The translations under genes were made by a program, and so were the position numbers. The notes below the pieces were generated by a model, which saw only the letters and a program-made list of their open reading frames with translations, was not told where the DNA came from and made no database searches. 64,000 nucleotides of DNA, taken from NCBI RefSeq assembly GCF_900100255.1, contig NZ_FMTS01000001.1, forward strand, positions 1,054,001 through 1,118,000, written 5' to 3'. This DNA is from Asticcacaulis taihuensis. GTDB lineage: Bacteria > Pseudomonadota > Alphaproteobacteria > Caulobacterales > Caulobacteraceae. Shown piece by piece: positions 1 through 64,000 of this stretch; the first letter of the stretch is position 1; each line of letters opens with the position of its first letter.

Positions 1-968
1 CCTCCGCGGCCCTTGCCGTCGCGCTCATCGACCAGGAACTGGTGGTCATTGACCGCCACGATCTCGCTGATGCCTGCATACTTCGGCTTTTCCACCGTGC
101 CGATATTGCTCAGGCCATAGGCGTATTCATGCGTGACGCCGGTGACGATATCGACCGTGACAAGGCGCACATAGGATGCCTTGGTACCGCCATCCTGTGC
201 CAGCGGGCTTTGCATGATACCGACCAGGGTCCGACCGTCCGGGGTGATCGCCAGGCCTTCCATGCCCTTGTTGGCGACCCGGCCGCTGGCATTGCCGGCG
301 ATTTCCTCGTCACCTTTCAAGGACAGATGCGCGGCAGCGAATTTGGCCGGCAGGGCAAAGCTCTTCAGGCGCTGGCCCGTAGCGCGGTCGAACTGGTACA
401 GATAGGGGCCGTATTCGTCGGAAATGAAGACGCTCTTGCCATCGGCCGAGACGCGGATGCCTTCCGGATCGAAACGGGCATTATCCGGATTGGTCGAGCC
501 CTTTGCCGCATCGAACTGGTCAGAGCGGCCATTGAAGTAGAAACGGTCAGCGGCATTAAGCGCCGGCGCCTCGCCCTTATAGGCAAGCGACTTAGGGCTC
601 CACAGCAGGGTCGTGGCCTCCAGCGTTGCCCTGATCGTAAACGGCAGGTCGGTACTCGCTGGCTCACGCTGGAAACGGAAGCTATGGAAACGATTATAAT
701 AGCGCGTGGTGTTATCGACGGAAGCGTCATAGGGCGTGGCGTTCGGCCCGCGATCCGGGAGCATCAGGAAGGTATCCTCACCGGCCCAGGCCAGACCGGA
801 ACCAAGCCCGCCGAGAATATTGCCCGACACGCCGTCTTCCAGTGTACCAGCCGTTTGAACCGCGAGGTCATGCCGCGAGGCATCAATATCCAGCGCCGCG
901 ATCAGACGTGGTTCGGCAACGGCAGAAGTGGCGGCAAACAGGGCAAGCAAGGCGATCAGCGGGCGCAT
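1..968 (-). CDS. Secreted phytase-like esterase family protein (3' end cut by window)
   Basis: The reading frame opens at an ATG (968) behind a GGAGA ribosome-binding site and runs off the left edge after 322 codons. The first 19 residues (MRPLIALLALFAATSAVAE) form a signal peptide, so the product is exported. The body resembles the 'esterase-like activity of phytase' beta-propeller family (PF13449): LPDRGPNATPYD near residue 70, FDPEGIRVSADGKSVFISDE near 165-185, and NKGMEGLAITPDGRTL near 233. The family's substrates are poorly defined, so phytate hydrolysis is not implied. A second member lies at 7735-8703. The C-terminus is missing only because the window ends. Confidence 0.8.
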   Translation of the reverse strand, partial: MRPLIALLALFAATSAVAEPRLIAALDIDASRHDLAVQTAGTLEDGVSGNILGGLGSGLAWAGEDTFLMLPDRGPNATPYDASVDNTTRYYNRFHSFRFQREPASTDLPFTIRATLEATTLLWSPKSLAYKGEAPALNAADRFYFNGRSDQFDAAKGSTNPDNARFDPEGIRVSADGKSVFISDEYGPYLYQFDRATGQRLKSFALPAKFAAAHLSLKGDEEIAGNASGRVANKGMEGLAITPDGRTLVGIMQSPLAQDGGTKASYVRLVTVDIVTGVTHEYAYGLSNIGTVEKPKYAGISEIVAVNDHQFLVDERDGKGRG

Positions 969-1027
969 AGGCAGGTCTCCATTTGGGAGTCCGCTTATGC
1001 GCATACCGCGTGACAAGCCTGTGACAG

Positions 1028-3502
1028 TTAATGCTTCTGCGCTGCCGCCAAAACCAGGAACATATAATTGGTCTCACCACCGCCCATGACATATTCCGTC
1101 TGCTGCCAGAAATAGGGCCATTTTTTCAGTTCCGGCAGGTCTGGCCGGATCAGGGCCGTGCCGGAAATGACGCCGCCAGGGATGTAAGACCAGTCGGCGC
1201 GGTTAGCGCCATAGGCGGTAGTGGCCGATTTTGCCCCGACGCCTGAAGCAAAAGACTCGGTATTTTCACCCGGATGGACGCCCAGCACGAAGTTCAACGC
1301 CTCCATCTGTAAGGTGTCCGGCGTGTATTGCGGCCAGGCCTTGTGAACGAAATACTGGTCGACGCCGAACCTCTGGATATCCCAGCCGGCGCCCCAGATA
1401 TAGGGCACATAGGGCACACCATAGGGCGTCTTCGTGGCTTCGTCGGTGAGCTTGGCCTGCCAGGTTTTCACCGCCTCCCCGACGTCATGTTTGAACGCCT
1501 TGTCCCTGATCAGCGGCATGGCCGAAGCCAGCACAGTGCCGGTCTGGTCGATATGGGCGACGATTTCCGGCTTTAGCCCGATCAGCCGCTTCATAACCGC
1601 GGAATCATGCGTCGTCTGCGCCAGTTCGGACAGGACAAAGACCTTCGCCTGCAAATCCGTGGCGCGATCATAGGCTTTATCATAAAGATCCCGCGCCGCC
1701 GCCAAAGCATCGGCGGCCATTTTCGGATTGGTCGGTGTCAGCACTCGTGCCGCCGTCGCCAGTTGCGCCGCCGTCGTCAGTTCGCGGTTGGGGTTATCCT
1801 CGGTGAAGACATAACGGTCGTCGGGAATGGATGAAGTCCTGGCCGTGCGCTCACCCGGTTTCAGCGCCGGATCGTAGTCGAGATTGTCGGTTTGGGTCGA
1901 GATATCGCCGAGCAGGGTATATTGCTCAAGCGTCGGCTCGATAATACCGCGATAGGTGCGGCCCAGCGCCTTGTAGCCGCCCAGGACTGACAGCAGGCCA
2001 TGTTCTATCTGCTGGAGGGCGTCGTTCTGACCATCCGGTTGATGGATTTCAGTAACCTTTTTCGCCTCGTCGATCGTGGTGGCGTCGTAATTCAGGCCGA
2101 ATTCCTCGACCATCTTCGCCAGCAGCCACACCGTCCCCATCTGGCTTTCGACGCGCAGGTCGTAATCGCCGGCATCGTGCCAACCGCCGGCATTGAGCCC
2201 CGGCACATGCTCGCCCGGCTGGTATTTCGTCAGTGTCGAGCCGCCCTGCAAATAGCCATCAAAGTGATTGAAATTGATCGGCGCCATGCGGACATCGTCC
2301 TCGTGATCGAGGCCGTGCCAGGTGCGGTACTTCTCCTTCACCAGCATATGGCACATCTGGACCGGCAGGAAGTATTCCAGGGTCGGCTGCCAGACATGCC
2401 GGTCATACACATCATCGGAGATACGGAACACACCGGTCGCGTCGCCGCGATATTCCAGTTCGTACATGCCAGGGTCTTTCACAGCGCTCAGATCGGCGGT
2501 CAGGTAATTGTAGCGCAGGAACTGCCCCCAGGGCTTCGGCGTATAGCGCGCCACCTCCTCGCGTCCGTTCGCGGTCATACGATAAAGAACCAGCGGATCG
2601 GCCTGAGTATCGCGCTTGTCCTGCTCGATGACAATGGTCTTGGCCTGTTCCGGCCGGTAGCCGACCTGGCTGACCTGCACCACGGGCGTATAACGCCAGT
2701 CTGGATCGACATTCGGCGTGATCGTCCAGGTGATGGCGTCCTTTGTGGCGCCCGGCTTGGTGATTTCGCGGACAATGTACCAGCCATTGTTGAAATTGCC
2801 ACGGCCATCGATCAGTTCCAGTTCGCCGGTCTGGCTCCGGATCGTCATACGCTGGAGTGGGCTTTCGGGCGCCACGGTCAGGCTCTTGCCCTCAGCGAGG
2901 GGCGCGGTGATAGTCTGGCCGTGATCATTTTCCATGCCACCATTGGCCTGGCGCGGGAAAATACCACTCTGCTGATCCATCAGCCACGACTTGCCGAAAA
3001 GATCGGTCGGGAACAGCTCAAAATTGAAACCGACCTTGCCTTCCCAAGTGGACGGCAGCGGCTTGTCGAGATCGACCGACACTCGGAAGGCGTTACCTTC
3101 CAGCGGCGTGACACGGACATGATAGCTGAAATTCAGGTCCGGATAGTCGATCGGATTGAAGCCTTTGCGGTTCTTCGTCTCGTCCGGATAATGAAGCACC
3201 TGAGAAACGCTGTTTGTCGCGGCATCGACCACCGGCTTGCCATCCCCCGCCGGCATGGGTGACCACTGGCCGGGAGAGGGCTCCAACCGCAGGTCGCCAT
3301 TGGCCGCCACGCGCACGCCATGCTGAATAACGGTGACGCCGGTCTGGTGCCCATCCGGGTAGATGTCGGCAAAGACCGTGACGTTAAGCCCCGGCGCCTC
3401 GAAATATCCCTTGTCATTAAGCTTCAGGTTTGGCTCAGCCAGCGCCGCCCCCGCCACCAGGGACAGGCACGATACGGCCATCATTAGTCTGCTGATCTTC
3501 AT
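1028..3502 (-). CDS. Glycoside hydrolase family 9 protein, secreted
   Basis: An 824-residue protein with a signal peptide (MKISRLMMAVSCLSLVAGAALAEP). I chose the start at 3502, behind GGGAG and in front of the signal peptide. An upstream in-frame ATG at 3604 would add 34 residues ahead of that peptide. A CelD_N-type immunoglobulin-like domain starts near residue 275 (VSQVGYRPEQ). The GH9 catalytic barrel follows, with the hallmark GGWHDAGDYD near 438-447 carrying the catalytic aspartates, and a C-terminal GGGETNYMFLVLAA near 807 whose Glu fits the general acid. GH9 enzymes cleave beta-1,4-glucans or related oligosaccharides. Residues 25-270 form a beta-rich N-terminal region that I do not recognise. 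It is monocistronic and adjacent to the phytase-like gene. Confidence 0.88.
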   Translation of the reverse strand: MKISRLMMAVSCLSLVAGAALAEPNLKLNDKGYFEAPGLNVTVFADIYPDGHQTGVTVIQHGVRVAANGDLRLEPSPGQWSPMPAGDGKPVVDAATNSVSQVLHYPDETKNRKGFNPIDYPDLNFSYHVRVTPLEGNAFRVSVDLDKPLPSTWEGKVGFNFELFPTDLFGKSWLMDQQSGIFPRQANGGMENDHGQTITAPLAEGKSLTVAPESPLQRMTIRSQTGELELIDGRGNFNNGWYIVREITKPGATKDAITWTITPNVDPDWRYTPVVQVSQVGYRPEQAKTIVIEQDKRDTQADPLVLYRMTANGREEVARYTPKPWGQFLRYNYLTADLSAVKDPGMYELEYRGDATGVFRISDDVYDRHVWQPTLEYFLPVQMCHMLVKEKYRTWHGLDHEDDVRMAPINFNHFDGYLQGGSTLTKYQPGEHVPGLNAGGWHDAGDYDLRVESQMGTVWLLAKMVEEFGLNYDATTIDEAKKVTEIHQPDGQNDALQQIEHGLLSVLGGYKALGRTYRGIIEPTLEQYTLLGDISTQTDNLDYDPALKPGERTARTSSIPDDRYVFTEDNPNRELTTAAQLATAARVLTPTNPKMAADALAAARDLYDKAYDRATDLQAKVFVLSELAQTTHDSAVMKRLIGLKPEIVAHIDQTGTVLASAMPLIRDKAFKHDVGEAVKTWQAKLTDEATKTPYGVPYVPYIWGAGWDIQRFGVDQYFVHKAWPQYTPDTLQMEALNFVLGVHPGENTESFASGVGAKSATTAYGANRADWSYIPGGVISGTALIRPDLPELKKWPYFWQQTEYVMGGGETNYMFLVLAAAQKH

Positions 3503-3624
3503 GGTCTTCTCCCAATCTGCTCTCTCGCACGGAGCATTGATATCGATTACAGGACTATAACGGAGGATCGCCTGATCACAAGAGCCCGTTTGACATGCAG
3601 GCACCGCACCCCAATATTCAGGTC

Positions 3625-3939
3625 ATGCAGATAGAAACTTCTTCAGTCCGGCTTGACGTATGGCTGTGGCGCGCGCGCTTCTTCAAGACCCGCGCCCTCT
3701 CGGCCAGGGCCTGCGAAAGCGGCCATATCCGGCTGGAGCGTTTCGGCAAGATGACGCGTATCGAAAAAGCTTCCGCCTCCGTCAGGCCCGGCGACCGCCT
3801 CATCTTCGCCATCGGCACCCGCTTGTTCGACATTATCGTGCAGGATGCCGGCGAGCGCCGCGGCCCGGCAACGGAGGCCCAAAGCCTTTACCGACAAGCC
3901 TCCGCGGCGGCTGACACGGATACTAATGCCTCGAATTAG
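3625..3939 (+). CDS. S4-domain RNA-binding protein (Hsp15/HslR-like)
   Basis: A 104-residue protein with an S4 RNA-binding fold at its N-terminus: VRLDVWLWRARFFKTRALS, then SGHIRLE and the loop SVRPGDRLIFAIG. This arrangement matches the HslR/Hsp15 family, which binds stalled 50S subunits carrying nascent chains in E. coli. The tail after residue 80 is short and hydrophilic. The start at 3625 (MQIETSSVRLD) is preferred over the upstream in-frame ATG at 3595 because the homologous region begins there. The gene lies divergently from the GH9 gene and ahead of fdxA, where small S4 proteins often occur in alphaproteobacteria. Confidence 0.82.
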   Translation: MQIETSSVRLDVWLWRARFFKTRALSARACESGHIRLERFGKMTRIEKASASVRPGDRLIFAIGTRLFDIIVQDAGERRGPATEAQSLYRQASAAADTDTNASN

Positions 3940-4035
3940 AACAAATCGGGTTTCGCATCGCCCCTGACTCTTGACACAGCGGCCTTATCTGAGCATGACG
4001 CACACATTCCTAGTTTGTAATCGAGGCTTTTGACT

Positions 4036-4374
4036 ATGACCTACATCGTTATGGACCCTTGCGTGAAGTGCAAGTTCATGGACTGCGTGGAAGTCTGTCC
4101 GGTCGATTGCTTCTACGAAGGCGAGAACTTCCTGGTCATCAATCCGGACGAATGCATCGATTGCGGCGTCTGCGAGCCCGAATGCCCCGTCGATGCCATC
4201 AAGCCCGACACCGAGGACGAAGGCACCAAGTGGCTGGAGATCAATACCAAGTACGCCGCCGTCTGGCCCAATATCTCGGAAAAGGGCACCCCGCCGGCCG
4301 ACCGCGAAGACTATGAGCGCGAAACGGGCAAGTTCGAGAAGTACTTCTCGGAAAAGCCCGGAGATGGCAAGTAA
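4036..4374 (+). CDS. fdxA: Ferredoxin FdxA (7Fe type)
   Basis: A 112-residue ferredoxin. The N-terminal cluster region reads [18 protein letters not shown] and the second [12 protein letters not shown]. The cysteine pattern, with an extra spacing in the first motif, is that of [3Fe-4S][4Fe-4S] ferredoxins of the FdxA family, followed by the usual acidic C-terminal extension ([15 protein letters not shown]). It is a cytoplasmic low-potential electron carrier. The ATG at 4036 gives the canonical MTYIVMDPC start; a TTG two codons upstream is not needed. The DUF1294 gene follows after 5 bp. Confidence 0.96.
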
Positions 4375-4379
4375 GCCGC

Positions 4380-4667
4380 TTGCCATTTTGGCCGGCGCTT
4401 CTGCTTTATGGCGCGCTTATCAATCTTGTGACATGGCACGCTTGGCGGCTTGATAAAAGAAACGCCGTTACGCGAGAAAAACGCAGTTCCGAACGCACGC
4501 TTTTGACCCTCTGCTGGCTCGGCGGGTGGCCGGGCGCCGTAATTGGCACACAGGTTTTTCGCCACAAGAGCAGCAAAAAAGCCTTTATTCACAAGGTTTA
4601 TCTTGCCGCGGGCTTTCAAGCGACGCTTCTCTGCGCTACGCTGCTGCTCCTGTGGCGGCCTGTGTGA
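4380..4667 (+). CDS. DUF1294 small membrane protein
   Basis: A 95-residue protein with hydrophobic segments at residues 3-20, about 40-58 and 75-92. The DUF1294 signature is present: a basic stretch (RLDKRNAV..EKRSSERTLL), LCWLGGWPGAVIG, then FRHKSSKKAF. The function of the family is unknown. The only fitting start is TTG at 4380, because the frame has no ATG or GTG nearby. A GGAGA inside the end of fdxA lies about 15 nt upstream, so translation is probably coupled to fdxA. The initiation site is the uncertain part. Confidence 0.75.
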   Translation: MPFWPALLLYGALINLVTWHAWRLDKRNAVTREKRSSERTLLTLCWLGGWPGAVIGTQVFRHKSSKKAFIHKVYLAAGFQATLLCATLLLLWRPV

Positions 4668-5043
4668 GCGCTAACGCACCCGCCCTTTATTTCGCCGTAA
4701 ATTTGTGATATAGATGTCATATTGCAAGAGTCGCACGGCCTTCTTCTGTCCCTGATGGGATAAACCCAGACCACACGATCCGCGCAAATCTTCGTTTGTT
4801 TTAGGCGTTCAAACCTGCGCTCAGCGTGGGTTTTTAATGCACCATCGACGCAGGTCGGATGACAACCTTGTCTTAGTTGAGAAATAGCGCACATCCATCA
4901 TCCCCATGAGGGCTCTCCTGAGGATGATTTTGTGCGCTCGCGTACCACCTTCAGCCCCTCCCCGGTTTGCTGGAGCGAGACGCCTTGACGCCTATGAGAC
5001 CCGATTGTCCGCCGGTTTGCCCCAACCTCTCGAAAGGTTCGCC
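4668..5043 (+). other. 376-bp non-coding stretch upstream of carD with two hairpins
   Basis: No convincing coding frame is present. A terminator-like hairpin at 4811-4833 (arms AAACCTGCGCT and AGCGTGGGTTT, two wobble pairs) is followed by five T residues. AT-rich sequence near 4700-4720 could be a promoter for a transcript of about 110-120 nt ending there, so this may be a small RNA gene or a leader attenuator. A second, larger hairpin at 4886-4938 lies about 105 nt ahead of carD and is listed separately. Confidence 0.4.
4886..4938 (+). promoter_or_regulatory. Long interrupted hairpin in the carD leader
   Basis: AGCGCACA (4886-4893) pairs with TGTGCGCT (4931-4938), and ATCATCC (4897-4903) pairs with GGATGAT (4922-4928). 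This gives 15 pairs interrupted by a small internal loop, closing an 18-nt loop. No T run follows, so it is not a typical terminator. It could be an RNA structure in the carD 5' leader or a DNA-level dyad. Confidence 0.4.
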
Positions 5044-5559
5044 ATGTCCGACACCCTCACCCTTTCCCGTCATGATTTTACCGTAGGCGACAAGGTCGTC
5101 TATCCTGCCCACGGCGTGGGCCAGGTTGCGGCGATCGAGACCCAGGAAGTGGCTGGCTACACTCTGGAAGTGTACGTGGTTACCTTCGACCATGAAAAGA
5201 TGACCCTGCGCGTCCCCACCAAGAAGGCCAAGGTTGCCGGTCTGCGTCACCTCGCCCATGAAGCCATCATGTCGCAGGCCCTGGTCACTCTCAAGGGCCG
5301 CGCCCGCATCAAGCGCACCATGTGGTCGCGCCGCGCCCAGGAATATGAAGCCAAGATCAATTCCGGCTGCCTGGTCTCGCTGGCCGAGGTCGTCCGCGAT
5401 CTCTATCGTTCCGACAGCCAGCCTGAACAATCCTACTCCGAGCGCCAGCTCTATGAATCGGCCCTCGACCGCATGGCCCGCGAAGTGGCGGCCATCGAAA
5501 AGATCGACCGCGACTCGGCCGTGGCCATCCTCAACAAGAACCTGACCAAGGCTGCCTAA
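5044..5559 (+). CDS. carD: CarD-family transcriptional regulator
   Basis: A 171-residue protein. The N-terminal RNA-polymerase-interacting domain (CarD/TRCF RID, residues about 12-70) reads FTVGDKVVYPAHGVGQVAAIE, then LRVPTKKA. The C-terminal helical DNA-binding domain contains RAQEYEAKINSG and LVSLAEVVRDL, as in mycobacterial and Caulobacter CarD, which stabilise open complexes at rRNA and other growth-related promoters. The start at 5044 follows CGAAAGG. An upstream in-frame extension to 4906 is not CarD-like and overlaps the hairpin. A strong terminator follows at 5581, so the gene is probably monocistronic. Confidence 0.95.
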   Translation: MSDTLTLSRHDFTVGDKVVYPAHGVGQVAAIETQEVAGYTLEVYVVTFDHEKMTLRVPTKKAKVAGLRHLAHEAIMSQALVTLKGRARIKRTMWSRRAQEYEAKINSGCLVSLAEVVRDLYRSDSQPEQSYSERQLYESALDRMAREVAAIEKIDRDSAVAILNKNLTKAA

Positions 5560-5580
5560 GCCTTTTAGGGTTTTAAAATG

Positions 5581-5615
5581 AAAAAGCCTCCCGGTTCCCA
5601 CCGGGAGGCTTTTTT
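5581..5615 (+). terminator. Rho-independent terminator of carD
   Basis: A perfect 9-bp GC-rich stem, GCCTCCCGG (5586-5594) with CCGGGAGGC (5601-5609), has a 6-nt loop and is followed by six T residues. An A run before the stem makes it potentially bidirectional. Confidence 0.92.
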
Positions 5616-5760
5616 ACAAGCCTCACAAGGAATGCAGAACGGCAAAAAATGCCGTTTTACCCTTGACCTGCCCGCCTCATTTGCCTATAGAACCGCCTCT
5701 CGCGCGATGGACAGGCGTCCGGACGTGCTCACATATTCGTTTTAATCGAAGGTAAATACC

Positions 5761-6054
5761 ATGTCGCGTCGTTGCGAACTGACCGGTGTCGGTCCTATGG
5801 TCGGCCACAGCGTCAGCCACTCGAACATCAAGACCAAGCGCCGCTTCCTGCCCAGCTTGCGCCAGATCAACCTGCAATCCGACGCGCTCGGCGCTTCGTT
5901 CCGCCTGAAGATCTCGAACGCTGCCCTGCGCACGCTCGACTTCAAGGGCGGCCTGGACGCCTTCATCGTCAAGGCCGACGACGCCAACCTGTCGATCCGC
6001 GCCCGTCGCCTGAAGAAGCAGATCAAGGACAAGCTGGCCGAAACCGCCGCTTAA
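5761..6054 (+). CDS. rpmB: 50S ribosomal protein bL28
   Basis: A 97-residue basic protein beginning MSRRCELTGVGPMVGHSVSH, with the L28 signature NIKTKRRFLPSL. The C-terminal extension (FIVKADDANLSIRARRLKKQ) is typical of the longer alphaproteobacterial form. AAGG lies upstream of the ATG. It stands alone between two terminators. Confidence 0.97.
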   Translation: MSRRCELTGVGPMVGHSVSHSNIKTKRRFLPSLRQINLQSDALGASFRLKISNAALRTLDFKGGLDAFIVKADDANLSIRARRLKKQIKDKLAETAA

Positions 6055-6081
6055 TCCCTGCGGATAGCGAACACACGAAAG

Positions 6082-6107
6082 ACCCGGCCGCTGCGCCGGG
6101 TTTTTTG
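6082..6107 (+). terminator. Rho-independent terminator of rpmB
   Basis: The stem ACCCGGC / GCCGGGT (6082-6088 with 6095-6101) has a 6-nt loop and is followed by a run of six T residues. Confidence 0.9.
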
Positions 6108-6203
6108 TTGCCTGCAAGACGGCGTAAGACCGACCAATTTCAGAAATCAACCGGAATCCCGGCCTCAATCCGCGTCATGACACCTGCCTCAACAGGAGGT
6201 CTC

Positions 6204-6887
6204 ATGCCCGATTTTCATACACTCAATATCATCGCCCATATCACTACAGGCTCGCTCGCCATTTTGGCCGGCCTGCTTATACTGTCCCGCCCGAAAGGGG
6301 ATAAAGTTCACAGGATGACAGGACGAATAACCCTGACCCTGGCCATTCTGTGCGTCTCCACTGCCCTGATCGGTGCCTTTATTTTCCGCGGCAAGCTGGA
6401 CCTCATGGGCGCCAGCCTTATCATCAGCTACAACCTCTGGGCCGGGATGCGCGCCTTAAAGCTCAGGGACAATGGACGACGGACGGCCGATCTGGTACCC
6501 GCCATTGGGGTCTTTATTCTGGGCGTCGGTCTGGTCGCCCTGTCGCAGTTCACCGAACGGCTTAACTGGCCGCTCACCCTCGTCTATTCGATCGCCGGCA
6601 GCCTGCTGACCTTCGGGGCATGGGACATGGTCCGCACCTTGCTCCCCTCGCGCTGGCGCCTGTGGCTGAATCCCGCCGAACACGCCTTCCGCATGACCGG
6701 TCTGATCGGCGCCCTGGCTTCGGTTGCGGCAGCCACCCTTGCGCCCTCGCCCTATGTCGCGCTTGGCGTCTCTGGCGTCGGCACCCTCATCGCCTTCGTG
6801 TTTGCTTTCCGCGCCGCCCGGAAGGCGCTCGGCGTCACGCCTTCAACCGCCTTGAATGCGCGATTGAAAGCCGACAGCGAATTGTAG
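6204..6887 (+). CDS. DUF2306-like multi-pass membrane protein
   Basis: A 227-residue protein whose ATG at 6204 follows a near-perfect AGGAGGT ribosome-binding site. It has about seven hydrophobic segments (near residues 7-27, 42-60, 68-82, 97-115, 122-142, 170-190 and 194-210). Motifs such as IAHITTGSLAILAGL and GDKVHRMTGRI, a positively charged loop followed by a helix, resemble the DUF2306 family of unknown function. Its last 45 codons (6752-6887) overlap antisense to the end of the AraC-type gene. The frame is open far upstream through rpmB, but only this start has a ribosome-binding site. Confidence 0.72.
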   Translation: MPDFHTLNIIAHITTGSLAILAGLLILSRPKGDKVHRMTGRITLTLAILCVSTALIGAFIFRGKLDLMGASLIISYNLWAGMRALKLRDNGRRTADLVPAIGVFILGVGLVALSQFTERLNWPLTLVYSIAGSLLTFGAWDMVRTLLPSRWRLWLNPAEHAFRMTGLIGALASVAAATLAPSPYVALGVSGVGTLIAFVFAFRAARKALGVTPSTALNARLKADSEL

Positions 6888-7735
6888 CCGACCGCCAGGG
6901 CAAGGGCCAATATGGTGTCATCCTCATCGATCCGTGCCTTAAACGCGTCGATACGATAGCCATTCAGCCAGGTGCTGAAATTGCGCTGGCCTTCGCCCAG
7001 ATGGATAACCCGGCGCAGGCGGTGCTCAGGCACATCCAGCCGGCGGGCCAGGCTCGACAAGGTCAGGGCCGGATCAGTATAGACCTCGCCTATGACCTGA
7101 CGCAGACGGCGCAGCACCTGTTGTTCACGGTTGTCGAGCGGTGACTGCCGGGCAAGAGTTGTAACCGTCAGGTCGCCACCAAAGGCGACGGCCGCAAAGA
7201 TCAGCAGGCAGGTCAGGGCCGCGGCAGCCGGCACAGCCCATATGGCGCCACCCAGGGTCGAGGCCAGGGCCACGGCGGCGCCTGTCAGGGCGGAGAACCC
7301 CAGAGCCCAGAAGCGGACATTCCGCCGAGCCACGACCAGATCATCCGGCAGACCACGCCATACAATGATCGGCAATTCCAGAAATAGCCCCAAACTGAGC
7401 AGGTTCGACACAGCGCCTGTCCAGGCTGGGGAGCCCGCCCGCACCGCGAGTCCTGACGCCAGCAACAGGACCAGCAACGCTATCTCCATCCAGGGATGGC
7501 GCCGCGGCGCTTCAAATCCGGCACGAATGGCGCGATTGCACGCCAAAGGTGCCGCCAGAACGACGGGCAGCAGAAAACGCAGGGCCTCCGGAAAGGCGGC
7601 ATGAAGGAAATAGGCCGCACCTGACAGGAGGCTGAGGGCTAGTTCGCCTCGTCCGGGCAATTGCGTCCGCCGCCAGATGAGCAGCCCCATCAGCAACTGG
7701 CATGAAGCCGCGGCTGGCGCCAGAATAGTCAGCAT
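6752..7735 (-). CDS. AraC-family regulator with N-terminal membrane domain
   Basis: A 327-residue protein. The N-terminal half (about residues 1-195) contains six or seven hydrophobic segments and lacks a cupin sensor. The C-terminal half has two AraC helix-turn-helix units: LTLSSLARRLDVPEHRLRRVI (first HTH, about 222-243) and ILALALAVGYNSLSAFNRAFK followed by GVTPSAFR (second HTH, ending near 305). It is probably a membrane-tethered regulator sensing a signal in or across the membrane. The start overlaps the stop of the upstream phytase-like gene by one base (TGATG), so the two are likely cotranscribed and translationally coupled. Its 3' end overlaps the DUF2306-like gene by 136 bp. Confidence 0.83.
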   Translation of the reverse strand: MLTILAPAAASCQLLMGLLIWRRTQLPGRGELALSLLSGAAYFLHAAFPEALRFLLPVVLAAPLACNRAIRAGFEAPRRHPWMEIALLVLLLASGLAVRAGSPAWTGAVSNLLSLGLFLELPIIVWRGLPDDLVVARRNVRFWALGFSALTGAAVALASTLGGAIWAVPAAAALTCLLIFAAVAFGGDLTVTTLARQSPLDNREQQVLRRLRQVIGEVYTDPALTLSSLARRLDVPEHRLRRVIHLGEGQRNFSTWLNGYRIDAFKARIDEDDTILALALAVGYNSLSAFNRAFKAVEGVTPSAFRAARKANTKAMRVPTPETPSAT

Positions 7736-8703
7736 CAGGGCATCCAGTCGAAGATCAGCAGTTTGGACATGCCATCTGCCTTCACGCTGTCGCTGACCAG
7801 AAAGATGCGGTAGCCGGTCGCGGTCTTGATCGCTGAAACACCTTCGAAATTATCGACCGGCAGGGGCGGCGTGATCTTGACCAGATTACTGACGACGGTG
7901 AGCGTGTCGCCTTCCAGATGCAGCAGGCGCAGCACATTGCGCGGGCCGGTGATGGGGTCATAATAGCGATAGAGGCCAAGTATATCGTGATCGCGGCGTG
8001 GATCGCCGTAATCGACGACGGCCAGCGAGGTCATCATATAGAGAAAGCCAGGCGTAGCGGGACCGTGGATTTCCATGCAGGTATTCAGGGCCAGACCACA
8101 GCGCCAGAAGCCTCCCGCTTCGACACCGATCAAAAGGGCATCCCCTTTCGGGTCCTGGATATAGGTGACGGCCTCCATGCCCTGGTTAAACGGAAAAACC
8201 GGCAGTCCGCCGAGCGGCACCACCTCGCCTGGCCGGTACAATAGGTCGTGCGCGAATATCATTACCCTTTGATGGCCTTCGAACGAAACATAGCGGTTCC
8301 CGCTCACCGGATCGGTCGTTAGCCCTTCTGCATCAGCTTCATTCTTGTCGGTCAGGCGCCGGCCTTGCGGATCGAGTAGAGGATCGATTTCCAAAGGACT
8401 GTCGAAATAACCGCCCTTGCCATCCGGCGTCAGTTCGAACCGCGCCATGATGCCAAAATCGCTGACCGCCTCGACCTTTAACCTGTCACCATCGGGCGTG
8501 ACATGCAGGTCGGACAGGCCCACCAGTTCGGAGGTGCCTTTTGCAACCAGTTCATAACCACCGACATAGCGGACCTTCGGATTGACCGGCTTTGGGTCGC
8601 TGCCTTTCAGTGCGCGGAAGCTGACCGTCGGTTTTTGCAGATAGGGCAAGGGCTCGGCATGAGCCGAGGTAGCAAGAAGGGCAATCAGGAAAATGGCGCG
8701 CAT
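7735..8703 (-). CDS. Secreted phytase-like esterase family protein
   Basis: A 322-residue protein with a signal peptide (MRAIFLIALLATSAHAE). Family motifs are LSDLHVTPDGDRLKVEAVSD, NEADAEGLTTDP and NQGMEAVTYI, then DNFEGVSAIKTATGYRIFLVSD. This is the esterase-like PF13449 fold, also seen at 1-968. The start at 8703 precedes the signal peptide. The longer frame to 8817 reads through an intergenic repeat and is rejected. No strong ribosome-binding site is visible, and the repeat ends 17 nt upstream of the ATG. It is coupled to the AraC-type regulator downstream by an overlapping stop and start. Confidence 0.8.
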   Translation of the reverse strand: MRAIFLIALLATSAHAEPLPYLQKPTVSFRALKGSDPKPVNPKVRYVGGYELVAKGTSELVGLSDLHVTPDGDRLKVEAVSDFGIMARFELTPDGKGGYFDSPLEIDPLLDPQGRRLTDKNEADAEGLTTDPVSGNRYVSFEGHQRVMIFAHDLLYRPGEVVPLGGLPVFPFNQGMEAVTYIQDPKGDALLIGVEAGGFWRCGLALNTCMEIHGPATPGFLYMMTSLAVVDYGDPRRDHDILGLYRYYDPITGPRNVLRLLHLEGDTLTVVSNLVKITPPLPVDNFEGVSAIKTATGYRIFLVSDSVKADGMSKLLIFDWMP

Positions 8704-8720
8704 AAACCACTCATACAGGA

Positions 8721-8803
8721 AAGTAAGAAGCCCCACCACCATCCGGCTTCGCTGAAGAAGCTTCGCCGGATGGTCCCCCTCCCCAACAAGCGGGGAGGTA
8801 CAA
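8721..8803 (-). repeat. Dispersed intergenic repeat, family A, copy 1
   Basis: Read on the minus strand, the element begins TTTGTACCTCCCC. It has a short GC-rich hairpin ending GGGGAGGGGGACC, then a second hairpin built on ATCCGGCGAAG / GCCGGAT, and ends GGTGGTGGGGCTTCTTACTT. Three other copies occur in the window (35582, 48931, 49012). This copy ends 17 nt before the start codon of the phytase-like gene. Confidence 0.8.
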
Positions 8804-8915
8804 ACTCTGGCGGTCAAATGGCCGGGATTTTGGATGCAGTACTAGCCGGCAAGCGCCGCTGGCACACCTCGTACCAGCAAGCGCAGACTGCGACGTAATG
8901 CGCCAAAAGCACGAT

Positions 8916-10778
8916 TCATTTGGTCTCTTCGAACAGTTCGGTCAGCTTGTCCATCAGCCCGCCCGCCAGATGCTCGACATCGATCAGGGTCAGGGCGCGC
9001 TTGTAGTAGCGCGTCACGTCATGGCCGATGCCTATGGCCACCAGTTCGACATGTCTTCCAGACGTTTTGGGAGCCGTCTCGATATCGTTGATGACCTTGC
9101 GCAGATGATTTTCGAGATAGTGCCCACTGTTGACGCTCAGGGTCGAGTCATCGACTGGCGCGCCATCGGAAATAACCATCAGGATCTTGCGTTGCTCCGG
9201 CCGGTTGACCAGGCGCGAATAGGCCCATTGCAGGGCCTCGCCATCGATATTTTCCTTAAGCAGCCCTTCACGCATCATCAAACCGAGGTTCTTGTGGGTC
9301 CGGCGCCAGGGATTATCCGCCGCCTTATAGATAATGTGGCGCAGGTCATTTAGCCGCCCCGGATTGGCCGGCTTGCCCGCCCGCACCCAGGCCTCGCGTG
9401 ACAGGCCGCCCTTCCAGGCCTTAGTGGTGAAGCCCAGAATCTCGACCTTGACGCCACAGCGCTCAAGCGTCCGCGCCAGCACATCGGCGCAGATGGCGGC
9501 CACCATGATCGGCCGGCCGCGCATCGAGCCGGAATTATCGAGCAGGAGGGTGACGACCGTGTCGCGGAACTCGGTGTCCTTTTCCTGCTTGAAGCTGAGC
9601 GGCGCGGACGGATCGGTAATCACGCGCGTCAGCTTGGAAGCATCGAGCACGCCTTCTTCGAGATCGAATGACCAGGAACGGCTCTGCTGGGCCAGCAGCT
9701 TCCTTTGCAGGCGGTTGGCGAGGCGCGACACGACCGACGCCATATTAGCCAGTTGTGCGTTCAGGAAGCCGCGCAGACGCTCCAGTTCTTCCGGATCGCA
9801 CAACTCCTCGGCCGTGATGATCTCGTCGAACTGCCTGGTATAGACCTCGTAGTCCTTTTTGACATTGGTCTCAGGCTGATCATTTTCGCGGCGCTCAGCC
9901 TCGCCGGCTTCTCCGTCGGGAGTCTCGTCGGTCGAAGATTCCGAAGCCATCTGCGGGTCGCCCTGCATCTGGGTGTAGTCGTCCTCGCCCTCCTGCGGCT
10001 GGTCCTGGCCGGTCTGTTCCTCCGGCTGATCCGGCTGCGACTGGCTGTCGTCCTGATCGTCCTTTTCGGGGGCGTCTTCCTTGGGGCTGTCGCCTTCGCT
10101 CTCGCCCTCCTCGCCTTCGTCCTTCTCGTCCTCGGCGTCCTGGCTGTCATCCTTCAGGTCGAGCGCGGTCAGGATATGACGCGCCTGTTTATTGAACGCC
10201 TTCTGGTCATGAATCAGAGCGGCCAACTTTTCCAGCCCGTCGCCGGTCTTTTCCTCGATCTCGGCACGCAGCAGATTGACCACGCGCTGCACGGATTGCG
10301 GGATCGGATCGCCAGTGACGGCTTCACGCGCCATCAGGCCAAGGATTTCCGGCAGGCCGATCTCGGCCTTGTCTTCCTTGCGATAGAGGCCGGAGCGTTC
10401 AAGGTCACCTTCCTGCGCGGCCAGCAGATTGCTGCGCACTCCCATCATGGCCCGGGCGCCGATCGCTTCCAGCCGGGCTTCTTCTAGGGCGTCAAAAGCA
10501 TCAGCGCTCAAATCATCGCGCGGCCGGGCGCGAGCATGGAGGGCCTCGTCGTGATGCGCGCGCTTCAGGGCCAGCCGGTCAGCCTGGCCGCGCACACGCT
10601 GGGCCAGTTTCGGCGCCAGATCGCGCGGCGGATGCGGCAGGATCAGCTTATTGCCATCGATGCGCGGGCCGTCCGAACCGAAGACCACCTCCAGTTCGGA
10701 ATCCTCCGCAAGCGCTCGGGTGGAATGCACCAGCGCCTTCTTGAACGGTTCGGACAGGATGGTCGGCTTTTGGGCCAT
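8916..10778 (-). CDS. cobT: Aerobic cobaltochelatase subunit CobT
   Basis: A 620-residue protein. The N-terminal CobT domain (about 1-215) is followed by a very acidic Glu/Asp/Gln-rich linker (about 215-310) and a C-terminal von Willebrand A domain. The metal-ion-dependent adhesion motif is [10 protein letters not shown] near 425, and a second loop is [12 protein letters not shown] near 548. With CobN and the AAA+ partner CobS, CobT inserts cobalt into hydrogenobyrinic acid a,c-diamide. cobS lies immediately upstream on the same strand, but no cobN is in the window. In some alphaproteobacteria these two genes are kept without the rest of the pathway, so a different CobST role cannot be excluded. 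Confidence 0.93.
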
Positions 10779-10795
10779 GGAGGCGTTTACTCTTC

Positions 10796-10932
10796 ATCCT
10801 CCCCTGCTTGCGGGGGAGGTGTCACGGCTTGTCCGTGACGGAGGGGGCGACAGACGGCAGGGGAAGCACCCCCTCCGGCTCGACAAGCTCGCCACCCCCC
10901 CCGCAACGGCGTTGCCGCAAGCAGGGGAGGAT
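10796..10932. repeat. Inverted-repeat element between cobS and cobT
   Basis: Perfect 18-bp arms, ATCCTCCCCTGCTTGCGG (10796-10813) and its complement (10915-10932), enclose about 100 bp. The interior holds further short hairpins (GTCACGGCTTGTCCGTGAC; a GGAGGGGGCG/CCCCCTCC pairing). It fills the spacer of the cobS-cobT pair and is probably transcribed as one large stem-loop. Confidence 0.8.
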
Positions 10933-10936
10933 AAGG

Positions 10937-11938
10937 TTAGATCACTTTCACCTTCAGGGCGCTTTCCTTCACATCGGTGCCAAAGGCGCGCTGGTAGAAT
11001 TCCGCCAGAGTATGACGCTCCAGTTCGTCGCTCTTGTTGAGGAAGGACAGGCGGAAGGCCAGTTCCGGATCATTGTTGAAGATCAGGGTGTTTTGCGCCC
11101 AGGTAATGACCGTCCGCGGCGACATGACCGTGGAGATATCGCCATTGGCGAAGGCAGAGCGCGACATATCCGCCACGCGCACCATGGCGTCGATCACGCC
11201 CTTCTTCTCCGGCGTATTGAATTCCGGCACCTTGGCCAGCACGATCTCGACCTCGGCCTCGTGGCTGAGATAGTTGAGCGTAGTGACCAGCGACCAGCGG
11301 TCCATCTGGCCCTGGTTGATCTGCTGGGTGCCGTGATAAAGGCCGGTGGTATCCCCCAGACCAATCGTATTGGTGGTGGCGAACAGGCGGAAGAACGGGT
11401 TCGGCTTGATGACCTTGTTCTGGTCGAGCAGGGTCAGGCGCCCTTGCGCTTCCAGCACGCGCTGGATGACGAACATCACGTCCGGGCGGCCGGCGTCATA
11501 TTCATCGAACACCAGCGCGACCGGACGCTGCAGGGCCCACGGCAGGGTGCCTTCCTTGAACTCGGTGACCTGCTGGCCGTCCTTCAGCACGATGGCGTCC
11601 TTGCCGATCAAATCGATCCGCGAAACGTGGCTGTCGAGGTTGACGCGGACCAGCGGCCAGTTCAGGCGCGCGGCGATCTGCTCGATATGTGTCGATTTAC
11701 CGGTGCCGTGAAAACCCTGCACCATGACGCGGCGATCGAAGGCGAAACCGGCGCAGATGGCCTGGGTCGTCTGCGGATCGAACCGGTAGGCTGTGTCTAT
11801 ATCCGGCACATGCGGATCGCGGTGCGTGAAGGCCGGCACCTGCATGTCGATATCAATGCCGAACACGTCACGGACATTGACCTTTTTATCGGGGACATGG
11901 GACAGCAGCGGATCGGGATATTCAAGCTCGGCGGACAT
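10937..11938 (-). CDS. cobS: Aerobic cobaltochelatase subunit CobS (AAA+ ATPase)
   Basis: A 333-residue MoxR/dynein-related AAA+ ATPase. The Walker A motif is GFHGTGKST near residue 76, Walker B is [14 protein letters not shown] near 138, and sensor 1 is FATTNT near 186. Its length and the N-terminal segment ([16 protein letters not shown]) match CobS. CobS forms the ATP-driven ring that works with CobT and CobN in cobalt chelation. It is the first gene of the cobS-cobT pair on the minus strand. The bolA/J-domain genes that accompany it in many alphaproteobacteria lie about 1.5 kb upstream, with the GFA and GNAT genes between. Confidence 0.94.
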
Positions 11939-12035
11939 ATAATCAGGCTTTCGGCGGCAAGGGTGTACGGGTTTCAGCTAAGACTTTAGAGATCAGGAAA
12001 CAACCCGTAATTTCGCGCCATGCGAAGTTTTTTAC

Positions 12036-12485
12036 TTATGGCTCATCCGGATACTGACGGCTGACCAGCTTGTCGAGAAACGGCGCGGCTTCGATATCTT
12101 CCATCGTCGTCTTGCCCGGCCAGTCATTGACATGATCGAGCCAGCCGATCCGCCCCTCCATGCCATACTGGATATGCGGTTCCAGCGTTTCCGGATGATC
12201 GAAGGCGCCGATGGACACCGCCATGCCGTCGGGTGCCTCATAGGTCAGAGGCGTACCGCACTGCGGGCAGAAACCGCGATTGACCAGGTTGGACGAGGCA
12301 AAGCGCTTCGGCTCGGCTTTCGTCCAGCGGAAATCGGTGCCGCGCACCGAAACCAACGGCGCGAAGACATTGCCGAACGCCTTCTGACACATCCGGCAGT
12401 GACAGATGGAGGCATCCGGCAACGGTCCGGTCACTTCAAAACGGATGGCGCCACACTGGCAGCCGCCTTTCAGAATTGTGTTCAT
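12036..12485 (-). CDS. GFA/CENP-V family zinc-binding protein
   Basis: A 149-residue protein with the glutathione-dependent formaldehyde-activating (Gfa) fold. Zinc ligands are visible in GGCQCGAIRFEV, CHCRMCQKAFG and GFCPQCGTPLTY, followed by the usual SIGAFDHPE segment. The family binds zinc and sometimes glutathione, but most members have no proven activity. I prefer the start at 12485 (MNTILKGGCQC), which is typical for the family. In-frame ATGs at 12497 and 12503 would add 4-6 residues, and none of the three has a strong ribosome-binding site. Confidence 0.85.
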   Translation of the reverse strand: MNTILKGGCQCGAIRFEVTGPLPDASICHCRMCQKAFGNVFAPLVSVRGTDFRWTKAEPKRFASSNLVNRGFCPQCGTPLTYEAPDGMAVSIGAFDHPETLEPHIQYGMEGRIGWLDHVNDWPGKTTMEDIEAAPFLDKLVSRQYPDEP

Positions 12486-12548
12486 GAGCGTCTTCATACG
12501 CATTTATAGCGCAAGATTCCGGCAGCAGCCGCATCTCTTTTCTGCTAG

Positions 12549-13271
12549 ATGCCCTCCATGAAAATCACTGAACTCGACAATCCCGCCTGGTCAGCCCTCA
12601 CCGGCCGCCATTCCCATCTGGCCATCGGCGATGGTCCTGTGCGGCGCTATCCGGCGGATATTTCCCCTTTCGCCGCCGTTGAGACGCCCGACGCCCTGCC
12701 CGTGCTCGCCGACCGGATGGCTGAGGGTGACACGGCTGTGCTATGGGCGCCGGAAGAACTGGAAACACTGGAGGGCCTGGACCTGCTGGTGCATTTCCCT
12801 ATCCTGCAAATGGCCGCCTTCAATTTCAAACCGATGGATACGGCGGATGATGCCCAGCCATTGACGCCTGAAAATGTCGATGAAATGATCGCCCTGACCA
12901 CCCTGACGAAACCGGGGCCATTCGGCACGCGCACCATCGAGATGGGCAGCTATATCGGCGTATTTGAAGACGGTCGGCTGGCGGCCATGGCCGGTGAACG
13001 CATGAAGCCGGCGGATTTCACCGAGATCAGTGCCATCTGCGTCCATCCGGATTTCCAGGGGCGTGGCCATGCCCGACGGCTGACATCGATTCTGGGCAAG
13101 CGCATCGTCGCCGATGGTCGCGTGCCATTTCTGAATGTCCTGCCGGAAAATACGGTGGCCATCGGGCTATATGAAAGCCTGGGCTTTACCCTGCGTCGTC
13201 GGCTGCACGTTCATCTGTTCCGCAAACCGGGCGGGGATATGGCGGACGATCCGTTTTTCAGCAGTTTGTAA
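12549..13271 (+). CDS. GNAT-family N-acetyltransferase
   Basis: A 240-residue protein with a C-terminal GNAT domain. Motif A reads ISAICVHPDFQGRGHARRLT (residues about 157-176), the acetyl-CoA pyrophosphate-binding loop. Motif B contains LYESLGFTLRRRLHVHLF. The N-terminal half (about 1-100) is an unassigned extension often seen in FR47-like proteins. The substrate cannot be inferred. An alternative ATG lies three codons downstream (12558). It is divergent from the GFA gene. Confidence 0.85.
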   Translation: MPSMKITELDNPAWSALTGRHSHLAIGDGPVRRYPADISPFAAVETPDALPVLADRMAEGDTAVLWAPEELETLEGLDLLVHFPILQMAAFNFKPMDTADDAQPLTPENVDEMIALTTLTKPGPFGTRTIEMGSYIGVFEDGRLAAMAGERMKPADFTEISAICVHPDFQGRGHARRLTSILGKRIVADGRVPFLNVLPENTVAIGLYESLGFTLRRRLHVHLFRKPGGDMADDPFFSSL

Positions 13272-13325
13272 GTCCCTAACAGAGAAAACCGGTAGATTTG
13301 AGTCGAGTAGCAGGCGGCAAGCGAC

Positions 13326-13345
13326 GGCTGTATGCTTATACAGCC
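13326..13345. terminator. Short perfect hairpin between GNAT and J-domain genes
   Basis: GGCTGTAT and ATACAGCC form an 8-bp stem with a 4-nt loop in the 114-bp space where the two genes converge. No clear T run follows on either strand, so a terminator role is only plausible. An AAAACCGG / CCGGTTTT pair (near 13286 and 13379) flanks it more widely. Confidence 0.4.
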
Positions 13346-13385
13346 TAGCGCAGCCAACGCACTACACGGCCAAAGACCCCGGTTT

Positions 13386-14051
13386 TCAGGCCAGGGACAT
13401 TTTTTTCAGGATCTTGTACGCCTTGATCACGCGTTGCAGCTTGTCCTCGGCCGAGCGATCGCCACCATTGTTATCCGGGTGGCAGCGCTTGAGCATTTCG
13501 GTGTAGCGGACACGAATTTGTTCAGCCGTGGCGCCGACTTCGAGATCGAGATCGGCAAAAGCACCGCGTTCGATCTTGCCGTACTGGCGTTCGGACTGCA
13601 CACCCTTTTCCTTCATCGGGGCTGCGCCTGCGCCAAAAACACTGTGCGGATCGTAGAAACCACCGGCCTTGGTGCCCTTGGTGGCAAAGTTCGCCGCTTC
13701 CCGGCTGACGCGCGAGGCGCGGAAAGCCCACGTCGGGCGGTCACCGGTGGCGATGGCTTCGCGGTGGCGGCGGGCCTCGCCTTCACTCATGCCGGCGAAG
13801 AAGTTCCAGTTCTTGTTGTATTCGGCCGCATGAGCCATGCAGAAATTATAGTGCTCGTTCATCATTTCGCGCGACTTCGGCGCCTTGGCCGTGGCAGCCT
13901 TATGGCACTCCGGCCATTCGCACGGTTTTTCACCCGGCTTGAGGTGCAGCACGTCGTCTTCGGCACGACGTGTTTTTTCTTCGCCTTCCTTCGGCGGGCG
14001 AATACGCATATCCATGCCGAGACGCGGCTTGTACTTAAATCCTTCGCTCAT
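13386..14051 (-). CDS. J-domain (DnaJ-like) protein
   Basis: A 221-residue protein with an unusual C-terminal J domain: DLEVGATAEQIRVRYTEMLK, then KRCHPDNNGG with the HPD tripeptide that stimulates Hsp70, then LQRVIKAYKILKK. The N-terminal two-thirds carries a conserved CEWPECHKAAT...HYNFCMAHAAEYNKNWNFF segment with potential metal-binding Cys and His residues. This type is found beside bolA and cobS in many alphaproteobacteria. It is probably a co-chaperone with an unknown client. It is divergent from bolA with only 71 bp between them. Confidence 0.88.
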   Translation of the reverse strand: MSEGFKYKPRLGMDMRIRPPKEGEEKTRRAEDDVLHLKPGEKPCEWPECHKAATAKAPKSREMMNEHYNFCMAHAAEYNKNWNFFAGMSEGEARRHREAIATGDRPTWAFRASRVSREAANFATKGTKAGGFYDPHSVFGAGAAPMKEKGVQSERQYGKIERGAFADLDLEVGATAEQIRVRYTEMLKRCHPDNNGGDRSAEDKLQRVIKAYKILKKMSLA

Positions 14052-14122
14052 ATCTTGAAATATGATCCTTAAATCTTAAAAGACGCTGACATCCGTTCCA
14101 TACCCAAGAAGTGAGGCAGAAT

Positions 14123-14407
14123 ATGGGAATCATAGCCGACCGCCTGAAGGCGAAGCTCAACCAGGCTCTCGCCCCGCAGCAATTGGAGATTCATGACGAC
14201 AGCGCCAAACATAGTGGACATGCGGGCGCGCGTGAAGGGGGCGAGAGTCATTTTTCCGTGCTTGTGGTCTCGGCGCACTTTGAGGGACTGAACCGGGTGG
14301 CCCGCCAACGCCTGATCAATACCACCCTGGCGGAGGAACTGGCCGGCCCTGTTCACGCGCTTTCGCTGCAAACCCTGACGCCTGACGAATATGCGGCAAA
14401 GAAATGA
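14123..14407 (+). CDS. bolA: BolA-family protein
   Basis: A 94-residue BolA protein. The N-terminal helix is IIADRLKAKLNQAL, the central loop is HDDSAKHSGHAG, and the class II KH-like helix-turn-helix region is HFSVLVVSAHFEGLNRVARQ. The invariant His and surrounding residues that contact Fe-S glutaredoxins are present. BolA proteins act with monothiol glutaredoxins in iron and Fe-S handling and in envelope regulation. The ATG at 14123 follows GTGAGG. The GTG at 14111 would add four unsupported residues. Confidence 0.94.
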   Translation: MGIIADRLKAKLNQALAPQQLEIHDDSAKHSGHAGAREGGESHFSVLVVSAHFEGLNRVARQRLINTTLAEELAGPVHALSLQTLTPDEYAAKK

Positions 14408-14460
14408 CCTCGCCGACGAATAACTTGACGCGCCGCAGCAAACGCCCTAGTGCGACCCTG

Positions 14461-14630
14461 TGCCAATGGTGCCCGCGCGTCAAACCCGCGGGATAATAGG
14501 GAATTGGGTGCGAACCCCAGACTGTCCCCGCAACTGTAAGCGCCGAGCGAGCGACATATGTCACTGGTCATGACCGGGAAGACGTCGTCCGCGTTCGAGG
14601 CGCAAGTCAGGAGACCTGCCTTGGCTGTCG
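14461..14630 (+). promoter_or_regulatory. Cobalamin riboswitch
   Basis: Conserved aptamer blocks appear in order: GGTGCC near 14468, GGGATAATAGGGAA near 14490, GGTGCGAACCCC, CTGTCCCCGCAACTGTAAGC near 14522, and the B12 box AGTCAGGAGACCTGCC at 14605-14620. The last block pairs in the core. It controls btuB, whose start is about 190 nt further on, so a long expression platform is present. Adenosyl- or aquocobalamin binding would be expected to repress uptake. Confidence 0.95.
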
Positions 14631-14819
14631 TCCTTTGCGTGGCCGGGAAGTGCAGCGCGAGCGGAAATTCAAAGCCTCATGCCGAAAAGTGGATTACTAC
14701 TTTTCAGATAAGCGTGATGGCGTCTGAAAAGACCGAGAGACGATACCTTGTGAGCCGTAACCGGCGCGGGCTTCGTCATGCGCGTTTATGGCTTTCGTTT
14801 CTGACCGAAAGACCGCTAC

Positions 14820-16682
14820 ATGCGTCATCGCAAAACCGCCCTCATCCTCTCCACCGCCCTGTTGGCCCTGCCTGGCTTCGCCCATGCCGACGAAGCCCCG
14901 ACCGAGGTGATCGTCTCCATCACCCGCGAAACCCTGCCTGTCTCGAAAGTCGGCCAGAGCGTCGATGTCCTGACCGATGTCGACATCAAGTCGTACCAGT
15001 CACTGTTCGTCGCCGACCTTATGACGCGCACCACCGACCTCAGCCTCGCCCGCAATGGCGGCCCCGGTTCGGCAACCACCGCCTCGATTCGTGGTGCCGG
15101 CGCCGATCACACCCTCTATATGCTGGATGGCGTGCGCCTGAACGATCCGTCGCAGGTCGGCGGCGGCACCAATCTCGGCCTGGTCAGCACGGACGACGCG
15201 TCGCGTATCGAAGTCCTGCGCGGGCCGCTCTCCACCCTGTGGGGCTCCGGCGCCATGGGCGGCGTGGTCAGCCTCACCTCACGCACCCCGACCCGACCGC
15301 TGGAAGGCGATCTGCGCGTCGAAGGCTTTGATCAATATGGCTCGGCCCGCGCCGGCATCGGCGGCAAAATGGGCGGCCTGACCTGGCGTCTGTCGGGCAG
15401 CACCTACAACGATCGCGGCGTATCGGCTTTCGCCGGCGGCACGGAAAAGGATGGCTTCACCCAGACCACGCTAAATGGCAAGCTCCGCTATGATTTCAAC
15501 GAAGCCCTAAGTCTTCAGGCTTTCTCGACCACCAGCCACAGCCGCACCGATTTCGATGGCTACAACCCTCAGCCGCCCTATGATTTCACCGATACCGGCG
15601 ATTTCGGCAAAAACGACACCACCCTGTCGGTTATAGCTCTAACCCATCGCTTCACGAGAGGCGAACAGGTCCTTTCGGTCAGCGTCACCGATAATGACAG
15701 CGACAATTACAATCCCGATCATACGCCGAATTTCGTCGCCAATGGCCATATCGAAGCGGCCGATTATCACATCAGCTACCGCCTCAGCGAGGCCACCCGC
15801 CTGCTCGGCGGCCTGAGCTATGAACGCGACACCATGCGCGTGGCCTATCCGGCGAGTTGGGACCCCAACCCCGTGCCGCTCAGGGCGGCTTCAACGCTTG
15901 CCAGCGTCTATGGCCAGGTGACGCACGATTTCGGCCCGCTCGACGTGGCCCTGAGTGCCCGCCATGACGATGCCTCGTCCTTCGGTGCCAATGACATCGC
16001 CCAGGTGACCGTCAATGCGCCGCTGGGTAATCATCTGCGCTTCCATGCCAGCGCCGGCCAGGGCGTCAAGGTGCCCAGCCTTTATCAGCTCTACAGCGAT
16101 TACGGCACGGCCTCGCTGATCGAGGAAAAATCCATCACGCTCGATGGTGGTGTCGATTACGGCTTCGACGGCGGCCTGTTGAGTGTCAGTCTGTTTACCC
16201 GTTCGGTGCGCGATCAGATCGACTTCGTCTATGACGGCTGCCGTTCCGATCAGCCCTACGGTTGCTATGGCAATATCGGACGCACTGAAACCCGCGGCGT
16301 CGAACTGGAACTATCAAAAGACCTCACGGACACCCTGCGCCTGCGCGGCAATTACAGCTTCCTGCACGCCCGTGACGGCAATGGTGGCTTGTTGCCGCGC
16401 CGCCCGGACCAGATGGGCAGTATCGATCTGACCTGGACAGCCACAGACAAGCTGAATTTGGGCCTCGGTCTGCGCCATGTGGGTGAAGGTCTCGACACGG
16501 CCTTTACGGGGATGCTGAAAGCCTATGACCTGGCTGACCTGCGCGCTGATTACGCCCTGAATGATGCCTTAAGTCTCTATGGCCGCATCGAAAATGCCGG
16601 TGATACCCGCTACCAGACCGCGGGCGGCTATGGCCAGACCGGACGCAGGCTTTGGATCGGTTTGCAAGCCAGGCTGTTCTAA
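14820..16682 (+). CDS. btuB: TonB-dependent vitamin B12 receptor BtuB
   Basis: A 620-residue outer-membrane receptor. It has a signal peptide (to about residue 23), a TonB-box-like start (TEVIVSITRE), a plug domain (QSVDVLTDVDIKSYQSLFVA, ASIRGAGADHTLYMLDGVRL, RIEVLRGPLSTLWGSGAMGG), and a beta barrel ending in IGLQARLF with the terminal Phe used by the BAM machinery. The length equals that of E. coli BtuB. The upstream cobalamin riboswitch fixes the substrate class as a corrinoid. Cobaltochelatase genes nearby suggest that corrinoid metabolism is clustered. The ribosome-binding site is weak (GAAAG). Confidence 0.93.
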   Translation: MRHRKTALILSTALLALPGFAHADEAPTEVIVSITRETLPVSKVGQSVDVLTDVDIKSYQSLFVADLMTRTTDLSLARNGGPGSATTASIRGAGADHTLYMLDGVRLNDPSQVGGGTNLGLVSTDDASRIEVLRGPLSTLWGSGAMGGVVSLTSRTPTRPLEGDLRVEGFDQYGSARAGIGGKMGGLTWRLSGSTYNDRGVSAFAGGTEKDGFTQTTLNGKLRYDFNEALSLQAFSTTSHSRTDFDGYNPQPPYDFTDTGDFGKNDTTLSVIALTHRFTRGEQVLSVSVTDNDSDNYNPDHTPNFVANGHIEAADYHISYRLSEATRLLGGLSYERDTMRVAYPASWDPNPVPLRAASTLASVYGQVTHDFGPLDVALSARHDDASSFGANDIAQVTVNAPLGNHLRFHASAGQGVKVPSLYQLYSDYGTASLIEEKSITLDGGVDYGFDGGLLSVSLFTRSVRDQIDFVYDGCRSDQPYGCYGNIGRTETRGVELELSKDLTDTLRLRGNYSFLHARDGNGGLLPRRPDQMGSIDLTWTATDKLNLGLGLRHVGEGLDTAFTGMLKAYDLADLRADYALNDALSLYGRIENAGDTRYQTAGGYGQTGRRLWIGLQARLF

Positions 16683-16690
16683 AAGGACGT

Positions 16691-16714
16691 GGCGCGGCAC
16701 ATAAATGCCGCGCC
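16691..16714. terminator. Bidirectional terminator between btuB and moaC
   Basis: The perfect 9-bp stem GGCGCGGCA / TGCCGCGCC has a 6-nt loop and sits between convergent genes. A short T run follows on the plus strand (ATTTTC), and it also falls just after the moaC stop on the minus strand. Confidence 0.75.
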
Positions 16715-16718
16715 ATTT

Positions 16719-17201
16719 TCACGTTATGACCGTCTGCGGCCAGTCCGACTTGCCGCCGCTCTTGGCGGTGACTTCGATGCCTTCGATCCGCATGGCCTTA
16801 TCCACCGCCTTGAGCATGTCGTAAAGCGTAAGCGCGGCTATGCTGGCGGCTGTCAGCGCCTCCATCTCCACACCGGTCTGGCCTGTGGTGCGGACCTCGG
16901 CCTCGATATCGAAACCCGGCAGGTCATCATTGATGGCAATCCGCACGGCCGCCTTGCTGAGCGGTAACGGATGACAGAGCGGGATCAGGTTCGCGGTCTG
17001 CTTGGCGGCCATGATCCCGGCCAGTTCGGCAGTGGAGATCACCGCCCCTTTCGGCGTCCGGTTCTCCCTTACCAGCGCCACGGTTTCCGCCGCGCAGACC
17101 AGACGCCCGCGCGCCACGGCCGTCCGCGCTGTGACCGCCTTGTCGGAGACATCGACCATGCGGGCGCGGCCCTCTTGGTCCAGATGGGACAGGTCACTCA
17201 T
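16719..17201 (-). CDS. moaC: Cyclic pyranopterin monophosphate synthase MoaC
   Basis: A 160-residue protein with MoaC hallmarks: [47 protein letters not shown] and [10 protein letters not shown]. It converts the MoaA product into cyclic pyranopterin monophosphate in molybdenum cofactor synthesis. The conserved LCHPL His and the C-terminal Lys/Arg residues needed for catalysis are present. It is the last gene of moaD-moaE-moaC and overlaps moaE by 4 bp (ATGA). moaA is not in the window. Confidence 0.96.
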
Positions 17202-17659
17202 TTATCACTCCAGCGTTTCAGATCATCGGCATCGCCCGTTGTCGGCTCCACCCAGCGGTCGGTCTGTGGCCCGACCTCGCGCTTCCACAAGGCCGCTTCG
17301 GATTTCAGCCGGTCCATCATGTAGTCCACCGCTTCAAAAGCCGCCCGCCGGTGCACGCTGGCCGCGGCCACGAAAACCACCGGTTCGCCGGCCCGTACTT
17401 CACCGCAGCGATGATGAATGCTGAGGGCGCGAATGTCGAACCGCTCGGCCGCCGCATCGGCGATGGCCTGGATCGACGTCTCGGTCATACCGGGATACCA
17501 GTCGAGATAGAGATAATCGACCGCCGCTCCTTTTGCCGCTTCGCGCACCACGCCGGTAAAGGCCGTAACCGCTCCGAGCGTACCGAATCGCGCCAGAAAA
17601 TCGCCGTGAACCGCCGCCGGATCAAATCCCGCCGGCAACAGGCGAACCTCCATTTCCAT
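17198..17659 (-). CDS. moaE: Molybdopterin synthase catalytic subunit MoaE
   Basis: A 153-residue protein with [11 protein letters not shown] near residue 32, [20 protein letters not shown] near 100 and [16 protein letters not shown] near 125-140. These contain the catalytic Lys and Arg residues of the large molybdopterin synthase subunit. MoaE and MoaD transfer two sulfurs to cyclic pyranopterin monophosphate. It lies 2 bp after moaD and overlaps moaC, forming a tight three-gene operon. Confidence 0.95.
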
Positions 17660-17661
17660 GA

Positions 17662-17892
17662 TCAGCCTCCGGAAAATACCGAGAAAAAGGCCACCTCATC
17701 GCCATCATGCAGGGGCCGGTCGTCCGTCACCACTACCTGATTGACGCTCATGCGCAACCGTCCATCGCCTTCGCCGTCAAAAAGCCGCAGGCGCAGGGCA
17801 AACAGGCTCAAGCCTTCCGGCGGCAAGGCCATCGCCAGACGGCGCTTGCCCAGGCTGTCCGCCACACGGCCAAAAAAGAGAATATCGATCAT
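17662..17892 (-). CDS. moaD: Molybdopterin synthase sulfur carrier MoaD
   Basis: A 76-residue ubiquitin-like protein that begins MIDILFFGRVADSLGK and ends FFSVFSGG. The C-terminal Gly-Gly is the site of thiocarboxylation. NQVVVTDDRPLHDGDEVAFF is the conserved beta-grasp segment. It is the first gene of the moaDEC operon. Confidence 0.95.
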   Translation of the reverse strand: MIDILFFGRVADSLGKRRLAMALPPEGLSLFALRLRLFDGEGDGRLRMSVNQVVVTDDRPLHDGDEVAFFSVFSGG

Positions 17893-18021
17893 AGCCTATC
17901 TTTACACCATAGATGGCGTCGGGTTGCAAAAAATAGCGTTACACGGGTGCTTCGCCCTTGCTAAAAGCCCCATAACACGCTCAATACGTTCTTCTATTAT
18001 CGCCAGCCTGCCGGAATACCC

Positions 18022-19188
18022 ATGAGTCTGTCCAATTATCGACTGCTACGTTTTCTGGCACGCGTGGCGGCTTTCGGAAAGAAGAACGGCGCCCTGCCGC
18101 TGCCGGAACCGAGCGATCCCGCCTCTTTCAAGGTGCTTTTGCACCGGCCGCAGGTCAAACTGGATACGGACGGCCTGAAAAATTTCTACGCCGGTAAACG
18201 CATACTGGTGACCGGTGCGGGCGGCTCCATCGGTTCGGAAATCTGCAAGCAGGTGCTGGCTCTGGGCGCCGCCCATGTCAGCCTGATCGATCACTCCGAA
18301 CTGGCGCTTTACGAAATCGACCGCGCCATCAAGCTGGAATTTCCCGGCAGCGAACGCGCCCGCCCCTTCCTGTGCAGCGTCCGGCGCAAGGAACGGATCG
18401 CCGCCGTGGTGGCGCAGCAGAAGCCCGATGTCATCTTCCATGCCGCCGCGCTCAAGCATGTGCCGATGGTGGAGTTGAACCCCAGCGAAAGCGTGCTGAC
18501 CAATGTGCTGGGCACGCAATATGTCATCGACGCCGCCAAGGCCGCCGGCGTCAAGCAACTGGTATTGATCTCGTCGGACAAGGCCGTGGCGCCATCTTCG
18601 CTGATGGGCGCCACCAAGCGGCTGGCCGAGCACCTGATCCGCACGCAGATTTCAGATACCCATCAGGCGTGCGTCGTACGCTTCGGCAATGTGCTGGGCT
18701 CGACTGGTTCGGTCGTGCCGCTGTTCAAGTCGCAGATCGAGCGCGGGGGGCCGATCACCCTCACCGACCGCGACGTCGAACGCTATTTCATGACCATTTT
18801 CGAGGCGGTGCAACTGGTGCTGACCGCTGCCATGACCAATGCCGGAACGCCGGAACATTCCGGGCTTTATATACTGGAAATGGGTACGCCGGTAAAGATT
18901 CATGATCTCGCCACCCGCATGATCAAGCTTTACGGCCTGCGTCCGGAGAAGGACATCAGGATCACCTTCACCGGCCTTCGTGAGGGCGAGAAGATCACCG
19001 AAGCGCTGGTCGATGACAATGAAGTGCGCCGCCTGCTGCTGCCGGGTATTTTCGAGGTCGTCAACCAGGCGCATGTCGCCCCGGTCGCCGAAGAAGTGAT
19101 GCAGACGCTTTACGGCCTGGCCCAGGGCGGCCACGACGACGAGGCCAAGACCATGGTGTTTAATCTGGTCAATTCGCTTCGGGAATAA
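18022..19188 (+). CDS. CapD/PseB-type nucleotide-sugar 4,6-dehydratase
   Basis: A 388-residue extended SDR enzyme. A Rossmann NAD(P) motif (TGAGGSIGSEICKQ) lies near residue 65. LISSDKAVAPSSLMGATKRL near 173 is the active-site segment, with Met-Gly-Ala-x-x-Lys in place of the usual Tyr-x-x-x-Lys, as in inverting UDP-GlcNAc 4,6-dehydratases. VRFGNVLGSTGSVVPLF and LREGEKITEALV are also typical of FlaA1/PseB/CapD proteins. The N-terminal four-helix membrane part of full-length CapD/WbpM is absent, so this is a soluble short form. It probably supplies an amino-deoxy sugar for surface glycans or protein glycosylation. It is monocistronic. Confidence 0.88.
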   Translation: MSLSNYRLLRFLARVAAFGKKNGALPLPEPSDPASFKVLLHRPQVKLDTDGLKNFYAGKRILVTGAGGSIGSEICKQVLALGAAHVSLIDHSELALYEIDRAIKLEFPGSERARPFLCSVRRKERIAAVVAQQKPDVIFHAAALKHVPMVELNPSESVLTNVLGTQYVIDAAKAAGVKQLVLISSDKAVAPSSLMGATKRLAEHLIRTQISDTHQACVVRFGNVLGSTGSVVPLFKSQIERGGPITLTDRDVERYFMTIFEAVQLVLTAAMTNAGTPEHSGLYILEMGTPVKIHDLATRMIKLYGLRPEKDIRITFTGLREGEKITEALVDDNEVRRLLLPGIFEVVNQAHVAPVAEEVMQTLYGLAQGGHDDEAKTMVFNLVNSLRE

Positions 19189-19217
19189 AAAAGCCGACCT
19201 GACGGATCAGGTCGGCT
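19186..19217 (-). terminator. Rho-independent terminator of the cydABX operon
   Basis: A perfect 11-bp stem (AGCCGACCTGA at 19192-19202 with TCAGGTCGGCT at 19207-19217) has a 4-nt loop. On the minus strand it is followed by TTTTTT, so its main use is to end the cyd transcript. It abuts the stop codon of the convergent dehydratase gene. Confidence 0.9.
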
Positions 19218-19258
19218 CCGGGTCAGGTGCGGCAGGGGAAAACCGCGCCTGAAATGCG

Positions 19259-19381
19259 TTATTCGATGTACGGATCTTCGGCGTCCGGGTCGTCTGTCGT
19301 ATGAAATTCATACCAGATGCCGTTGAGAATACCGACGGCGACGGCCAGGCCGACACCCAATATCCATGAAAAATACCACAT
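19259..19381 (-). CDS. cydX: Cytochrome bd oxidase small subunit CydX
   Basis: A 40-residue single-helix membrane protein, MWYFSWILGVGLAVAVGILN then GIWYEFHTTDD. The MWYFxWILG...WYE pattern is that of CydX/YbgT, the small subunit that stabilises haems in cytochrome bd-I. AAGGA lies 8 nt upstream of the ATG. It sits 49 bp after cydB and before the operon terminator. It is too short for most gene callers. Confidence 0.93.
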   Translation of the reverse strand: MWYFSWILGVGLAVAVGILNGIWYEFHTTDDPDAEDPYIE

Positions 19382-19430
19382 AGCTGTGTCCTTCTGAGGG
19401 GCCTGGGGAGGCGCGCCTCCCCAGCCTTGC

Positions 19431-20591
19431 TTAATACAAATCCGGGTTGGTCTTCAGGTGCTCCGTGCTGATCCGGCCGAACAGCACCTTGTAAACCCAG
19501 GCGGTGTACAGCAGCACGATCGGCAGAAATACCAGCGTCACCAGCAGCATGATGAACAGGGTCAGGTGCGAGCTGGAGGCGGTCCAGACCAGCAGGCTGG
19601 AATGCTTATCCACCGTGCTCGGCAGGATGATCGGGAACATCGAGCAACCAACCGTGCCAATGATGCCGACTATCGCCAGGGACGAGCCGCCAAAGGCCAG
19701 CCAGTCGCTGCGCAGGCGCTGGCCGAAGATGGCGACCACCGGACCGACAAAGCCGAGCGCAGGCGCTGCCCACATCCAGGGATACTTGCTGTAATTGGCC
19801 AGCCAGGCGCCGGCCATCGGCACCACTTCCGCACGGGTCGGGTTGGAGGCGCCGGCCGGATTGACGGCATCAACGACGCTGAAGCCGAGGCCGGAGAAGC
19901 GAACAAAGACGTAGCCGGCAGCAAACAGCACGATCACGGCCAGGGCGGCGAAAAAGCCGAAGCGCAGGGCCCGGTCACGGACAATGCCTTTTTCCAGCTT
20001 GAGGCCGAGCCAGGTCGAACCCTGCAGGACAAGCATGGCCGCGGAGACAAGGCCGCACAGCAGGGTGAAGGGCGTGAACAGGCCGAGCAGACCGCCCAGG
20101 AACATATCGTGGTAGGTGGCGCGCAGGTCGCTGTCGAAGCTGAAGGGCGCCCCTTGCAGAACATTGCCCATCGCCACGCCGAAGACCAGCGCCGGGATAA
20201 AGCCACCGGCAAACAGCGCCCAGTCCCAGTTGCGGCGCCACGCCTTGCCCGGACGCTTGGAGCGGTATTTGAAGCCGACCGGCCGCAGGATCAGTGCGGT
20301 CAGCACCAGGAACATGGCAAGGTAAAAGCCGGAGAAGCTGACAGCATAAACAAAGGGCCATGCCGCGAAGACGGCGCCGCCGCCGAGGATGAACCACACC
20401 TGGTTGCCTTCCCAGGTAGCGCCCACCGTATTGATGACGGCGCGGCGTTCGGAGTCGTTTTTGGCGACGAAGGGCAACAGGGCCGCCACCCCCATGTCGA
20501 AGCCGTCCATGATGGCGAAGCCGATCAGCAGCACGCCGACAAGGCCCCACCAGATAACCCTCAGGGTCATATAGTCGATAGGAAGTTCCAT
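19431..20591 (-). CDS. cydB: Cytochrome bd ubiquinol oxidase subunit II
   Basis: A 386-residue integral membrane protein of the length expected for CydB, starting MELPIDYMTLRVIWWGLVGV. Conserved segments are IMDGFDMGVAALLP, GATWEGNQVWFILGGGA and GCSMFPIILPS. It is the second large subunit of the high-affinity terminal oxidase that reduces O2 to water from quinol. AAGGAA precedes the ATG. It is cotranscribed with cydA (28 bp upstream) and cydX. Confidence 0.96.
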   Translation of the reverse strand: MELPIDYMTLRVIWWGLVGVLLIGFAIMDGFDMGVAALLPFVAKNDSERRAVINTVGATWEGNQVWFILGGGAVFAAWPFVYAVSFSGFYLAMFLVLTALILRPVGFKYRSKRPGKAWRRNWDWALFAGGFIPALVFGVAMGNVLQGAPFSFDSDLRATYHDMFLGGLLGLFTPFTLLCGLVSAAMLVLQGSTWLGLKLEKGIVRDRALRFGFFAALAVIVLFAAGYVFVRFSGLGFSVVDAVNPAGASNPTRAEVVPMAGAWLANYSKYPWMWAAPALGFVGPVVAIFGQRLRSDWLAFGGSSLAIVGIIGTVGCSMFPIILPSTVDKHSSLLVWTASSSHLTLFIMLLVTLVFLPIVLLYTAWVYKVLFGRISTEHLKTNPDLY

Positions 20592-20619
20592 TAGTTTATT
20601 CCTTTAGATCGGGCGGGGA

Positions 20620-22212
20620 TTATTCAGCGGGACCGACAACCGGCAGGGCCGGATCGTCCGTGGTGCTGACTTCAGGATCGTCGTGCATCCGGCCAAGCTT
20701 GCTTTCATACGGGCCTTTGTTGATGGCGCGGATCATCAGCCTGACCTCGATCACAGCCATGATGGCATAGACCAGGGTGAAGCCTATGATGGTCGCCCAT
20801 ATCTGCCCCTTGCTGAGCGACGAGGCGCCCATGAAGGTCGGCAGCACGCCATCCACCGCCCAGGGTTGGCGGCCGATTTCCGCCAGTACCCACCCCGCTT
20901 CAATGGCGATCCACGGGAAGGGAATGGCAATCATGCAGACCAGCAGAAACAGGCGGTTATTGTGCTTCTCGAAGGTCACCATCAGGAAGGCGATGGCGAA
21001 CAGGGCGATGAAGGCGAAACCCAGTCCGGCCATCAGGCGGAAGGTCCAGAACATCACCGGCACATTGGGAATGGTGTCGAGCGAGGCCTTGACGATCATC
21101 TCATTGGTCGCCATGCGCGGATCGGGCACATACTTCTTGAGCAGGAGCGCGTAACCCAGGTCAGCCTTGTGCGCCTCAAACAGCGCGCGGGCGTCCATAT
21201 CGTCGGCATTGACCTTCAGTTTTTCGACGCCGTCATAGGCGATGATGCCGGAACGGATGCGCATTTCCGCCTTGTCGGTCAGGTCGAGGATACCCACGAC
21301 CGGCGTATCGACGCTGCGCGTGGCGATAAGGCCCAGCACGTAGGGGATCTTGATATCGAAATCGGTGCGCTGTTCTTTCACATTGGGAATACCGAAGACT
21401 GAAATCCCGGCGGGCGCCTTTTCCGTGTGCCACATCGATTCCAGAGCGGCCAACTTCATCTTCTGGTTATCGGTGAGCGCGTAGCCCGACTCATCCCCCA
21501 GCACGACGACCGACAGCGACGAGGCTAGGCCGAAGGCCGCAGCCACCGCCATGGAACGCTTGGCGATGCTGGTCCATTTGTTATTCCACAGATAGATGGC
21601 CGAAACCCCCATCACGAAAACCGCCGCCAGCACATAGCCGGCGCTGACCGTATGGACAAACTTGGCCTGCGCCACCGGATTGAACAGCACATCGATAAAG
21701 TTGGTGACTTCCATGCGCATGGTGGCTGGATTGAACTCGGCGCCAGTGGGGTGCTGCATCCAGCCATTGGCAATCAGAATCCACAGCGCCGACAGGTTGG
21801 TCCCGAGCGCCACGAGAAACGTCACCATCAGATGCGCCGGCCGGGAGAGCTTTTCCCAGCCGAAGAACATCAGCCCGACGAAGGTGGCTTCGAGGAAGAA
21901 GGCCATCAGCCCCTCTATCGCCAGCGGCGCGCCGAAAATGTCGCCGACATAGTGCGAGTAATAGGACCAGTTCATGCCGAACTCGAATTCCATGGTGAGA
22001 CCCGTTGCCACACCCAGGACAAAGTTGATGCCGAACAAAAGCCCCCAGAAGCGGGTGATGGTGCGCCAAACCTCCTTGCGCGTAAGGACATAGACGCTTT
22101 CCATGATCACCAGCATGAAGCTGAGACCCAAGGTCAGCGGAACGAACAGAAAGTGGTACATAGCGGTCAAGGCGAATTGCAGCCTTGAGAGTTCTACGGT
22201 ACTGAGGTCCAT
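20620..22212 (-). CDS. cydA: Cytochrome bd ubiquinol oxidase subunit I
   Basis: A 530-residue protein whose start MDLSTVELSRLQFALTAMYH (22212) follows GGGGAGAAG. It has the N-terminal His of HFLFVPLTLG, the haem-binding helices, and the diagnostic GRQPWAVDGVLPT. The length and the long periplasmic Q-loop region (residues about 250-390) match the E. coli bd-I type, consistent with CydX being present. It holds haems b558, b595 and d and oxidises ubiquinol. It faces cydDC, so all the genes needed for assembly are together. Confidence 0.96.
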   Translation of the reverse strand: MDLSTVELSRLQFALTAMYHFLFVPLTLGLSFMLVIMESVYVLTRKEVWRTITRFWGLLFGINFVLGVATGLTMEFEFGMNWSYYSHYVGDIFGAPLAIEGLMAFFLEATFVGLMFFGWEKLSRPAHLMVTFLVALGTNLSALWILIANGWMQHPTGAEFNPATMRMEVTNFIDVLFNPVAQAKFVHTVSAGYVLAAVFVMGVSAIYLWNNKWTSIAKRSMAVAAAFGLASSLSVVVLGDESGYALTDNQKMKLAALESMWHTEKAPAGISVFGIPNVKEQRTDFDIKIPYVLGLIATRSVDTPVVGILDLTDKAEMRIRSGIIAYDGVEKLKVNADDMDARALFEAHKADLGYALLLKKYVPDPRMATNEMIVKASLDTIPNVPVMFWTFRLMAGLGFAFIALFAIAFLMVTFEKHNNRLFLLVCMIAIPFPWIAIEAGWVLAEIGRQPWAVDGVLPTFMGASSLSKGQIWATIIGFTLVYAIMAVIEVRLMIRAINKGPYESKLGRMHDDPEVSTTDDPALPVVGPAE

Positions 22213-22270
22213 TAAGACTTCTCCCCAAAAAACTTCGCGTCTCCGGTGAGAAGACACTCAAAAACAGCCC

Positions 22271-22315
22271 TTAGCAACGCTTAATTTCAACCTTCGGGAG
22301 AAGAAGCATTGCTAA
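22271..22315. promoter_or_regulatory. Spaced dyad in the cydA-cydD intergenic region
   Basis: TTAGCAACGC (22271-22280) and GCATTGCTAA (22306-22315) are inverted copies with 9 of 10 positions matching, separated by 25 bp. They lie in the 150-bp space between the divergent operons. This may be a regulator site controlling both promoters. I see no clear FNR-type TTGAT-N4-ATCAA box there. Confidence 0.35.
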
Positions 22316-22362
22316 ACCCATATAAACTTTAAGGCTTATTCTTGCGCCGCACAATAACCAAG

Positions 22363-24012
22363 ATGTCGCACCCGGATGCCGCACCTCCTGCGGAAGGCTC
22401 TGCGAAGCTTTTCCGTCACCAATTGCGGATTTGGGGGAAAACGGACGCCGGATCCTTGCGCCTCATGCACGGTCTGGGCCTGCTGGAAGGCGCCTGCATC
22501 GCCGGTTTCGCCTGGGGCCTGAGCCACATGGTCAGCGGACTGTTCGGCAGGTCGGTCAGCCTCGGCAACCTCGCCCTCCCCACGGCCGTGACTATTTTCT
22601 CCCTTGCCACACGCGCCGTGTTAAATGTTGTAAATCAAAAACTTGCCATGCAATCGGCCCGGCGGATCATCAGCGCTATTCGGCTCGATATCATGGCGAA
22701 GGCGCTTGGCGGTCATATCGATTCCGGCCGCCATCAGACCCGGCTGAATGCCCTGTTCGAAGATACCGAAGCCCTTGAAGGCTATTATGCCCGTTTTCGC
22801 CAGAGCGATTTCCAGGCGCGTATCCTGCCGCTGGTTTTCATCGCCCTGATGGCTTTAGCCAGTCCCATAAGCGCCGGCATCCTGCTGCTCACCCTGCTAC
22901 CGTTTGTCGCAATGATGGCCGTTCTCGGCCTGACCAGCGCCGGAGAATCAAAGCGCCAGCTCGACGCCCTGTCGCGCCTGTCCAATCTGTTTGTCGATCG
23001 CATCCGCGCCCTGCCGCTGATCCTGAGCTTCGAGGCCGGCCCCAGGCAGGTACACACCGTCGGCCGCGCCGCCCATGAGGTCGCCGAACGAACGCTCAGC
23101 GTCCTCAAGATTGCCTTCGTCACCTCGGCCGTGCTGGAATTTTTCAGCGCCCTCAGCGTGGCCCTGATCGCCATCTATTGCGGCTTCTACCTGCTGGGTG
23201 AACTGCCTTTCAGGGTGCCGGAAACCCTGACCTTCGCCGCCGCCTTCTTCGTGCTCGCCCTGGCACCGGAAGTCTATGCCCCCATGCGCCGCCTGGCTGC
23301 CGCCTATCACGACCAGCAGACCGCGATGGCGGCGACTGAGAGGCTGATGGCGATCGAGGTCCAGCCGGAAAGCACACCCGCCGCACGGCTGACCGCCGCC
23401 GCGGAAATCCGCTATCATGCGGTCGTCTGCGGCTTTGCCGATGATCCCGGCTTTCGGATCGGTCCCGTCAGCTTCACCGCCGCACCGGGGCAGATCATTG
23501 CTCTCAAAGGACCGACCGGTTCGGGGAAAACCACGCTTTTGCGTCTGCTGCTGGGGCAAGGTCATCTGGTCGCCGGTACCGTCACGATCGACGGCCAGCC
23601 GCTGACCGATATCGGCGAGAGCATCGCCTGGGTCTCCCAGGCGCCGCCAATCCTGGCCGGCACCCTGGCCGATAATCTCCGCGTCGCCAACCGCGCCGCC
23701 GACGATAACGAACTGCGGCAGGCGATTGAATCGTTCGGACTTGAATCTGTGTCCGAAGCGCGCACCGGCCTTCTCAATGAACGCGGTTCCGGCCTTTCGG
23801 GTGGCGAACGGCGGCGCATCGGCCTGGCGCGGGCCTGGCTGAAAGATTCGCCGATCCTGCTGCTTGACGAGCCGACCGCCGATCTGGATGCAGGAGCCGA
23901 AGCCGATCTGATCGCGCAACTGCCTGTCCTCTTCAGAGGGCGGACCGTGATCCTTTCCAGCCATTCGCCGAAACTGTGCGCCCTGGCCGATCAGGTGGTG
24001 GAACTGACATGA
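22363..24012 (+). CDS. cydD: ABC exporter subunit CydD (cytochrome bd assembly)
   Basis: A 549-residue fused membrane-ATPase half-transporter. Six transmembrane helices fall in residues about 20-300. In the ATPase domain, Walker A is GPTGSGKTT, the signature is LSGGERRRIGLARAW, and Walker B is ILLLDEPTADLD. CydDC exports glutathione and cysteine and/or binds haem and is needed for bd oxidase assembly. The ATG at 22363 is preferred over the TTG at 22342. It overlaps cydC by 4 bp and is divergent from cydA, which supports the assignment. Confidence 0.93.
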   Translation: MSHPDAAPPAEGSAKLFRHQLRIWGKTDAGSLRLMHGLGLLEGACIAGFAWGLSHMVSGLFGRSVSLGNLALPTAVTIFSLATRAVLNVVNQKLAMQSARRIISAIRLDIMAKALGGHIDSGRHQTRLNALFEDTEALEGYYARFRQSDFQARILPLVFIALMALASPISAGILLLTLLPFVAMMAVLGLTSAGESKRQLDALSRLSNLFVDRIRALPLILSFEAGPRQVHTVGRAAHEVAERTLSVLKIAFVTSAVLEFFSALSVALIAIYCGFYLLGELPFRVPETLTFAAAFFVLALAPEVYAPMRRLAAAYHDQQTAMAATERLMAIEVQPESTPAARLTAAAEIRYHAVVCGFADDPGFRIGPVSFTAAPGQIIALKGPTGSGKTTLLRLLLGQGHLVAGTVTIDGQPLTDIGESIAWVSQAPPILAGTLADNLRVANRAADDNELRQAIESFGLESVSEARTGLLNERGSGLSGGERRRIGLARAWLKDSPILLLDEPTADLDAGAEADLIAQLPVLFRGRTVILSSHSPKLCALADQVVELT

Positions 24013-25550
24013 GCTTCGATGATTATTTCAAAAAGCTGATCGAGCGGTTCAGCACACGCCTCTTGCTGACAACTCTTTTCGCCGCCGGGGTCAGCGTCTC
24101 GGCCGTCATGCTGCTGGGGATTTCCGGCTGGTTCCTGACCGGCGCGGCCGTGGCGGGCGCCGCCGGCGTCTTGGCGGCGCAGGGTTTCAACTATCTGCTG
24201 CCGAGCGCGGCGATCCGTTTCTTCGCCATAGCCCGCACGGTGCTGCGTTATGGCGAACGCTACACCGGCCACTCGGCGGCCCTGCGCGCCATGGCCGAGT
24301 TGCGACCGGCTTTGCTCGGCCGCGTCCTGGCCGGCGATCCGCAAACCACCCTGCGCCTGAGCCGTGGCGAGGCTTCCAGTCGCTTTATCCAGGATGTGAC
24401 CACGCTCGAAAACGCGCTGGTCATGCGCAGCGCGCCCTGGGCCGGGGGCGCCGGCATCCTCACGGCGCTCGTATTGACGGCCATCGCCTCGCCTTGGGCC
24501 GCGCTGGTCCTGCTGGTTTTCCTGGCCGGCACCGTAGCCGCCAGTCTGCGCATCCACCGCCGTCCGGCCGATGACCTGTCCGAGGCGGCCGCCATGGGCG
24601 ATCTAAAGGCGCGTTTTTTCTCTCTGATGACGCTGCTGCCGGATATCCGGGCCTATGACATGCGCAGGTCTCTTCTGACGGAATTGCAGGATCTGGAAGC
24701 AAGACTGTTCACAGCCAAAACCCACACGATTGGCAAGGAAGCCGTAAGCAGTGCCGTTACCACCGCCCTGACCGGCCTGTGCCTGGCTGGCATCGCCATG
24801 GCCAGCCTGAGGCAGCCCCTCGCCCATATGGCCCTGGCCCTGCTGGCCGGCAGCATGGGCTTTGAATCGGCCACAATCCTGACGCGCGCTCTGAGCCAGA
24901 AATCGGGCGTCGACCAGGCATACGGCCGGCTGGCGGAAATCCACGATCAGCCGCAGGTGGAAAAAACCGACACGCAGGTAACTGTGTCCATAGGCGGCCA
25001 GACCTTTGCACCTGACCGTAGCTTGCGCCTGCGTATAGATGGCCCTTCGGGCAGCGGCAAGACGCGCGCCATTGAGACCCTGATCGGCCTCAGAGGCGCA
25101 GGCGGCGCGCCTGGCCTGTTCGCTCACTGCCCGCAGGACGCTGCGCTTCTGACCGGCACGATCCGTGAAAACCTGCTGATGGCGGTCAGTGACGCCTCAT
25201 TGAAAGCCCTGAGTCGCACCGATCAGGAGAAGCTGATGCTGGAGGCCCTCGATACCGCCTGCCTGACAGACCGCATAACGGTCCTGCCGAAAGGACTCGA
25301 TACCTGGATCGGTGATGGCGGGATCACGCTTTCCGGCGGCGAACGCAAGCGCCTGGCCCTGGCGCGCGCCCTGCTGCGGGACGCGCCAATTCTGATTCTG
25401 GATGAACCGACCGAAGGGCTTGATCTCGCCACCGAAGCCCGGGTGGTCAAAAAACTGTCGCGTCGGCTGGCGGAGCGGCCACAGGGCCTGATCCTGATCA
25501 GTCACCGCGAAGGCCCGCGCGTCCTGGCCGATCAGGTGGTCAGTCTTTAG
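24009..25550 (+). CDS. cydC: ABC exporter subunit CydC (cytochrome bd assembly)
   Basis: A 513-residue partner of CydD. It contains the CydC-typical transmembrane motif RTVLRYGERYTGHSAALR, Walker A GPSGSGKT, signature LSGGERKRLALARAL, and Walker B ILILDEPTEGLD. Its ATPase domain lacks some of the usual loops (Q-loop region LFAHCPQDAALL), and the whole protein is shorter than E. coli CydC (573 residues). The start at 24009 overlaps the cydD stop (ATGA). Its 3' end overlaps the convergent TetR gene by 11 bp. Confidence 0.92.
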   Translation: MSFDDYFKKLIERFSTRLLLTTLFAAGVSVSAVMLLGISGWFLTGAAVAGAAGVLAAQGFNYLLPSAAIRFFAIARTVLRYGERYTGHSAALRAMAELRPALLGRVLAGDPQTTLRLSRGEASSRFIQDVTTLENALVMRSAPWAGGAGILTALVLTAIASPWAALVLLVFLAGTVAASLRIHRRPADDLSEAAAMGDLKARFFSLMTLLPDIRAYDMRRSLLTELQDLEARLFTAKTHTIGKEAVSSAVTTALTGLCLAGIAMASLRQPLAHMALALLAGSMGFESATILTRALSQKSGVDQAYGRLAEIHDQPQVEKTDTQVTVSIGGQTFAPDRSLRLRIDGPSGSGKTRAIETLIGLRGAGGAPGLFAHCPQDAALLTGTIRENLLMAVSDASLKALSRTDQEKLMLEALDTACLTDRITVLPKGLDTWIGDGGITLSGGERKRLALARALLRDAPILILDEPTEGLDLATEARVVKKLSRRLAERPQGLILISHREGPRVLADQVVSL

Positions 25551-26193
25551 GCCCGTAAGCGGCGAAAAAGACGAACATCGCGGCCTCGACCTCGGCGGCT
25601 ATCTCTTCATCGCTTGGCGCCGGAATATAGTTGAGCAGGCGCGCCTTGATCATGCGGCCGTGAATCAACGAGGTAAAATGGTGCGCGGCCACCATAATAT
25701 CGGGTACGACCAGGGCCCCGCGCGCCACGGCCTTTTCGATATAGGCCGCCAGGATGCGCGCACCGGCGAGCGGGCCGCTTTCATAGAACAGCCGGCCGAT
25801 TTCGGGCGACTTGTGGCTTTCGGCGGAGATGACACGCCAATTCTGCAGGGCCGGTTCCGCCGTGAAGGCGCGTAAGTATCCCCTGGCGAAGGCAGTCAGT
25901 ACCGTGCGGGCATCGCCATCTTCCAGCAGCAGGTCAGCGATCTCACCGCGGTGGAAAATGCAACTGCGCTGCACATAGGCCGCGAACAGCTCTTCCTTGC
26001 TCTTGAAATAGTTATAGAGCGTGCCCTTCGAACCGCCCAGTTTCGCCGCGATGGTCGACATCGACGCGCTGGCATAGCCTTCTGACAGGAAGATATCCGT
26101 CGCCACATCGAGAATGGCTTCACGGCGGTCTTCGCTGCTCATGCGCCCTTTGGATTCGCAGGTTTTCAACTCTTGCACTTTTTCGTTCTGCAT
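25540..26193 (-). CDS. TetR/AcrR-family repressor of the efflux operon
   Basis: A 217-residue protein. The N-terminal TetR HTH (residues about 20-66) reads RREAILDVATDIFLSEGYAS then GGSKGTLYNYFKSKEELF. The C-terminal ligand domain contains WRVISAESHKSPEIGRLFYE, similar to AcrR-type C-domains. The start at 26193 follows AGGA; a longer frame to 26241 would run through operator 1. It is divergent from the NodT-EmrA-EmrB operon, and the twin palindromes between them make it the likely repressor of both transcripts. The inducer is unknown. Confidence 0.9.
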   Translation of the reverse strand: MQNEKVQELKTCESKGRMSSEDRREAILDVATDIFLSEGYASASMSTIAAKLGGSKGTLYNYFKSKEELFAAYVQRSCIFHRGEIADLLLEDGDARTVLTAFARGYLRAFTAEPALQNWRVISAESHKSPEIGRLFYESGPLAGARILAAYIEKAVARGALVVPDIMVAAHHFTSLIHGRMIKARLLNYIPAPSDEEIAAEVEAAMFVFFAAYGPKD

Positions 26194-26210
26194 CGCAAAA
26201 TAATTCCTAA

Positions 26211-26227
26211 ACCGTACGGTATGGTCA
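26211..26227. promoter_or_regulatory. TetR operator O1
   Basis: ACCGTACGGTATGGTCA contains the palindrome ACCGTACGGT and is the exact reverse complement of O2 at 26269-26285. It abuts the -35 element of the efflux promoter and lies just upstream of the tetR start. Confidence 0.85.
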
Positions 26228-26228
26228 G

Positions 26229-26257
26229 TTGACAGATACATCTTGCCGGACTATATG
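26229..26257 (+). promoter_or_regulatory. Promoter of the NodT-EmrAB operon
   Basis: TTGACA (26229-26234), 17 bp, TATATG (26252-26257). It sits exactly between the two operators, so repressor at both sites would block RNA polymerase. Confidence 0.7.
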
Positions 26258-26268
26258 TCCAGCGCAAA

Positions 26269-26285
26269 TGACCATACCGTACGGT
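26269..26285. promoter_or_regulatory. TetR operator O2
   Basis: TGACCATACCGTACGGT, a 17-bp exact inverted copy of O1, lies a few bases after the expected transcription start of the efflux operon and 20 bp before the first gene. Confidence 0.85.
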
Positions 26286-26305
26286 TGTTTCAAGAGTCCG
26301 CCCTT

Positions 26306-27769
26306 ATGAGACTTAATATAATGACACATAACACGCCCTCCGCCCAAATGCCGCGCCGCCGCCTTTTAGTGGCGGCCCTTCTGGCCGCTACGACCTTAAG
26401 CGCCTGCACCACAATTCCGCAAAGCGCGCCTTTCGCATCTGAGCCCAGTCAGGCCAAGAAGGTCAACCCCATCAATACGATAAGCGAGCAGGTGTGGTGG
26501 AAGAGCCTCGGCGATCCGCAGCTCCAGCGCCTGATGAACCAGGCATTCAACAACTCGCCTTCCCTCGCTATCGCAGAAGCCCGCCTCAACCAGGCCCAGG
26601 CCGCCGTTTCACAATACAGGGCGTCGAATCGCCCGCAGGTCGGCCTTGATGCCACGGCTTACGAGGCGAAGCAGAGCTATAACTACCTCTTCCCGAAAGC
26701 CTATATCCCGCAAGGCTATACCGATTACGGCCAGACGACCCTGAGCTTCAACTGGGAACTTGATTTCTGGGGCCGCAACCGCGCCGCCATCGCCGCCGCC
26801 AGTTCCAACGAACAAGCCGCTGAAGCCGACGCCGCCCAGGCCCGTCTGGTGCTTTCGACAGCCATCGCCACCGCCTATGTCGATCTCGACCGCCTCTACC
26901 AGGAACGCGACCTGGCCGAGCGCGCCGTCGGCATCCGCAGCGACAGCGCCAGACTGGTGCAGGACAAGCTCAATAACGGCGTCAGCAACAAGGCGCAGGA
27001 TGCCCAGGCTCAGGCCGGCGTCTTTGCCGCCCGTGCTGATCTGGCCGCGCTTGACGAGCAGATCGACCTGAACAGGCACCTGATCGCCATGCTGACCGGC
27101 GCCTCGCCCGACTTCGCCAATACGCTGGAGCGCCCCGCCCTGTCGCTCGATACCCAGGCTTTCGGCAATGTGCCCACGCAGATCAATCTCGATCTGATCG
27201 GCCGCCGTCCGGATATCATCGCCGCCCGCTGGCGTGCCGAAGCCGCTTCGGCCCACATCAAGCAGGCCCACGCCGCCTTCTACCCCAATATCAATATCGC
27301 TGCGTTTGCCGGCTTCCAGTCTCTGGGGCTCGACAAGCTGTTCTCATCCGGCTCCGATATTGGCCAGGTCGGCCCGGCCCTCAGCCTGCCGCTGTTCGAC
27401 GGCGGCGCGCTGAAAGCCAACCTGAAATCGGCCGAAAGCGAACATGCCCTGGCCATTGCCTCCTATAATCAGGACGTTTTGCAAGCCATGCAGCAGGTCG
27501 CCGACACCCTGACCAGCCAGAAGGCGCTGCAGGCCCGGCTCGATAATTCCGAACAGGCGCTGGCGGCTTATGAAGAGGCATATCGCCTCAGCAAACTGCG
27601 CTATGATGGCGGCCTGTCCGACTACACCTCCCTGCTGGTGGCCGAGCAAAGCCTGATCAGCCAGCGCCGGACCGTTGCCGACCTGAAGAGCCGTGCCATG
27701 ACGCTCGATGTCGCCCTGATCAAGTCCCTCGGCGGGGCTTACAACACCCAAAACATCGCTCAAAATTAA
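26306..27769 (+). CDS. NodT-family outer-membrane efflux lipoprotein
   Basis: A 487-residue TolC/OprM-like channel. The N-terminal signal ends in the lipobox LSAC (residues about 28-31), so it is a lipoprotein. Two outer-membrane efflux repeats are visible (QVWWKSLGDPQLQRLMNQAF..SLAIAEARLNQAQAA and RRPDIIAARWRAEAASAHIK..FYPNINIAAF), together with the NodT-type NWELDFWGRNR. The start at 26306 (MRLNIMTHN) precedes the signal; ATG 26321 is an alternative. It is the first gene of the operon with EmrA- and EmrB-like proteins, giving a complete tripartite pump. Confidence 0.93.
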   Translation: MRLNIMTHNTPSAQMPRRRLLVAALLAATTLSACTTIPQSAPFASEPSQAKKVNPINTISEQVWWKSLGDPQLQRLMNQAFNNSPSLAIAEARLNQAQAAVSQYRASNRPQVGLDATAYEAKQSYNYLFPKAYIPQGYTDYGQTTLSFNWELDFWGRNRAAIAAASSNEQAAEADAAQARLVLSTAIATAYVDLDRLYQERDLAERAVGIRSDSARLVQDKLNNGVSNKAQDAQAQAGVFAARADLAALDEQIDLNRHLIAMLTGASPDFANTLERPALSLDTQAFGNVPTQINLDLIGRRPDIIAARWRAEAASAHIKQAHAAFYPNINIAAFAGFQSLGLDKLFSSGSDIGQVGPALSLPLFDGGALKANLKSAESEHALAIASYNQDVLQAMQQVADTLTSQKALQARLDNSEQALAAYEEAYRLSKLRYDGGLSDYTSLLVAEQSLISQRRTVADLKSRAMTLDVALIKSLGGAYNTQNIAQN

Positions 27770-27792
27770 GCTCTTAACACAGAGATCCGCAC

Positions 27793-28950
27793 ATGCCCGA
27801 TACCGCACAAACGGCTGATAAAATTCAGTCCACCCCCATCGCCCCCTCGCAGGCCGCCGGCAATGCCAAACGCAAGCGCCTGCTTACCTATCTCGGCATC
27901 GCCGTCGCTGTCGGCGCCGTCGCCTATGGCGCCTATTATGGCCTCGTCGCCTCGCACTACGTCTCGACCGACAACGCCTATGTCGGGACCGATACGGCCC
28001 AGGTCAACGCGCTCGTCGCCGGTCCGGTGGCCAGCATCGCGGTTTCCGAAACGCAAGCTGTCAAGGCCGGCGATGTCCTGCTGACCATAGACGATTCCGA
28101 TGCCAAAATCGCAGTTGCGCAAGGACAGGCGGCGCTTGCCCAGGCCCAGCGCCACGTCCAGGGCTTCTATGCCAGCGACGAGGCCCTGGCCGGCCAGTTG
28201 GGCGCCCGCCAGGCCGATGTCGCAAGTGCTGATGCCCAGATCGCCGCCGCCCAGGCCAATCTCAGCAATGCCAAAACCGAACTGACCCGCCGCCAGAATC
28301 TGGCACAGTCGGGCGCGGTATCGCAGGAAGAACTGACCACGGCGCAGAACGCCTTCACACAGGCCCAGGCCGCGCTGAATGCGGCGCAAGCGGCGCGCGC
28401 ACAGGCCCTGGCCGGCGTCAAGGCCGCCGGCGGCCAGCGCGCCACCAATGCCGCCCAGTTCGCCGGCGTCGATGCCGCGCAAAACCCGGAAGTCCTCGCC
28501 GCGCAGGCCAGGCTTGACGCCGCCAACCTGGCGCTGGAGCGCACCATAGTCCGCGCCCCCACAGACGGTATCGTTTCCAAAAAGGCAGTCCAGGTCGGTC
28601 AGCAGGTCGCCGTCGGCACCCCGCTGATGACCGTCGTGCCGATCGCCCGCGCCTATGTCGACGCCAATTTCAAGGAAGGCCAGTTGCGCAAGGTCATTCC
28701 GGGACAGGTTGTGGAACTGCACTCCGATCTTTACGGCAAGTCGGTCACCTATCACGGCACGGTCCGCGGCATTTCCGGCGGCACCGGCTCAGCCTTCTCA
28801 CTGATCCCGGCACAGAACGCCTCCGGCAACTGGATCAAGGTGGTCCAGCGCCTGCCCGTCCGCATCGATCTCGACCCGAAGGAACTGAAGGCGCATCCCT
28901 TGCGCGTCGGCCTGTCGATGAGCGCGAAGATCGATACGTCCAATAAATAA
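27793..28950 (+). CDS. emrA: EmrA-like membrane fusion protein (HlyD family)
   Basis: A 385-residue periplasmic adaptor. A single N-terminal transmembrane helix (about 30-50) is followed by a biotinyl-lipoyl half (VSTDNAYVGTDTAQVNALVA), a long alanine- and glutamine-rich coiled coil (about 105-225), the second lipoyl half (RAPTDGIVSKKAVQVGQQV), and a beta-barrel (VDANFKEGQLRKVIPGQVVE). This is the EmrA type that pairs with 14-helix MFS exporters. It lies 23 bp after the NodT gene. Confidence 0.93.
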   Translation: MPDTAQTADKIQSTPIAPSQAAGNAKRKRLLTYLGIAVAVGAVAYGAYYGLVASHYVSTDNAYVGTDTAQVNALVAGPVASIAVSETQAVKAGDVLLTIDDSDAKIAVAQGQAALAQAQRHVQGFYASDEALAGQLGARQADVASADAQIAAAQANLSNAKTELTRRQNLAQSGAVSQEELTTAQNAFTQAQAALNAAQAARAQALAGVKAAGGQRATNAAQFAGVDAAQNPEVLAAQARLDAANLALERTIVRAPTDGIVSKKAVQVGQQVAVGTPLMTVVPIARAYVDANFKEGQLRKVIPGQVVELHSDLYGKSVTYHGTVRGISGGTGSAFSLIPAQNASGNWIKVVQRLPVRIDLDPKELKAHPLRVGLSMSAKIDTSNK

Positions 28951-28976
28951 CTGCGGTTGCCAATTTACGGTTTAAT

Positions 28977-29078
28977 GCCCCTCACCCCAACCCTCTCCCC
29001 GCTCTCGCAGGGAGAGGGGGTTAAAACACCGTCAAGCCCCCTCGCCCCGTTTACGGGGAGAGGGTTGGGGTGAGGGGC
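28977..29078. repeat. Inverted-repeat element between emrA and emrB
   Basis: Perfect 24-bp arms (28977-29000 and 29055-29078) begin GCCCCTCACCCCAACCCTCT. Inside are a GCTCTCGCAG loop and a second G-rich segment (GGGAGAGGGGG). Repeats starting CCTCACCCCAACCCTCTCCC are common in proteobacterial intergenic DNA. Here the element is inside an operon and would form a long stem in the mRNA. Confidence 0.88.
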
Positions 29079-29098
29079 TCCTTTCTTTTAGAGGCTCC

Positions 29099-30685
29099 AT
29101 GTCCTCCTCCACTTCTGTCAATACCGCTCCTGCCCCCATGACCGGCGGCCTGCTGGCCCTGACCGCCATCGCCCTGGCGCTCGGCACCTTCATGCAGGTG
29201 CTGGATTCGACCATCGCCAACGTCTCGATCCCGACCATCGCCGGCGACCTCGGCGTGTCAACCTCGCAGGGCACCTGGGTCATTACGTCTTTCGCCGTGG
29301 CCAACGGCATTTCCGTGCCCCTCACCGGCTGGCTGATGGGCCGTTACGGCGTGGTCAAGACCTTTACCGCCGCCGTTGTCCTGTTCACCATCGCCTCCTT
29401 TCTGTGCGGCGTGGCCTGGGACATCAATTCCCTGATCTTCTTCCGCATCCTGCAGGGCGCGGTTTCCGGGCCTATGATCCCCGGTTCGCAAGCCCTGCTG
29501 ATGATGATCTTCCCGCCCAACAAGCGCGGCACGGCCCTGGCCATCTGGTCGATGACCACGCTGGTGGCGCCGATCTGCGGCCCGATTTTCGGTGGCTGGA
29601 TATCCGACAACATGACCTGGCCGTGGATCTTCTTCATCAATGTGCCGGTAGGGGCCTTCTGCGCCTTCTTCTGCTGGCGTGGCATGTCTGACCGCGAAAC
29701 CCCGACCTTCCAGCGGCCGATCGACCGCACCGGCTTTGCCCTGCTGGTTGTCTGGGTCGGCGCACTACAGGTCATGCTCGATACCGGCAAGGAGGCCGAC
29801 TGGTTTAATTCGCCGGCCATCGTGGTCGAAACCATCATCGCCATCATCGGCTTTATCGCCTGGGTGATCTGGGAACTGAACGACAAGAACCCGATGGTGG
29901 ATCTGTCCTTCTTCAAGACACGCAACTTCGCCTTCGGCACCCTCATCCTGTGCATCGCCTATGCCATCTTCTTCGGCGCCAACCTGCTGATGCCCCTGTG
30001 GCTGCAAACAAATATGGGCTATATTGCCACCTGGGCCGGGCTCGCGGCCGCCCCTTCCGGCGCCGTGGCCGTGATCATGACGCCATTTGCCGCGCGCCTG
30101 CTGAATAAATACGACGCCCGTATCCTTGGCTCAGTGTCCCTGCTGCTGTTCGCCCTGTCCTTCTATATGCGCTCACTTTTCACCACCGACGCCAGCTTCT
30201 TTGTACTGACCCTGCCGATGCTGGTCATGGGCGCGGCCATGAGCATGTTCTTCATCTCGTTCATTAGTATCGGACTGAATGGCATCCCGCCCCAGCGCGT
30301 GCCGGCGGCTTCCGGCCTATCTAATTTCGCCCGTATCATCGCCGGTTCCTTCGCCGCCTCGCTGGTCACCACCCTGTGGGAACGCAGCGAGACCCAGCAT
30401 CAGACGCGCCTGGCCGAGGTAATGGGCGGCCCCGGAAATCCGGGCGGAGGCGGAGGTGGCCTGAGCGATGCAATGACGAACGCTCTCAATCAGGCGAGCG
30501 AACATGGTCTGACAACGGCCCAAGGCATTGGTGTCATCATGCGGCAGGTCTCCAGTCAGGCATTTCTGCTGGCGACCGTCGACCTGTTCCGTATCTCGTC
30601 GATCATCATCCTGCTGCTGGTGCCGTTCGTCTGGCTGTGCCGCAAGACACTCGTTCAGGGGCCGGTCACCCACGCGGCGGATTAA
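29099..30685 (+). CDS. emrB: EmrB/QacA-family MFS drug exporter (DHA2, 14 helices)
   Basis: A 528-residue protein with about 14 hydrophobic helices. DHA2 motifs are LDSTIANVSIPTIAGDLGVS (motif D1/C region), WLMGRYGVVK (motif A), and RILQGAVSGPMIPGSQALLM. The C-terminal loop has a Gly-rich stretch (GGPGNPGGGGGG) near 445. With the NodT and EmrA partners it exports hydrophobic compounds across both membranes using proton motive force. The specificity is unknown. GAGG precedes the ATG. Confidence 0.94.
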   Translation: MSSSTSVNTAPAPMTGGLLALTAIALALGTFMQVLDSTIANVSIPTIAGDLGVSTSQGTWVITSFAVANGISVPLTGWLMGRYGVVKTFTAAVVLFTIASFLCGVAWDINSLIFFRILQGAVSGPMIPGSQALLMMIFPPNKRGTALAIWSMTTLVAPICGPIFGGWISDNMTWPWIFFINVPVGAFCAFFCWRGMSDRETPTFQRPIDRTGFALLVVWVGALQVMLDTGKEADWFNSPAIVVETIIAIIGFIAWVIWELNDKNPMVDLSFFKTRNFAFGTLILCIAYAIFFGANLLMPLWLQTNMGYIATWAGLAAAPSGAVAVIMTPFAARLLNKYDARILGSVSLLLFALSFYMRSLFTTDASFFVLTLPMLVMGAAMSMFFISFISIGLNGIPPQRVPAASGLSNFARIIAGSFAASLVTTLWERSETQHQTRLAEVMGGPGNPGGGGGGLSDAMTNALNQASEHGLTTAQGIGVIMRQVSSQAFLLATVDLFRISSIIILLLVPFVWLCRKTLVQGPVTHAAD

Positions 30686-30695
30686 GAAAGGTTTG

Positions 30696-30814
30696 ATCCA
30701 CAGATAAGCCAGATAAGCACAGATAGAAAAGGCGCTTCGCGCCAAGGAACAGATTCCATGCTCCGGCTCGCATCGTGACCATGAAATCTGTGCTTATCTG
30801 GCTTATCTGTGGAT
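30696..30814. repeat. Long inverted repeat, ATCCACAGAT family, copy 1
   Basis: Perfect 29-bp arms (30696-30724 and 30786-30814) begin ATCCACAGATAAGCCAGATA and contain the internal near-repeat AGATAAGC. The loop holds GGCGCTTCGCGCC, a second small hairpin. It lies between emrB and iaaA. Two relatives occur at 36966 and 42843. Confidence 0.9.
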
Positions 30815-30882
30815 TCCTTTTTCTTTCTTGCATCCCTCATCGCATAGCGTCATAGCCGGTTACAAACGTAACGGAGATTCCC

Positions 30883-31746
30883 ATGATCGCTTTTGCCCTC
30901 CACGGTGGCGCTGGCGCCAAAAAAGGCCGCGACTACAGTGCCGAGATCGCCAATATGCGCGAGATCGCCGAAGCCGCCCGCCTCTCCCTGAGAGCCGGAG
31001 CAAAAGCGCTGGATGTCGTCACAGAAACGGTGCGCAAACTGGAAGATTCCGGGCTCTATGTCGCCGGCCGAGGCGCTTCGCCCAACCAGGCCGGCCACTA
31101 TGAACTGGACGCCAGCCTGATGAACGGCGCCGACCAGACTTGCGGGTCGGTCACCGCTCTGCAGGGCTTCGCCAATCCTATTCTGGTCGCCCGTGCCGTC
31201 ATGGAAAAGACACCGCACGTCATGCTGGCTGGTGATGGCGCAGCGCTCTTCGCCAACGAGCAGGGCTTTGCGCCGATCGCCGATGAAGCGGACTATTTCA
31301 CCCGCGCCGGCCGGTTTGAATCCAACCATCCGCCCGGCACATTGGCGCACGGCACGGTCGGCTGCGTCTGCCTTGACTCACACGGCAACCTCGCCTCGGC
31401 CACCTCGACCGCCGGTGTTTTCGGCAAGATGGCCGGCCGCGTCGGCGATACGCCCATCATCGGCGCCGGCACCTGGGCCGATGGCCAGACCGCCGTTTCC
31501 TGCACCGGCCAGGGCGAATACTTCATGCGCGTCAATGCCTCAGCGCAACTGGCCTTCCGCCACGCGGGCGGGCAAACGCTAAGTGATTCAGCCGATACAG
31601 TGCTGCAACAGATCGTCGATATGGACGGCGAGGGCGGCCTGATTGCGTTGAATCGCAACGGCGAGGTCATCGCGCCCTTTCGCTCACAGGGTATGAAACG
31701 CGCCTGGTTCTCCGGTGACAGCGAGATCATCTCCGAAGCGTTTTAG
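30883..31746 (+). CDS. iaaA: Isoaspartyl peptidase / plant-type L-asparaginase
   Basis: A 287-residue Ntn-hydrolase. The start IAFALHGGAGAKKGRDY is typical. The autoprocessing site is HGTVGCVCLDSHGNLASATS near residue 157, where the Thr becomes the nucleophile of the beta chain. GRVGDTPIIGAGTWAD supplies the substrate-binding Arg and Gly. It cleaves isoaspartyl dipeptides and asparagine in the cytoplasm (no signal peptide). GGAG lies upstream. The stop overlaps the stop of the convergent deacetylase gene. Confidence 0.93.
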   Translation: MIAFALHGGAGAKKGRDYSAEIANMREIAEAARLSLRAGAKALDVVTETVRKLEDSGLYVAGRGASPNQAGHYELDASLMNGADQTCGSVTALQGFANPILVARAVMEKTPHVMLAGDGAALFANEQGFAPIADEADYFTRAGRFESNHPPGTLAHGTVGCVCLDSHGNLASATSTAGVFGKMAGRVGDTPIIGAGTWADGQTAVSCTGQGEYFMRVNASAQLAFRHAGGQTLSDSADTVLQQIVDMDGEGGLIALNRNGEVIAPFRSQGMKRAWFSGDSEIISEAF

Positions 31747-32672
31747 CGGCACATCCCGTCGAGATTGCTGATATCGACGTCGGGCGGGGCGTCGCTCCAC
31801 AGGTCTATGCCCTTTTCCTTCGCCGTGCGCTCGATCAGCAGCCCCTCGCCCTGGTGCGCACTCGCCGCGCTGTAGGCCGGATCGCTCTGCGCCTGGTCGA
31901 GCGTCACGAAATGCGCGCCCTCTTCTTCAAAGGCAGTCAGCACTTCCGGCAGCATCAGGGCGGTGAAGGCACCTTCGTGGATCAGCAGGACGTGCGAAAT
32001 CTGGCGGCCATAGACCTTCTGCGAGGCCATCAGAGAGCGCGCGATCGACGCCTTCACCCCCTGCATATATTGAATCTTCATGCTCTCAATGGCTTCTGAA
32101 TCGCCCTTGGCCATGCAGCGCGCATAGGTCTCGGTATAGGCCCAGTCATTGAAACTGATCGAGACATCGGCGATCTTGTACTTGTGCGCTTTCAGATAGG
32201 CGATAATCCCGGCATGATGAGCGTCGTCACCGGCACTCAGATAAGGAAAGCGCAGGTAGCGCCAGTCTTCACCCTTCATGCGGTCGCGGATGGCCGGTTC
32301 GCCTTTTTCCAGGTCGGCCTCGAAAGCCTCCAGCGAGCCGGAATTGATATTCATATGGCTGTAGGTGTGGTTGCCCAGGGGATAGCCGGCGGCGCGCCAC
32401 ATGTCGAGCGCCGTCCCGCTGCCCGGTTCGCGCTCCAGCGCCACGGCATTGACGAAACCATAGACGGCCGGGACATTGTGCGCCTTCAGCGCCGCCAGGT
32501 AATCGCGCGCCACATCGATACGGCTAACGCCCGGCGGCACACTGCCATGCGCCGGCAGGTCATCAACGGTAATGGCGACATCGAAACCGGTCTGGGCATG
32601 CGCGGAAAAAGCAGCAAACGCCAGAGCGGCGGAACACAGAACGGCAGAACACAGGGCAGCAACAGGCTTCAT
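31743..32672 (-). CDS. Secreted polysaccharide deacetylase (CE4)
   Basis: A 309-residue protein with a signal peptide (MKPVAALCSAVLCSAALAFA..AHA). The CE4 NodB fold shows TVDDLPAHG near residue 37 (catalytic Asp pair), HTYSHMN near 102 (metal-binding His), and RFPYLSAGDD near 141. The start is decided by the ribosome-binding site: AAGGAG directly abuts the upstream ATG (32681) but is 9 nt from the ATG at 32672, so the latter is used. The substrate is probably peptidoglycan or a GlcNAc-containing polysaccharide. Confidence 0.87.
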   Translation of the reverse strand: MKPVAALCSAVLCSAALAFAAFSAHAQTGFDVAITVDDLPAHGSVPPGVSRIDVARDYLAALKAHNVPAVYGFVNAVALEREPGSGTALDMWRAAGYPLGNHTYSHMNINSGSLEAFEADLEKGEPAIRDRMKGEDWRYLRFPYLSAGDDAHHAGIIAYLKAHKYKIADVSISFNDWAYTETYARCMAKGDSEAIESMKIQYMQGVKASIARSLMASQKVYGRQISHVLLIHEGAFTALMLPEVLTAFEEEGAHFVTLDQAQSDPAYSAASAHQGEGLLIERTAKEKGIDLWSDAPPDVDISNLDGMCR

Positions 32673-32837
32673 GGGGCTCATCTCCTTATCCGCCTCTGAT
32701 GGGCGTTAGCGCTACCCTGCGCCGGAATATGGCGTCTGACAATCACCCCGAACACACAACTTGCAGAAATATCACCGTTACGTTAACTATGCGCATCCAA
32801 AAAGCAGGGCCCACAGGGGCCCCATAAGGGGGATGTC

Positions 32838-33224
32838 ATGAACGGTAATATTTTTCTCCGTACCAGCGTTGTTTTCCTGTGCATCGGTATCACGCTCGGC
32901 ATGTATATGGGCGGCACGCATGATTTCACCCAGATGCCGACCCACGCGCACCTGAATCTTGTCGGCGGCGTCCTGATGTTCCTGGCCGGCCTGTTCTATA
33001 ATAGCCACCCCCAGCTATCGCGCAAAACCACCCTAATCCACTACGCGATCGCCGTCATCGGCCTGGTGATCTTCATACCCGGCATATGGGGCGCGCAGAT
33101 CCGGGCGGCCTGGGCAGAACCGGTGGTCGGTATCGGCTCGCTCCTTACCGCCATCCAGATCATTTTCTTTGCGGTCATGGTCTTTATCGGCACCGGCAAA
33201 AAATCCACTCTCACGGGCTCGTGA
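32838..33224 (+). CDS. Small four-helix membrane protein with HxHxNL motif
   Basis: A 128-residue protein with four hydrophobic helices (about 6-24, 38-54, 67-85 and 98-118) and a good GGGGG ribosome-binding site. The second helix starts MPTHAHLNLVGG, reminiscent of the haem-ligand helix in haem-copper oxidase subunit I-like proteins, so haem or metal binding is possible. I do not recognise a named function. It is a single gene between the deacetylase and the tyrosine cluster. Confidence 0.75.
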   Translation: MNGNIFLRTSVVFLCIGITLGMYMGGTHDFTQMPTHAHLNLVGGVLMFLAGLFYNSHPQLSRKTTLIHYAIAVIGLVIFIPGIWGAQIRAAWAEPVVGIGSLLTAIQIIFFAVMVFIGTGKKSTLTGS

Positions 33225-33256
33225 AAACCGGGGACTGAAACAGGTCAAAAAAACGA

Positions 33257-33273
33257 TTGCCACGACGCGGCAA
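33257..33273. promoter_or_regulatory. Dyad upstream of the tyrosine catabolic operon
   Basis: TTGCC-N7-GGCAA lies 42 bp ahead of the aminotransferase start. The half-site spacing suits a dimeric regulator, but no regulator gene for the cluster is adjacent. Confidence 0.3.
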
Positions 33274-33314
33274 CAGGCATAGTTTCACAAGATACTATAT
33301 CTGTGAGATCCGCC

Positions 33315-34532
33315 ATGACCGCCGACGCCCTGGCCTGCCCGACCCAAACCCGGCTCTTTGACGCGCTGGACGACCAGCCGCTCGATGCCATGCTGACTCT
33401 GTTGCGCCAACTGCGCAGTGATCCGCGCGATGGCAAGATCGACCTCGGCATCGGCGTTTATGGCGATGAAAAGGGGCGCACGCCGGTGATGCAGGCCGTA
33501 CGTCAGGCCGAGCGGATCGTTGCCGAGGCCCAGACCACCAAGGCTTATGTGGCGGCCGAAGGCGATGCACGGTTTGTCTCGCTGCTGGCGCCGATTGTAC
33601 TGGGTGCCGCGCGCGCCGCCGATGATCGTTATTGCGGAATGCAGACGCCAGGCGGGACCGGCGCTTTACGCCTGGCGGCCGAACTGATCGCCCGCGCCAA
33701 CCCGGATGCCCGTATCTGGGTCGGCACGCCGAGTTGGGTCAATCACTACGGCCTGATGCGCTCGGCCGGCCTTACAGTGCTGGAGCATCCGTTCTTTGAC
33801 CAGGCAACGCAGACTATCCTGTTCGACGAAATGATGAGCGCACTCGAAACGGCCCGCACCGGTGACGTTTTGCTGCTGCACGCCTGCTGCCACAACCCGA
33901 CCGGGGCCGGTTTCACGACCGATCAGTGGCGCGCCATCGCCGATCTCTGCGCGCGCAAGGGCCTGCTGCCGCTGGTCGATATCGCCTATCAGGGCCTGGG
34001 TCACGGCCTGGAAGAGGACGCCGCCAATATGCGCGCCCTGCTCGACATTGTACCTGAAGCGCTGATTACCGCCTCGTGCTCCAAGAATTTCGGCCTCTAC
34101 CGCGAGCGCCTCGGCGCCCTGTGGATCAGGGGCAGCCACGCGCAAGCGGCGCTACGTGCCCGCGCTACCTGCATGAAGGTCGGCCGGTCCATGTGGTCCA
34201 TGCCTCCCGATCACGGCGCGTCTGTGGTTCGCACCATTCTGGAATCACCCGAACTGACCGCAAGCTGGCAGGCCGAACTCACCACCATGCGCGCCCGCCT
34301 GAACGCCATGCGTGCGGAACTGGCGCGAGCCGTGCCGCAACTCGCCTCGGTGGCGCAGCAGACCGGCATGTTCGCCCTGCTCCCGCTCAGCCGGGAGGCC
34401 GTCACTGAGCTTCGCGTCCGAGATGGCATCTACATGATCGAAAACGGCCGCATGAACATCGCCGGCCTGACCTCTGAAAACCTGCCGCGTTTCGCCGCGG
34501 CCTTAGCCCCGTCCCTGAGCAAAGGAGAATAA
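33315..34532 (+). CDS. Aromatic amino acid aminotransferase (class I, TyrB/AspC-like)
   Basis: A 405-residue PLP enzyme of the AspC/TyrB subfamily. It has the N-terminal DLGIGVYGDEKGRTPVM, the substrate and cofactor segment ACCHNPTGAGFT near 193, the PLP Lys in SCSKNFGLYRERLG near 255, and a C-terminal Arg-containing RMNIAGL. It transaminates tyrosine to 4-hydroxyphenylpyruvate, the substrate of the next gene, which starts 1 bp later. The start at 33315 (MTADALACPTQTRLFDALDD) is preferred over GTG at 33303. Confidence 0.92.
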   Translation: MTADALACPTQTRLFDALDDQPLDAMLTLLRQLRSDPRDGKIDLGIGVYGDEKGRTPVMQAVRQAERIVAEAQTTKAYVAAEGDARFVSLLAPIVLGAARAADDRYCGMQTPGGTGALRLAAELIARANPDARIWVGTPSWVNHYGLMRSAGLTVLEHPFFDQATQTILFDEMMSALETARTGDVLLLHACCHNPTGAGFTTDQWRAIADLCARKGLLPLVDIAYQGLGHGLEEDAANMRALLDIVPEALITASCSKNFGLYRERLGALWIRGSHAQAALRARATCMKVGRSMWSMPPDHGASVVRTILESPELTASWQAELTTMRARLNAMRAELARAVPQLASVAQQTGMFALLPLSREAVTELRVRDGIYMIENGRMNIAGLTSENLPRFAAALAPSLSKGE

Positions 34533-34533
34533 A

Positions 34534-35577
34534 ATGACTGCTAATCCTTTAGGTCTCAATGGTTTTGAGTTTGTCGAATTCACCGGCCCGGATACAGCCG
34601 CCATGGCGGCGCAACTGGAAATGCTGGGCTTTGTCGCCGCCTCGCGCCATAAGACGCGCGATATTGTCCGCTACAAGCAGGGCACGATCAACTTCCTGCT
34701 GAATACCGCCGCCAGCCAGCAGGCGCTAGATTTCGCCACGCATCACGGCCCTTCGGCCAACGGCATGGCCTTCCGCGTCACCGATGCGAAAGCCGCCTAT
34801 GAACTGGCCTTGCAGAACGGCGCGCAGGCGGCCGATGCGTCACAAGGCGCACTTGGCAAAGGCAGTTTCGCGTTGAAGGGCATCGGCGGCTCGCTGCTCT
34901 ATCTCGTCGATCATGATATTTACGCTGACTGGGACGCCGTGCCCGGCGCCGCGGATGACGAGCACCTGAACAGTGTCGGCTTCCAGGTGCTCGACCACCT
35001 GACGCACAATGTGGCGCGTGGCCAGATGCGCACCTGGTCAAGCTTTTATGCCCAGGTTTTCGGCTTCGAGGAGCAGAAATATTTCGATATCAAGGGCCAG
35101 GCGACGGGCCTGTTCTCACAGGCGATGATCGCGCCGGATGGCAAGCTGCGCATACCTCTCAACGAGAGCCAGGACGACACAAGCCAGATCGAGGAATTCC
35201 TGCGCCAATATAATGGCGAAGGCATCCAGCACATCGCGCTCACCACGAACAATATCTATGAAACCGTTGAGAAACTGCGCGCCCGTGGCGTGAAATTGCA
35301 GGACACGATCGAGACCTATTACGACCTCGTCGATAAACGCGTGCCCGGCCATGGCGAGGATCTGGAGCGCCTGAAAGCCAACCGTATCCTGATCGATGGT
35401 AATGTCGGCGAAGAAGGCATATTGTTGCAGATATTCACCGAGAATACCTTTGGGCCGATCTTCTTCGAGGTTATCCAACGCAAGGGCAATCAGGGCTTCG
35501 GCAACGGCAATTTCCAGGCGCTGTTTGAGTCGATTGAGCTGGATCAGATACGGCGCGGGGTCATTAAAGTGGCGTAA
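34534..35577 (+). CDS. hppD: 4-Hydroxyphenylpyruvate dioxygenase
   Basis: A 347-residue two-barrel vicinal-oxygen-chelate enzyme. Fe(II) ligands lie in [16 protein letters not shown] (His near 160), [12 protein letters not shown] (His near 232) and the C-terminal Glu of [17 protein letters not shown] (near 311). It converts 4-hydroxyphenylpyruvate to homogentisate. AAGGAG lies just ahead of the ATG. It is the second gene of the tyrosine degradation cluster. Confidence 0.97.
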
Positions 35578-35581
35578 CCTC

Positions 35582-35666
35582 TTGTACCTCCCCATCTCCG
35601 ATGGGGAGGGGGACCGTCCGGCGAAGCCTTCAGGCGAAGACGGATGGTGGTGGGGTTTCTTGCTTT
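35582..35666 (+). repeat. Dispersed intergenic repeat, family A, copy 2
   Basis: Begins TTGTACCTCCCCATCTCCGA, contains the hairpins CTCCCC/GGGGAG and CGTCCGGCGAAG/CGGATGG-type pairs, and ends GGTGGTGGGGTTTCTTGCTT. It lies between hppD and hmgA and ends 15 nt before the hmgA ATG, in the same orientation to the downstream gene as copies 1 and 4. Confidence 0.85.
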
Positions 35667-35681
35667 TACAGGGAAACAACA

Positions 35682-36956
35682 ATGACGGATAACCCTGCAT
35701 ACATGACCGGCTTCGGCAATCATTTCTCCACCGAGGCGGTGCCCGCTGCCCTGCCGGTGGGCCAGAATTCACCGCAACAGGTGCCTTTCGGCCTCTATGC
35801 CGAGCAACTTTCCGGCTCGGCCTTCACTGCGCCGCGCGCTGAGAACCGCCGTGCCTGGCTCTACCGCCTGCGCCCCTCAGCCAGCCACGCACCGTTCACC
35901 CTTTACCGCGATGCCCCCACCTTCGCACCGCCGACGCCTAACCGCCTGCGCTGGTTGCCGCTGACTGCGCCTGACAAACCGGCCGATTTCATCGACGGCC
36001 TGACTGCCTACGCCGCCAATGGCGACCCAGCCGCCCAAACCGGCGTCACCGTCTGGCTCTACGCCGCCAACCGCTCGATGAACCGCGCTTTTTTTGATGC
36101 CGATGGCGAATGGCTGATCGTGCCGCAATCCGGCCGGTTGGTGATCTTTACCGAAATGGGCGTACTGAAAATCGAACCTTTGCAGATCGCCGTCATTCCG
36201 CGCGGCGTGAAGTTCCGTGTCGCTCTGCCCGATGGGCACGCGACCGGCTACGTACTGGAAAACCACGGTCATCCGTTCCGCCTGCCCGACCTCGGACCGA
36301 TAGGCGCCAACGGCCTGGCCAATACGCGCGACTTTGAAACACCAGTCGCTGCCTTCGAGGATATCGATGGCGATTACGAGCTCATACAGAAGTTCTGCGG
36401 CCGGCTTTGGACCGCAAAACTTGATCATTCACCGCTCGATGTCGTGGCCTGGCATGGCAATCTGGCGCCGTATCGCTACGACCTGCGGCGCTTCAACACG
36501 ATCAATACCGTCAGTTTCGACCATCCCGATCCGTCGATCTTCACTGTACTGACCTCGCCATCGGAAACACCCGGCACGGCCAATGCCGATTTCGTCATCT
36601 TCCCGCCGCGCTGGATGGTGGCCGAACATACCTTCCGCCCGCCGTGGTTCCACCGCAATATCATGAGCGAATTCATGGGCCTGATCACCGGCGCCTACGA
36701 CGCCAAAGCCGAGGGCTTCGCGCCCGGCGGCGCAAGCCTGCACAACTGCATGAACGGCCACGGCCCGGACAAGGCGAGCTATGAGGCCGCCATCGCGGCC
36801 GATCTCAAACCGCACAAGATTGAAGGAACAATGGCCTTTATGTTTGAGAGCCGCCTGCCCTTTATTCCGACGACCTTCGCCATGGAAACGCCGCTGCTGC
36901 AACGCGACTATGACCAGTGCTGGGACAATTTCAAAAAGGCTAAATCGCCAAAGTAA
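35682..36956 (+). CDS. hmgA: Homogentisate 1,2-dioxygenase
   Basis: A 424-residue protein beginning [20 protein letters not shown], as in all HmgA enzymes. The C-terminal cupin domain holds the iron ligands in [16 protein letters not shown] (His and Glu near 325-332) and NCMNGHGPD (His near 360). It opens the homogentisate ring to 4-maleylacetoacetate. The ATG at 35682 follows AGGGAA. The longer frame to 35601 runs through the family A repeat. Confidence 0.97.
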
Positions 36957-36965
36957 AGAAGGTTT

Positions 36966-37132
36966 ATCCACAGATTACACAGATTATGCGGGCGCTACCG
37001 CGCCCTCGGTGTCTGAACTAAATATAGCGCTATAGCGACGCGAAGCGTCACATGTGCATTTTTTTCTCAGTAGTCCGGCACAAACGCGGAAAGGGCGCGG
37101 TAGCGCCCGCATAATCTGTGTAATCTGTGGAT
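36966..37132. repeat. Long inverted repeat, ATCCACAGAT family, copy 2
   Basis: Perfect 41-bp arms (36966-37006 and 37092-37132) begin ATCCACAGATTACACAGATT and end at GGGCGCTACCGCGCCCT, a second nested palindrome. The loop contains ATAGCGCTATAGCGACGCG. It fills most of the 213-bp space between hmgA and fahA. Its closest relative is at 42843. Confidence 0.92.
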
Positions 37133-37169
37133 CACCTAAATCTCACGCACCACAAACACTGAAGCCAGA

Positions 37170-38435
37170 ATGATAGACGCAACCCACGATCCAAAACTGA
37201 CCTCATGGGTCGCCAACGCCAATGATCATGCGGACTTCCCCGTCCAGAACCTGCCGCTCGGCCTGTTCTCGCCGGCAAATGAGGCGCCGCGTCCAGGTAC
37301 GGCCATCGGCGACCATATCATCGAATGGCAGGCGCTTGTCGCCGCTGGCCTGAGGCTGGATAGCCCAACCATGGAAGCCGTTCTGGCCACGCCGGCCCTG
37401 CGCAAGTCCGTGCGCCAGCAACTGTCAAACCTGCTCAGCGATCCACAGTACCGCGAAGCCGCCGAGCCCTATCTTCATGCCGCCGCTGACTGCACCCTGC
37501 ACCTGCCGACGCGCATCGGCGACTATACCGACTTCTATGCCGGCATCCATCACGCGGTAACCGTCGGCAAGCTGTTCCGGCCGGACAATCCCCTGCTACC
37601 CAACTACAAGCATGTGCCGATCGGCTATCACGGCCGTGCTTCATCCATCCGCCCCTCCGGTGCGCCTGTCATCCGCCCGAAAGGGCAGACCAAGGCGCCC
37701 GATGCTGAAGCCCCATCTTTTGGCCCCAGCAAGCGGCTCGATTTCGAACTTGAACTCGGCATCTGGATAGGCCCAGGCAACGATCTCGGCCAGCCCATCG
37801 ATATTGCTCAAGCCGCCGATCATATCGCCGGCTACTGCCTGCTCAATGACTGGTCGGCGCGCGATTTCCAGGCGTGGGAATACCAGCCGCTCGGCCCTTT
37901 CCTGGCCAAGAACTTCATGACCACGATCTCACCATGGATCATCACGCCGGAAGCCCTGGCGCCTTTCCGGTTGGCGCAGGCGCCACGGCCCGAAGGCGAT
38001 CCAAAACCCCTGCCCTATCTGTGGGATGCAGCCGATCAGGCGGCCGGCGCGCTGAAGCTCTCGCTGGAAGTATTGATAGAAACCGCCGGAATGCGCGCGC
38101 AAAACCTGCCGCCGTTTGCCCTCAGCCGTAGCGAGGCGCGCCATATGTACTGGACCCCGTCGCAGCTCCTTACCCATCACGCCAGTAATGGCTGCAATCT
38201 GCAAACCGGCGACCTGCTGGGCACCGGCACCATTTCAGGCCCTGCCCCAGACAGCGCCGGCAGCCTGCTGGAACTGTCCGAAGGCGGTAAAAAACCCGTG
38301 ACTTTGCCGTCAAATGAAACACGCAGCTTCCTTGAAGACGGTGATGCGCTTATCTTGAGGGCATATGCCGAAGCCGACGGCTTTGTCCGCATCGGTTTCG
38401 GAGACTGCCGCGGGCGCATTTTACCCGCCGGATAA
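37170..38435 (+). CDS. fahA: Fumarylacetoacetase
   Basis: A 421-residue FAH. The N-terminal SH3-like domain (FPVQNLPLGLFSP) is followed by the catalytic domain with DFYAGIHHAVTVGKLFRPDN (metal Asp and catalytic His near 127-135), IGYHGRASSI, and ELELGIWIGPG with the metal-binding Glu residues. It hydrolyses fumarylacetoacetate to fumarate and acetoacetate, the last step of tyrosine degradation. It lies between hmgA and maiA. Confidence 0.96.
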   Translation: MIDATHDPKLTSWVANANDHADFPVQNLPLGLFSPANEAPRPGTAIGDHIIEWQALVAAGLRLDSPTMEAVLATPALRKSVRQQLSNLLSDPQYREAAEPYLHAAADCTLHLPTRIGDYTDFYAGIHHAVTVGKLFRPDNPLLPNYKHVPIGYHGRASSIRPSGAPVIRPKGQTKAPDAEAPSFGPSKRLDFELELGIWIGPGNDLGQPIDIAQAADHIAGYCLLNDWSARDFQAWEYQPLGPFLAKNFMTTISPWIITPEALAPFRLAQAPRPEGDPKPLPYLWDAADQAAGALKLSLEVLIETAGMRAQNLPPFALSRSEARHMYWTPSQLLTHHASNGCNLQTGDLLGTGTISGPAPDSAGSLLELSEGGKKPVTLPSNETRSFLEDGDALILRAYAEADGFVRIGFGDCRGRILPAG

Positions 38436-38461
38436 GAGCCAGATAGAGAAAGCAGGCGAGG

Positions 38462-39118
38462 ATGCTCAAATTGCATGATTACTGGCGCTCCAGCGCCGCC
38501 TATCGCGTTCGCATTGCGCTCAATCTCAAGGGACTGGACTACAAACAGGACAGTCATGACCTGCGCACCAATGCCCAGCATCTCGATAGTTACAAGGCGC
38601 TCAATCCGCAAGGTCTGGTGCCGGCGCTAGATATCGGCGGCCATGTCCTGACGCAAAGCTTGGCGATCATCGAATGGCTGGAGGAAACCTGCCCGGAACC
38701 GCCGCTTCTGCCGCGCGCCGCCGCCGACCGTGCTGTGGTCCGCGCCATGGCGGGCCTGATCGCCTGCGATATCCACCCGCTCAACAATCTGCGGGTGCTG
38801 CGCGAACTGAAAAAGGACTGGAACGCCGACGAGGCCCAGACGAAGATGTGGGCCAAGGGCTGGATCGCCGAGGGATTTACGGCCCTTGAAACCCTCATCG
38901 GCCGGCATGGCGGCGGTTATTGCTTCGGCGAGCGCCCGACCCTGGCCGATTGTTTCCTGGTGCCGCAGGTTTTTTCCGCGCAGCGCTTTGGGGTCAGTCT
39001 TGATCCTTACCCGAATATCCGGGCGGTGAACGAGCGCTGCGACGAGCACCCGGCCTTTTCGCGCGCCCATCCGGCGCACCAGCCCGATGCCGATACGGTC
39101 GATTTCAATACCAGATGA
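38462..39118 (+). CDS. maiA: Maleylacetoacetate isomerase (zeta-class GST)
   Basis: A 218-residue glutathione S-transferase-like protein. The zeta-class motif SSAAYRVRIALNLKGL lies at residues 10-25. NPQGLVPALDIGGHVLTQSL and AIIEWLEE complete the thioredoxin-like domain. The all-alpha C-terminal domain includes RPTLADCFLVPQVF. It isomerises maleylacetoacetate to fumarylacetoacetate using glutathione. It overlaps the downstream Rieske gene by 4 bp (ATGA). Confidence 0.95.
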   Translation: MLKLHDYWRSSAAYRVRIALNLKGLDYKQDSHDLRTNAQHLDSYKALNPQGLVPALDIGGHVLTQSLAIIEWLEETCPEPPLLPRAAADRAVVRAMAGLIACDIHPLNNLRVLRELKKDWNADEAQTKMWAKGWIAEGFTALETLIGRHGGGYCFGERPTLADCFLVPQVFSAQRFGVSLDPYPNIRAVNERCDEHPAFSRAHPAHQPDADTVDFNTR

Positions 39119-39471
39119 GTTTACGCGTCTACGCCACCCCCGCCGGCGTAAAACTGGGGCCAAAGGATCTCATCGCGCCTGACACGGCGCGCAACTTCGT
39201 GCTGGAAATCGGCGAGGCGCATTTTCATGGCTTCGTGGTACGTAAAGCCGATGACTATTACGGCTATGTCGATCGCTGCCCACACGCCGGCCTACCCCTG
39301 GCGCAGGAACTGGACGACTACCTGACGCCCCAGGCCGACCTGATTTCCTGTAGCTGGCATGGCGCCCTGTTCCGCATCTCCTCCGGCCAGTGCGTTGGTG
39401 GCCCGTGCGCTGGGCAGTCGCTGACGCCATGGCCGGTACGCGTGGAAGAAGGCTTTATCGTCACCGCCTAA
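39115..39471 (+). CDS. Rieske [2Fe-2S] protein of the tyrosine cluster
   Basis: A 118-residue single-domain Rieske protein. Cluster ligands are CPHAGLPL (near residue 58) and CSWHGALFRISSG (near 80), separated by 20 residues, as in soluble Rieske ferredoxins. It has no signal peptide. Translational coupling to maiA suggests a role in aromatic catabolism, perhaps electron delivery, but no oxygenase partner is adjacent. Confidence 0.87.
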   Translation: MSLRVYATPAGVKLGPKDLIAPDTARNFVLEIGEAHFHGFVVRKADDYYGYVDRCPHAGLPLAQELDDYLTPQADLISCSWHGALFRISSGQCVGGPCAGQSLTPWPVRVEEGFIVTA

Positions 39472-39478
39472 AGGTTTG

Positions 39479-39553
39479 GAACCACGAATGGACACGAATA
39501 AACACGAATGTTCGTATCGCCTATTCGTGTTTATTCGTGTCCATTCGTGGTTC
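39479..39553. repeat. Long inverted repeat with CACGAAT motif
   Basis: Perfect 31-bp arms (39479-39509 and 39523-39553) begin GAACCACGAATGGACACGAA. Each arm contains three spaced CACGAAT units. The loop is 13 nt. It lies between the convergent Rieske and rhtA genes and could act as a bidirectional terminator, but it has no T run. Confidence 0.9.
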
Positions 39554-39569
39554 GTGAATCCTTGGTCTT

Positions 39570-40451
39570 TTAAGCCGTCGCATCGTTCGATCCACGCTTT
39601 GCCGTAAGACTCGATCCCGCTGAAGCGATAATAACCAGCGCCACCGCCAGCCATTGCAGCGGCGTCAGAAGCTCATGCAGGATAACAAGCCCCAGCAGAG
39701 CGGCGACCGCTGGCTCCAGGCTCATCATCAGGCCAAAGGTCTTGGCGGGCATGGCTTTCAGCGCGATCATTTCCAGCGCGTAGGGAATGGCGCTCGCCAG
39801 GATACCGATGCCGACGCCATAAAACAGTATGGTCGGCGACAGAAGCGAAGCACCGGCAAAGGCCACGCCGATCGGCACGGTGAAGATGGTCGAAAAGGCC
39901 ATGCCAAGCGCCACGGCCTTGCCTCCGTGTACCCGATCACCGACCTTTTGACCGACAATGATATACAGTCCCCACAGCACGCCGGCGATCAGGGCATAGA
40001 CCACGCCCAGCAGATCAAGTGCCGTGCTGCCTTCTCCCCCCAAACCTTGCCAAGGCAGCAAGATCAGCAACCCCGCTACGGCACAGGCCACCCAGATAAA
40101 ATCGCTCCATTTGCGTGACCCCAGAATCGCCACGGTGAGCGGACCGGAAAATTCCAGTGCCACGGCGATGCCGAGCGGAATGCGGGCGATCGAAGCATAA
40201 AAGACCAGGTTCATGACGCCGAGTATGGCGCCATACAGCGCCAGCACCGGCCAGTGCTTGCGCTCCGGCCCACCACGCCACGGCTGGAAGACGATCAACA
40301 GGGAGACGGTGGCGAAGAACTGGCGCAGCGCCGTGGTGCCTTCGGAGCCCACCAGCGGGAAGACATGCTTGCTCAGCGTGGCGCCAAGTTGCACCGAGAC
40401 TATGGCGATGAGTATGGCGACAATCGCCCACAATTTTGGATTTTTAGACAT
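39570..40451 (-). CDS. rhtA: EamA/RhtA-type amino acid or metabolite exporter
   Basis: A 293-residue protein with ten hydrophobic helices forming two EamA repeats. Typical RhtA-like segments are QLGATLSKHVFPLVGSEGTT, ARIPLGIAVALEFSGPLTVA and LMMSLEPAVAALLGLVILHE. RhtA exports threonine and homoserine in E. coli; here the substrate is only inferred. The start at 40451 (MSKNPKLWAIVA) is preferred to the 76-residue longer frame. Confidence 0.86.
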   Translation of the reverse strand: MSKNPKLWAIVAILIAIVSVQLGATLSKHVFPLVGSEGTTALRQFFATVSLLIVFQPWRGGPERKHWPVLALYGAILGVMNLVFYASIARIPLGIAVALEFSGPLTVAILGSRKWSDFIWVACAVAGLLILLPWQGLGGEGSTALDLLGVVYALIAGVLWGLYIIVGQKVGDRVHGGKAVALGMAFSTIFTVPIGVAFAGASLLSPTILFYGVGIGILASAIPYALEMIALKAMPAKTFGLMMSLEPAVAALLGLVILHELLTPLQWLAVALVIIASAGSSLTAKRGSNDATA

Positions 40452-40632
40452 GGTTCGACTCCGGTGTGGCGTCGTCTTGTCGTAACCGGGTACGGCGCAC
40501 CTCGTCCGGAGAATATCTGCAGCTACAATAGCCAGTTGGTGACAGCATCTCAACGGATGGGAAAAATAAAATTGGTCTTGTTGCTTATGACCAATAGGTA
40601 GGTCACCCTCTCCGAAAATGGAGGGAAACATC

Positions 40633-41673
40633 ATGAAACCGCTCATCGCGCTGATAGCCTCTGCGGCCCTGATCGCCACGCCAGTCGTTGCGAAACCCGC
40701 GCCAAAGCCGGTGATTATCGGTTACCTGCCAGCCTTCAAGGGCCCCATGCTGCCCTATATGGATACCATCGACCTGACGAAGGTGACCCATATCAACCTG
40801 TCTTTCGTCAACCCGGATCCGCAGGGACTGATCGTCAATGGCGACCTGATGGCCTGCATGGATACCGAAGGACATGGCGCCCTACCGGTCGCCGATGTAC
40901 AGGCGGTGATCGACCGCGCCCACATTGCCGGCGTCAAGGTGCTGATCTCCCTCGGCGGTGGCATCATTCCGAAATGCTCCGGCGAATGGCCCACCCTGCT
41001 CAGGCAGGAAAACCGCGCTGTCACCGTGGCCAATCTCATAAAGTTTCTCGATGACACCGGCCTCGATGGCATCGATGTCGACCTCGAATGGGATGTGCTG
41101 ACGGCCATCGATAAGGCCGGAGAATACACGCCCTTTGTCCAGGCCTTGAGCGCCGAACTGAAGAAACGCGGCAAGCTGCTCACCTGCGCCACCGCTTCGG
41201 CCGAAGGCGGCATGGTGCCGGTCTCGTCCGTGCCGTATTTCGATTATGTGAACATCATGTCCTATGATGCTGTTGGCCCTTCATGGGGCACGCCAGGCGA
41301 TGAGCACGCCACCCTGGACATGGCGAAACACGACATCGCCGTCTGGCAGGCGCGCGGCGTGAAAAAGAGCCAGTTGGTGTTGGGCGTGCCGTTTTATGGC
41401 CATGCCTTCGGCAGCTACAAACTCGGCTTCCACGATTACAAGGGCCTGCTGGCGGAATATGGCGATACGGTCGCCGAAAGCGATATCCTCGGCAAGGCGT
41501 GCGCCGGTTGCGATTACGTCACTTATAATGGCCGCCCGACCATCCGGCTGAAGGCCGAACTGGCCCGGCAGAGCGGCGCCGGCGTCATGATCTGGGAACT
41601 GACCGCCGATCAGCCTGGCTCGAACAGCCTGCTAGATGCCCTGCATGACTCGCTTAATTCTACCGCGGAGTGA
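40633..41673 (+). CDS. Secreted glycoside hydrolase family 18 protein
   Basis: A 346-residue protein with a signal peptide (MKPLIALIASAALIATPVVA). The GH18 barrel shows HINLSFVNPDP near 55, VLISLGGG near 100, and the catalytic DGIDVDLEWDV near 147-157, in which the DxxDxDxE motif ends in the proton-donor Glu. NIMSYDAVGPSWG and GVMIWELTAD complete the active site. It is probably a chitinase or an endo-beta-N-acetylglucosaminidase-like enzyme. No carbohydrate-binding module is visible. GGAGGG lies upstream of the ATG. Confidence 0.92.
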   Translation: MKPLIALIASAALIATPVVAKPAPKPVIIGYLPAFKGPMLPYMDTIDLTKVTHINLSFVNPDPQGLIVNGDLMACMDTEGHGALPVADVQAVIDRAHIAGVKVLISLGGGIIPKCSGEWPTLLRQENRAVTVANLIKFLDDTGLDGIDVDLEWDVLTAIDKAGEYTPFVQALSAELKKRGKLLTCATASAEGGMVPVSSVPYFDYVNIMSYDAVGPSWGTPGDEHATLDMAKHDIAVWQARGVKKSQLVLGVPFYGHAFGSYKLGFHDYKGLLAEYGDTVAESDILGKACAGCDYVTYNGRPTIRLKAELARQSGAGVMIWELTADQPGSNSLLDALHDSLNSTAE

Positions 41674-42042
41674 ATTGCGCGGCATAATTTCCGATTGCGC
41701 CGCACTATACGACAGAATATCCCGACCTGTCGTTAATTTTCCAAATTTGACATAAATGTCAGTATTTGAAATTGACCCTGCGTCGGGTTTTTTGTATTGT
41801 ATTTTCAATAACAAGAGAAAACGCCACAGACAGCACCATGTTTACGCCTCCGCGCCTCCGCCAGGATCCGAGTACCACCTCGACTCCAAGCCACACCCAG
41901 ACAGCGTGCGTAAACCGGGCGGCGCCCCTCGCCACACAGAGTGAAAATGCTGCATCCTGCCACGGTGCAGCATTTTTTGTCACTGGCGTCGAAACGCATT
42001 AGCCCCACCCTCGATGAAAAAGGATACAGGGAACAAAACGCT
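41674..42042 (+). other. 369-bp intergenic stretch with promoter-like and terminator-like elements
   Basis: No ORF here is convincing; a 54-codon frame from 41839 would be interrupted by the terminator hairpin. TTGACC (41772-41777), 17 bp, TATTGT (41795-41800) resembles a promoter. A 10-bp stem AAATGCTGCA/TGCAGCATTT (41945-41954 with 41966-41975) followed by TTT ends a potential transcript of about 170 nt. It may be a small RNA gene, or an attenuated leader of the paaC-like gene that starts 65 nt later. Confidence 0.45.
41945..41978 (+). terminator. Rho-independent terminator or attenuator upstream of the paaC-like gene
   Basis: A 10-bp perfect stem with an 11-nt loop and a six-T run (41973-41978). 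It lies between a candidate promoter and the paaC-like start. Confidence 0.75.
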
Positions 42043-42828
42043 ATGAAAACCAGCACAAAAACGAAGCCCGCCCCTCAAACCGACAATGCCGTTTTTGAAT
42101 ATGCGCTGCGCCTGGGCGATGATGCCCTCATTCTCGGCCAGCGTCTGAGTGCCTGGTGCGGCCACGCCCCCAGCCTGGAGGTCGATCTCGGCCTCTCCAG
42201 CCTGGCGCTCGATCTCGTCGGCCAGGCCACCTTCTGGCTGGAACTGGCTGCCCGGCATGACCCGCAGGGCCGCGACGCCGATACCCTGGCCTTCCGCCGC
42301 GATACCCACGATTTCCATAATTGCCTTCTGGTCGAGCAGCCGAATGGCGATTTCGCCCAGACCTTGGCGCGGCAGTTCCTGTTTTCCAACTATCAGCTTC
42401 TGTTCCTGGAAGCGCTCAAGGGCTCATCCGACAAGGCCATGGCCGACATCGCCGCCAAGTGCGCCGGAGACGTCGCCTATCACGTCGATTTCGCCCGCGA
42501 CTGGATGATTCGCCTGGGTGATGCCTCCTGTGTCAGCCATCAGCGCCTGGTCAAGAGCATGGACTTCATGTCCCACTTCGTCGATGAGCTGTTCATCATG
42601 GACGAGGTCGATAATGCCCTGCTGGCGGATGGCATCTCCATCTGCAAGGCGGCTTTGCGCGACGAATTCGATCATCGCATTGCCAGCGTATTGAGCGAGG
42701 CCGGTCTGACGCCGCCCAAGGTAAGGCGTTCGGTCATTTTGGGCCGCAAGGGCCACGACAGCGAACATGTGGCTCTGCTGCTGCACGACATGCAGATCCC
42801 GCCACACGAGGCCGATCCACGTTGGTAA
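42043..42828 (+). CDS. paaC: PaaC-like phenylacetyl-CoA epoxidase subunit, isolated
   Basis: A 261-residue helical ferritin-like protein. YALRLGDDALILGQRLSAWC, LLVEQPNGDFAQTLARQFLF and YHVDFARDWMIRLGDAS closely follow PaaC, the non-catalytic structural subunit of the ring 1,2-phenylacetyl-CoA epoxidase. The C-terminus (GRKGHDSEHVALLLHDMQ) matches the PaaC end. No paaA, paaB, paaD or paaE lies nearby, so it is either an isolated copy or a repurposed ferritin-like protein. The start at 42043 follows AGGGAA; the longer frame crosses the terminator. Confidence 0.82.
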   Translation: MKTSTKTKPAPQTDNAVFEYALRLGDDALILGQRLSAWCGHAPSLEVDLGLSSLALDLVGQATFWLELAARHDPQGRDADTLAFRRDTHDFHNCLLVEQPNGDFAQTLARQFLFSNYQLLFLEALKGSSDKAMADIAAKCAGDVAYHVDFARDWMIRLGDASCVSHQRLVKSMDFMSHFVDELFIMDEVDNALLADGISICKAALRDEFDHRIASVLSEAGLTPPKVRRSVILGRKGHDSEHVALLLHDMQIPPHEADPRW

Positions 42829-42842
42829 GAAAGTCAAAGTTG

Positions 42843-42990
42843 ATCCACAGATTACGCAGATTTGCGGGCGCTACCGCGCCCTCTGTATACGCGTTATCTA
42901 CTGTGCTTAATAACGCAGGCAACTCGCGGCAGTCCGTCATGATTATAAAAAGGGCGCGGTAGCGCCCGCAAATCTGCGTAATCTGCGGTT
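42843..42990. repeat. Long inverted repeat, ATCCACAGAT family, copy 3
   Basis: 40-bp arms (42843-42882 and 42951-42990, 38 of 40 matching) begin ATCCACAGATTACGCAGATT and end in the same GGGCGCTACCGCGCCCT palindrome as the copy at 36966. The 68-bp loop differs. It lies between the convergent paaC-like and ketimine-reductase-type genes. Confidence 0.9.
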
Positions 42991-42998
42991 CCCCTTTC

Positions 42999-43919
42999 CT
43001 ACCCTACAGCCAAGCTCGCCGCCGCCAGATCCTGCGCGGCATCGCCCACGCTCTTGAACAGGGTGATACGGCCTTCACGGTCAGACACAACCTCACCGGC
43101 GCATAACGTCTGCAAGGTGCCCTTGATCATTTCATGATGCAGCAAACCGGTGGCTATGGGCTGGGTCAGGTCACCGGCTTCGCTCAGGGCGGCAAAAGTA
43201 TCAACCCAGATGTCGGCGCGCGTAATGGTCGCGTCATCGGCCTCGCGCATATCCTTCAGATAGCCGCCGATCAGGGCCACATGCTGACCCGAACGCAGCC
43301 ATTCTCCCCTGATCAGCGGTTCGGTCGAAAGCGTGGCACAGGCGATGATATCGGCTTTTGCCACTCCGGCTGCCAGATCGGTGCAGACCTCGGCGTGGAA
43401 GCCGCCGGCCTTAAGCGCCGCGACCAGTTTCTCGGCATTGGCGGCGGTCGGGCTGAAAACCTGGACCGTCTCGATGGCGCGCACCGCCCGGTAGGCAAAG
43501 GCCAGTTCCGAGGCGATCCGGCCTGAACCGACCAGCAGCAGGTGCTTCGCACCATCCACAGCCAGCCGATCTGCCGCAATGGCCGCCACCGCCGCCGTGC
43601 GCCGCGCCGTCAGTTCGCCGCCGTCAAGCAGCGCCATATGTTCGCCGGTAATGGCATCGAACAGCAGGTAGCTGGCCGTCACCGCCGGCAGGTGGCGGCG
43701 CGCATTACCAGGCGTGACATTGACCACCTTCACCCCGCCCATACCCTGACTCCAGGCTGGCATCATCAGCAGGGTGGCGTCGGGTTCGCCGGAATTACTG
43801 ATCGTATGGACATGGCGCTGCGGCGACCTCGTCTCGCCCTTCAACAGCTTTGGCAATTGCGCCGTCAGCCTGGCATAGGGCAGACGTTCGATCAGGTCGT
43901 GCGCGGTCAGGTTTTGCAT
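42999..43919 (-). CDS. Ornithine cyclodeaminase / mu-crystallin family protein (probable ketimine reductase)
   Basis: A 306-residue NAD(P)-binding protein. The N-terminal substrate domain (LLMMPAWSQGMGGVKVVNVT) carries the conserved Lys, LDGGELTARRTAAVAAIAAD follows near 105-125, and the Rossmann motif LLVGSGRIASELA is near 131. Members are ornithine cyclodeaminases or reductases of cyclic ketimines such as piperideine-2-carboxylate. Lysine-pathway genes across the divergent promoter favour the reductase role, yielding L-pipecolate. Its start is 1 bp after the LysR stop, so they form one transcript. I chose 43919 (MQNLTAHDLIERLP). Confidence 0.85.
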   Translation of the reverse strand: MQNLTAHDLIERLPYARLTAQLPKLLKGETRSPQRHVHTISNSGEPDATLLMMPAWSQGMGGVKVVNVTPGNARRHLPAVTASYLLFDAITGEHMALLDGGELTARRTAAVAAIAADRLAVDGAKHLLLVGSGRIASELAFAYRAVRAIETVQVFSPTAANAEKLVAALKAGGFHAEVCTDLAAGVAKADIIACATLSTEPLIRGEWLRSGQHVALIGGYLKDMREADDATITRADIWVDTFAALSEAGDLTQPIATGLLHHEMIKGTLQTLCAGEVVSDREGRITLFKSVGDAAQDLAAASLAVG

Positions 43920-43920
43920 C

Positions 43921-44823
43921 TTATTGTCCGTTATCGGCGATAGTTTCGGTGACAAGCCAGTCGCGGAAGGCGACCAGCGGTGGATGGTCGGCGCGGTCTT
44001 CCGGCCAGACGAGATAATAGGCTTCGGCATTTTTCATGGGCAAATCGAGTGCCCGCACCAATTGGCCGGTGCGCAGTTCCTCCTCGATCAGGAAGTCCGG
44101 CAACAGGGCCACGCCCAGACCGGCCCGCGCCATCTGGGCCATGGTGGCGAACTGGTCGAACAGCATACCCTGAACATGTTCGGCCGGAGCGTCGTTCTGG
44201 CGCAACCAGCGCTCCCAGGCATCCGGCCGCGTGGTAATGTGCAGCAGTGGCGCCTTACGGATATCAGCCGGGGTCTCGAACCTGTAGCGCTCCAGCAGCG
44301 CGGGACTACACGCCGGCACGACATATTCTTCACGCAACAGCAGGGTCTCTGCCCCCGGCCAATCACCGGTTCCGTGGTGGATGGCGGCGTCCATCGCTTC
44401 CTGACGGAAATCGAAGGCGGTCAAACGGGTGATCAGGTTGAGCGTGGTGCCGGGATTTTGACTGAGGAATCCCGGCAGGCGCGGCGCCAGCCAGCGGGCG
44501 CCGAAGGTCGGCAAAACGGCGAGGTTGAGCGAGCCGCCGAAGGGATTGGCGCGCAGATTGAGCGACGCCGTACTGATCTTTTTCAGCGCGTCGCGGATTT
44601 CGCGGGCATAGGCTTCGCCGCCGGGAGTCAGGCGGATGGTCTGGCGCTCACGGTGGAACAACTCAACCTCAAGCTGGTCCTCCAGTGCCTTGATCTGGCG
44701 GCTGACCGCGCTCTGGGTCAGGGCCAGTTCGCGCGCCGCCGCCGTAATGCTGCCGGTGCGCGCCGCGGCTTCGAAGGCCTGCAGGTGAGCGGTAGGCGGC
44801 AGAAAGCGGCGTGGTGCCAACAT
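43921..44823 (-). CDS. LysR-family regulator (GcvA-like)
   Basis: A 300-residue protein. The N-terminal winged HTH reads LQAFEAAARTGSITAAAREL then LTQSAVSRQIKALEDQL. The effector domain (about 95-295) contains LNLAVLPTFGARWLAPRLPG and ARAGLGVALLPDFLIEEEL. It is of the GcvA/AmpR type. It is transcribed with the ketimine-reductase-type gene and divergently from the FAD oxidase, so it probably controls the lysine/pipecolate cluster, with a pathway intermediate as effector. Confidence 0.92.
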   Translation of the reverse strand: MLAPRRFLPPTAHLQAFEAAARTGSITAAARELALTQSAVSRQIKALEDQLEVELFHRERQTIRLTPGGEAYAREIRDALKKISTASLNLRANPFGGSLNLAVLPTFGARWLAPRLPGFLSQNPGTTLNLITRLTAFDFRQEAMDAAIHHGTGDWPGAETLLLREEYVVPACSPALLERYRFETPADIRKAPLLHITTRPDAWERWLRQNDAPAEHVQGMLFDQFATMAQMARAGLGVALLPDFLIEEELRTGQLVRALDLPMKNAEAYYLVWPEDRADHPPLVAFRDWLVTETIADNGQ

Positions 44824-44924
44824 CAGACTTCATTCCAAATGAGAATGACATATTGCCGAAATGGCAATGGATAAGCCCCATATTAGCGCGTATAAACCAG
44901 TTGTCCATACAGATATGGAATGAC

Positions 44925-46220
44925 ATGCCCAAGTCTATAAGTGCCAATACCAAAACACACGGTCTCTGGGAAACCACTGCACCGGCCGCTCCGGAAACGG
45001 CCACGTTGGCTGCCGAAATACGCACTAGCGTCTGTATCATCGGCGGCGGCTATACTGGCAATTCGGCGGCGCTGCACCTGGCGAAAAAAGGCGTAGCTTC
45101 GATCGTTCTTGAGGCCAAAGAGATCGGTTTCGGCGGTGCCGGGCGTAATGTCGGGCTGGTCAATGCCGGCATGTGGGTCATGCCCGATGAACTGCCGAAC
45201 GTGCTGGGTGAGGTCCACGGCGACCGCCTGCTGAAGCTGCTAGGCGATGCGCCTTCGGTCGTTTTCGAGATCGTCGATCAATACCGAATCGAATGCCAGC
45301 TTCAAAAGCATGGCACCCTGCATTGCGGCGTCGGTCAGGTGGGGCTTGAAGAGTTGCAACAGCGCGAAACGCAGTGGCGGCTGCGTGGCGCCCCGGTGCG
45401 TTTGCTCTCCGCCGAAGAGACGGCCGAGAAGGTCGGCTCCAATGCCTATACCGGTGCCCTGCTCGACCTGCGCGCCGGCACCATTCAGCCGCTGGCCTAT
45501 GTGCGTGGTCTGGCCAAGGCGGCGCTTAAAGAAGGCGCGACCATCTACACCGGCTCGCCCGCGCTGGAGGTGACAGCCGAAGGTGCGCAATGGCGCGTGA
45601 AGACACCGCAGGGCTCGGTCATCGCCGACTGGGTGATCATGGCCACCGACGCCTATACCAGCGGGCCATGGGAAATTATCCGGCGCGAACAGGTCCACCT
45701 GCCCTATTTCAACTTCGCCACCGTGCCGTTGCCAGAGGATATCCGCGCGACCATCCTGCCCGGCAAGGAAGGCGTGTGGGATACGAAAGAAGTCCTGTCC
45801 TCCTTCCGTATGGATATCCATGGCCGCCTGATCTTCGGCAGCGTCGGCGCGTTGAAGGGCGTGGGCGAAGCCATTCACCGCGACTGGGCTTTGCGGGCTT
45901 TGCACAAGATTTTCCCCCAAATTGGCAATGTCGCCTTCGAGGCCGAATGGTACGGCCAGATCGGCATGACCGACGACAACCTGCCGCGTTTCCACAAATT
46001 CGCGCCGAACGTCATCGGAATCAGCGGCTATAATGGCCGCGGCATCGCGCCGGGCACGGTCATGGGCCGCACCCTGGCCGAACTGATCGCCGGCGAAAAG
46101 GGCGAAGGCGATCTGCCCCTGCCCGTCACCACGCCCGCCGAGGCGAAGATGCGGGCGCTCAAGGAAGTTTTTTACGAGGTCGGCGCTCAGGCGGCGCACC
46201 TCACGGATTCACGTTTCTAA
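44925..46220 (+). CDS. FAD-dependent amine oxidase (DAO family; probable L-pipecolate oxidase)
   Basis: A 431-residue flavoprotein. The FAD motif VCIIGGGYTGNSAALHLAKK lies near residue 36, with GFGGAGRNVGLVNAGMW near 70 and the C-terminal NVIGISGYNGRGIAPGTVMG near 363-382. The DAO-family architecture resembles gamma-glutamylputrescine oxidase (PuuB) and pipecolate oxidases. The next gene is an ALDH7-type dehydrogenase that would use the product, piperideine-6-carboxylate / 2-aminoadipate semialdehyde, which favours pipecolate as substrate. The start at 44925 (MPKSISANTKTHGLWE) follows GGAA. The first of five same-strand catabolic genes. Confidence 0.85.
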   Translation: MPKSISANTKTHGLWETTAPAAPETATLAAEIRTSVCIIGGGYTGNSAALHLAKKGVASIVLEAKEIGFGGAGRNVGLVNAGMWVMPDELPNVLGEVHGDRLLKLLGDAPSVVFEIVDQYRIECQLQKHGTLHCGVGQVGLEELQQRETQWRLRGAPVRLLSAEETAEKVGSNAYTGALLDLRAGTIQPLAYVRGLAKAALKEGATIYTGSPALEVTAEGAQWRVKTPQGSVIADWVIMATDAYTSGPWEIIRREQVHLPYFNFATVPLPEDIRATILPGKEGVWDTKEVLSSFRMDIHGRLIFGSVGALKGVGEAIHRDWALRALHKIFPQIGNVAFEAEWYGQIGMTDDNLPRFHKFAPNVIGISGYNGRGIAPGTVMGRTLAELIAGEKGEGDLPLPVTTPAEAKMRALKEVFYEVGAQAAHLTDSRF

Positions 46221-46230
46221 GGAACCGAAC

Positions 46231-47766
46231 ATGATCACCGAAACCACACGCTTTGCGGAAGATGTCTCCGCACTTCTGAAGACCCTCGGCGTCGCAGCCA
46301 AGACCTATACCGGCGGTACGCTGGCCGTTACCTCACCGGTCACAGGCGAGGTCATCGCCAATGTCGTCGAGACCTCGGCCGCCGACGCCAAGAAAGCCAT
46401 CGACGCCGCCCACAAGGCGTTCCTCGACTGGCGTGTTATCCCTGCCCCGAAGCGTGGCGAACTGGTCCGCATCTTCGGTGAGGAACTGCGCGCCCACAAG
46501 GCCGAACTCGGCAAGCTGGTCTCCATCGAAGTCGGCAAGGTGACCTCGGAAGGTCTCGGCGAAGTGCAGGAAATGATCGACATCTGCGATTTCGCCGTCG
46601 GTCTCTCCCGCCAGCTTTACGGCCTGACCATCGCCACCGAGCGCTCAAGCCACCGCATGATGGAAACCTGGCAGCCGCTCGGCGTCGTCGGCATCATTTC
46701 GGCTTTCAACTTCCCGGTCGCCGTCTGGGCTTGGAACGCGGCCCTCGCCCTGGTCTGCGGCGACTCGATCGTCTGGAAGCCGTCGGAAAAGTCGCCGCTC
46801 ACCGGCCTCGCCACCCACGCGCTGTTTGAGCGTGCCCTCAAGCGCTATGTCGATGAAGGCTATGACGCCCCGGCCGGCCTTTCAGCCCTGATCATCGGCG
46901 CCCGCGAGATCGGCGAAGTGCTGGTCGATCACGAGAAGGTCGCCCTGATCTCCGCCACCGGCTCGACCGCCATGGGCCGCGCCGTCGGCCCCAAGCTGGC
47001 CGCCCGCTTCGCCCGTTCGATCCTCGAACTCGGCGGTAACAACGCCGCCATCGTCGCGCCGACCGCCGACCTCGACCTGACCCTGCGCGGCGTCGCCTTC
47101 GCCGCCATGGGCACGGCCGGCCAGCGCTGCACCACCCTGCGTCGCCTGTTCGTCCATGACAGCGTCTATGACACCCTCGTCCCGCGCCTGAAGAAGGCCT
47201 ATGCCTCGGTCAAGATCGGCAATCCGATGGAAGACGGCACCCTGGTCGGCCCGCTGATCGACAAGCTGGCCTTCGATGGCTTTGAAAAGGCGCTGTCGGA
47301 AGCCAAGGCGGCCGGCGGCGTGGTCACCGGCGGCGAGCGCGTCACGGTCAGCGGCGACAACAGCTATTATGTCCGCCCGGCGATCGTTGAAATGGCCAAG
47401 CACGAAGGTCCCGTCCTGCGTGAAACCTTCGCGCCGATCCTCTACGTCCTGCGTTATTCCGACGTGAAGGACGCCATCGCCATGCAGAACGATGTCGGCG
47501 CCGGCCTGTCGTCGTCAATCTTCACCAACGATATCCGAGAAGCCGAACTCTTCATGTCGGCCGCCGGGTCGGATTGCGGCATCGCCAATGTCAATATCGG
47601 CACCTCCGGCGCTGAAATCGGCGGCGCCTTCGGTGGCGAAAAGGAAACCGGCGGCGGTCGTGAATCGGGTTCCGACGCCTGGCGCGCCTATATGCGCCGC
47701 ACCACCAACACCATCAATTTCGGCAGCACCCTGCCGCTGGCCCAGGGCGTGGTGTTTGATGTCTGA
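46231..47766 (+). CDS. 2-Aminoadipate semialdehyde / piperideine-6-carboxylate dehydrogenase (ALDH7 type)
   Basis: A 511-residue aldehyde dehydrogenase. The catalytic Cys is in [14 protein letters not shown] near 297, the general-base Glu is in [11 protein letters not shown] near 265, and NAD binding is at [14 protein letters not shown]. The Gln-Arg-Cys-Thr-Thr context and the C-terminal [20 protein letters not shown] are hallmarks of the ALDH7A1/AmaB group. It oxidises 2-aminoadipate semialdehyde to 2-aminoadipate. AAGGA precedes the ATG. It overlaps gcdH by 8 bp. Confidence 0.9.
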
Positions 47767-48928
47767 TTTTCAATGGGATGATCCGCTTTTGCTCGTCGAA
47801 CAACTGAGTGACGACGAACGCATGATCATGGAAGCCGCGCGCGACTATGCGCAAGGCTCGCTGATGCCGCGTGTGCTTAAGGCCTATGGCGAGGAACATA
47901 CCGACCGCGCCATCTTCAACGAGATGGGCGAACTCGGCCTGCTGGGCGCCACCTTGCCGGAACAATATGGCGGCGCCGGCGCGTCCTACGTCGCCTATGG
48001 CCTGATCGCCCGCGAGGTCGAGCGCGTCGATAGCGGCTACCGCTCGATGATGAGCGTTCAGTCGTCGCTGGTCATGTATCCGATCTATGCCTATGGCTCG
48101 GAAGACCAGCGGATGAAGTATTTGCCAAAGCTGGCTTCCGGTGAATGGGTTGGCTGCTTTGGCCTGACCGAGCCTGATGCCGGCTCCGATCCCGGCTCGA
48201 TGACCACCCGCGCCGAGAAAATAGATGGCGGCTACCGCCTCACTGGCACCAAGATGTGGATTTCCAACTCGCCCATCGCCGATGTCTTTGTGGTGTGGGC
48301 CAAGCTCGATGGCGTCATCCGCGGCTTCGTGCTGGAAAAGGGCATGAAGGGCTTAAGCGCGCCGAAAATCCACGGCAAGCTGTCGCTTCGCGCCTCGATC
48401 ACCGGCGAGATTGTCATGGATGGCGTCGAGGTCGGTGAAGACGCGCTCCTGCCGAATGCATCGGGCCTCAAGGGACCGTTCGGCTGCCTGAACCGCGCCC
48501 GTTACGGCATCGCCTGGGGCGCCATGGGCGCCGCCGAGGATTGCTGGCACCGCGCCCGCCAATATGGCCTCGATCGCAAGCAGTTCGGCAAGCCGCTGGC
48601 CCAGATGCAGCTCTTCCAGAAGAAGCTGGCCGATATGCAGACCGAGATTACGCTTGGTCTGCAAGCCGCTTTGCGCGTCGGGCAATTGTTCGACGCCGGC
48701 AAAATGCAGCCGGAAATGATCTCTCTGATCAAGCGCAATAACTGCGGAAAGGCCCTCGACATCGCCCGTCAGGCGCGTGATATGCATGGTGGCAACGGCA
48801 TCCACGAGGAGTTCCATGTCATGCGCCATGCGCAGAACCTGGAAACCGTCAACACCTACGAAGGCACGCACGACGTCCACGCCCTGATCCTTGGTCGGGC
48901 GCAAACGGGATTGCCGGCGTTCTTTTGA
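47759..48928 (+). CDS. gcdH: Glutaryl-CoA dehydrogenase
   Basis: A 389-residue acyl-CoA dehydrogenase. Its start [20 protein letters not shown] is typical of GcdH. FAD and substrate segments are [40 protein letters not shown], and [17 protein letters not shown] near 367, whose Glu is the catalytic base. GcdH also decarboxylates, forming crotonyl-CoA from glutaryl-CoA in lysine and tryptophan catabolism. It overlaps the upstream ALDH gene. A pair of family A repeats separates it from the CoA-transferase gene. Confidence 0.94.
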
Positions 48929-48930
48929 TG

Positions 48931-49001
48931 AAAAGCGAGATACCCCACCACCACGCCTCAAGAGAGGCGCGGTCCCCCTCCCCGGCAAAGCCGGGGAGGT
49001 A
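48931..49001 (-). repeat. Dispersed intergenic repeat, family A, copy 3
   Basis: On the minus strand it begins ATACCTCCCCGGCTTTGCCG and ends GTGGTGGTGGGGTATCTCGC. It starts 2 bp after the gcdH stop and is head-to-head with copy 4, with 10 bp between, so the two could form one large cruciform. Confidence 0.82.
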
Positions 49002-49011
49002 TGATTTTCTT

Positions 49012-49087
49012 ATACCTCCCCAACTCGTTGGGGAGGGGGACCGCACGAACGCGAAGCGTGAGATGTGGTGGTGGGGTTTCTTGCTTT
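49012..49087 (+). repeat. Dispersed intergenic repeat, family A, copy 4
   Basis: Begins ATACCTCCCCAACTCGTTGG and ends GTGGTGGGGTTTCTTGCTTT, as copy 2 does. It ends 19 nt before the start codon of the CoA-transferase gene. Confidence 0.85.
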
Positions 49088-49106
49088 CTTCCGTGTGTCT
49101 TGCCGC

Positions 49107-50270
49107 ATGAAGCCGCACACCAAACCCCTCGCCGGCCTGAGAGTCCTCGAACTCGCCCGCATCCTGGCCGGTCCGTGGTGCGGACAGTTGCTGGCCGATC
49201 TGGGCGCCGAGGTCATCAAGATCGAGCGCCCGGAGGTTGGTGACGATACCCGCACCTGGGGGCCGCCGTTCGTGACCGATGCCGCCGGCAATGCCTGGGG
49301 CGCGGCCTATTTCCATGCCACCAATCGCGGTAAGTCCTCGGTTGCCATTGCTTTCGAGATGCCCGAAGGCCAGGCCGTCATCCGCCAACTGGCCGCGGAA
49401 GCTGATATCCTGATCGAAAACTTCAAGGTCGGCGGCCTGAAGAAATACGGCCTTGATTACGAATCGCTGAAGCAGATTAATCAACGATTGATTTACGCTT
49501 CGATCACCGGCTTCGGTCAGGATGGCCCCTACGCCGCCCGCGCCGGCTACGACTACATTATCCAGGGCATGAGCGGCCTGATGGACATCACCGGCGAGCC
49601 CGAACGTGAACCGCAGAAGGTCGGTGTCGCCGTGGTCGATATCTTCACCGGCGTCTATACCTCGACCGCTATCCTGGCCGCCGTGCGTGGCCGTGAGATC
49701 AGCGGTGAAGGCTGCCATATCGACATGTCGCTGTTCGATACCGCCACCGCGATCCTCGCCAACCAGGCCAGCAACTATCTCGTCTCTGGCAAGTCGCCCT
49801 CGCGCCTCGGCAATGCCCATCCCAATATTGCGCCTTATCAGGTGTTCAGGGTGGCGGACGGCCATATCATCGTCGCGGTCGGCAATGACGGCCAGTTCCA
49901 GAAATTCTGCGCCGCGCTTGGCGCCACCGATATCGCCGCCAATACGGACTATGCCACCAATGCGCAGCGCGTCGGCGTGCGTCTCGCTTTGCAGGCCGAG
50001 CTTGAGCCCTTTCTGGTGCAAAAGACCCGCAGCCAATGGCTTGAAGCGCTGGAAACCGCCGGTGTGCCCGCCGGACCGATCAACCGCATCGAAGACGTCT
50101 TCAACGATCCGCAGATCATCCATCGCGGCCTGAAACTCGACCTGACCGCCGCCGATGGCTCCAAGGTCTCAGGCGTCGCCTCGCCCATCGTCATCAATGG
50201 CGAACGTATGTCCGCCGCCTCTCCCTCCCCTATGCTCGGCAGCGGGCAAGCCCAATGGACCTCCAAATGA
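49107..50270 (+). CDS. Class III CoA-transferase (probable succinyl-CoA:glutarate CoA-transferase)
   Basis: A 387-residue CaiB/BaiF family protein. GLRVLELARILAGPWCGQLL is at the N-terminus, GAEVIKIERPEVGDDTRTWG follows, and the catalytic Asp lies in QGMSGLMDITGEPE near 157. Adjacency to gcdH points to glutarate activation, the role of human SUGCT (C7orf10). The start at 49107 (MKPHTKPLAGLRV) avoids reading through the repeat. It overlaps the thiamine-diphosphate enzyme gene by 4 bp (ATGA). Confidence 0.87.
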   Translation: MKPHTKPLAGLRVLELARILAGPWCGQLLADLGAEVIKIERPEVGDDTRTWGPPFVTDAAGNAWGAAYFHATNRGKSSVAIAFEMPEGQAVIRQLAAEADILIENFKVGGLKKYGLDYESLKQINQRLIYASITGFGQDGPYAARAGYDYIIQGMSGLMDITGEPEREPQKVGVAVVDIFTGVYTSTAILAAVRGREISGEGCHIDMSLFDTATAILANQASNYLVSGKSPSRLGNAHPNIAPYQVFRVADGHIIVAVGNDGQFQKFCAALGATDIAANTDYATNAQRVGVRLALQAELEPFLVQKTRSQWLEALETAGVPAGPINRIEDVFNDPQIIHRGLKLDLTAADGSKVSGVASPIVINGERMSAASPSPMLGSGQAQWTSK

Positions 50271-51922
50271 CCCACCGTAACGGCGGCCAGATACTTGTTG
50301 ATCAACTATTGATTCAAGGCGTCGATCGCGTCACCTGCGTGCCCGGCGAAAGCTATCTGGCGGCGCTCGACGCCATGCATGATGCCGATATCGACGTTCT
50401 GATCTGCCGTCATGAAGGCGGCGCGGCGATCATGGCCGAGGCCTATGGCAAGCTGACCGCCCGCCCCGGCGTCTGCTTCGTCACGCGCGGCCCCGGCGCC
50501 ACCAACGCGGCCCACGGCGTCCATATCGCTCAGCACGACTCGACGCCGATGATCCTGTTCATCGGCCAGGTCGAGCGCGCCATGCTTGGTCGCGGCGCCT
50601 TCCAGGAAATGGACTATCAGCAGGTCTTCGGCAGCGTGGCCAAATGGGTGGTCGAGATCACTGACGCAAAGCGCATTCCCGAAATTGTTGCCCGTGCTTT
50701 CCGCATCGCCATGCAGGGCCGCCCCGGTCCCGTGGTCATCTCCCTGCCGGAAGACGTGCTGACCGACATGGAAGACGTGGCCGACGCACCGGCGCTCGCT
50801 TTTGCCAGGCCGGAACTGTCGATCGATGTCTTCCAGCAATTCGATGCCTTGCTTGCCGCCGCCAAGCGGCCACTGATTATCCTGGGCGGCAGCAACTGGA
50901 GTTATGAAGGCTGCGAAGCCATTGCCGATTTCGCCACGCGCTTTCGCATTCCGGTCGCTACCGAATTCCGCCGTTCGGCGCTTTTTCCCGCCGATCACCC
51001 CTCCTATGCCGGCGATCTTGGTTTCGGCCAGAACCCCAAGCTCAGCCAGCGCGTAAAAGACGCAGACCTGCTGATCCTGCTGGGGGCGCGCATGGCCGAG
51101 GTGCCCTCCTCCAGCTATACCCTGATCGATATCCCGACACCCAAGCAGACCATGGTTCACATCTTCCCGGACGCTGGCGAAATCGGCAAGGTCTACCAGC
51201 CGACGTTGGGCATCGTCTGCGCGGCGGATGCCTTCGCGCAATCCCTGGGCTATCTCAAGACGCCCGAGCGCGTTGTCTGGGGCGAAGAGACCGAAAACGC
51301 CCATATGGATTTCCTGATGTGGACCACCACGCCGGCGAAGATCCCCGGCGACTTCCAGTACGGCGAGGTCATGGTATGGTTGCGGGAAAACCTGCCCGCC
51401 GACACTATCACCTGCAACGGCGCCGGCAACTACGCCATCTGGCTGCACCGCTACTGGCGCCATACCCAACCGCGCACCCAGATCGCCCCCACCTCCGGCA
51501 GCGTCGGTTACAGCGTACCGGCTGGCGTCATGGCCAAGCGCCAGTGTCCGGACAGGACGGTCGTCGTCTTCGCCGGCGACGGCTGTTTCCTGATGCACGG
51601 CAATGAATTCGCCACGGCCGTGCAATACGATATTCCGGTCATCGTCCTGATCATCGACAACGGCATGTACGGCACCATCCGCATGCACCAGGAAAAAAAC
51701 TACCCGCACCGCGTCGTCGGCACCGACCTGAAGAACCCGGACTTCGCCGCTTACGCCAAAGCCTTCGGCGGCCATGGCGAGACTGTCCGCACCACGGCGG
51801 AATTCGTCCCGGCCTTTAAGCGGGCCCAAGCCTCAGGCAAGCCGGCGATCATCCACTGCTTCATCGATCCCCAGGCCATCACGCCAGCCAAAACGCTCGA
51901 TCAGGTCGCTCGCGGCGAATAG
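50267..51922 (+). CDS. Thiamine-diphosphate-dependent enzyme (acetolactate synthase-like)
   Basis: A 551-residue protein with the three-domain ThDP-decarboxylase fold. The catalytic Glu is in CRHEGGAAIMAEAYGKLTAR near residue 48, RGPGATNAAHGVHIA follows, and the ThDP motif GDGCFLMHGNEFATAV..DNGMYGT (GDG-x25-N type) is near 435-465. It is coupled to the CoA-transferase by ATGA, so it belongs to the lysine/glutarate pathway and is unlikely to make acetolactate. The best inference is decarboxylation of 2-oxoadipate, supplying a five-carbon semialdehyde that would be oxidised to glutarate. A terminator follows. Confidence 0.82.
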   Translation: MTHRNGGQILVDQLLIQGVDRVTCVPGESYLAALDAMHDADIDVLICRHEGGAAIMAEAYGKLTARPGVCFVTRGPGATNAAHGVHIAQHDSTPMILFIGQVERAMLGRGAFQEMDYQQVFGSVAKWVVEITDAKRIPEIVARAFRIAMQGRPGPVVISLPEDVLTDMEDVADAPALAFARPELSIDVFQQFDALLAAAKRPLIILGGSNWSYEGCEAIADFATRFRIPVATEFRRSALFPADHPSYAGDLGFGQNPKLSQRVKDADLLILLGARMAEVPSSSYTLIDIPTPKQTMVHIFPDAGEIGKVYQPTLGIVCAADAFAQSLGYLKTPERVVWGEETENAHMDFLMWTTTPAKIPGDFQYGEVMVWLRENLPADTITCNGAGNYAIWLHRYWRHTQPRTQIAPTSGSVGYSVPAGVMAKRQCPDRTVVVFAGDGCFLMHGNEFATAVQYDIPVIVLIIDNGMYGTIRMHQEKNYPHRVVGTDLKNPDFAAYAKAFGGHGETVRTTAEFVPAFKRAQASGKPAIIHCFIDPQAITPAKTLDQVARGE

Positions 51923-51940
51923 GTTTCAAACCAAACAGAA

Positions 51941-51976
51941 AAAATGGCGGCTGGATATTCCAGCCGCCATTTTTAT
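51941..51976. terminator. Bidirectional terminator
   Basis: A perfect 15-bp stem (AAAATGGCGGCTGGA with its complement) and a 3-nt loop, flanked by A and T runs, sit between the convergent ThDP-enzyme gene and giant repeat gene. Confidence 0.93.
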
Positions 51977-51996
51977 TTGCATCTGCTCAGTCGAAC

Positions 51997-54900
51997 CTAC
52001 AGGTATCCCTGTTGCTCGTCGGTCAGGGCTTCGAGTTGCTCGGCCGAGAAAGCCGCCAACTGAATAGCCGTGATCCCGCCGATCTGTGTCGTGCTGAGTG
52101 TCGGTATCTGATCTGTGGTCAGGCCGGCAATGGCCGATGTCGTCAGGGCCCCGATCTGCGAGGTCGAGAACAGCGTCAACTGCGTCGTCGTCAGGGCCGA
52201 CAACTGGGTAGAGGTCAGGCCGGTCAGGGCCGTCGTCGTCAGCGATGACAGTTGTGTCTCGTCCGCGGCGCCTAGCTGCACAGTGCTCATCGACTTGAGT
52301 TCCGCCGCCGTCAGGACACCGATCTGGGTGGTTGTCAGCGCCCCCACAACAATGGTTGACAGAGAGCCGAAGACCGTCGTGTTCAGGCCCGCCAGTTGCG
52401 TGGTCGACAGGCCGTTGACCTGGGTCGTGGTCAGGCTGTTGGACTGGGTCTCATTCAGCCCGGCGATCACCGCATTGCTCAGCGAACCGAACTGGGTGCC
52501 GTCGAGGCCCGCAATCTGGTCAGTCGTCAGGCCAGCCAGTTGCGATGACTTCAGGCCGGACAGTTGCGTCGTGGTCAGGCTGCTGACCTGGGTCGTCGTC
52601 AGACCATTCAGCGCCGTATCCGTCAGGACACCGATCTGAGTCTGTGTGAGGCCCCCGACCTGGGTCGTCGTCAGATTGCCGATAATGGTTTCCGTTAGGC
52701 CCGCCAGAGTGCGCGTCGAGATGGCGCCCAGTTGAGTGGCCCCCAGACCAGCCAGTTGCGTCGTATCAAGCGCCACCAAGTCGGACGAGGTGATACCCGC
52801 CACCTGGGCCGTGGTCAGGCCGCCCAGTTGCGTCGTATTCAGGCCGGCAAAGGCCGTCGAGGTCAGGGCAGCGACCTGGATGGCGCCAAGGCCCGCCAGT
52901 TGCGTGGTATCGAGCGCGCCCAGCTTGGTTTCATCGAGCACGCCGATGCTGGCCGTGGTCAGGGCCGCCAGTTGCGTGGATAGCAAGGTGGCGAACTGGG
53001 TCGAGGTCAGGTTGCCGACCTGGGTCGAGCTGATGCCGGAAATCTGGGCCGTGGTCAGGGCGGCAACATCCGTCGTTTCCAGGCCGCCGAGGGCGGTGGA
53101 CGTCAGAGCGTTCAGTTGCGCTGCCTTGAGGGCGGGCACCTGGCCGGCTGTCAGGCTGGCGACCTGGGTTTCATCGAGCGCGGCCACCGCCCCAGTGGTC
53201 AGGGCGCCAAGAACCGTATTGGCCAGGCCGCTGATCTGGGTGGTGGTCAGGGCTTCCGCCAGGGTGGCGTTGAGCCCGCCCACCGCCGCCACCGTCAGCT
53301 TGTTGAGCTGATCGGTTGAGAGAGCGGCGACCTGATCAGTGGTCAGGTTGGTGACCTGCGATGCGGTCAGGCCGATCGCCTGGGTCGAAGTCAGGCCGGT
53401 CAGGGCCGTCGTCGTCAGGGCCGTCACCGCCGACGTGGTCAGAGCCCCGATGCGGGTCACCGCCGGGCCGGAAAGCTCGGTGCTGCTGATCGCCGCCGCC
53501 TGGTCCGCCGTCAGCGACTTGAGCGCGAGGGTGGTCAGCGAATTGAGCTGCGTGGAGGACAGCGCACCGACCTGGGTGGAACTGAGCGCCGACACTTGGC
53601 TGGAGGTCACGCCGGTCAATTGCGCCGCCGTCAGGAGGGCCAGGTTGGTGGTCGAGAACTGAGCCAGATTATCGGCGCCCAGCGCGCCGACCTGAACGGC
53701 GCTGAGCTTGCCGATCTGGGTCGTGGTCAGGGCATCGATCTCGGTCGTGGTGAAGCCGCTGACCGCCGTGGCCGAGAGGCCGGCGATCTTGGTTTCCGAC
53801 AGGCCGGAGACCTGCGTCGTGGTCAGGTTGGCCACCTGGCTGGAGGTGATGCCGATGAAGGCCGGCGTGCCGATGCTGTTAAGCTGGTCCGTACCGAGCG
53901 CGGTGATAGCTTCGGTCGTTATCCCCTTGACCTGCGAAGAGGTCAGGCCGGCCAGTGCCGTCGAACTGAGCGCGGCGAACTGGGTCGAGGTCAGGTTCGA
54001 CAGTTCGGTCGTCGTCAGCTTGCCGACCTGGGCCGAGGTGATACCCGCCAGTTGGGTGGTTGAAAGCGCGGCGATATCATCGGCCGAGAAGGTGGAAATT
54101 GTCGCCGGTGCCAGGGCGCCCAGTTGGTCCGAGGTCAGCGTCCCCACCTGGGTGGAGGTCAGGCGCTCGACGGAGGTGGCGTTCAGCCCGGCCAGTTGCG
54201 TGGTGGTCAGGGCGCCGACATCCGTCGTGGTCAGTTCGACGAAGGCCGTGCCGCTGATGGCGTTGAGCTGGCTCGTCTTGAGCAGCCCTACCTGGGTAGA
54301 GGTCAGGGCGTCAACCTGCGTCGAATCCAGGGCGCCGAGCACGGTAGCGTTCAGCGCCTGCAGGCGTGTGGTGTCGAGACCGGCCAGTTGCGTCGTCGTC
54401 AGGCCGGCAGCCTGGGTCGATTTCAGCGCGCCGAAGGTAGCTGCCGTCAGGCTGTTGAGCTGGTCCGTGGTCAGGGCGCCCAACTGGTCGGTCGAGAACG
54501 AACCCAGTTGCGCCGCCGTCAGGCCCGGAAGCTGGGTTGTTTCCAGGTTGGCGATATTGGTCGTGTCGAGATTGGCGATCTGGCCGGTCGAAAGCCCGGC
54601 GATCTGCGAGGTCGTCAGGCCGTCGAGTTCTGTGGACGTCAGGCCGCCGATCGCGGTTGCCGACAGGGCATTCAATTGCGCCGTTTTCAGCGCCTGAACC
54701 TGCGAGGTATTGAGCGTGGCGATCTGGGTTTCATCAAGCGCCGCGATGGAGGCGGTCGAGAGGGCCGCGAGGATGGTGGTGGCCAGCCCGCCGACCTGGG
54801 TGGTGGTCAGGGCCGCCGTCAGGGTGGCATTCAGGCCAGCCACCGCCGCCGTCGTCAGCTTGTTGAGTTGGTCGGTGGAAAGCGAGGCGATCTGATCGGT

Positions 54901-57900
54901 CGACAGGCTGGCGACTTGGCTCGATGTCAGACCCAGCGCCTGGGTCGAACTCAGGCCGGTCAGGGCCGTCGTCGTCAGGGCTGTCACCGCAAGCGTGCTG
55001 AGTGCGCCAATGCGGGTGACGGCCAGACCGGAGAGTTCAGTGGAACTGATCGCCGATGCCTGATCAGCCGTTAGAGTCTTGAGCGCCGCCGTGGTGAGGG
55101 CGTTCAACTGGGTTGAGGCCAGAGCACCAACCTGGGTGGAGGTGAGACTCGGCAGTTGGGTAGAGGTCACGCCCGCCAGTTGGGCGACGCTGAGCGAGGT
55201 CAGGCTGGTCGTGGAAAGGCTTCCCAGGTCGAACGCCGAAATCGCGCCGATTTGGGAGGCCGTGAAAGCCTGCACCTGTGTCGTCGATAGCGCATTCAAC
55301 TGGTCGGAGGTGAGCGAGCCGACAGCATCCGTATTCAGGCGCGAAATTTTGGCTGCATCGAGCCCGGCCAGCACGCCGGTGCTGTTGGTCTCCAGGAAGA
55401 ATATCTGGCTGCCGTTAATCCCGGCGACGGCATTCGCGGACAGCGCGTTCAACTGAGTGGAATTCTGCTCGCCAAAAGCGATGGCGCCGAGCGCGTTGAC
55501 CTGAGCCGAACTCAGGCCGCCCAGAGCGGTTGTGGACAGCGCAGCATATTGTGTCTCATCCAGTGTGAAGAGCGCCGTGGTCGAGAGCTTCGAGACCTGC
55601 GTCGAGGTCAGGCCGCTAAGCTGGCTGGTGATGGTGAAAAGGTCCAGAGACGGTATCGCCGCCGGCGCGATGGCGGAAAATTGCGTCGAATCCCACGCCG
55701 CCAGATTGAGGAACGACAGGCTGCCGATCTGGGTGGCGTTAAGCCCGCCGATCTGGGTCGTTGTCAGGCTGCCAAGGTCGCTCGTATCCAGGGCACTGAA
55801 GGTGTCGATAGCATTGAGCTGCGTCGTCTTGAGCTGCGCCATCTGAGTCGAGGTCAGCGAGTCCACCTGCCCGAAATCGAGTGAATGCACCACAGCAACG
55901 CTCAGCGCCTGCAGATGCGTGGAATCGAGACCGGAAAGCTGCGTGGTCGTCAGCCCCGTGACCTGGGTGGTCTTGAGGGCGCCCAAGGCGGTCGCGGTCA
56001 GGCTGTTGAGCTGATCCGTCGTCAGGGCACCGAGCTGATCAGTCGTGAACGATCCCAGTTGCGCCGCCGTCAGTCCCTTCAATTGGGTGGTTTCGAGATT
56101 GGCGATATTGGTGGTGTCGAAATTGGCCAGTTGCGCCACCGAGAGGCCGGCCACCTGGGTGGTTGTCAGGCCGTCCAGTTCCGTCGTGGTCAGGCCGCCC
56201 AGGGTCGTCGCCGTCAGGGCGTTCAGTTGCGCGGTCTTGAGGGACTGAATCTGCGAAGTATTCAGCGTGGCGATCTGTGTCTCATCGAGCGCCGCGACAG
56301 AAGCGGTAGACAAGGCTGACAGGACAGTTGTCGCCAGGCCACCGACCTGCGTGGTGGTCAGCGAAGCCGTCAACGTGGCGTTCAGGCCGGCCACCGCCGC
56401 CGTCGTCAGCTTGTTGAGTTGGTCAGTGGAAAGCGAAGCCGCCTGCGTGGTCGACAGGCTGCCCACCTGGCTTGATGTCAGGCCCAGCGCCTGGGTCGCC
56501 GTCAGGCCGGTCAGGGTCGTCGTGGTCAGGGCTGCAACCGCCGCCGTGCCGATCGCGCCTATGCGGGTCACCGCAAGCCCCGACAGGCCGGTTGAGGTGA
56601 TCGCGGCGGCCTGGTCGGCCGTCAAACCTTTGAGGGCGGCCGTGGTCAGGGCGTTAAGCTGGGTGGAACTCAGGGCGCCGGCCTGGGTCGAGGTCAGGGC
56701 GCCCAGTTGCGCCGAACTGACGCCGCCCAGTTGTGCCACGCTGAGGACGCCGAGCGAAGTCGTGTCGAGCACCGCGAAATTGGTGGCGCCGAGTGCCGCG
56801 ATCTGCGCCGATGACAGCTTGCCGATCTGGGTATCCGAGAGCGTATCGACGGAGGTCGTGGTCAGGCCGCCGATGGCTGTCGCGCTGAAAGCCGCCAGCT
56901 TGGTTTCGCTCAGGCCGCTGATCTGGGTCGTCGTCAGGCTGCCGGATTGGTCGGCCGTAATGCCGCCGATCGCCACATTGGTCAGGGCGTTCAACTGATC
57001 GGTGCCGAGCGCGGCCACTGTATCCGTGGCGATGCCCTTCAGTTGCAGGGCCGTCAGCCCGGCCAGCGCAGTAGAGGTGATTGCGGCGAATTGTGTCGAG
57101 GTCAGGTTCGACAACTGGCCGGTCGTCAGCTTTGTCACCTGGGCGGCCGTGACGCCCGCCAGTTGCGTGGTCGAAAGGGCGCCGATATCGTCGGTCGAGA
57201 AGGTTGCCAGCGCCGCCGGCGAGATAGCGCCAAGCTGTGTGGACGTCAGAGAACCGACCTGGGTAGAGGTCAGGCGTTCGACCTGGGTGGCATTGAGCCC
57301 CGAAAGCTGCCCTGTGGTCAGGGCGCCGACATCGGTGGTCGACAGGTCGGTAATGGCGGCGGCGCTCAAGGCATTGAGCTGCGTCGTCTTGAGGTTGGCA
57401 ACCTGGGTTTCGGTCAGCGAATCGACCTGGGTGGCGTCAAGCGCACCCAGAAGGGTGACATTCAGGGCCTGGAGGTGCGTGGTATCGAGCGCCGAAAGCT
57501 GGGTCGTCGTCAGGCCGGACGCCTGGGTCGATTTCAGGGCGCCGATCGCGGCGGCCGTCAGCCCGTTGACTTGGTCCGTGGTCAGGGCGCCGATCTGATC
57601 CGTCGACAGCGAACCGAACTGCACAGCCGTCAGAGCCCCTGCCTGAGTGGTGGTCAGGGCTGCCACATTGGTGGTCGTCAGGCCGGTCAGGCCCGCCGTG
57701 GTGATGGCCGCCAATTGCGTGTTGGCAAGACCCGACGCCTGGGTAGTGGTCAGGGCACCGATAGAGGTCGCGTTCAGGCCCGCGATCTGGTTGACGGCTA
57801 GGCCGGCCAGCAAGGTGGTATCCAGCGCAGCGATCGCCGTGGTCTCAAGGCTGTTCAGATTGGTGGCCGTGACCGACTTGAGCTGGGTGGCGCTCAATTC

Positions 57901-58560
57901 CCCCAGCAGGGTGGTGGCGATGTCGCCGAACTGGGTCGTGCTGATCGAGGCGATGGCGGCCGTGCTGAAGCCCTGGACCTGGGTGGTCGTCAGGGCCAGC
58001 ACGGAGGTCGAGGTCAGAGCGCCAATCGCCGACGCCGTGAAGGCACCAAGTTGCGCCGTGGTCAGGCCGCCCAGTTGCGTGGTCGTCAGCGAAGCGACCT
58101 CGTCCGTCGTCAGGCCGCGAATCTGGGCGGTCGAAAACTTGCCGACCTGGGTGGAGGTCAGGGCCGCAAACTGATCGGTTGTCAGGTGGCTGATTTCGGA
58201 GGCGGTCAGGCCGGAAAGCTGGGTCGTGTCCAGCGCCGCGATGGCGGTCGTCGAGAAGGCTTCGAGCTGGGCGGTCAGCAGGACCGAAAGCTGGGAACTG
58301 GTAAAGGCGACCTGCCCCGTCGCCAGGAAGGTAATCTGGTCAGTGGTAAGCGCCTTGACCTGATTGCCGGTCAGCGCCTTGAGCTGCGTGGTACTGAGCG
58401 CACCGATCTGGGTGGTCGAAAGGACCGCAACGCCCGAAGTCGACAGCGCGCTGATCTGCGTCGTCTTTAATTCCTGGAGCTGATCCGTCGTCAGGTTCTG
58501 AACAAAGGATACGCTAAGCTTGGAGATTTGTGCTGCGGACAGCCCAGAGATGGATGACAC
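51997..58560 (-). CDS. Giant Thr-rich octapeptide-repeat protein (2187 aa)
   Basis: Almost the whole protein is an octad repeat of the form L-[ST]-T-x-Q-[ILV]-x-[AGS], for example LSTTQIGALSTTQLKA near residue 47, so about 270 octads. Thr, Leu, Ala, Ser, Gly and Gln dominate. I see no Cys and only one Trp, and charge is mostly acidic (TDQ units). A higher-order unit of 65 octads recurs with anchors at 57469, 55909 and 54358 (spacings 1560 and 1551 bp). The middle copy is the most degenerate. There is no Sec signal, lipobox, RTX motif or LPXTG-like tail; the ends are MSSISGLSAAQISKLS and LEALTDEQQGYL. The start is GTG behind AAGGGG. It is probably a filamentous or solenoid structural or surface protein. 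I do not recognise a named family. It lies 126 bp downstream of the UDP-glucuronate decarboxylase gene. Confidence 0.85.
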   Translation of the reverse strand: MSSISGLSAAQISKLSVSFVQNLTTDQLQELKTTQISALSTSGVAVLSTTQIGALSTTQLKALTGNQVKALTTDQITFLATGQVAFTSSQLSVLLTAQLEAFSTTAIAALDTTQLSGLTASEISHLTTDQFAALTSTQVGKFSTAQIRGLTTDEVASLTTTQLGGLTTAQLGAFTASAIGALTSTSVLALTTTQVQGFSTAAIASISTTQFGDIATTLLGELSATQLKSVTATNLNSLETTAIAALDTTLLAGLAVNQIAGLNATSIGALTTTQASGLANTQLAAITTAGLTGLTTTNVAALTTTQAGALTAVQFGSLSTDQIGALTTDQVNGLTAAAIGALKSTQASGLTTTQLSALDTTHLQALNVTLLGALDATQVDSLTETQVANLKTTQLNALSAAAITDLSTTDVGALTTGQLSGLNATQVERLTSTQVGSLTSTQLGAISPAALATFSTDDIGALSTTQLAGVTAAQVTKLTTGQLSNLTSTQFAAITSTALAGLTALQLKGIATDTVAALGTDQLNALTNVAIGGITADQSGSLTTTQISGLSETKLAAFSATAIGGLTTTSVDTLSDTQIGKLSSAQIAALGATNFAVLDTTSLGVLSVAQLGGVSSAQLGALTSTQAGALSSTQLNALTTAALKGLTADQAAAITSTGLSGLAVTRIGAIGTAAVAALTTTTLTGLTATQALGLTSSQVGSLSTTQAASLSTDQLNKLTTAAVAGLNATLTASLTTTQVGGLATTVLSALSTASVAALDETQIATLNTSQIQSLKTAQLNALTATTLGGLTTTELDGLTTTQVAGLSVAQLANFDTTNIANLETTQLKGLTAAQLGSFTTDQLGALTTDQLNSLTATALGALKTTQVTGLTTTQLSGLDSTHLQALSVAVVHSLDFGQVDSLTSTQMAQLKTTQLNAIDTFSALDTSDLGSLTTTQIGGLNATQIGSLSFLNLAAWDSTQFSAIAPAAIPSLDLFTITSQLSGLTSTQVSKLSTTALFTLDETQYAALSTTALGGLSSAQVNALGAIAFGEQNSTQLNALSANAVAGINGSQIFFLETNSTGVLAGLDAAKISRLNTDAVGSLTSDQLNALSTTQVQAFTASQIGAISAFDLGSLSTTSLTSLSVAQLAGVTSTQLPSLTSTQVGALASTQLNALTTAALKTLTADQASAISSTELSGLAVTRIGALSTLAVTALTTTALTGLSSTQALGLTSSQVASLSTDQIASLSTDQLNKLTTAAVAGLNATLTAALTTTQVGGLATTILAALSTASIAALDETQIATLNTSQVQALKTAQLNALSATAIGGLTSTELDGLTTSQIAGLSTGQIANLDTTNIANLETTQLPGLTAAQLGSFSTDQLGALTTDQLNSLTAATFGALKSTQAAGLTTTQLAGLDTTRLQALNATVLGALDSTQVDALTSTQVGLLKTSQLNAISGTAFVELTTTDVGALTTTQLAGLNATSVERLTSTQVGTLTSDQLGALAPATISTFSADDIAALSTTQLAGITSAQVGKLTTTELSNLTSTQFAALSSTALAGLTSSQVKGITTEAITALGTDQLNSIGTPAFIGITSSQVANLTTTQVSGLSETKIAGLSATAVSGFTTTEIDALTTTQIGKLSAVQVGALGADNLAQFSTTNLALLTAAQLTGVTSSQVSALSSTQVGALSSTQLNSLTTLALKSLTADQAAAISSTELSGPAVTRIGALTTSAVTALTTTALTGLTSTQAIGLTASQVTNLTTDQVAALSTDQLNKLTVAAVGGLNATLAEALTTTQISGLANTVLGALTTGAVAALDETQVASLTAGQVPALKAAQLNALTSTALGGLETTDVAALTTAQISGISSTQVGNLTSTQFATLLSTQLAALTTASIGVLDETKLGALDTTQLAGLGAIQVAALTSTAFAGLNTTQLGGLTTAQVAGITSSDLVALDTTQLAGLGATQLGAISTRTLAGLTETIIGNLTTTQVGGLTQTQIGVLTDTALNGLTTTQVSSLTTTQLSGLKSSQLAGLTTDQIAGLDGTQFGSLSNAVIAGLNETQSNSLTTTQVNGLSTTQLAGLNTTVFGSLSTIVVGALTTTQIGVLTAAELKSMSTVQLGAADETQLSSLTTTALTGLTSTQLSALTTTQLTLFSTSQIGALTTSAIAGLTTDQIPTLSTTQIGGITAIQLAAFSAEQLEALTDEQQGYL

Positions 58561-58686
58561 GACTTTTTCGCCCCTTGATCCCGCCAGAAATACGACTCAC
58601 TTATTAATTGGTACGGTAAACTTTCGATTAATTTTTACAAGTGGACACGAAATACAACCCTTGCGGTATAGGGGTGACGCCCTTCC

Positions 58687-59625
58687 CTACAGGGCCAGAA
58701 CCTCACGGAAATAGTTAATAGTCCGCGCCAGCCCGTCTTCTAGCGGAACGGACGGCTGCCAGCCGAGCACGGATCTGGCCAGGGAAATATCCGGCTGGCG
58801 CTGGCGGGGATCATCCGCCGGCAGCGGCCGGTTGACCAGTTCGCTCCCTGCACCGGTGAGCAAAATGACTTTTTCGGCCAGTTCGCGCATGGTGAATTCC
58901 ACCGGATTACCGATATTGACCGGCCCGGTCACGTCATCGGGGCTGTCCATCAGGCGGATCATGCCGTCGATCAGATCGTCGACATAGCAGAAGCTGCGCG
59001 TCTGTTCGCCGGAACCATAGAGCGTGATGGGCTCGCCACGCAGGGCCTGGACGATGAAGTTGGAGACCACCCGGCCGTCATTGGGGTGCATCCGCGGGCC
59101 GTAGGTATTGAAGATGCGCATGACCTTTATCTTCAGTTTGTGCTGGCGATGATAGTCAAAGAACAGGGTTTCGGCGCAGCGTTTGCCCTCGTCGTAGCAG
59201 GCGCGCGGCCCCTGTACATTGACACGCCCCCAGTAGCCCTCCGTCTGGGGATGGACTTCCGGATCGCCGTAGATTTCACTGGTCGATGCCTGGAGGATCT
59301 TCGCCTTGGTGCGCTTGGCCAGGCCCAGCATGTTGATGGCGCCGATGACGCTGGTCTTGGTCGTCTGGACAGGATCGAACTGGTAATGCACTGGCGAGGC
59401 CGGACAGGCCAGGTTGTAGATTTCATCGACCTCGACATAGAGCGGGAAGGTAATGTCGTGGCGCAGCACTTCGAAATAGGGATTGCTCATCAGGTGCGCG
59501 ATATTGCGCCGCTGGCCGGTGAAGAAGTTATCGGCGCATACCACATCGTCGCCGCGTTCAAGCAGCCGCTCGCACAGGTGCGACCCCAAAAATCCCGCGC
59601 CGCCGGTAACCAGTATCTTCTTCAC
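58687..59625 (-). CDS. UDP-glucuronate decarboxylase (UDP-xylose synthase)
   Basis: A 312-residue SDR enzyme. NAD motif [20 protein letters not shown] is at the N-terminus. The UXS signature segments are [40 protein letters not shown] and [20 protein letters not shown], with the catalytic Tyr-x-x-x-Lys. It forms UDP-xylose from UDP-glucuronate. GTG start (59625) behind AAGGGG. It is probably in one transcript with the giant repeat gene and divergent from the GT41-type gene, which would make it a source of donor sugar. Confidence 0.93.
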
Positions 59626-59682
59626 AATATCCCCTTCAATTCAAATGCACTCGTCCCCGCGAGGTGCCACGAGTCGCCGCCT

Positions 59683-59710
59683 TTGACAAAAGGTTAACGC
59701 CGACTACTCT
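59683..59710 (+). promoter_or_regulatory. Candidate promoter of the GT41-type gene
   Basis: TTGACA (59683-59688), 16 bp, TACTCT (59705-59710), 33 bp ahead of the start codon. Confidence 0.45.
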
Positions 59711-59742
59711 GTGACGTGTAACGAATCAGGGAATACGCATCC

Positions 59743-61749
59743 ATGCCCGACACCGCACATATCGCGCCCGCCGCCCCCGGCATGAGCGTTATGGAACTCA
59801 TCCAGTCGGCGGAAGCCCTGAAGGCCGGCGGCCATGCCGCGGCCGCTGTGGCGCTCTACGAGACATTCGTGGCTCAGAACCCGGACCACCCCCTGCTCTA
59901 CGCGCTGCTTTTCAACCTGGGCGTCATCCTGACCGATCATCGCGACCTTAACCGGGCGCGTGAGGTCATGGAGCGCGCCCTGGAGGTCAATCCTGATTTC
60001 CACAGCGTCTATATCAATCTGGGCCGCATCTATGAGGGGCTGGGCGATAACGCGAAGGCCGTTCTGACCTGGAACGGCCTGGCCGGCCGGCTCGGCCAGA
60101 TCACCGGCTCGGCCCTCAAGCACAAGACCATGGCGCTCAATCAGGCTGCCCGCGTGCTGGAAGGCGCCCACCAGGACGAGCCGGCCGAAACCGCCCTGCG
60201 CATCAGCCTGGAGATCGATCCGCATCAGCGCGAGGCCATGCAGCACTTCATCGCCCTGCGTCAGCGCCAGTGCGCCTGGCCGATCGTCATTCCGTTCGAG
60301 AACATGACACGCGAGCACCTGCTGACCGGCATTTCGCCGCTGTCGATCGACGCCTACACCGACGACCCCATCTTCCAGTTGGCCCTGAGCTATCACTATA
60401 ATCTCAAGGATGTCGGCGTACCGGTGGGTGATATCATCACCAATCATTGGTCAGCGAAAAACAACCAGAAAGACAAACCGATCCGTATCGGCTACCTGTC
60501 GTCCGACCTGCGCGAACACGCCATCGGCCACCTGATGTATGAGGTATTGGGCCTGCACGACCGCTCCAAGGTCGAGGTCTTCGCCTATTATTGCGGCATC
60601 CCCTCCAATGATCCGATCCACAACCACTACAAGGAAACCTCGGATCACTTCATCGATATCACCAGCATGGACGATGTCACCGCCGCCCGCCGCATCGCCG
60701 ATGACGGCATCCAGATCCTGATCGACGTCAACGGCTATACCCGCGACGGCCGCACCAAGTTGCTGGCCCTGCGCCCGGCGCCGGTGATCGTCAACTGGCT
60801 GGGCTTCCCCGGTTCACTCGGCAGCCCTTACCACCACTATATCATCGCCGATGACTGGATCATTCCCGAAGGCGACGAAATATACTATTCCGAAGCCGTC
60901 ACCCGCCTGCCCTGTTACCAGCCGAACAACCGCCTGCGCATCGTCGCCCAAGAAGTGCCGACCCGCGCCGAGGTCGGCCTGCCGGAAGATGCCTTCGTAT
61001 TTTGCTGTTTTAACGGCACGCACAAGATCACACGCTTCACCTTCGACCGCTGGCTGGAAATCCTCAGCCGCGTGCCTAATTCAGTGCTGTGGCTGCTCTC
61101 CGGCGCCGAAGCCTCGCACGGCCGCCTGAAAGCCTATGCCGAAAGCAAGGGCATCGATCCGGCCCGCATTGTCTTCGCCGACAAGAAGGCCAACCCTCAT
61201 CACCTGGCGCGTTATCAACTGGCGGACCTGTTCCTCGACACCACGCCCTATGGCGCCCACACCACCTGCTCGGATGCCCTGTGGATGGGCGTGCCGGTGC
61301 TGACGCTTTCGGGCCGTACCTTTGCCTCGCGCGTCTGCGGCTCACTGGTCAGAGCTGCCGGCCTGCCCGACGAACTCATCTGCACAACGGCCCAGGACTA
61401 TATCGACCGTGCCGTGGCGATCGGCCGTGGGAAGGGAGATATAAAGGCTTGGCGCGAACATCTGCTGGCCAATCGCCTGACCAGCACCCTGTTCGACACC
61501 TCTAAACTGGTGACGCATCTGGAAGGGCTCTATGCCGATATGTGGCAGGCGTGCCTGGATGACAGACTGCCCCAGCCCGATCTGGCCAATCTCGATACCT
61601 ATTTCGAGATGGGTCTGCTGCACGACCATGAGGCTGTCGAGGTCCAGACCATTGCCGATTATAAGGGCTTCTGGCGGGAAAAGCTGGCGAAGCGCCACGC
61701 CTACCGCCCTGTGCCCTTCGACAACCGTCTATGGAAGAAGCCGGAATAG
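59743..61749 (+). CDS. O-GlcNAc-transferase-type glycosyltransferase (GT41, SPINDLY-like) with TPRs
   Basis: A 668-residue protein. TPR-like helices (about residues 15-165, for example LFNLGVILTDHRDLNRAREV and YINLGRIYEGLGDNAKAV) precede a GT41 catalytic region. RIGYLSSDLREHAIGHLM near 246 contains the conserved His, followed by DVNGYTRDGR, NWLGFPGSLGSPYHHYIIAD, FCCFNGTHKITRFTFDRWLE near 425, and FLDTTPYGAHTTCSDALWMG near 500. This matches the human OGT and SPINDLY active-site layout. It is a cytoplasmic enzyme that attaches sugars to Ser/Thr. The divergent UDP-sugar enzyme gene and the Thr-rich repeat protein are its likely partners; flagellin is an alternative target. AGGGAA precedes the ATG. 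Confidence 0.92.
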   Translation: MPDTAHIAPAAPGMSVMELIQSAEALKAGGHAAAAVALYETFVAQNPDHPLLYALLFNLGVILTDHRDLNRAREVMERALEVNPDFHSVYINLGRIYEGLGDNAKAVLTWNGLAGRLGQITGSALKHKTMALNQAARVLEGAHQDEPAETALRISLEIDPHQREAMQHFIALRQRQCAWPIVIPFENMTREHLLTGISPLSIDAYTDDPIFQLALSYHYNLKDVGVPVGDIITNHWSAKNNQKDKPIRIGYLSSDLREHAIGHLMYEVLGLHDRSKVEVFAYYCGIPSNDPIHNHYKETSDHFIDITSMDDVTAARRIADDGIQILIDVNGYTRDGRTKLLALRPAPVIVNWLGFPGSLGSPYHHYIIADDWIIPEGDEIYYSEAVTRLPCYQPNNRLRIVAQEVPTRAEVGLPEDAFVFCCFNGTHKITRFTFDRWLEILSRVPNSVLWLLSGAEASHGRLKAYAESKGIDPARIVFADKKANPHHLARYQLADLFLDTTPYGAHTTCSDALWMGVPVLTLSGRTFASRVCGSLVRAAGLPDELICTTAQDYIDRAVAIGRGKGDIKAWREHLLANRLTSTLFDTSKLVTHLEGLYADMWQACLDDRLPQPDLANLDTYFEMGLLHDHEAVEVQTIADYKGFWREKLAKRHAYRPVPFDNRLWKKPE

Positions 61750-61752
61750 AGG

Positions 61753-61785
61753 AAACAAAAAAGCCTCCCGAAAGGGAGGCTGTTT
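61753..61785. terminator. Terminator after the GT41 gene (copy of the tRNA-Arg terminator)
   Basis: GCCTCCC (61763-61769), loop GAAA, GGGAGGC (61774-61780), inside an AAACA/TGTTT outer pair. The stronger T run (TTTTTT) is on the minus strand. It is a near copy of the element at 61921. Confidence 0.85.
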
Positions 61786-61788
61786 GTG

Positions 61789-61810
61789 GAATGGCGCACT
61801 CGGAGCGATT
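61789..61810. repeat. Truncated copy of the tRNA-Arg 3' end (att-like)
   Basis: 22 bp identical to 61957-61978, comprising the last 19 nt of tRNA-Arg including CCA and 3 bp beyond it. With the preceding terminator copy, it makes a direct duplication with 168-bp spacing. The rest of the tRNA is absent here. Confidence 0.8.
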
Positions 61811-61920
61811 GATGCGCGTTGTTTTAACAACGCTTACCCCTTCGGGGCGCCTGCGGCGTCGGCCGCCCTTTCGGGCCGGCCACGAACTCCGTCGTTCGAA
61901 CCACTTGAAGCAATATTCAA

Positions 61921-61955
61921 ACAAAAAAGCCTCCCCGAAGGGAGGCTCTTTTGTT
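61921..61955 (-). terminator. Terminator of tRNA-Arg
   Basis: GCCTCCC (61929-61935), loop, GGGAGGC (61940-61946). On the minus strand a TTTTTT run follows, 14 nt after the tRNA 3' end. Confidence 0.88.
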
Positions 61956-61959
61956 TGAA

Positions 61960-62036
61960 TGGCGCACTCGGAGCGATTCGAACGCCCGACCCTCAGATTC
62001 GTAGTCTGATGCTCTATCCAGCTGAGCTACGAGTGC
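61960..62036 (-). tRNA. tRNA-Arg (anticodon ACG)
   Basis: 77 nt with CCA encoded. The acceptor GCACTCG pairs with CGAGTGC. The D arm is GCTC/GAGC, the anticodon stem TCAGA/TCTGA with loop CTACGAA (anticodon ACG, reading CGN after A34 deamination), and the T arm GGGCG TTCGAAT CGCTC. All arms fold. Confidence 0.97.
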
Positions 62037-62235
62037 CTGCGCATTCATGTCTGTCCGGGCGATGCCTGACAGCGAGGGCGGACATTTAGTTGAACGGTTT
62101 CGATAAGGCAAGGCCGGATCGATACTTTTTCCACCGAATTGATGATTTTTTGTTGATCGCCCTCCCCGGCAGGCGTCACAGTCCTATATAGAGCCAGCCA
62201 AGCCGCCTACCTGTGCCGCCTAAAGGAAAACCGTC

Positions 62236-63993
62236 ATGCGTTACCCGTCCCTGAAATCGCTCGTCATTGTGGCAACAGGGCTGGTCCTGACGGGGTGCGC
62301 CACTTCCCCCGCGCCTGAACCCCCGCGCATCGTGCCCATTGTGGTCGCCGCCGAACCGGAAGCAGCCCAGGCGGGAATGGATGTGCTCAGGCGTGGCGGT
62401 ACGGCCGCCGATGCCGCCGTGGCGGTCCAGACGGTGCTGGGTCTGGTCGAGCCGCAAAGCTCCGGCCTGGGTGGCGGCGCTTTCATGCTGTGGTATGACG
62501 CCAAAACCGGAAAGATCAGCGATTATAACGGCCGCGAAACCGCGCCGGCCGCCGCCTCACCCGATATGTTCCTGGGCGCCGATGGCCAGCCGCTGGCGTT
62601 TAAAGATGCGGTTGTTTCCGGCCGCGCCACCGGCGTGCCCGGCGCCATGTTCCTGCTCGACCAGGCGCAAAAGGATCACGGCAATCAGGAGTGGGCCAGC
62701 CTGTTCGTCCCGGCCACTGCCCTGGCTGATAATGGCTTCACCGTGACAAAACGCCTTGGCAACTATCTGCAAAACGCCGATTTCGCCGAAAAGCACACGC
62801 CGGATTTCATCGCCTATCTCGGTGACGGCCAGGGCGGCTACCGCAAGACCGGCGACATGATCAAAAACCCGGCCTATGCCGAGACCCTGCGCGCCTTCGC
62901 CAGCCATCGCAGCGAGGTCTTCCGCAAGGGGCCGATCGCCGAGGCCATCGTCGCCAAGACCCACGAAGTCCCCTTGCCCGGCGGCATGAACCTGAACGAT
63001 CTGGCCGCTTATAGGGTCAAGGTCACCACCACCGCACCTTATGCCACCGCCGGCGGATATGCCGGCCGGCCGGTCTGCATCACCTATCACGTCTATATTG
63101 TCTGCTCGAACAATGCCCCTTCCGGCGGCATCGCCCTGTTGCAGGGGCTGAAGATCGCCGAATCCCAGCCGCTGGCCCAATGGGGTGTGCATGATCCGCG
63201 CTCGTGGCAGGTCGTCATCGAGGCCGAGCGCCTGATGTATGCCGACCGCGACCAGTACGAAGCCGATACGGCTCTCTTCACTTCCCAGCAGGACGCCTAT
63301 CTCAATCCGGATTATCTCAAGGCCCGCTCGTCGCTGATCAATATTGGCACGGTCAATGCCGCACCCAAGGCGGGTGACCTGGCAATGAAGGTCGCCATGG
63401 ACCGCACACTTGAACCCGGCGGCACCACCCATTTCGTCATCCGCGACACCTACGGCAATGTGCTGAGCATGACCACCACGGTCGAGAGCTTCTTCGGCAC
63501 CGGCCGGATGGTCGGCGGTTTCTTCCTCAATAACCAGTTGACCGATTTCTCGTTCAGCCCACAGACGATGGACGGCCTGCCGGTGGCCAACAGCGTGGCG
63601 CCGGGCAAGCACCCGCGGTCCTCCATGGCGCCGGTGATCGTTTTTGATTCAACGGGCAAAAAAGTCATCGCGGCGGTAGGTTCGCCCGGCGGCTCGGCTA
63701 TCCTGGCCTATAATCTGAAAACCCTGATCGGCATTCTCGACTGGAATCTCTCCATGCAGGACGCCATCAACCTCCCGATCGTGGTGGCGCGCGGCGATAC
63801 TATCCGCATCGAACAAACGCGCATGGAGCCAGCGGTCTGGAATGGCCTGACTGGTATAGGCTACAGGCTGTCACCCCTCGCCGGCGAGGAATCCGGCCTG
63901 AACGGCATCCTGCGCCAGCCAGATGGCTCGTTCAACGGCGGCAGCGATCCGCGTCGCGAGGGCGTGGTGATCAGGGGCGATGCCAGGCCGTAA
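62236..63993 (+). CDS. ggt: Gamma-glutamyltransferase, lipoprotein
   Basis: A 585-residue Ntn-hydrolase. The N-terminal signal ends in the lipobox LTGCA (Cys at 21), so the protein is anchored in the periplasm. The large-subunit segment AGMDVLRRGGTAADAAVAVQ is followed by GLGGGAFMLWYD. The autocleavage site and nucleophile are at PGGTTHFVIRDTYGNVLSMT near 396, and GSPGGSAILAYNLK lies near 478. It transfers or hydrolyses gamma-glutamyl groups, for example from glutathione. AAGGA precedes the ATG. It ends 7 bp before the window edge. Confidence 0.95.
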   Translation: MRYPSLKSLVIVATGLVLTGCATSPAPEPPRIVPIVVAAEPEAAQAGMDVLRRGGTAADAAVAVQTVLGLVEPQSSGLGGGAFMLWYDAKTGKISDYNGRETAPAAASPDMFLGADGQPLAFKDAVVSGRATGVPGAMFLLDQAQKDHGNQEWASLFVPATALADNGFTVTKRLGNYLQNADFAEKHTPDFIAYLGDGQGGYRKTGDMIKNPAYAETLRAFASHRSEVFRKGPIAEAIVAKTHEVPLPGGMNLNDLAAYRVKVTTTAPYATAGGYAGRPVCITYHVYIVCSNNAPSGGIALLQGLKIAESQPLAQWGVHDPRSWQVVIEAERLMYADRDQYEADTALFTSQQDAYLNPDYLKARSSLINIGTVNAAPKAGDLAMKVAMDRTLEPGGTTHFVIRDTYGNVLSMTTTVESFFGTGRMVGGFFLNNQLTDFSFSPQTMDGLPVANSVAPGKHPRSSMAPVIVFDSTGKKVIAAVGSPGGSAILAYNLKTLIGILDWNLSMQDAINLPIVVARGDTIRIEQTRMEPAVWNGLTGIGYRLSPLAGEESGLNGILRQPDGSFNGGSDPRREGVVIRGDARP

Positions 63994-64000
63994 GCTTCAC

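Follow-up and report, generated by a model that had tools for sequence, protein, structure and literature searches.

A GT41 glycosyltransferase clade genetically linked to giant ALTTAQ octad-repeat proteins points to an undescribed bacterial glycosylation system

Does an OGT-like glycosyltransferase glycosylate the giant threonine-rich repeat protein encoded beside it, and does the sugar-nucleotide gene between the two supply the donor? This question is raised by a locus in a 64,000-nucleotide stretch of the Asticcacaulis taihuensis genome, referred to here as the window. The locus comprises a gene for a 2187-aa ALTTAQ repeat family protein (PF20080; 51997..58560, minus strand), the proposed glycosylation substrate; a gene for a 312-aa UDP-xylose synthase (UDP-glucuronate decarboxylase of the UXS1 type, UXS; 58687..59625, minus strand), the proposed donor supply; and a gene for a 668-aa TPR + GT41 glycosyltransferase (OGT-like; 59743..61749, plus strand), the proposed transferase for the octad protein. 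By ORF calls, 126 bp separate the repeat gene from UXS and 117 bp separate UXS from the GT41 gene, and the three-gene layout and gaps described in the first-pass annotation match these coordinates exactly. The genome contains one GT41 gene and a second ALTTAQ gene absent from that annotation (a 2510-aa ORF at G000:C8:54100-61632). A CapD-type gene at position 18022 is an entry in the ORF list, and nothing ties it to the GT41 locus.

The 2187-aa protein exceeds the curated PF20080 cut-off by far (776.8 bits versus 26.4; E 1.7e-240; 80 stretches), in agreement with its initial description as a Thr-rich octad repeat protein. Approximately 259 octads, identified by a loose hydrophobic pattern, cover 95% of its residues with the consensus L-T-[TSA]-T-Q-[LIV]-x-x, and hydrophobicity autocorrelation at lag 8 is 0.78; the family match together with octad coverage and periodicity rules out chance or artefact as the source of the octads. 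Side matches to the Pfam families CAAP1 and LRR_EndoS were taken as repeat-composition matches. The protein is rich in Thr (20.0%) and Ser (10.4%), free of Cys and acidic (pI 4.05). These properties extend to 58 ALTTAQ proteins, which have a median pI of 4.15 and 37 Cys in 148127 aa, versus 1.46% Cys in the GT41s of the same loci (≈58-fold depletion). AlphaFold modelled residues 1-360 as a short-helix solenoid (mean pLDDT 90.8, a value that is perhaps over-confident, as can happen with repeat models). A Foldseek search of the solenoid against the PDB returned mesothelin chains as best matches (E 3e-4, but query TM 0.21-0.26), and the top three viral matches had a query TM of 0.11-0.16; given these low values, we claim no known fold for the octad solenoid.

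The 668-aa protein carries a GT41 catalytic domain above the Pfam cut-off (PF13844, 287.9 bits versus 25; E 1.5e-85) as well as TPRs, confirming the GT41 identity first proposed. Its N-terminal TPR-type helical region (residues 16-176; 59788..60270, plus strand) contains Pfam TPR matches and model helices, most of which have a pLDDT >75. The model as a whole, built from only nine sequences, is poor (mean pLDDT 59.9) and uninformative, and the motif assignment is thus based on sequence alignment to human OGT. The His of SSDLREH (residues 253-259; 60499..60519, plus strand) aligns with the N-lobe active-site His of OGT, and the Lys of FNGTHKI (residues 423-429; 61009..61029, plus strand) with the OGT catalytic Lys; we take both residues to have the corresponding roles. 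GAHTTCSD (residues 504-511; 61252..61275, plus strand) contains an HTTxxD motif and presumably represents the UDP-binding loop of GT41. Narrow patterns for the His, the Lys and HTTxxD recur in 77, 72 and 78 of 82 GT41 ORFs, respectively, and the window protein has all three. Its nearest solved relatives by alignment and profile are human OGT and XcOGT, with profile matches of 358 bits to XcOGT and 247 bits to chain 5djs, which we take to be TtOGT. The enzyme is a putative protein O-glycosyltransferase with OGT-like motifs, and its clade is recorded under the names Alphaproteobacteria, Desulfovibrio, Verrucomicrobia, Myxococcales and Marinimicrobia. The name UXS also proved right: the 312-aa protein matches UXS1 structures with 421 bits, versus 142 bits for the next kind of molecule, and shows a GGAGFLG motif, YDEGK at residue 144 and an NAD-dependent epimerase match (PF01370; E 1e-49).

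The first-pass annotation had named a failure of the genes to co-occur in relatives as grounds for giving up its proposal; the proposal withstood this check. Among 61 genomes (A. taihuensis and 60 relatives), ALTTAQ proteins above the cut-off and near-full-length members of the GT41 clade were found together in the same 10 genomes, with the two genes at most 5 kb apart. Within the genus Asticcacaulis, the GT41 gene keeps its ALTTAQ partner despite two ALTTAQ types and several layouts. For a view across several phyla, we took the best 80 among the 168 relatives found with the GT41 query, a set that describes the near clade, with ALTTAQ ORFs called by a profile built from the window repeats. The fetched flanks contained an ALTTAQ ORF at 76 of these 80 loci, and at 72 it lay directly upstream of the GT41 gene on the same strand, with a median gap of 62 bp measured to the first possible start codon (≤200 bp in 70 of the 72). 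One locus, L156, is a true miss, with no ALTTAQ gene in its 3.9 kb of upstream sequence. In 289 genomes of the window's own class, the GT41 clade was present in four (at least 864 bits; next best 461), all of them among the six genomes with ALTTAQ; the other two (G100 and G200) have ALTTAQ without the clade, and some ALTTAQ paralogues have no GT41 neighbour. The GT41 clade is thus almost never found without ALTTAQ, while dependence in the reverse direction is looser. The expected conservation of a three-gene neighbourhood therefore held for the repeat gene and the GT41 gene, but not for UXS, which is adjacent at only 12 of the 80 loci and was rejected as a fixed GT41 neighbour.

Genome-wide, the picture for UXS is different: it was present in 48 of 50 pair-carrying genomes (from 50 of the 80 loci, chosen mostly for long contigs, with L155 and L156 left out, and including other phyla) versus 98 of the 289 genomes of the window's own class. 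This enrichment supports a UXS-derived donor. The donor may instead be a common nucleotide sugar (UDP-GlcNAc or UDP-glucose, for instance), with UXS co-occurring because envelope polysaccharides that contain xylose are frequent among flagellated bacteria with large genomes; this explanation, compatible with glycosylation of the octad protein, is quite conceivable, albeit somewhat short of probable. Human OGT and XcOGT, the nearest solved relatives, use UDP-GlcNAc, and the infrequent adjacency of UXS points the same way. So do the 31 of 61 genomes with UXS, 22 of which lack the ALTTAQ-GT41 pair, and three genomes (G033, G384 and G386) that carry the pair but gave no UXS match at the cut-offs used. 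UXS also feeds other glycans, which counts against a donor reading specific to it. However, the enrichment survives matching for flagella and genome size (48/50 versus 47/89 flagellated genomes of at least 2.8 Mb without the system; Fisher p 3e-8) and is seen among the 61 genomes (9 of 10 carriers versus 22 of 51 others, p 0.012), both p values being rough since the genomes are related. Moreover, each of the four carriers in the class sample has UXS at most ≈5 kb from GT41 or ALTTAQ.

FlhA was likewise near universal, detected in 49 of the 50 pair-carrying genomes versus 165 of 289 in the class background with a profile (PF00771) that also matches FlhA relatives of injectisomes. In six lineages, flagellar genes occur in the vicinity of the pair or of a further ALTTAQ gene. 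By eye, FlgE or FlhA lay within 25 kb of GT41 in 6 of the 50 genomes, versus 1.2 expected (P 0.0016, or 0.008 for 5 when two Asticcacaulis are counted once; contig breaks ignored). The first-pass annotation had foreseen a flagellar link only as a route to refutation. Flagellar genes were recognised beside a minority of GT41 loci, and none beside the window locus. Neighbour tallies, which covered 67 of 79 proteins upstream and 103 of 136 downstream and listed 25 families each, contained one FlbT match. A sigma-54 flagellar promoter upstream of ALTTAQ is unsupported: strict motifs were found at 1 of 48 ALTTAQ genes versus 2 of 698 controls and relaxed motifs at 1 of 48 versus 7 of 698, and neither the window genes nor L033-L035 and L040 have the relaxed pattern upstream.

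Given the flagellar association, flagellin is a credible competing or additional candidate for glycosylation. GT41 might modify flagellin or hook protein, with the ALTTAQ protein a flagellar accessory that shares its operon, an arrangement we regard as improbable. It would fit the distribution of FlhA, the hook, flagellin or export genes seen near the locus in several lineages, and the precedent of FlmG, a TPR + glycosyltransferase protein that glycosylates the flagellins of Caulobacter (PMC7591256). However, 161 of the 165 FlhA-positive class genomes lack the GT41 clade whereas all four clade carriers have ALTTAQ, and the operon-like pair at 72 of the 80 loci contrasts with a flagellin gene near the pair at L106 only.

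An ABC transporter and an HlyD gene accompany the pair at 7 of the best 80 loci (L130, L132, L139, L141, L145, L151 and L157; called by clustering, the L151 copies by Pfam with a C39-like match below cut-off), and G234 and G329 show the same arrangement by likeness; by eye, neither of the two genes was recognised among the window ORFs from 44000 to 64000. A pI of ≈4 and near-absence of Cys are in keeping with type I substrates. The octad protein may accordingly be an adhesin or surface fibre that leaves the cell by type I secretion and has a function unrelated to the flagellum, a reading that leaves glycosylation by GT41 intact and that we consider possible but on the doubtful side, as both genes occur at only 7 of 80 loci and almost all of the 50 genomes tested have FlhA. 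A further alternative is a cytoplasmic scaffold or filament, regulated by GT41 in the way that OGT controls proteins of the nucleus and cytoplasm. OGT substrates are nucleocytoplasmic, and no signal peptide was seen by eye at the aligned ALTTAQ N-termini. This alternative appears quite improbable: ALTTAQ proteins are depleted in Cys compared with the GT41s encoded at the same loci, and several lineages have genes for secretion or flagellar export close by.

The gene identities, the tight GT41-ALTTAQ linkage, the genome-wide co-presence of UXS and FlhA and a solenoid model of the octads are established; catalysis, sites, sugar, export route and cellular location are inferred. In the reading that we consider probable, the octad protein receives O-linked sugar from GT41 while still cytoplasmic, the donor likely being UDP-xylose or a compound derived from it, and is then exported to the surface or flagellum. 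The ALTTAQ and GT41 genes would form a two-gene substrate-enzyme module, in which the TPR-GT41 enzyme would bind its octad substrate within the cytoplasm and place sugar on the Thr/Ser recurring at positions 2-4 of the octads (L-T-x-T-Q-[LIV]-x-x). As donor, it would most likely use UDP-xylose supplied by the resident UXS, or else a nucleotide sugar derived from that UDP-xylose. Once glycosylated, the helical solenoid, acidic and free of cysteine, would reach the cell surface, probably as a flagellar component or bound to the flagellum; for one sub-group, export by type I secretion would be likelier. A bolder version, which we consider rather unlikely, is bacterial protein O-xylosylation, in which an OGT-like GT41 uses UDP-xylose to coat hundreds of Thr/Ser on a 200-300 kDa solenoid with one short helix per octad, which is exported by the flagellar route and forms a sleeve or fibre of the flagellum. 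If true, this would mean a new GT41 donor, solenoid architecture and flagellar component in several phyla.

In the literature searched by title and abstract start, with most subscription journals and preprints outside its scope, we found no paper on an ALTTAQ-GT41 system. Together, these data point to a widespread, undescribed system that coats a huge protein with sugar, and to a giant glycoprotein, of the surface or of the flagellum, that is so far undescribed. HMW1/HMW1C offers one parallel, in which a large secreted protein has a GT41-related enzyme as its partner (PMC3012730). The octad system likewise combines such an enzyme with a large partner protein, whose secretion is proposed here, whereas HMW1 is N-linked at Asn sequons and uses two-partner secretion. 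HMW1C-like structures match the window GT41 with 28 bits, a weak similarity only. Serine-rich repeat adhesins have their enzymes encoded in their own locus, these being of another type (GtfA/GtfB), and SecA2/SecY2 export. They are large, Ser/Thr-rich, O-glycosylated and exported by accessory Sec (PMC6973325). The octad protein resembles them as a large Ser/Thr-rich repeat protein for which O-glycosylation and dedicated export are proposed; unlike the octad system, these adhesins are Gram-positive, with accessory Sec export, another repeat and other enzymes. Accessory Sec genes were absent from the 25 families listed per neighbour tally, which represent part of the families.

FlmG is reported to O-glycosylate Caulobacter crescentus flagellins in a pseudaminic acid-dependent manner (PMC7591256), and a flagellin-binding TPR domain characterises FlmG-type enzymes. 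Compared with that description, the window enzyme is similarly a cytoplasmic TPR + glycosyltransferase protein that would be dedicated to an exported surface protein, with a flagellar link and in a related host group; it differs in its partner, a giant octad solenoid, and in its co-inherited sugar gene, UXS. XcOGT and TtOGT of Thermobaculum terrenum share the TPR + GT41 architecture with the window enzyme and, like it, lack the long insertion seen in human OGT. For TtOGT, the authors could detect neither activity on test peptides nor a modified protein (PMC4683255). Unlike TtOGT, the window GT41 has a linked substrate candidate, and the locus offers both a candidate substrate and a candidate donor for one well-defined GT41 clade.

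The repeat protein (51997..58560, minus strand, 2187 aa) belongs to the Pfam ALTTAQ repeat family PF20080 (776.8 bits over 80 stretches), and about 259 octads, counted with a loose pattern, make up 95% of it. Among 18,071 octads from ORFs longer than 1000 aa of 58 relatives, position 1 was Leu in 85%, position 2 Thr/Ser in 80%, position 4 Thr/Ser in 70%, position 5 Gln in 65% and position 6 Leu/Ile/Val in 84%. A full-text literature search with the ALTTAQ name and the PF20080 accession returned no publication on the family by title and none containing ALTTAQ. AlphaFold2, given residues 1-360 together with 24 homologous N-termini, modelled these residues (mean pLDDT 90.8) as a solenoid in which each octad contributes a single helix some five residues long and the Thr/Ser after the octad Leu stands immediately ahead of that helix. 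Foldseek found no convincing structural neighbour of the octad model (the three top-ranked PDB matches reached a query TM of 0.21-0.26). A predicted phage protein in BFVD (A0A6J7X2V1) showed 37% identity to it over 94 columns, and phages may have ALTTAQ-like repeats. An interruption of the octads near the N-terminus, with the consensus FSxxQLSVL, recurred in most of 25 aligned ALTTAQ proteins, which suggests common descent rather than convergent repeats. The 58 long ALTTAQ proteins contained 37 Cys per 148,127 residues, with none at all in 40 of them (GT41s: 1.46% Cys), and had a median pI of 4.15; both properties fit export, and the repeat composition contributes to them too.

ORF coordinates bore out the gene positions of the first-pass annotation: 126 bp separate the repeat gene from a UDP-xylose synthase (UXS) gene (58687..59625, minus strand, 312 aa), and 117 bp separate the latter from a GT41 gene (59743..61749, plus strand, 668 aa). 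The UXS scored 421 bits against UXS1 structures and 142 bits against the next kind of molecule. Pfam assigned the 668-aa protein N-terminal TPRs and a GT41 domain; it carries the motifs SSDLREH, FNGTHKI and GAHTTCSD, human OGT and XcOGT are its nearest relatives of solved structure, and its closest named matches are from Asticcacaulis (82-83% identity). The genes at 46231-51922, by eye an aldehyde dehydrogenase, an acyl-CoA dehydrogenase, a CoA-transferase and a thiamine-diphosphate enzyme, are kept by relatives next to their window-type ALTTAQ gene, and a Pfam tally of the relatives' copies returned the families of the latter two enzymes; these genes probably represent unrelated metabolism.

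The same annotation had proposed that the three genes form one glycosylation locus, and conservation supported the linkage of the repeat and GT41 genes; UXS as a neighbour proved uncommon. Among 61 genomes (our own and 60 relatives), PF20080 exceeded the cut-off in ten, and a near-full-length GT41 relative of at least 50% identity occurred in exactly the same ten, always less than 5 kb from the ALTTAQ gene; an eleventh genome, G053, had a single PF20080 match below the cut-off (E 2.9e-4). We then took the best 80 of 168 GT41 loci from named genomes, with records named Alphaproteobacteria, Desulfovibrio, Solidesulfovibrio, Verrucomicrobia, Opitutia, Myxococcales, Marinimicrobia and Magnetococcales, and called ALTTAQ ORFs with a profile built from the window repeats. 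An ALTTAQ ORF was present at 76 of these 80 loci and an adjacent UXS (>50% identity) at 12, so that UXS adjacency is not the rule. Two of the four negative loci (L108, L140) begin within the GT41 gene and a third (L133) has about 100 bp ahead of it, leaving as the sole true miss L156, from a Magnetococcales bin, which encodes a multi-TPR GT41 protein (3861-11390, 2509 aa) and shows no ALTTAQ over the preceding 3.9 kb. The ALTTAQ gene lay directly upstream of GT41 on the same strand at 72 of the 76 loci (with the first possible start codon taken as the gene start, the gap had a median of 62 bp and was at most 200 bp in 70 of 72). The arrangement in the window, where UXS intervenes and GT41 diverges, is thus a local variant, common to locus L079 and, there without UXS between, L078.

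In a background sample of 289 genomes from the same class, PF20080 was found in six and the GT41 clade, set clear of other GT41s (at least 864.6 versus 461.5 bits for the next), in four, all within those six. The two genes adjoin in G261, are separated by UXS alone in our own genome (G000), and lie about 6 kb apart in G234 and G329, where another GT41 gene and transporter-like genes occupy the interval. G100 and G200 carry ALTTAQ and lack the GT41 clade, and the second ALTTAQ gene of G234 and the third of G261 have no GT41 alongside, which argues against a strict one-to-one rule.

Two ALTTAQ types were distinguished in the genus by their N-termini. All nine members carrying GT41 keep it with an ALTTAQ gene: the window type (SSISGLSAAQ) in G000, G015, G017, G019, G022 and G024, and the SIYSSYSVNQ kind in G011, G012 and G018. 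Five of the nine (G000, G015, G017, G019, G022) have an additional ALTTAQ gene elsewhere without GT41. Such swapping of partners with retention of the pair is as predicted for a substrate-enzyme relation. The second ALTTAQ gene of our own genome (contig C8, 54100-61632, equivalent to L033:6600-14132) is a 2510-aa ORF with no adjoining GT41; it converges on a gene for an autotransporter of 1113 aa. In G019 (L041, L042) both ALTTAQ genes are broken over several frames and the GT41 gene over two, reflecting either decay or sequencing errors.

Genome-wide, UXS usually accompanied the pair. At E 1e-100 or better it was found in 48 of 50 pair-carrying genomes (exceptions: G384, Roseibium, and G386, a bin) versus 98 of 289 class genomes. 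As a control for size and motility, FlhA-positive genomes of at least 2.8 Mb without the system had UXS in 47 of 89 cases (Fisher p 3e-8). Among the 61 genomes, at a cut-off of 1e-60, UXS was present in 9 of 10 carriers, G033 being the exception, versus 22 of 51 others (p 0.012). Co-inheritance without linkage is expected if the enzyme makes the donor and contributes to other glycans as well.

FlhA, detected with PF00771, which takes in its injectisome relatives as well, was found in 49 of 50 pair-carrying genomes versus 165 of 289 class genomes, and in 47 of 69 UXS-positive genomes of at least 2.8 Mb without the system; the lone negative carrier is a bin with two FlgE matches. FlgE itself was detected at E 1e-6 in 41 of the 50 carriers, several of which (e.g. 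G354, G366, G377) have FlgE paralogues of clearly unlike length (open frames of about 430 and 570-610 aa). FlgE or FlhA lay within 25 kb of GT41 in 6 of 50 (1.2 expected), and close-by flagellar genes occurred in six lineages. In Asticcacaulis relatives a flgE-like gene diverges from ALTTAQ (L034 and L040 by Pfam, L035 by clustering), followed in L034 by a gene without Pfam match and then flgD, assigned by Pfam. This gene, conserved downstream of the flgE-like gene at 313-314 aa (L034:15842-16783, L035:15688-16632) and without Pfam match, is, by position only, a candidate for hook-length control. Elsewhere, flgE is downstream of GT41 (L118, L155) or about 3 kb from it (L093); in the L106 genome the ALTTAQ gene is preceded by flgE, flgK, a flagellin-C gene, fliS, fliD and, 1.5 kb off, flagellin; in the L098 genome flhA, flhB, fliR, fliM, fliI and fliF genes reach to about 2.3 kb from GT41; and in G261 the third ALTTAQ gene, not the GT41-linked copy, has fliR, flhB and a sensor kinase gene in line with it. 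In the part of the neighbours scanned, no flagellar gene was recognised beside the remaining loci, including that of the window.

Clustering revealed ABC transporter and HlyD genes at 7 of the 80 loci (L130, L132, L139, L141, L145, L151, L157), several with tandem GT41 genes; the L151 copies matched both families in Pfam, with a C39 peptidase match below cut-off, and genes resembling these were recognised in G234 and G329. Two branches of the family may thus use two export routes. GT41 tandems near transporter genes (L145, L151, L157, L160, L161) have a second copy 35-38% identical to the window enzyme and perhaps build a two-sugar glycan. Genes assigned as FkbM-type methyltransferases, by a Pfam check of one member per cluster, lie near GT41 in clusters of eight loci (L134, L142, L143, L146, L148, L149, L150, L152) and four (L128, L131, L145, L154), that of L146 being fused to TPRs; these enzymes may methylate the sugar.

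In the mechanism we propose, the TPR domain of the GT41 enzyme would recognise the octad protein and the GT41 domain would place a monosaccharide on octad Thr/Ser residues in the cytoplasm. A plausible donor, as the first-pass annotation suggested, is UDP-xylose or a derivative, at somewhat less than even odds. Export of the glycosylated product by the flagellar apparatus is a tentative proposal, and export by a type I system is an equally tentative one. Dense glycosylation would hold a helical repeat of 2000-3300 residues soluble and protease-resistant. For TtOGT, another bacterial GT41, neither activity nor substrate was detectable for its authors (PMC4683255). FlmG and flagellin (PMC7591256), the serine-rich repeat adhesins (PMC6973325) and HMW1/HMW1C (PMC3012730) resemble the present pair in combining a dedicated enzyme with one large surface protein. 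The present system is set apart from them by its repeat, the clade of its enzyme, the sugar gene inherited with it and its multi-phylum spread.
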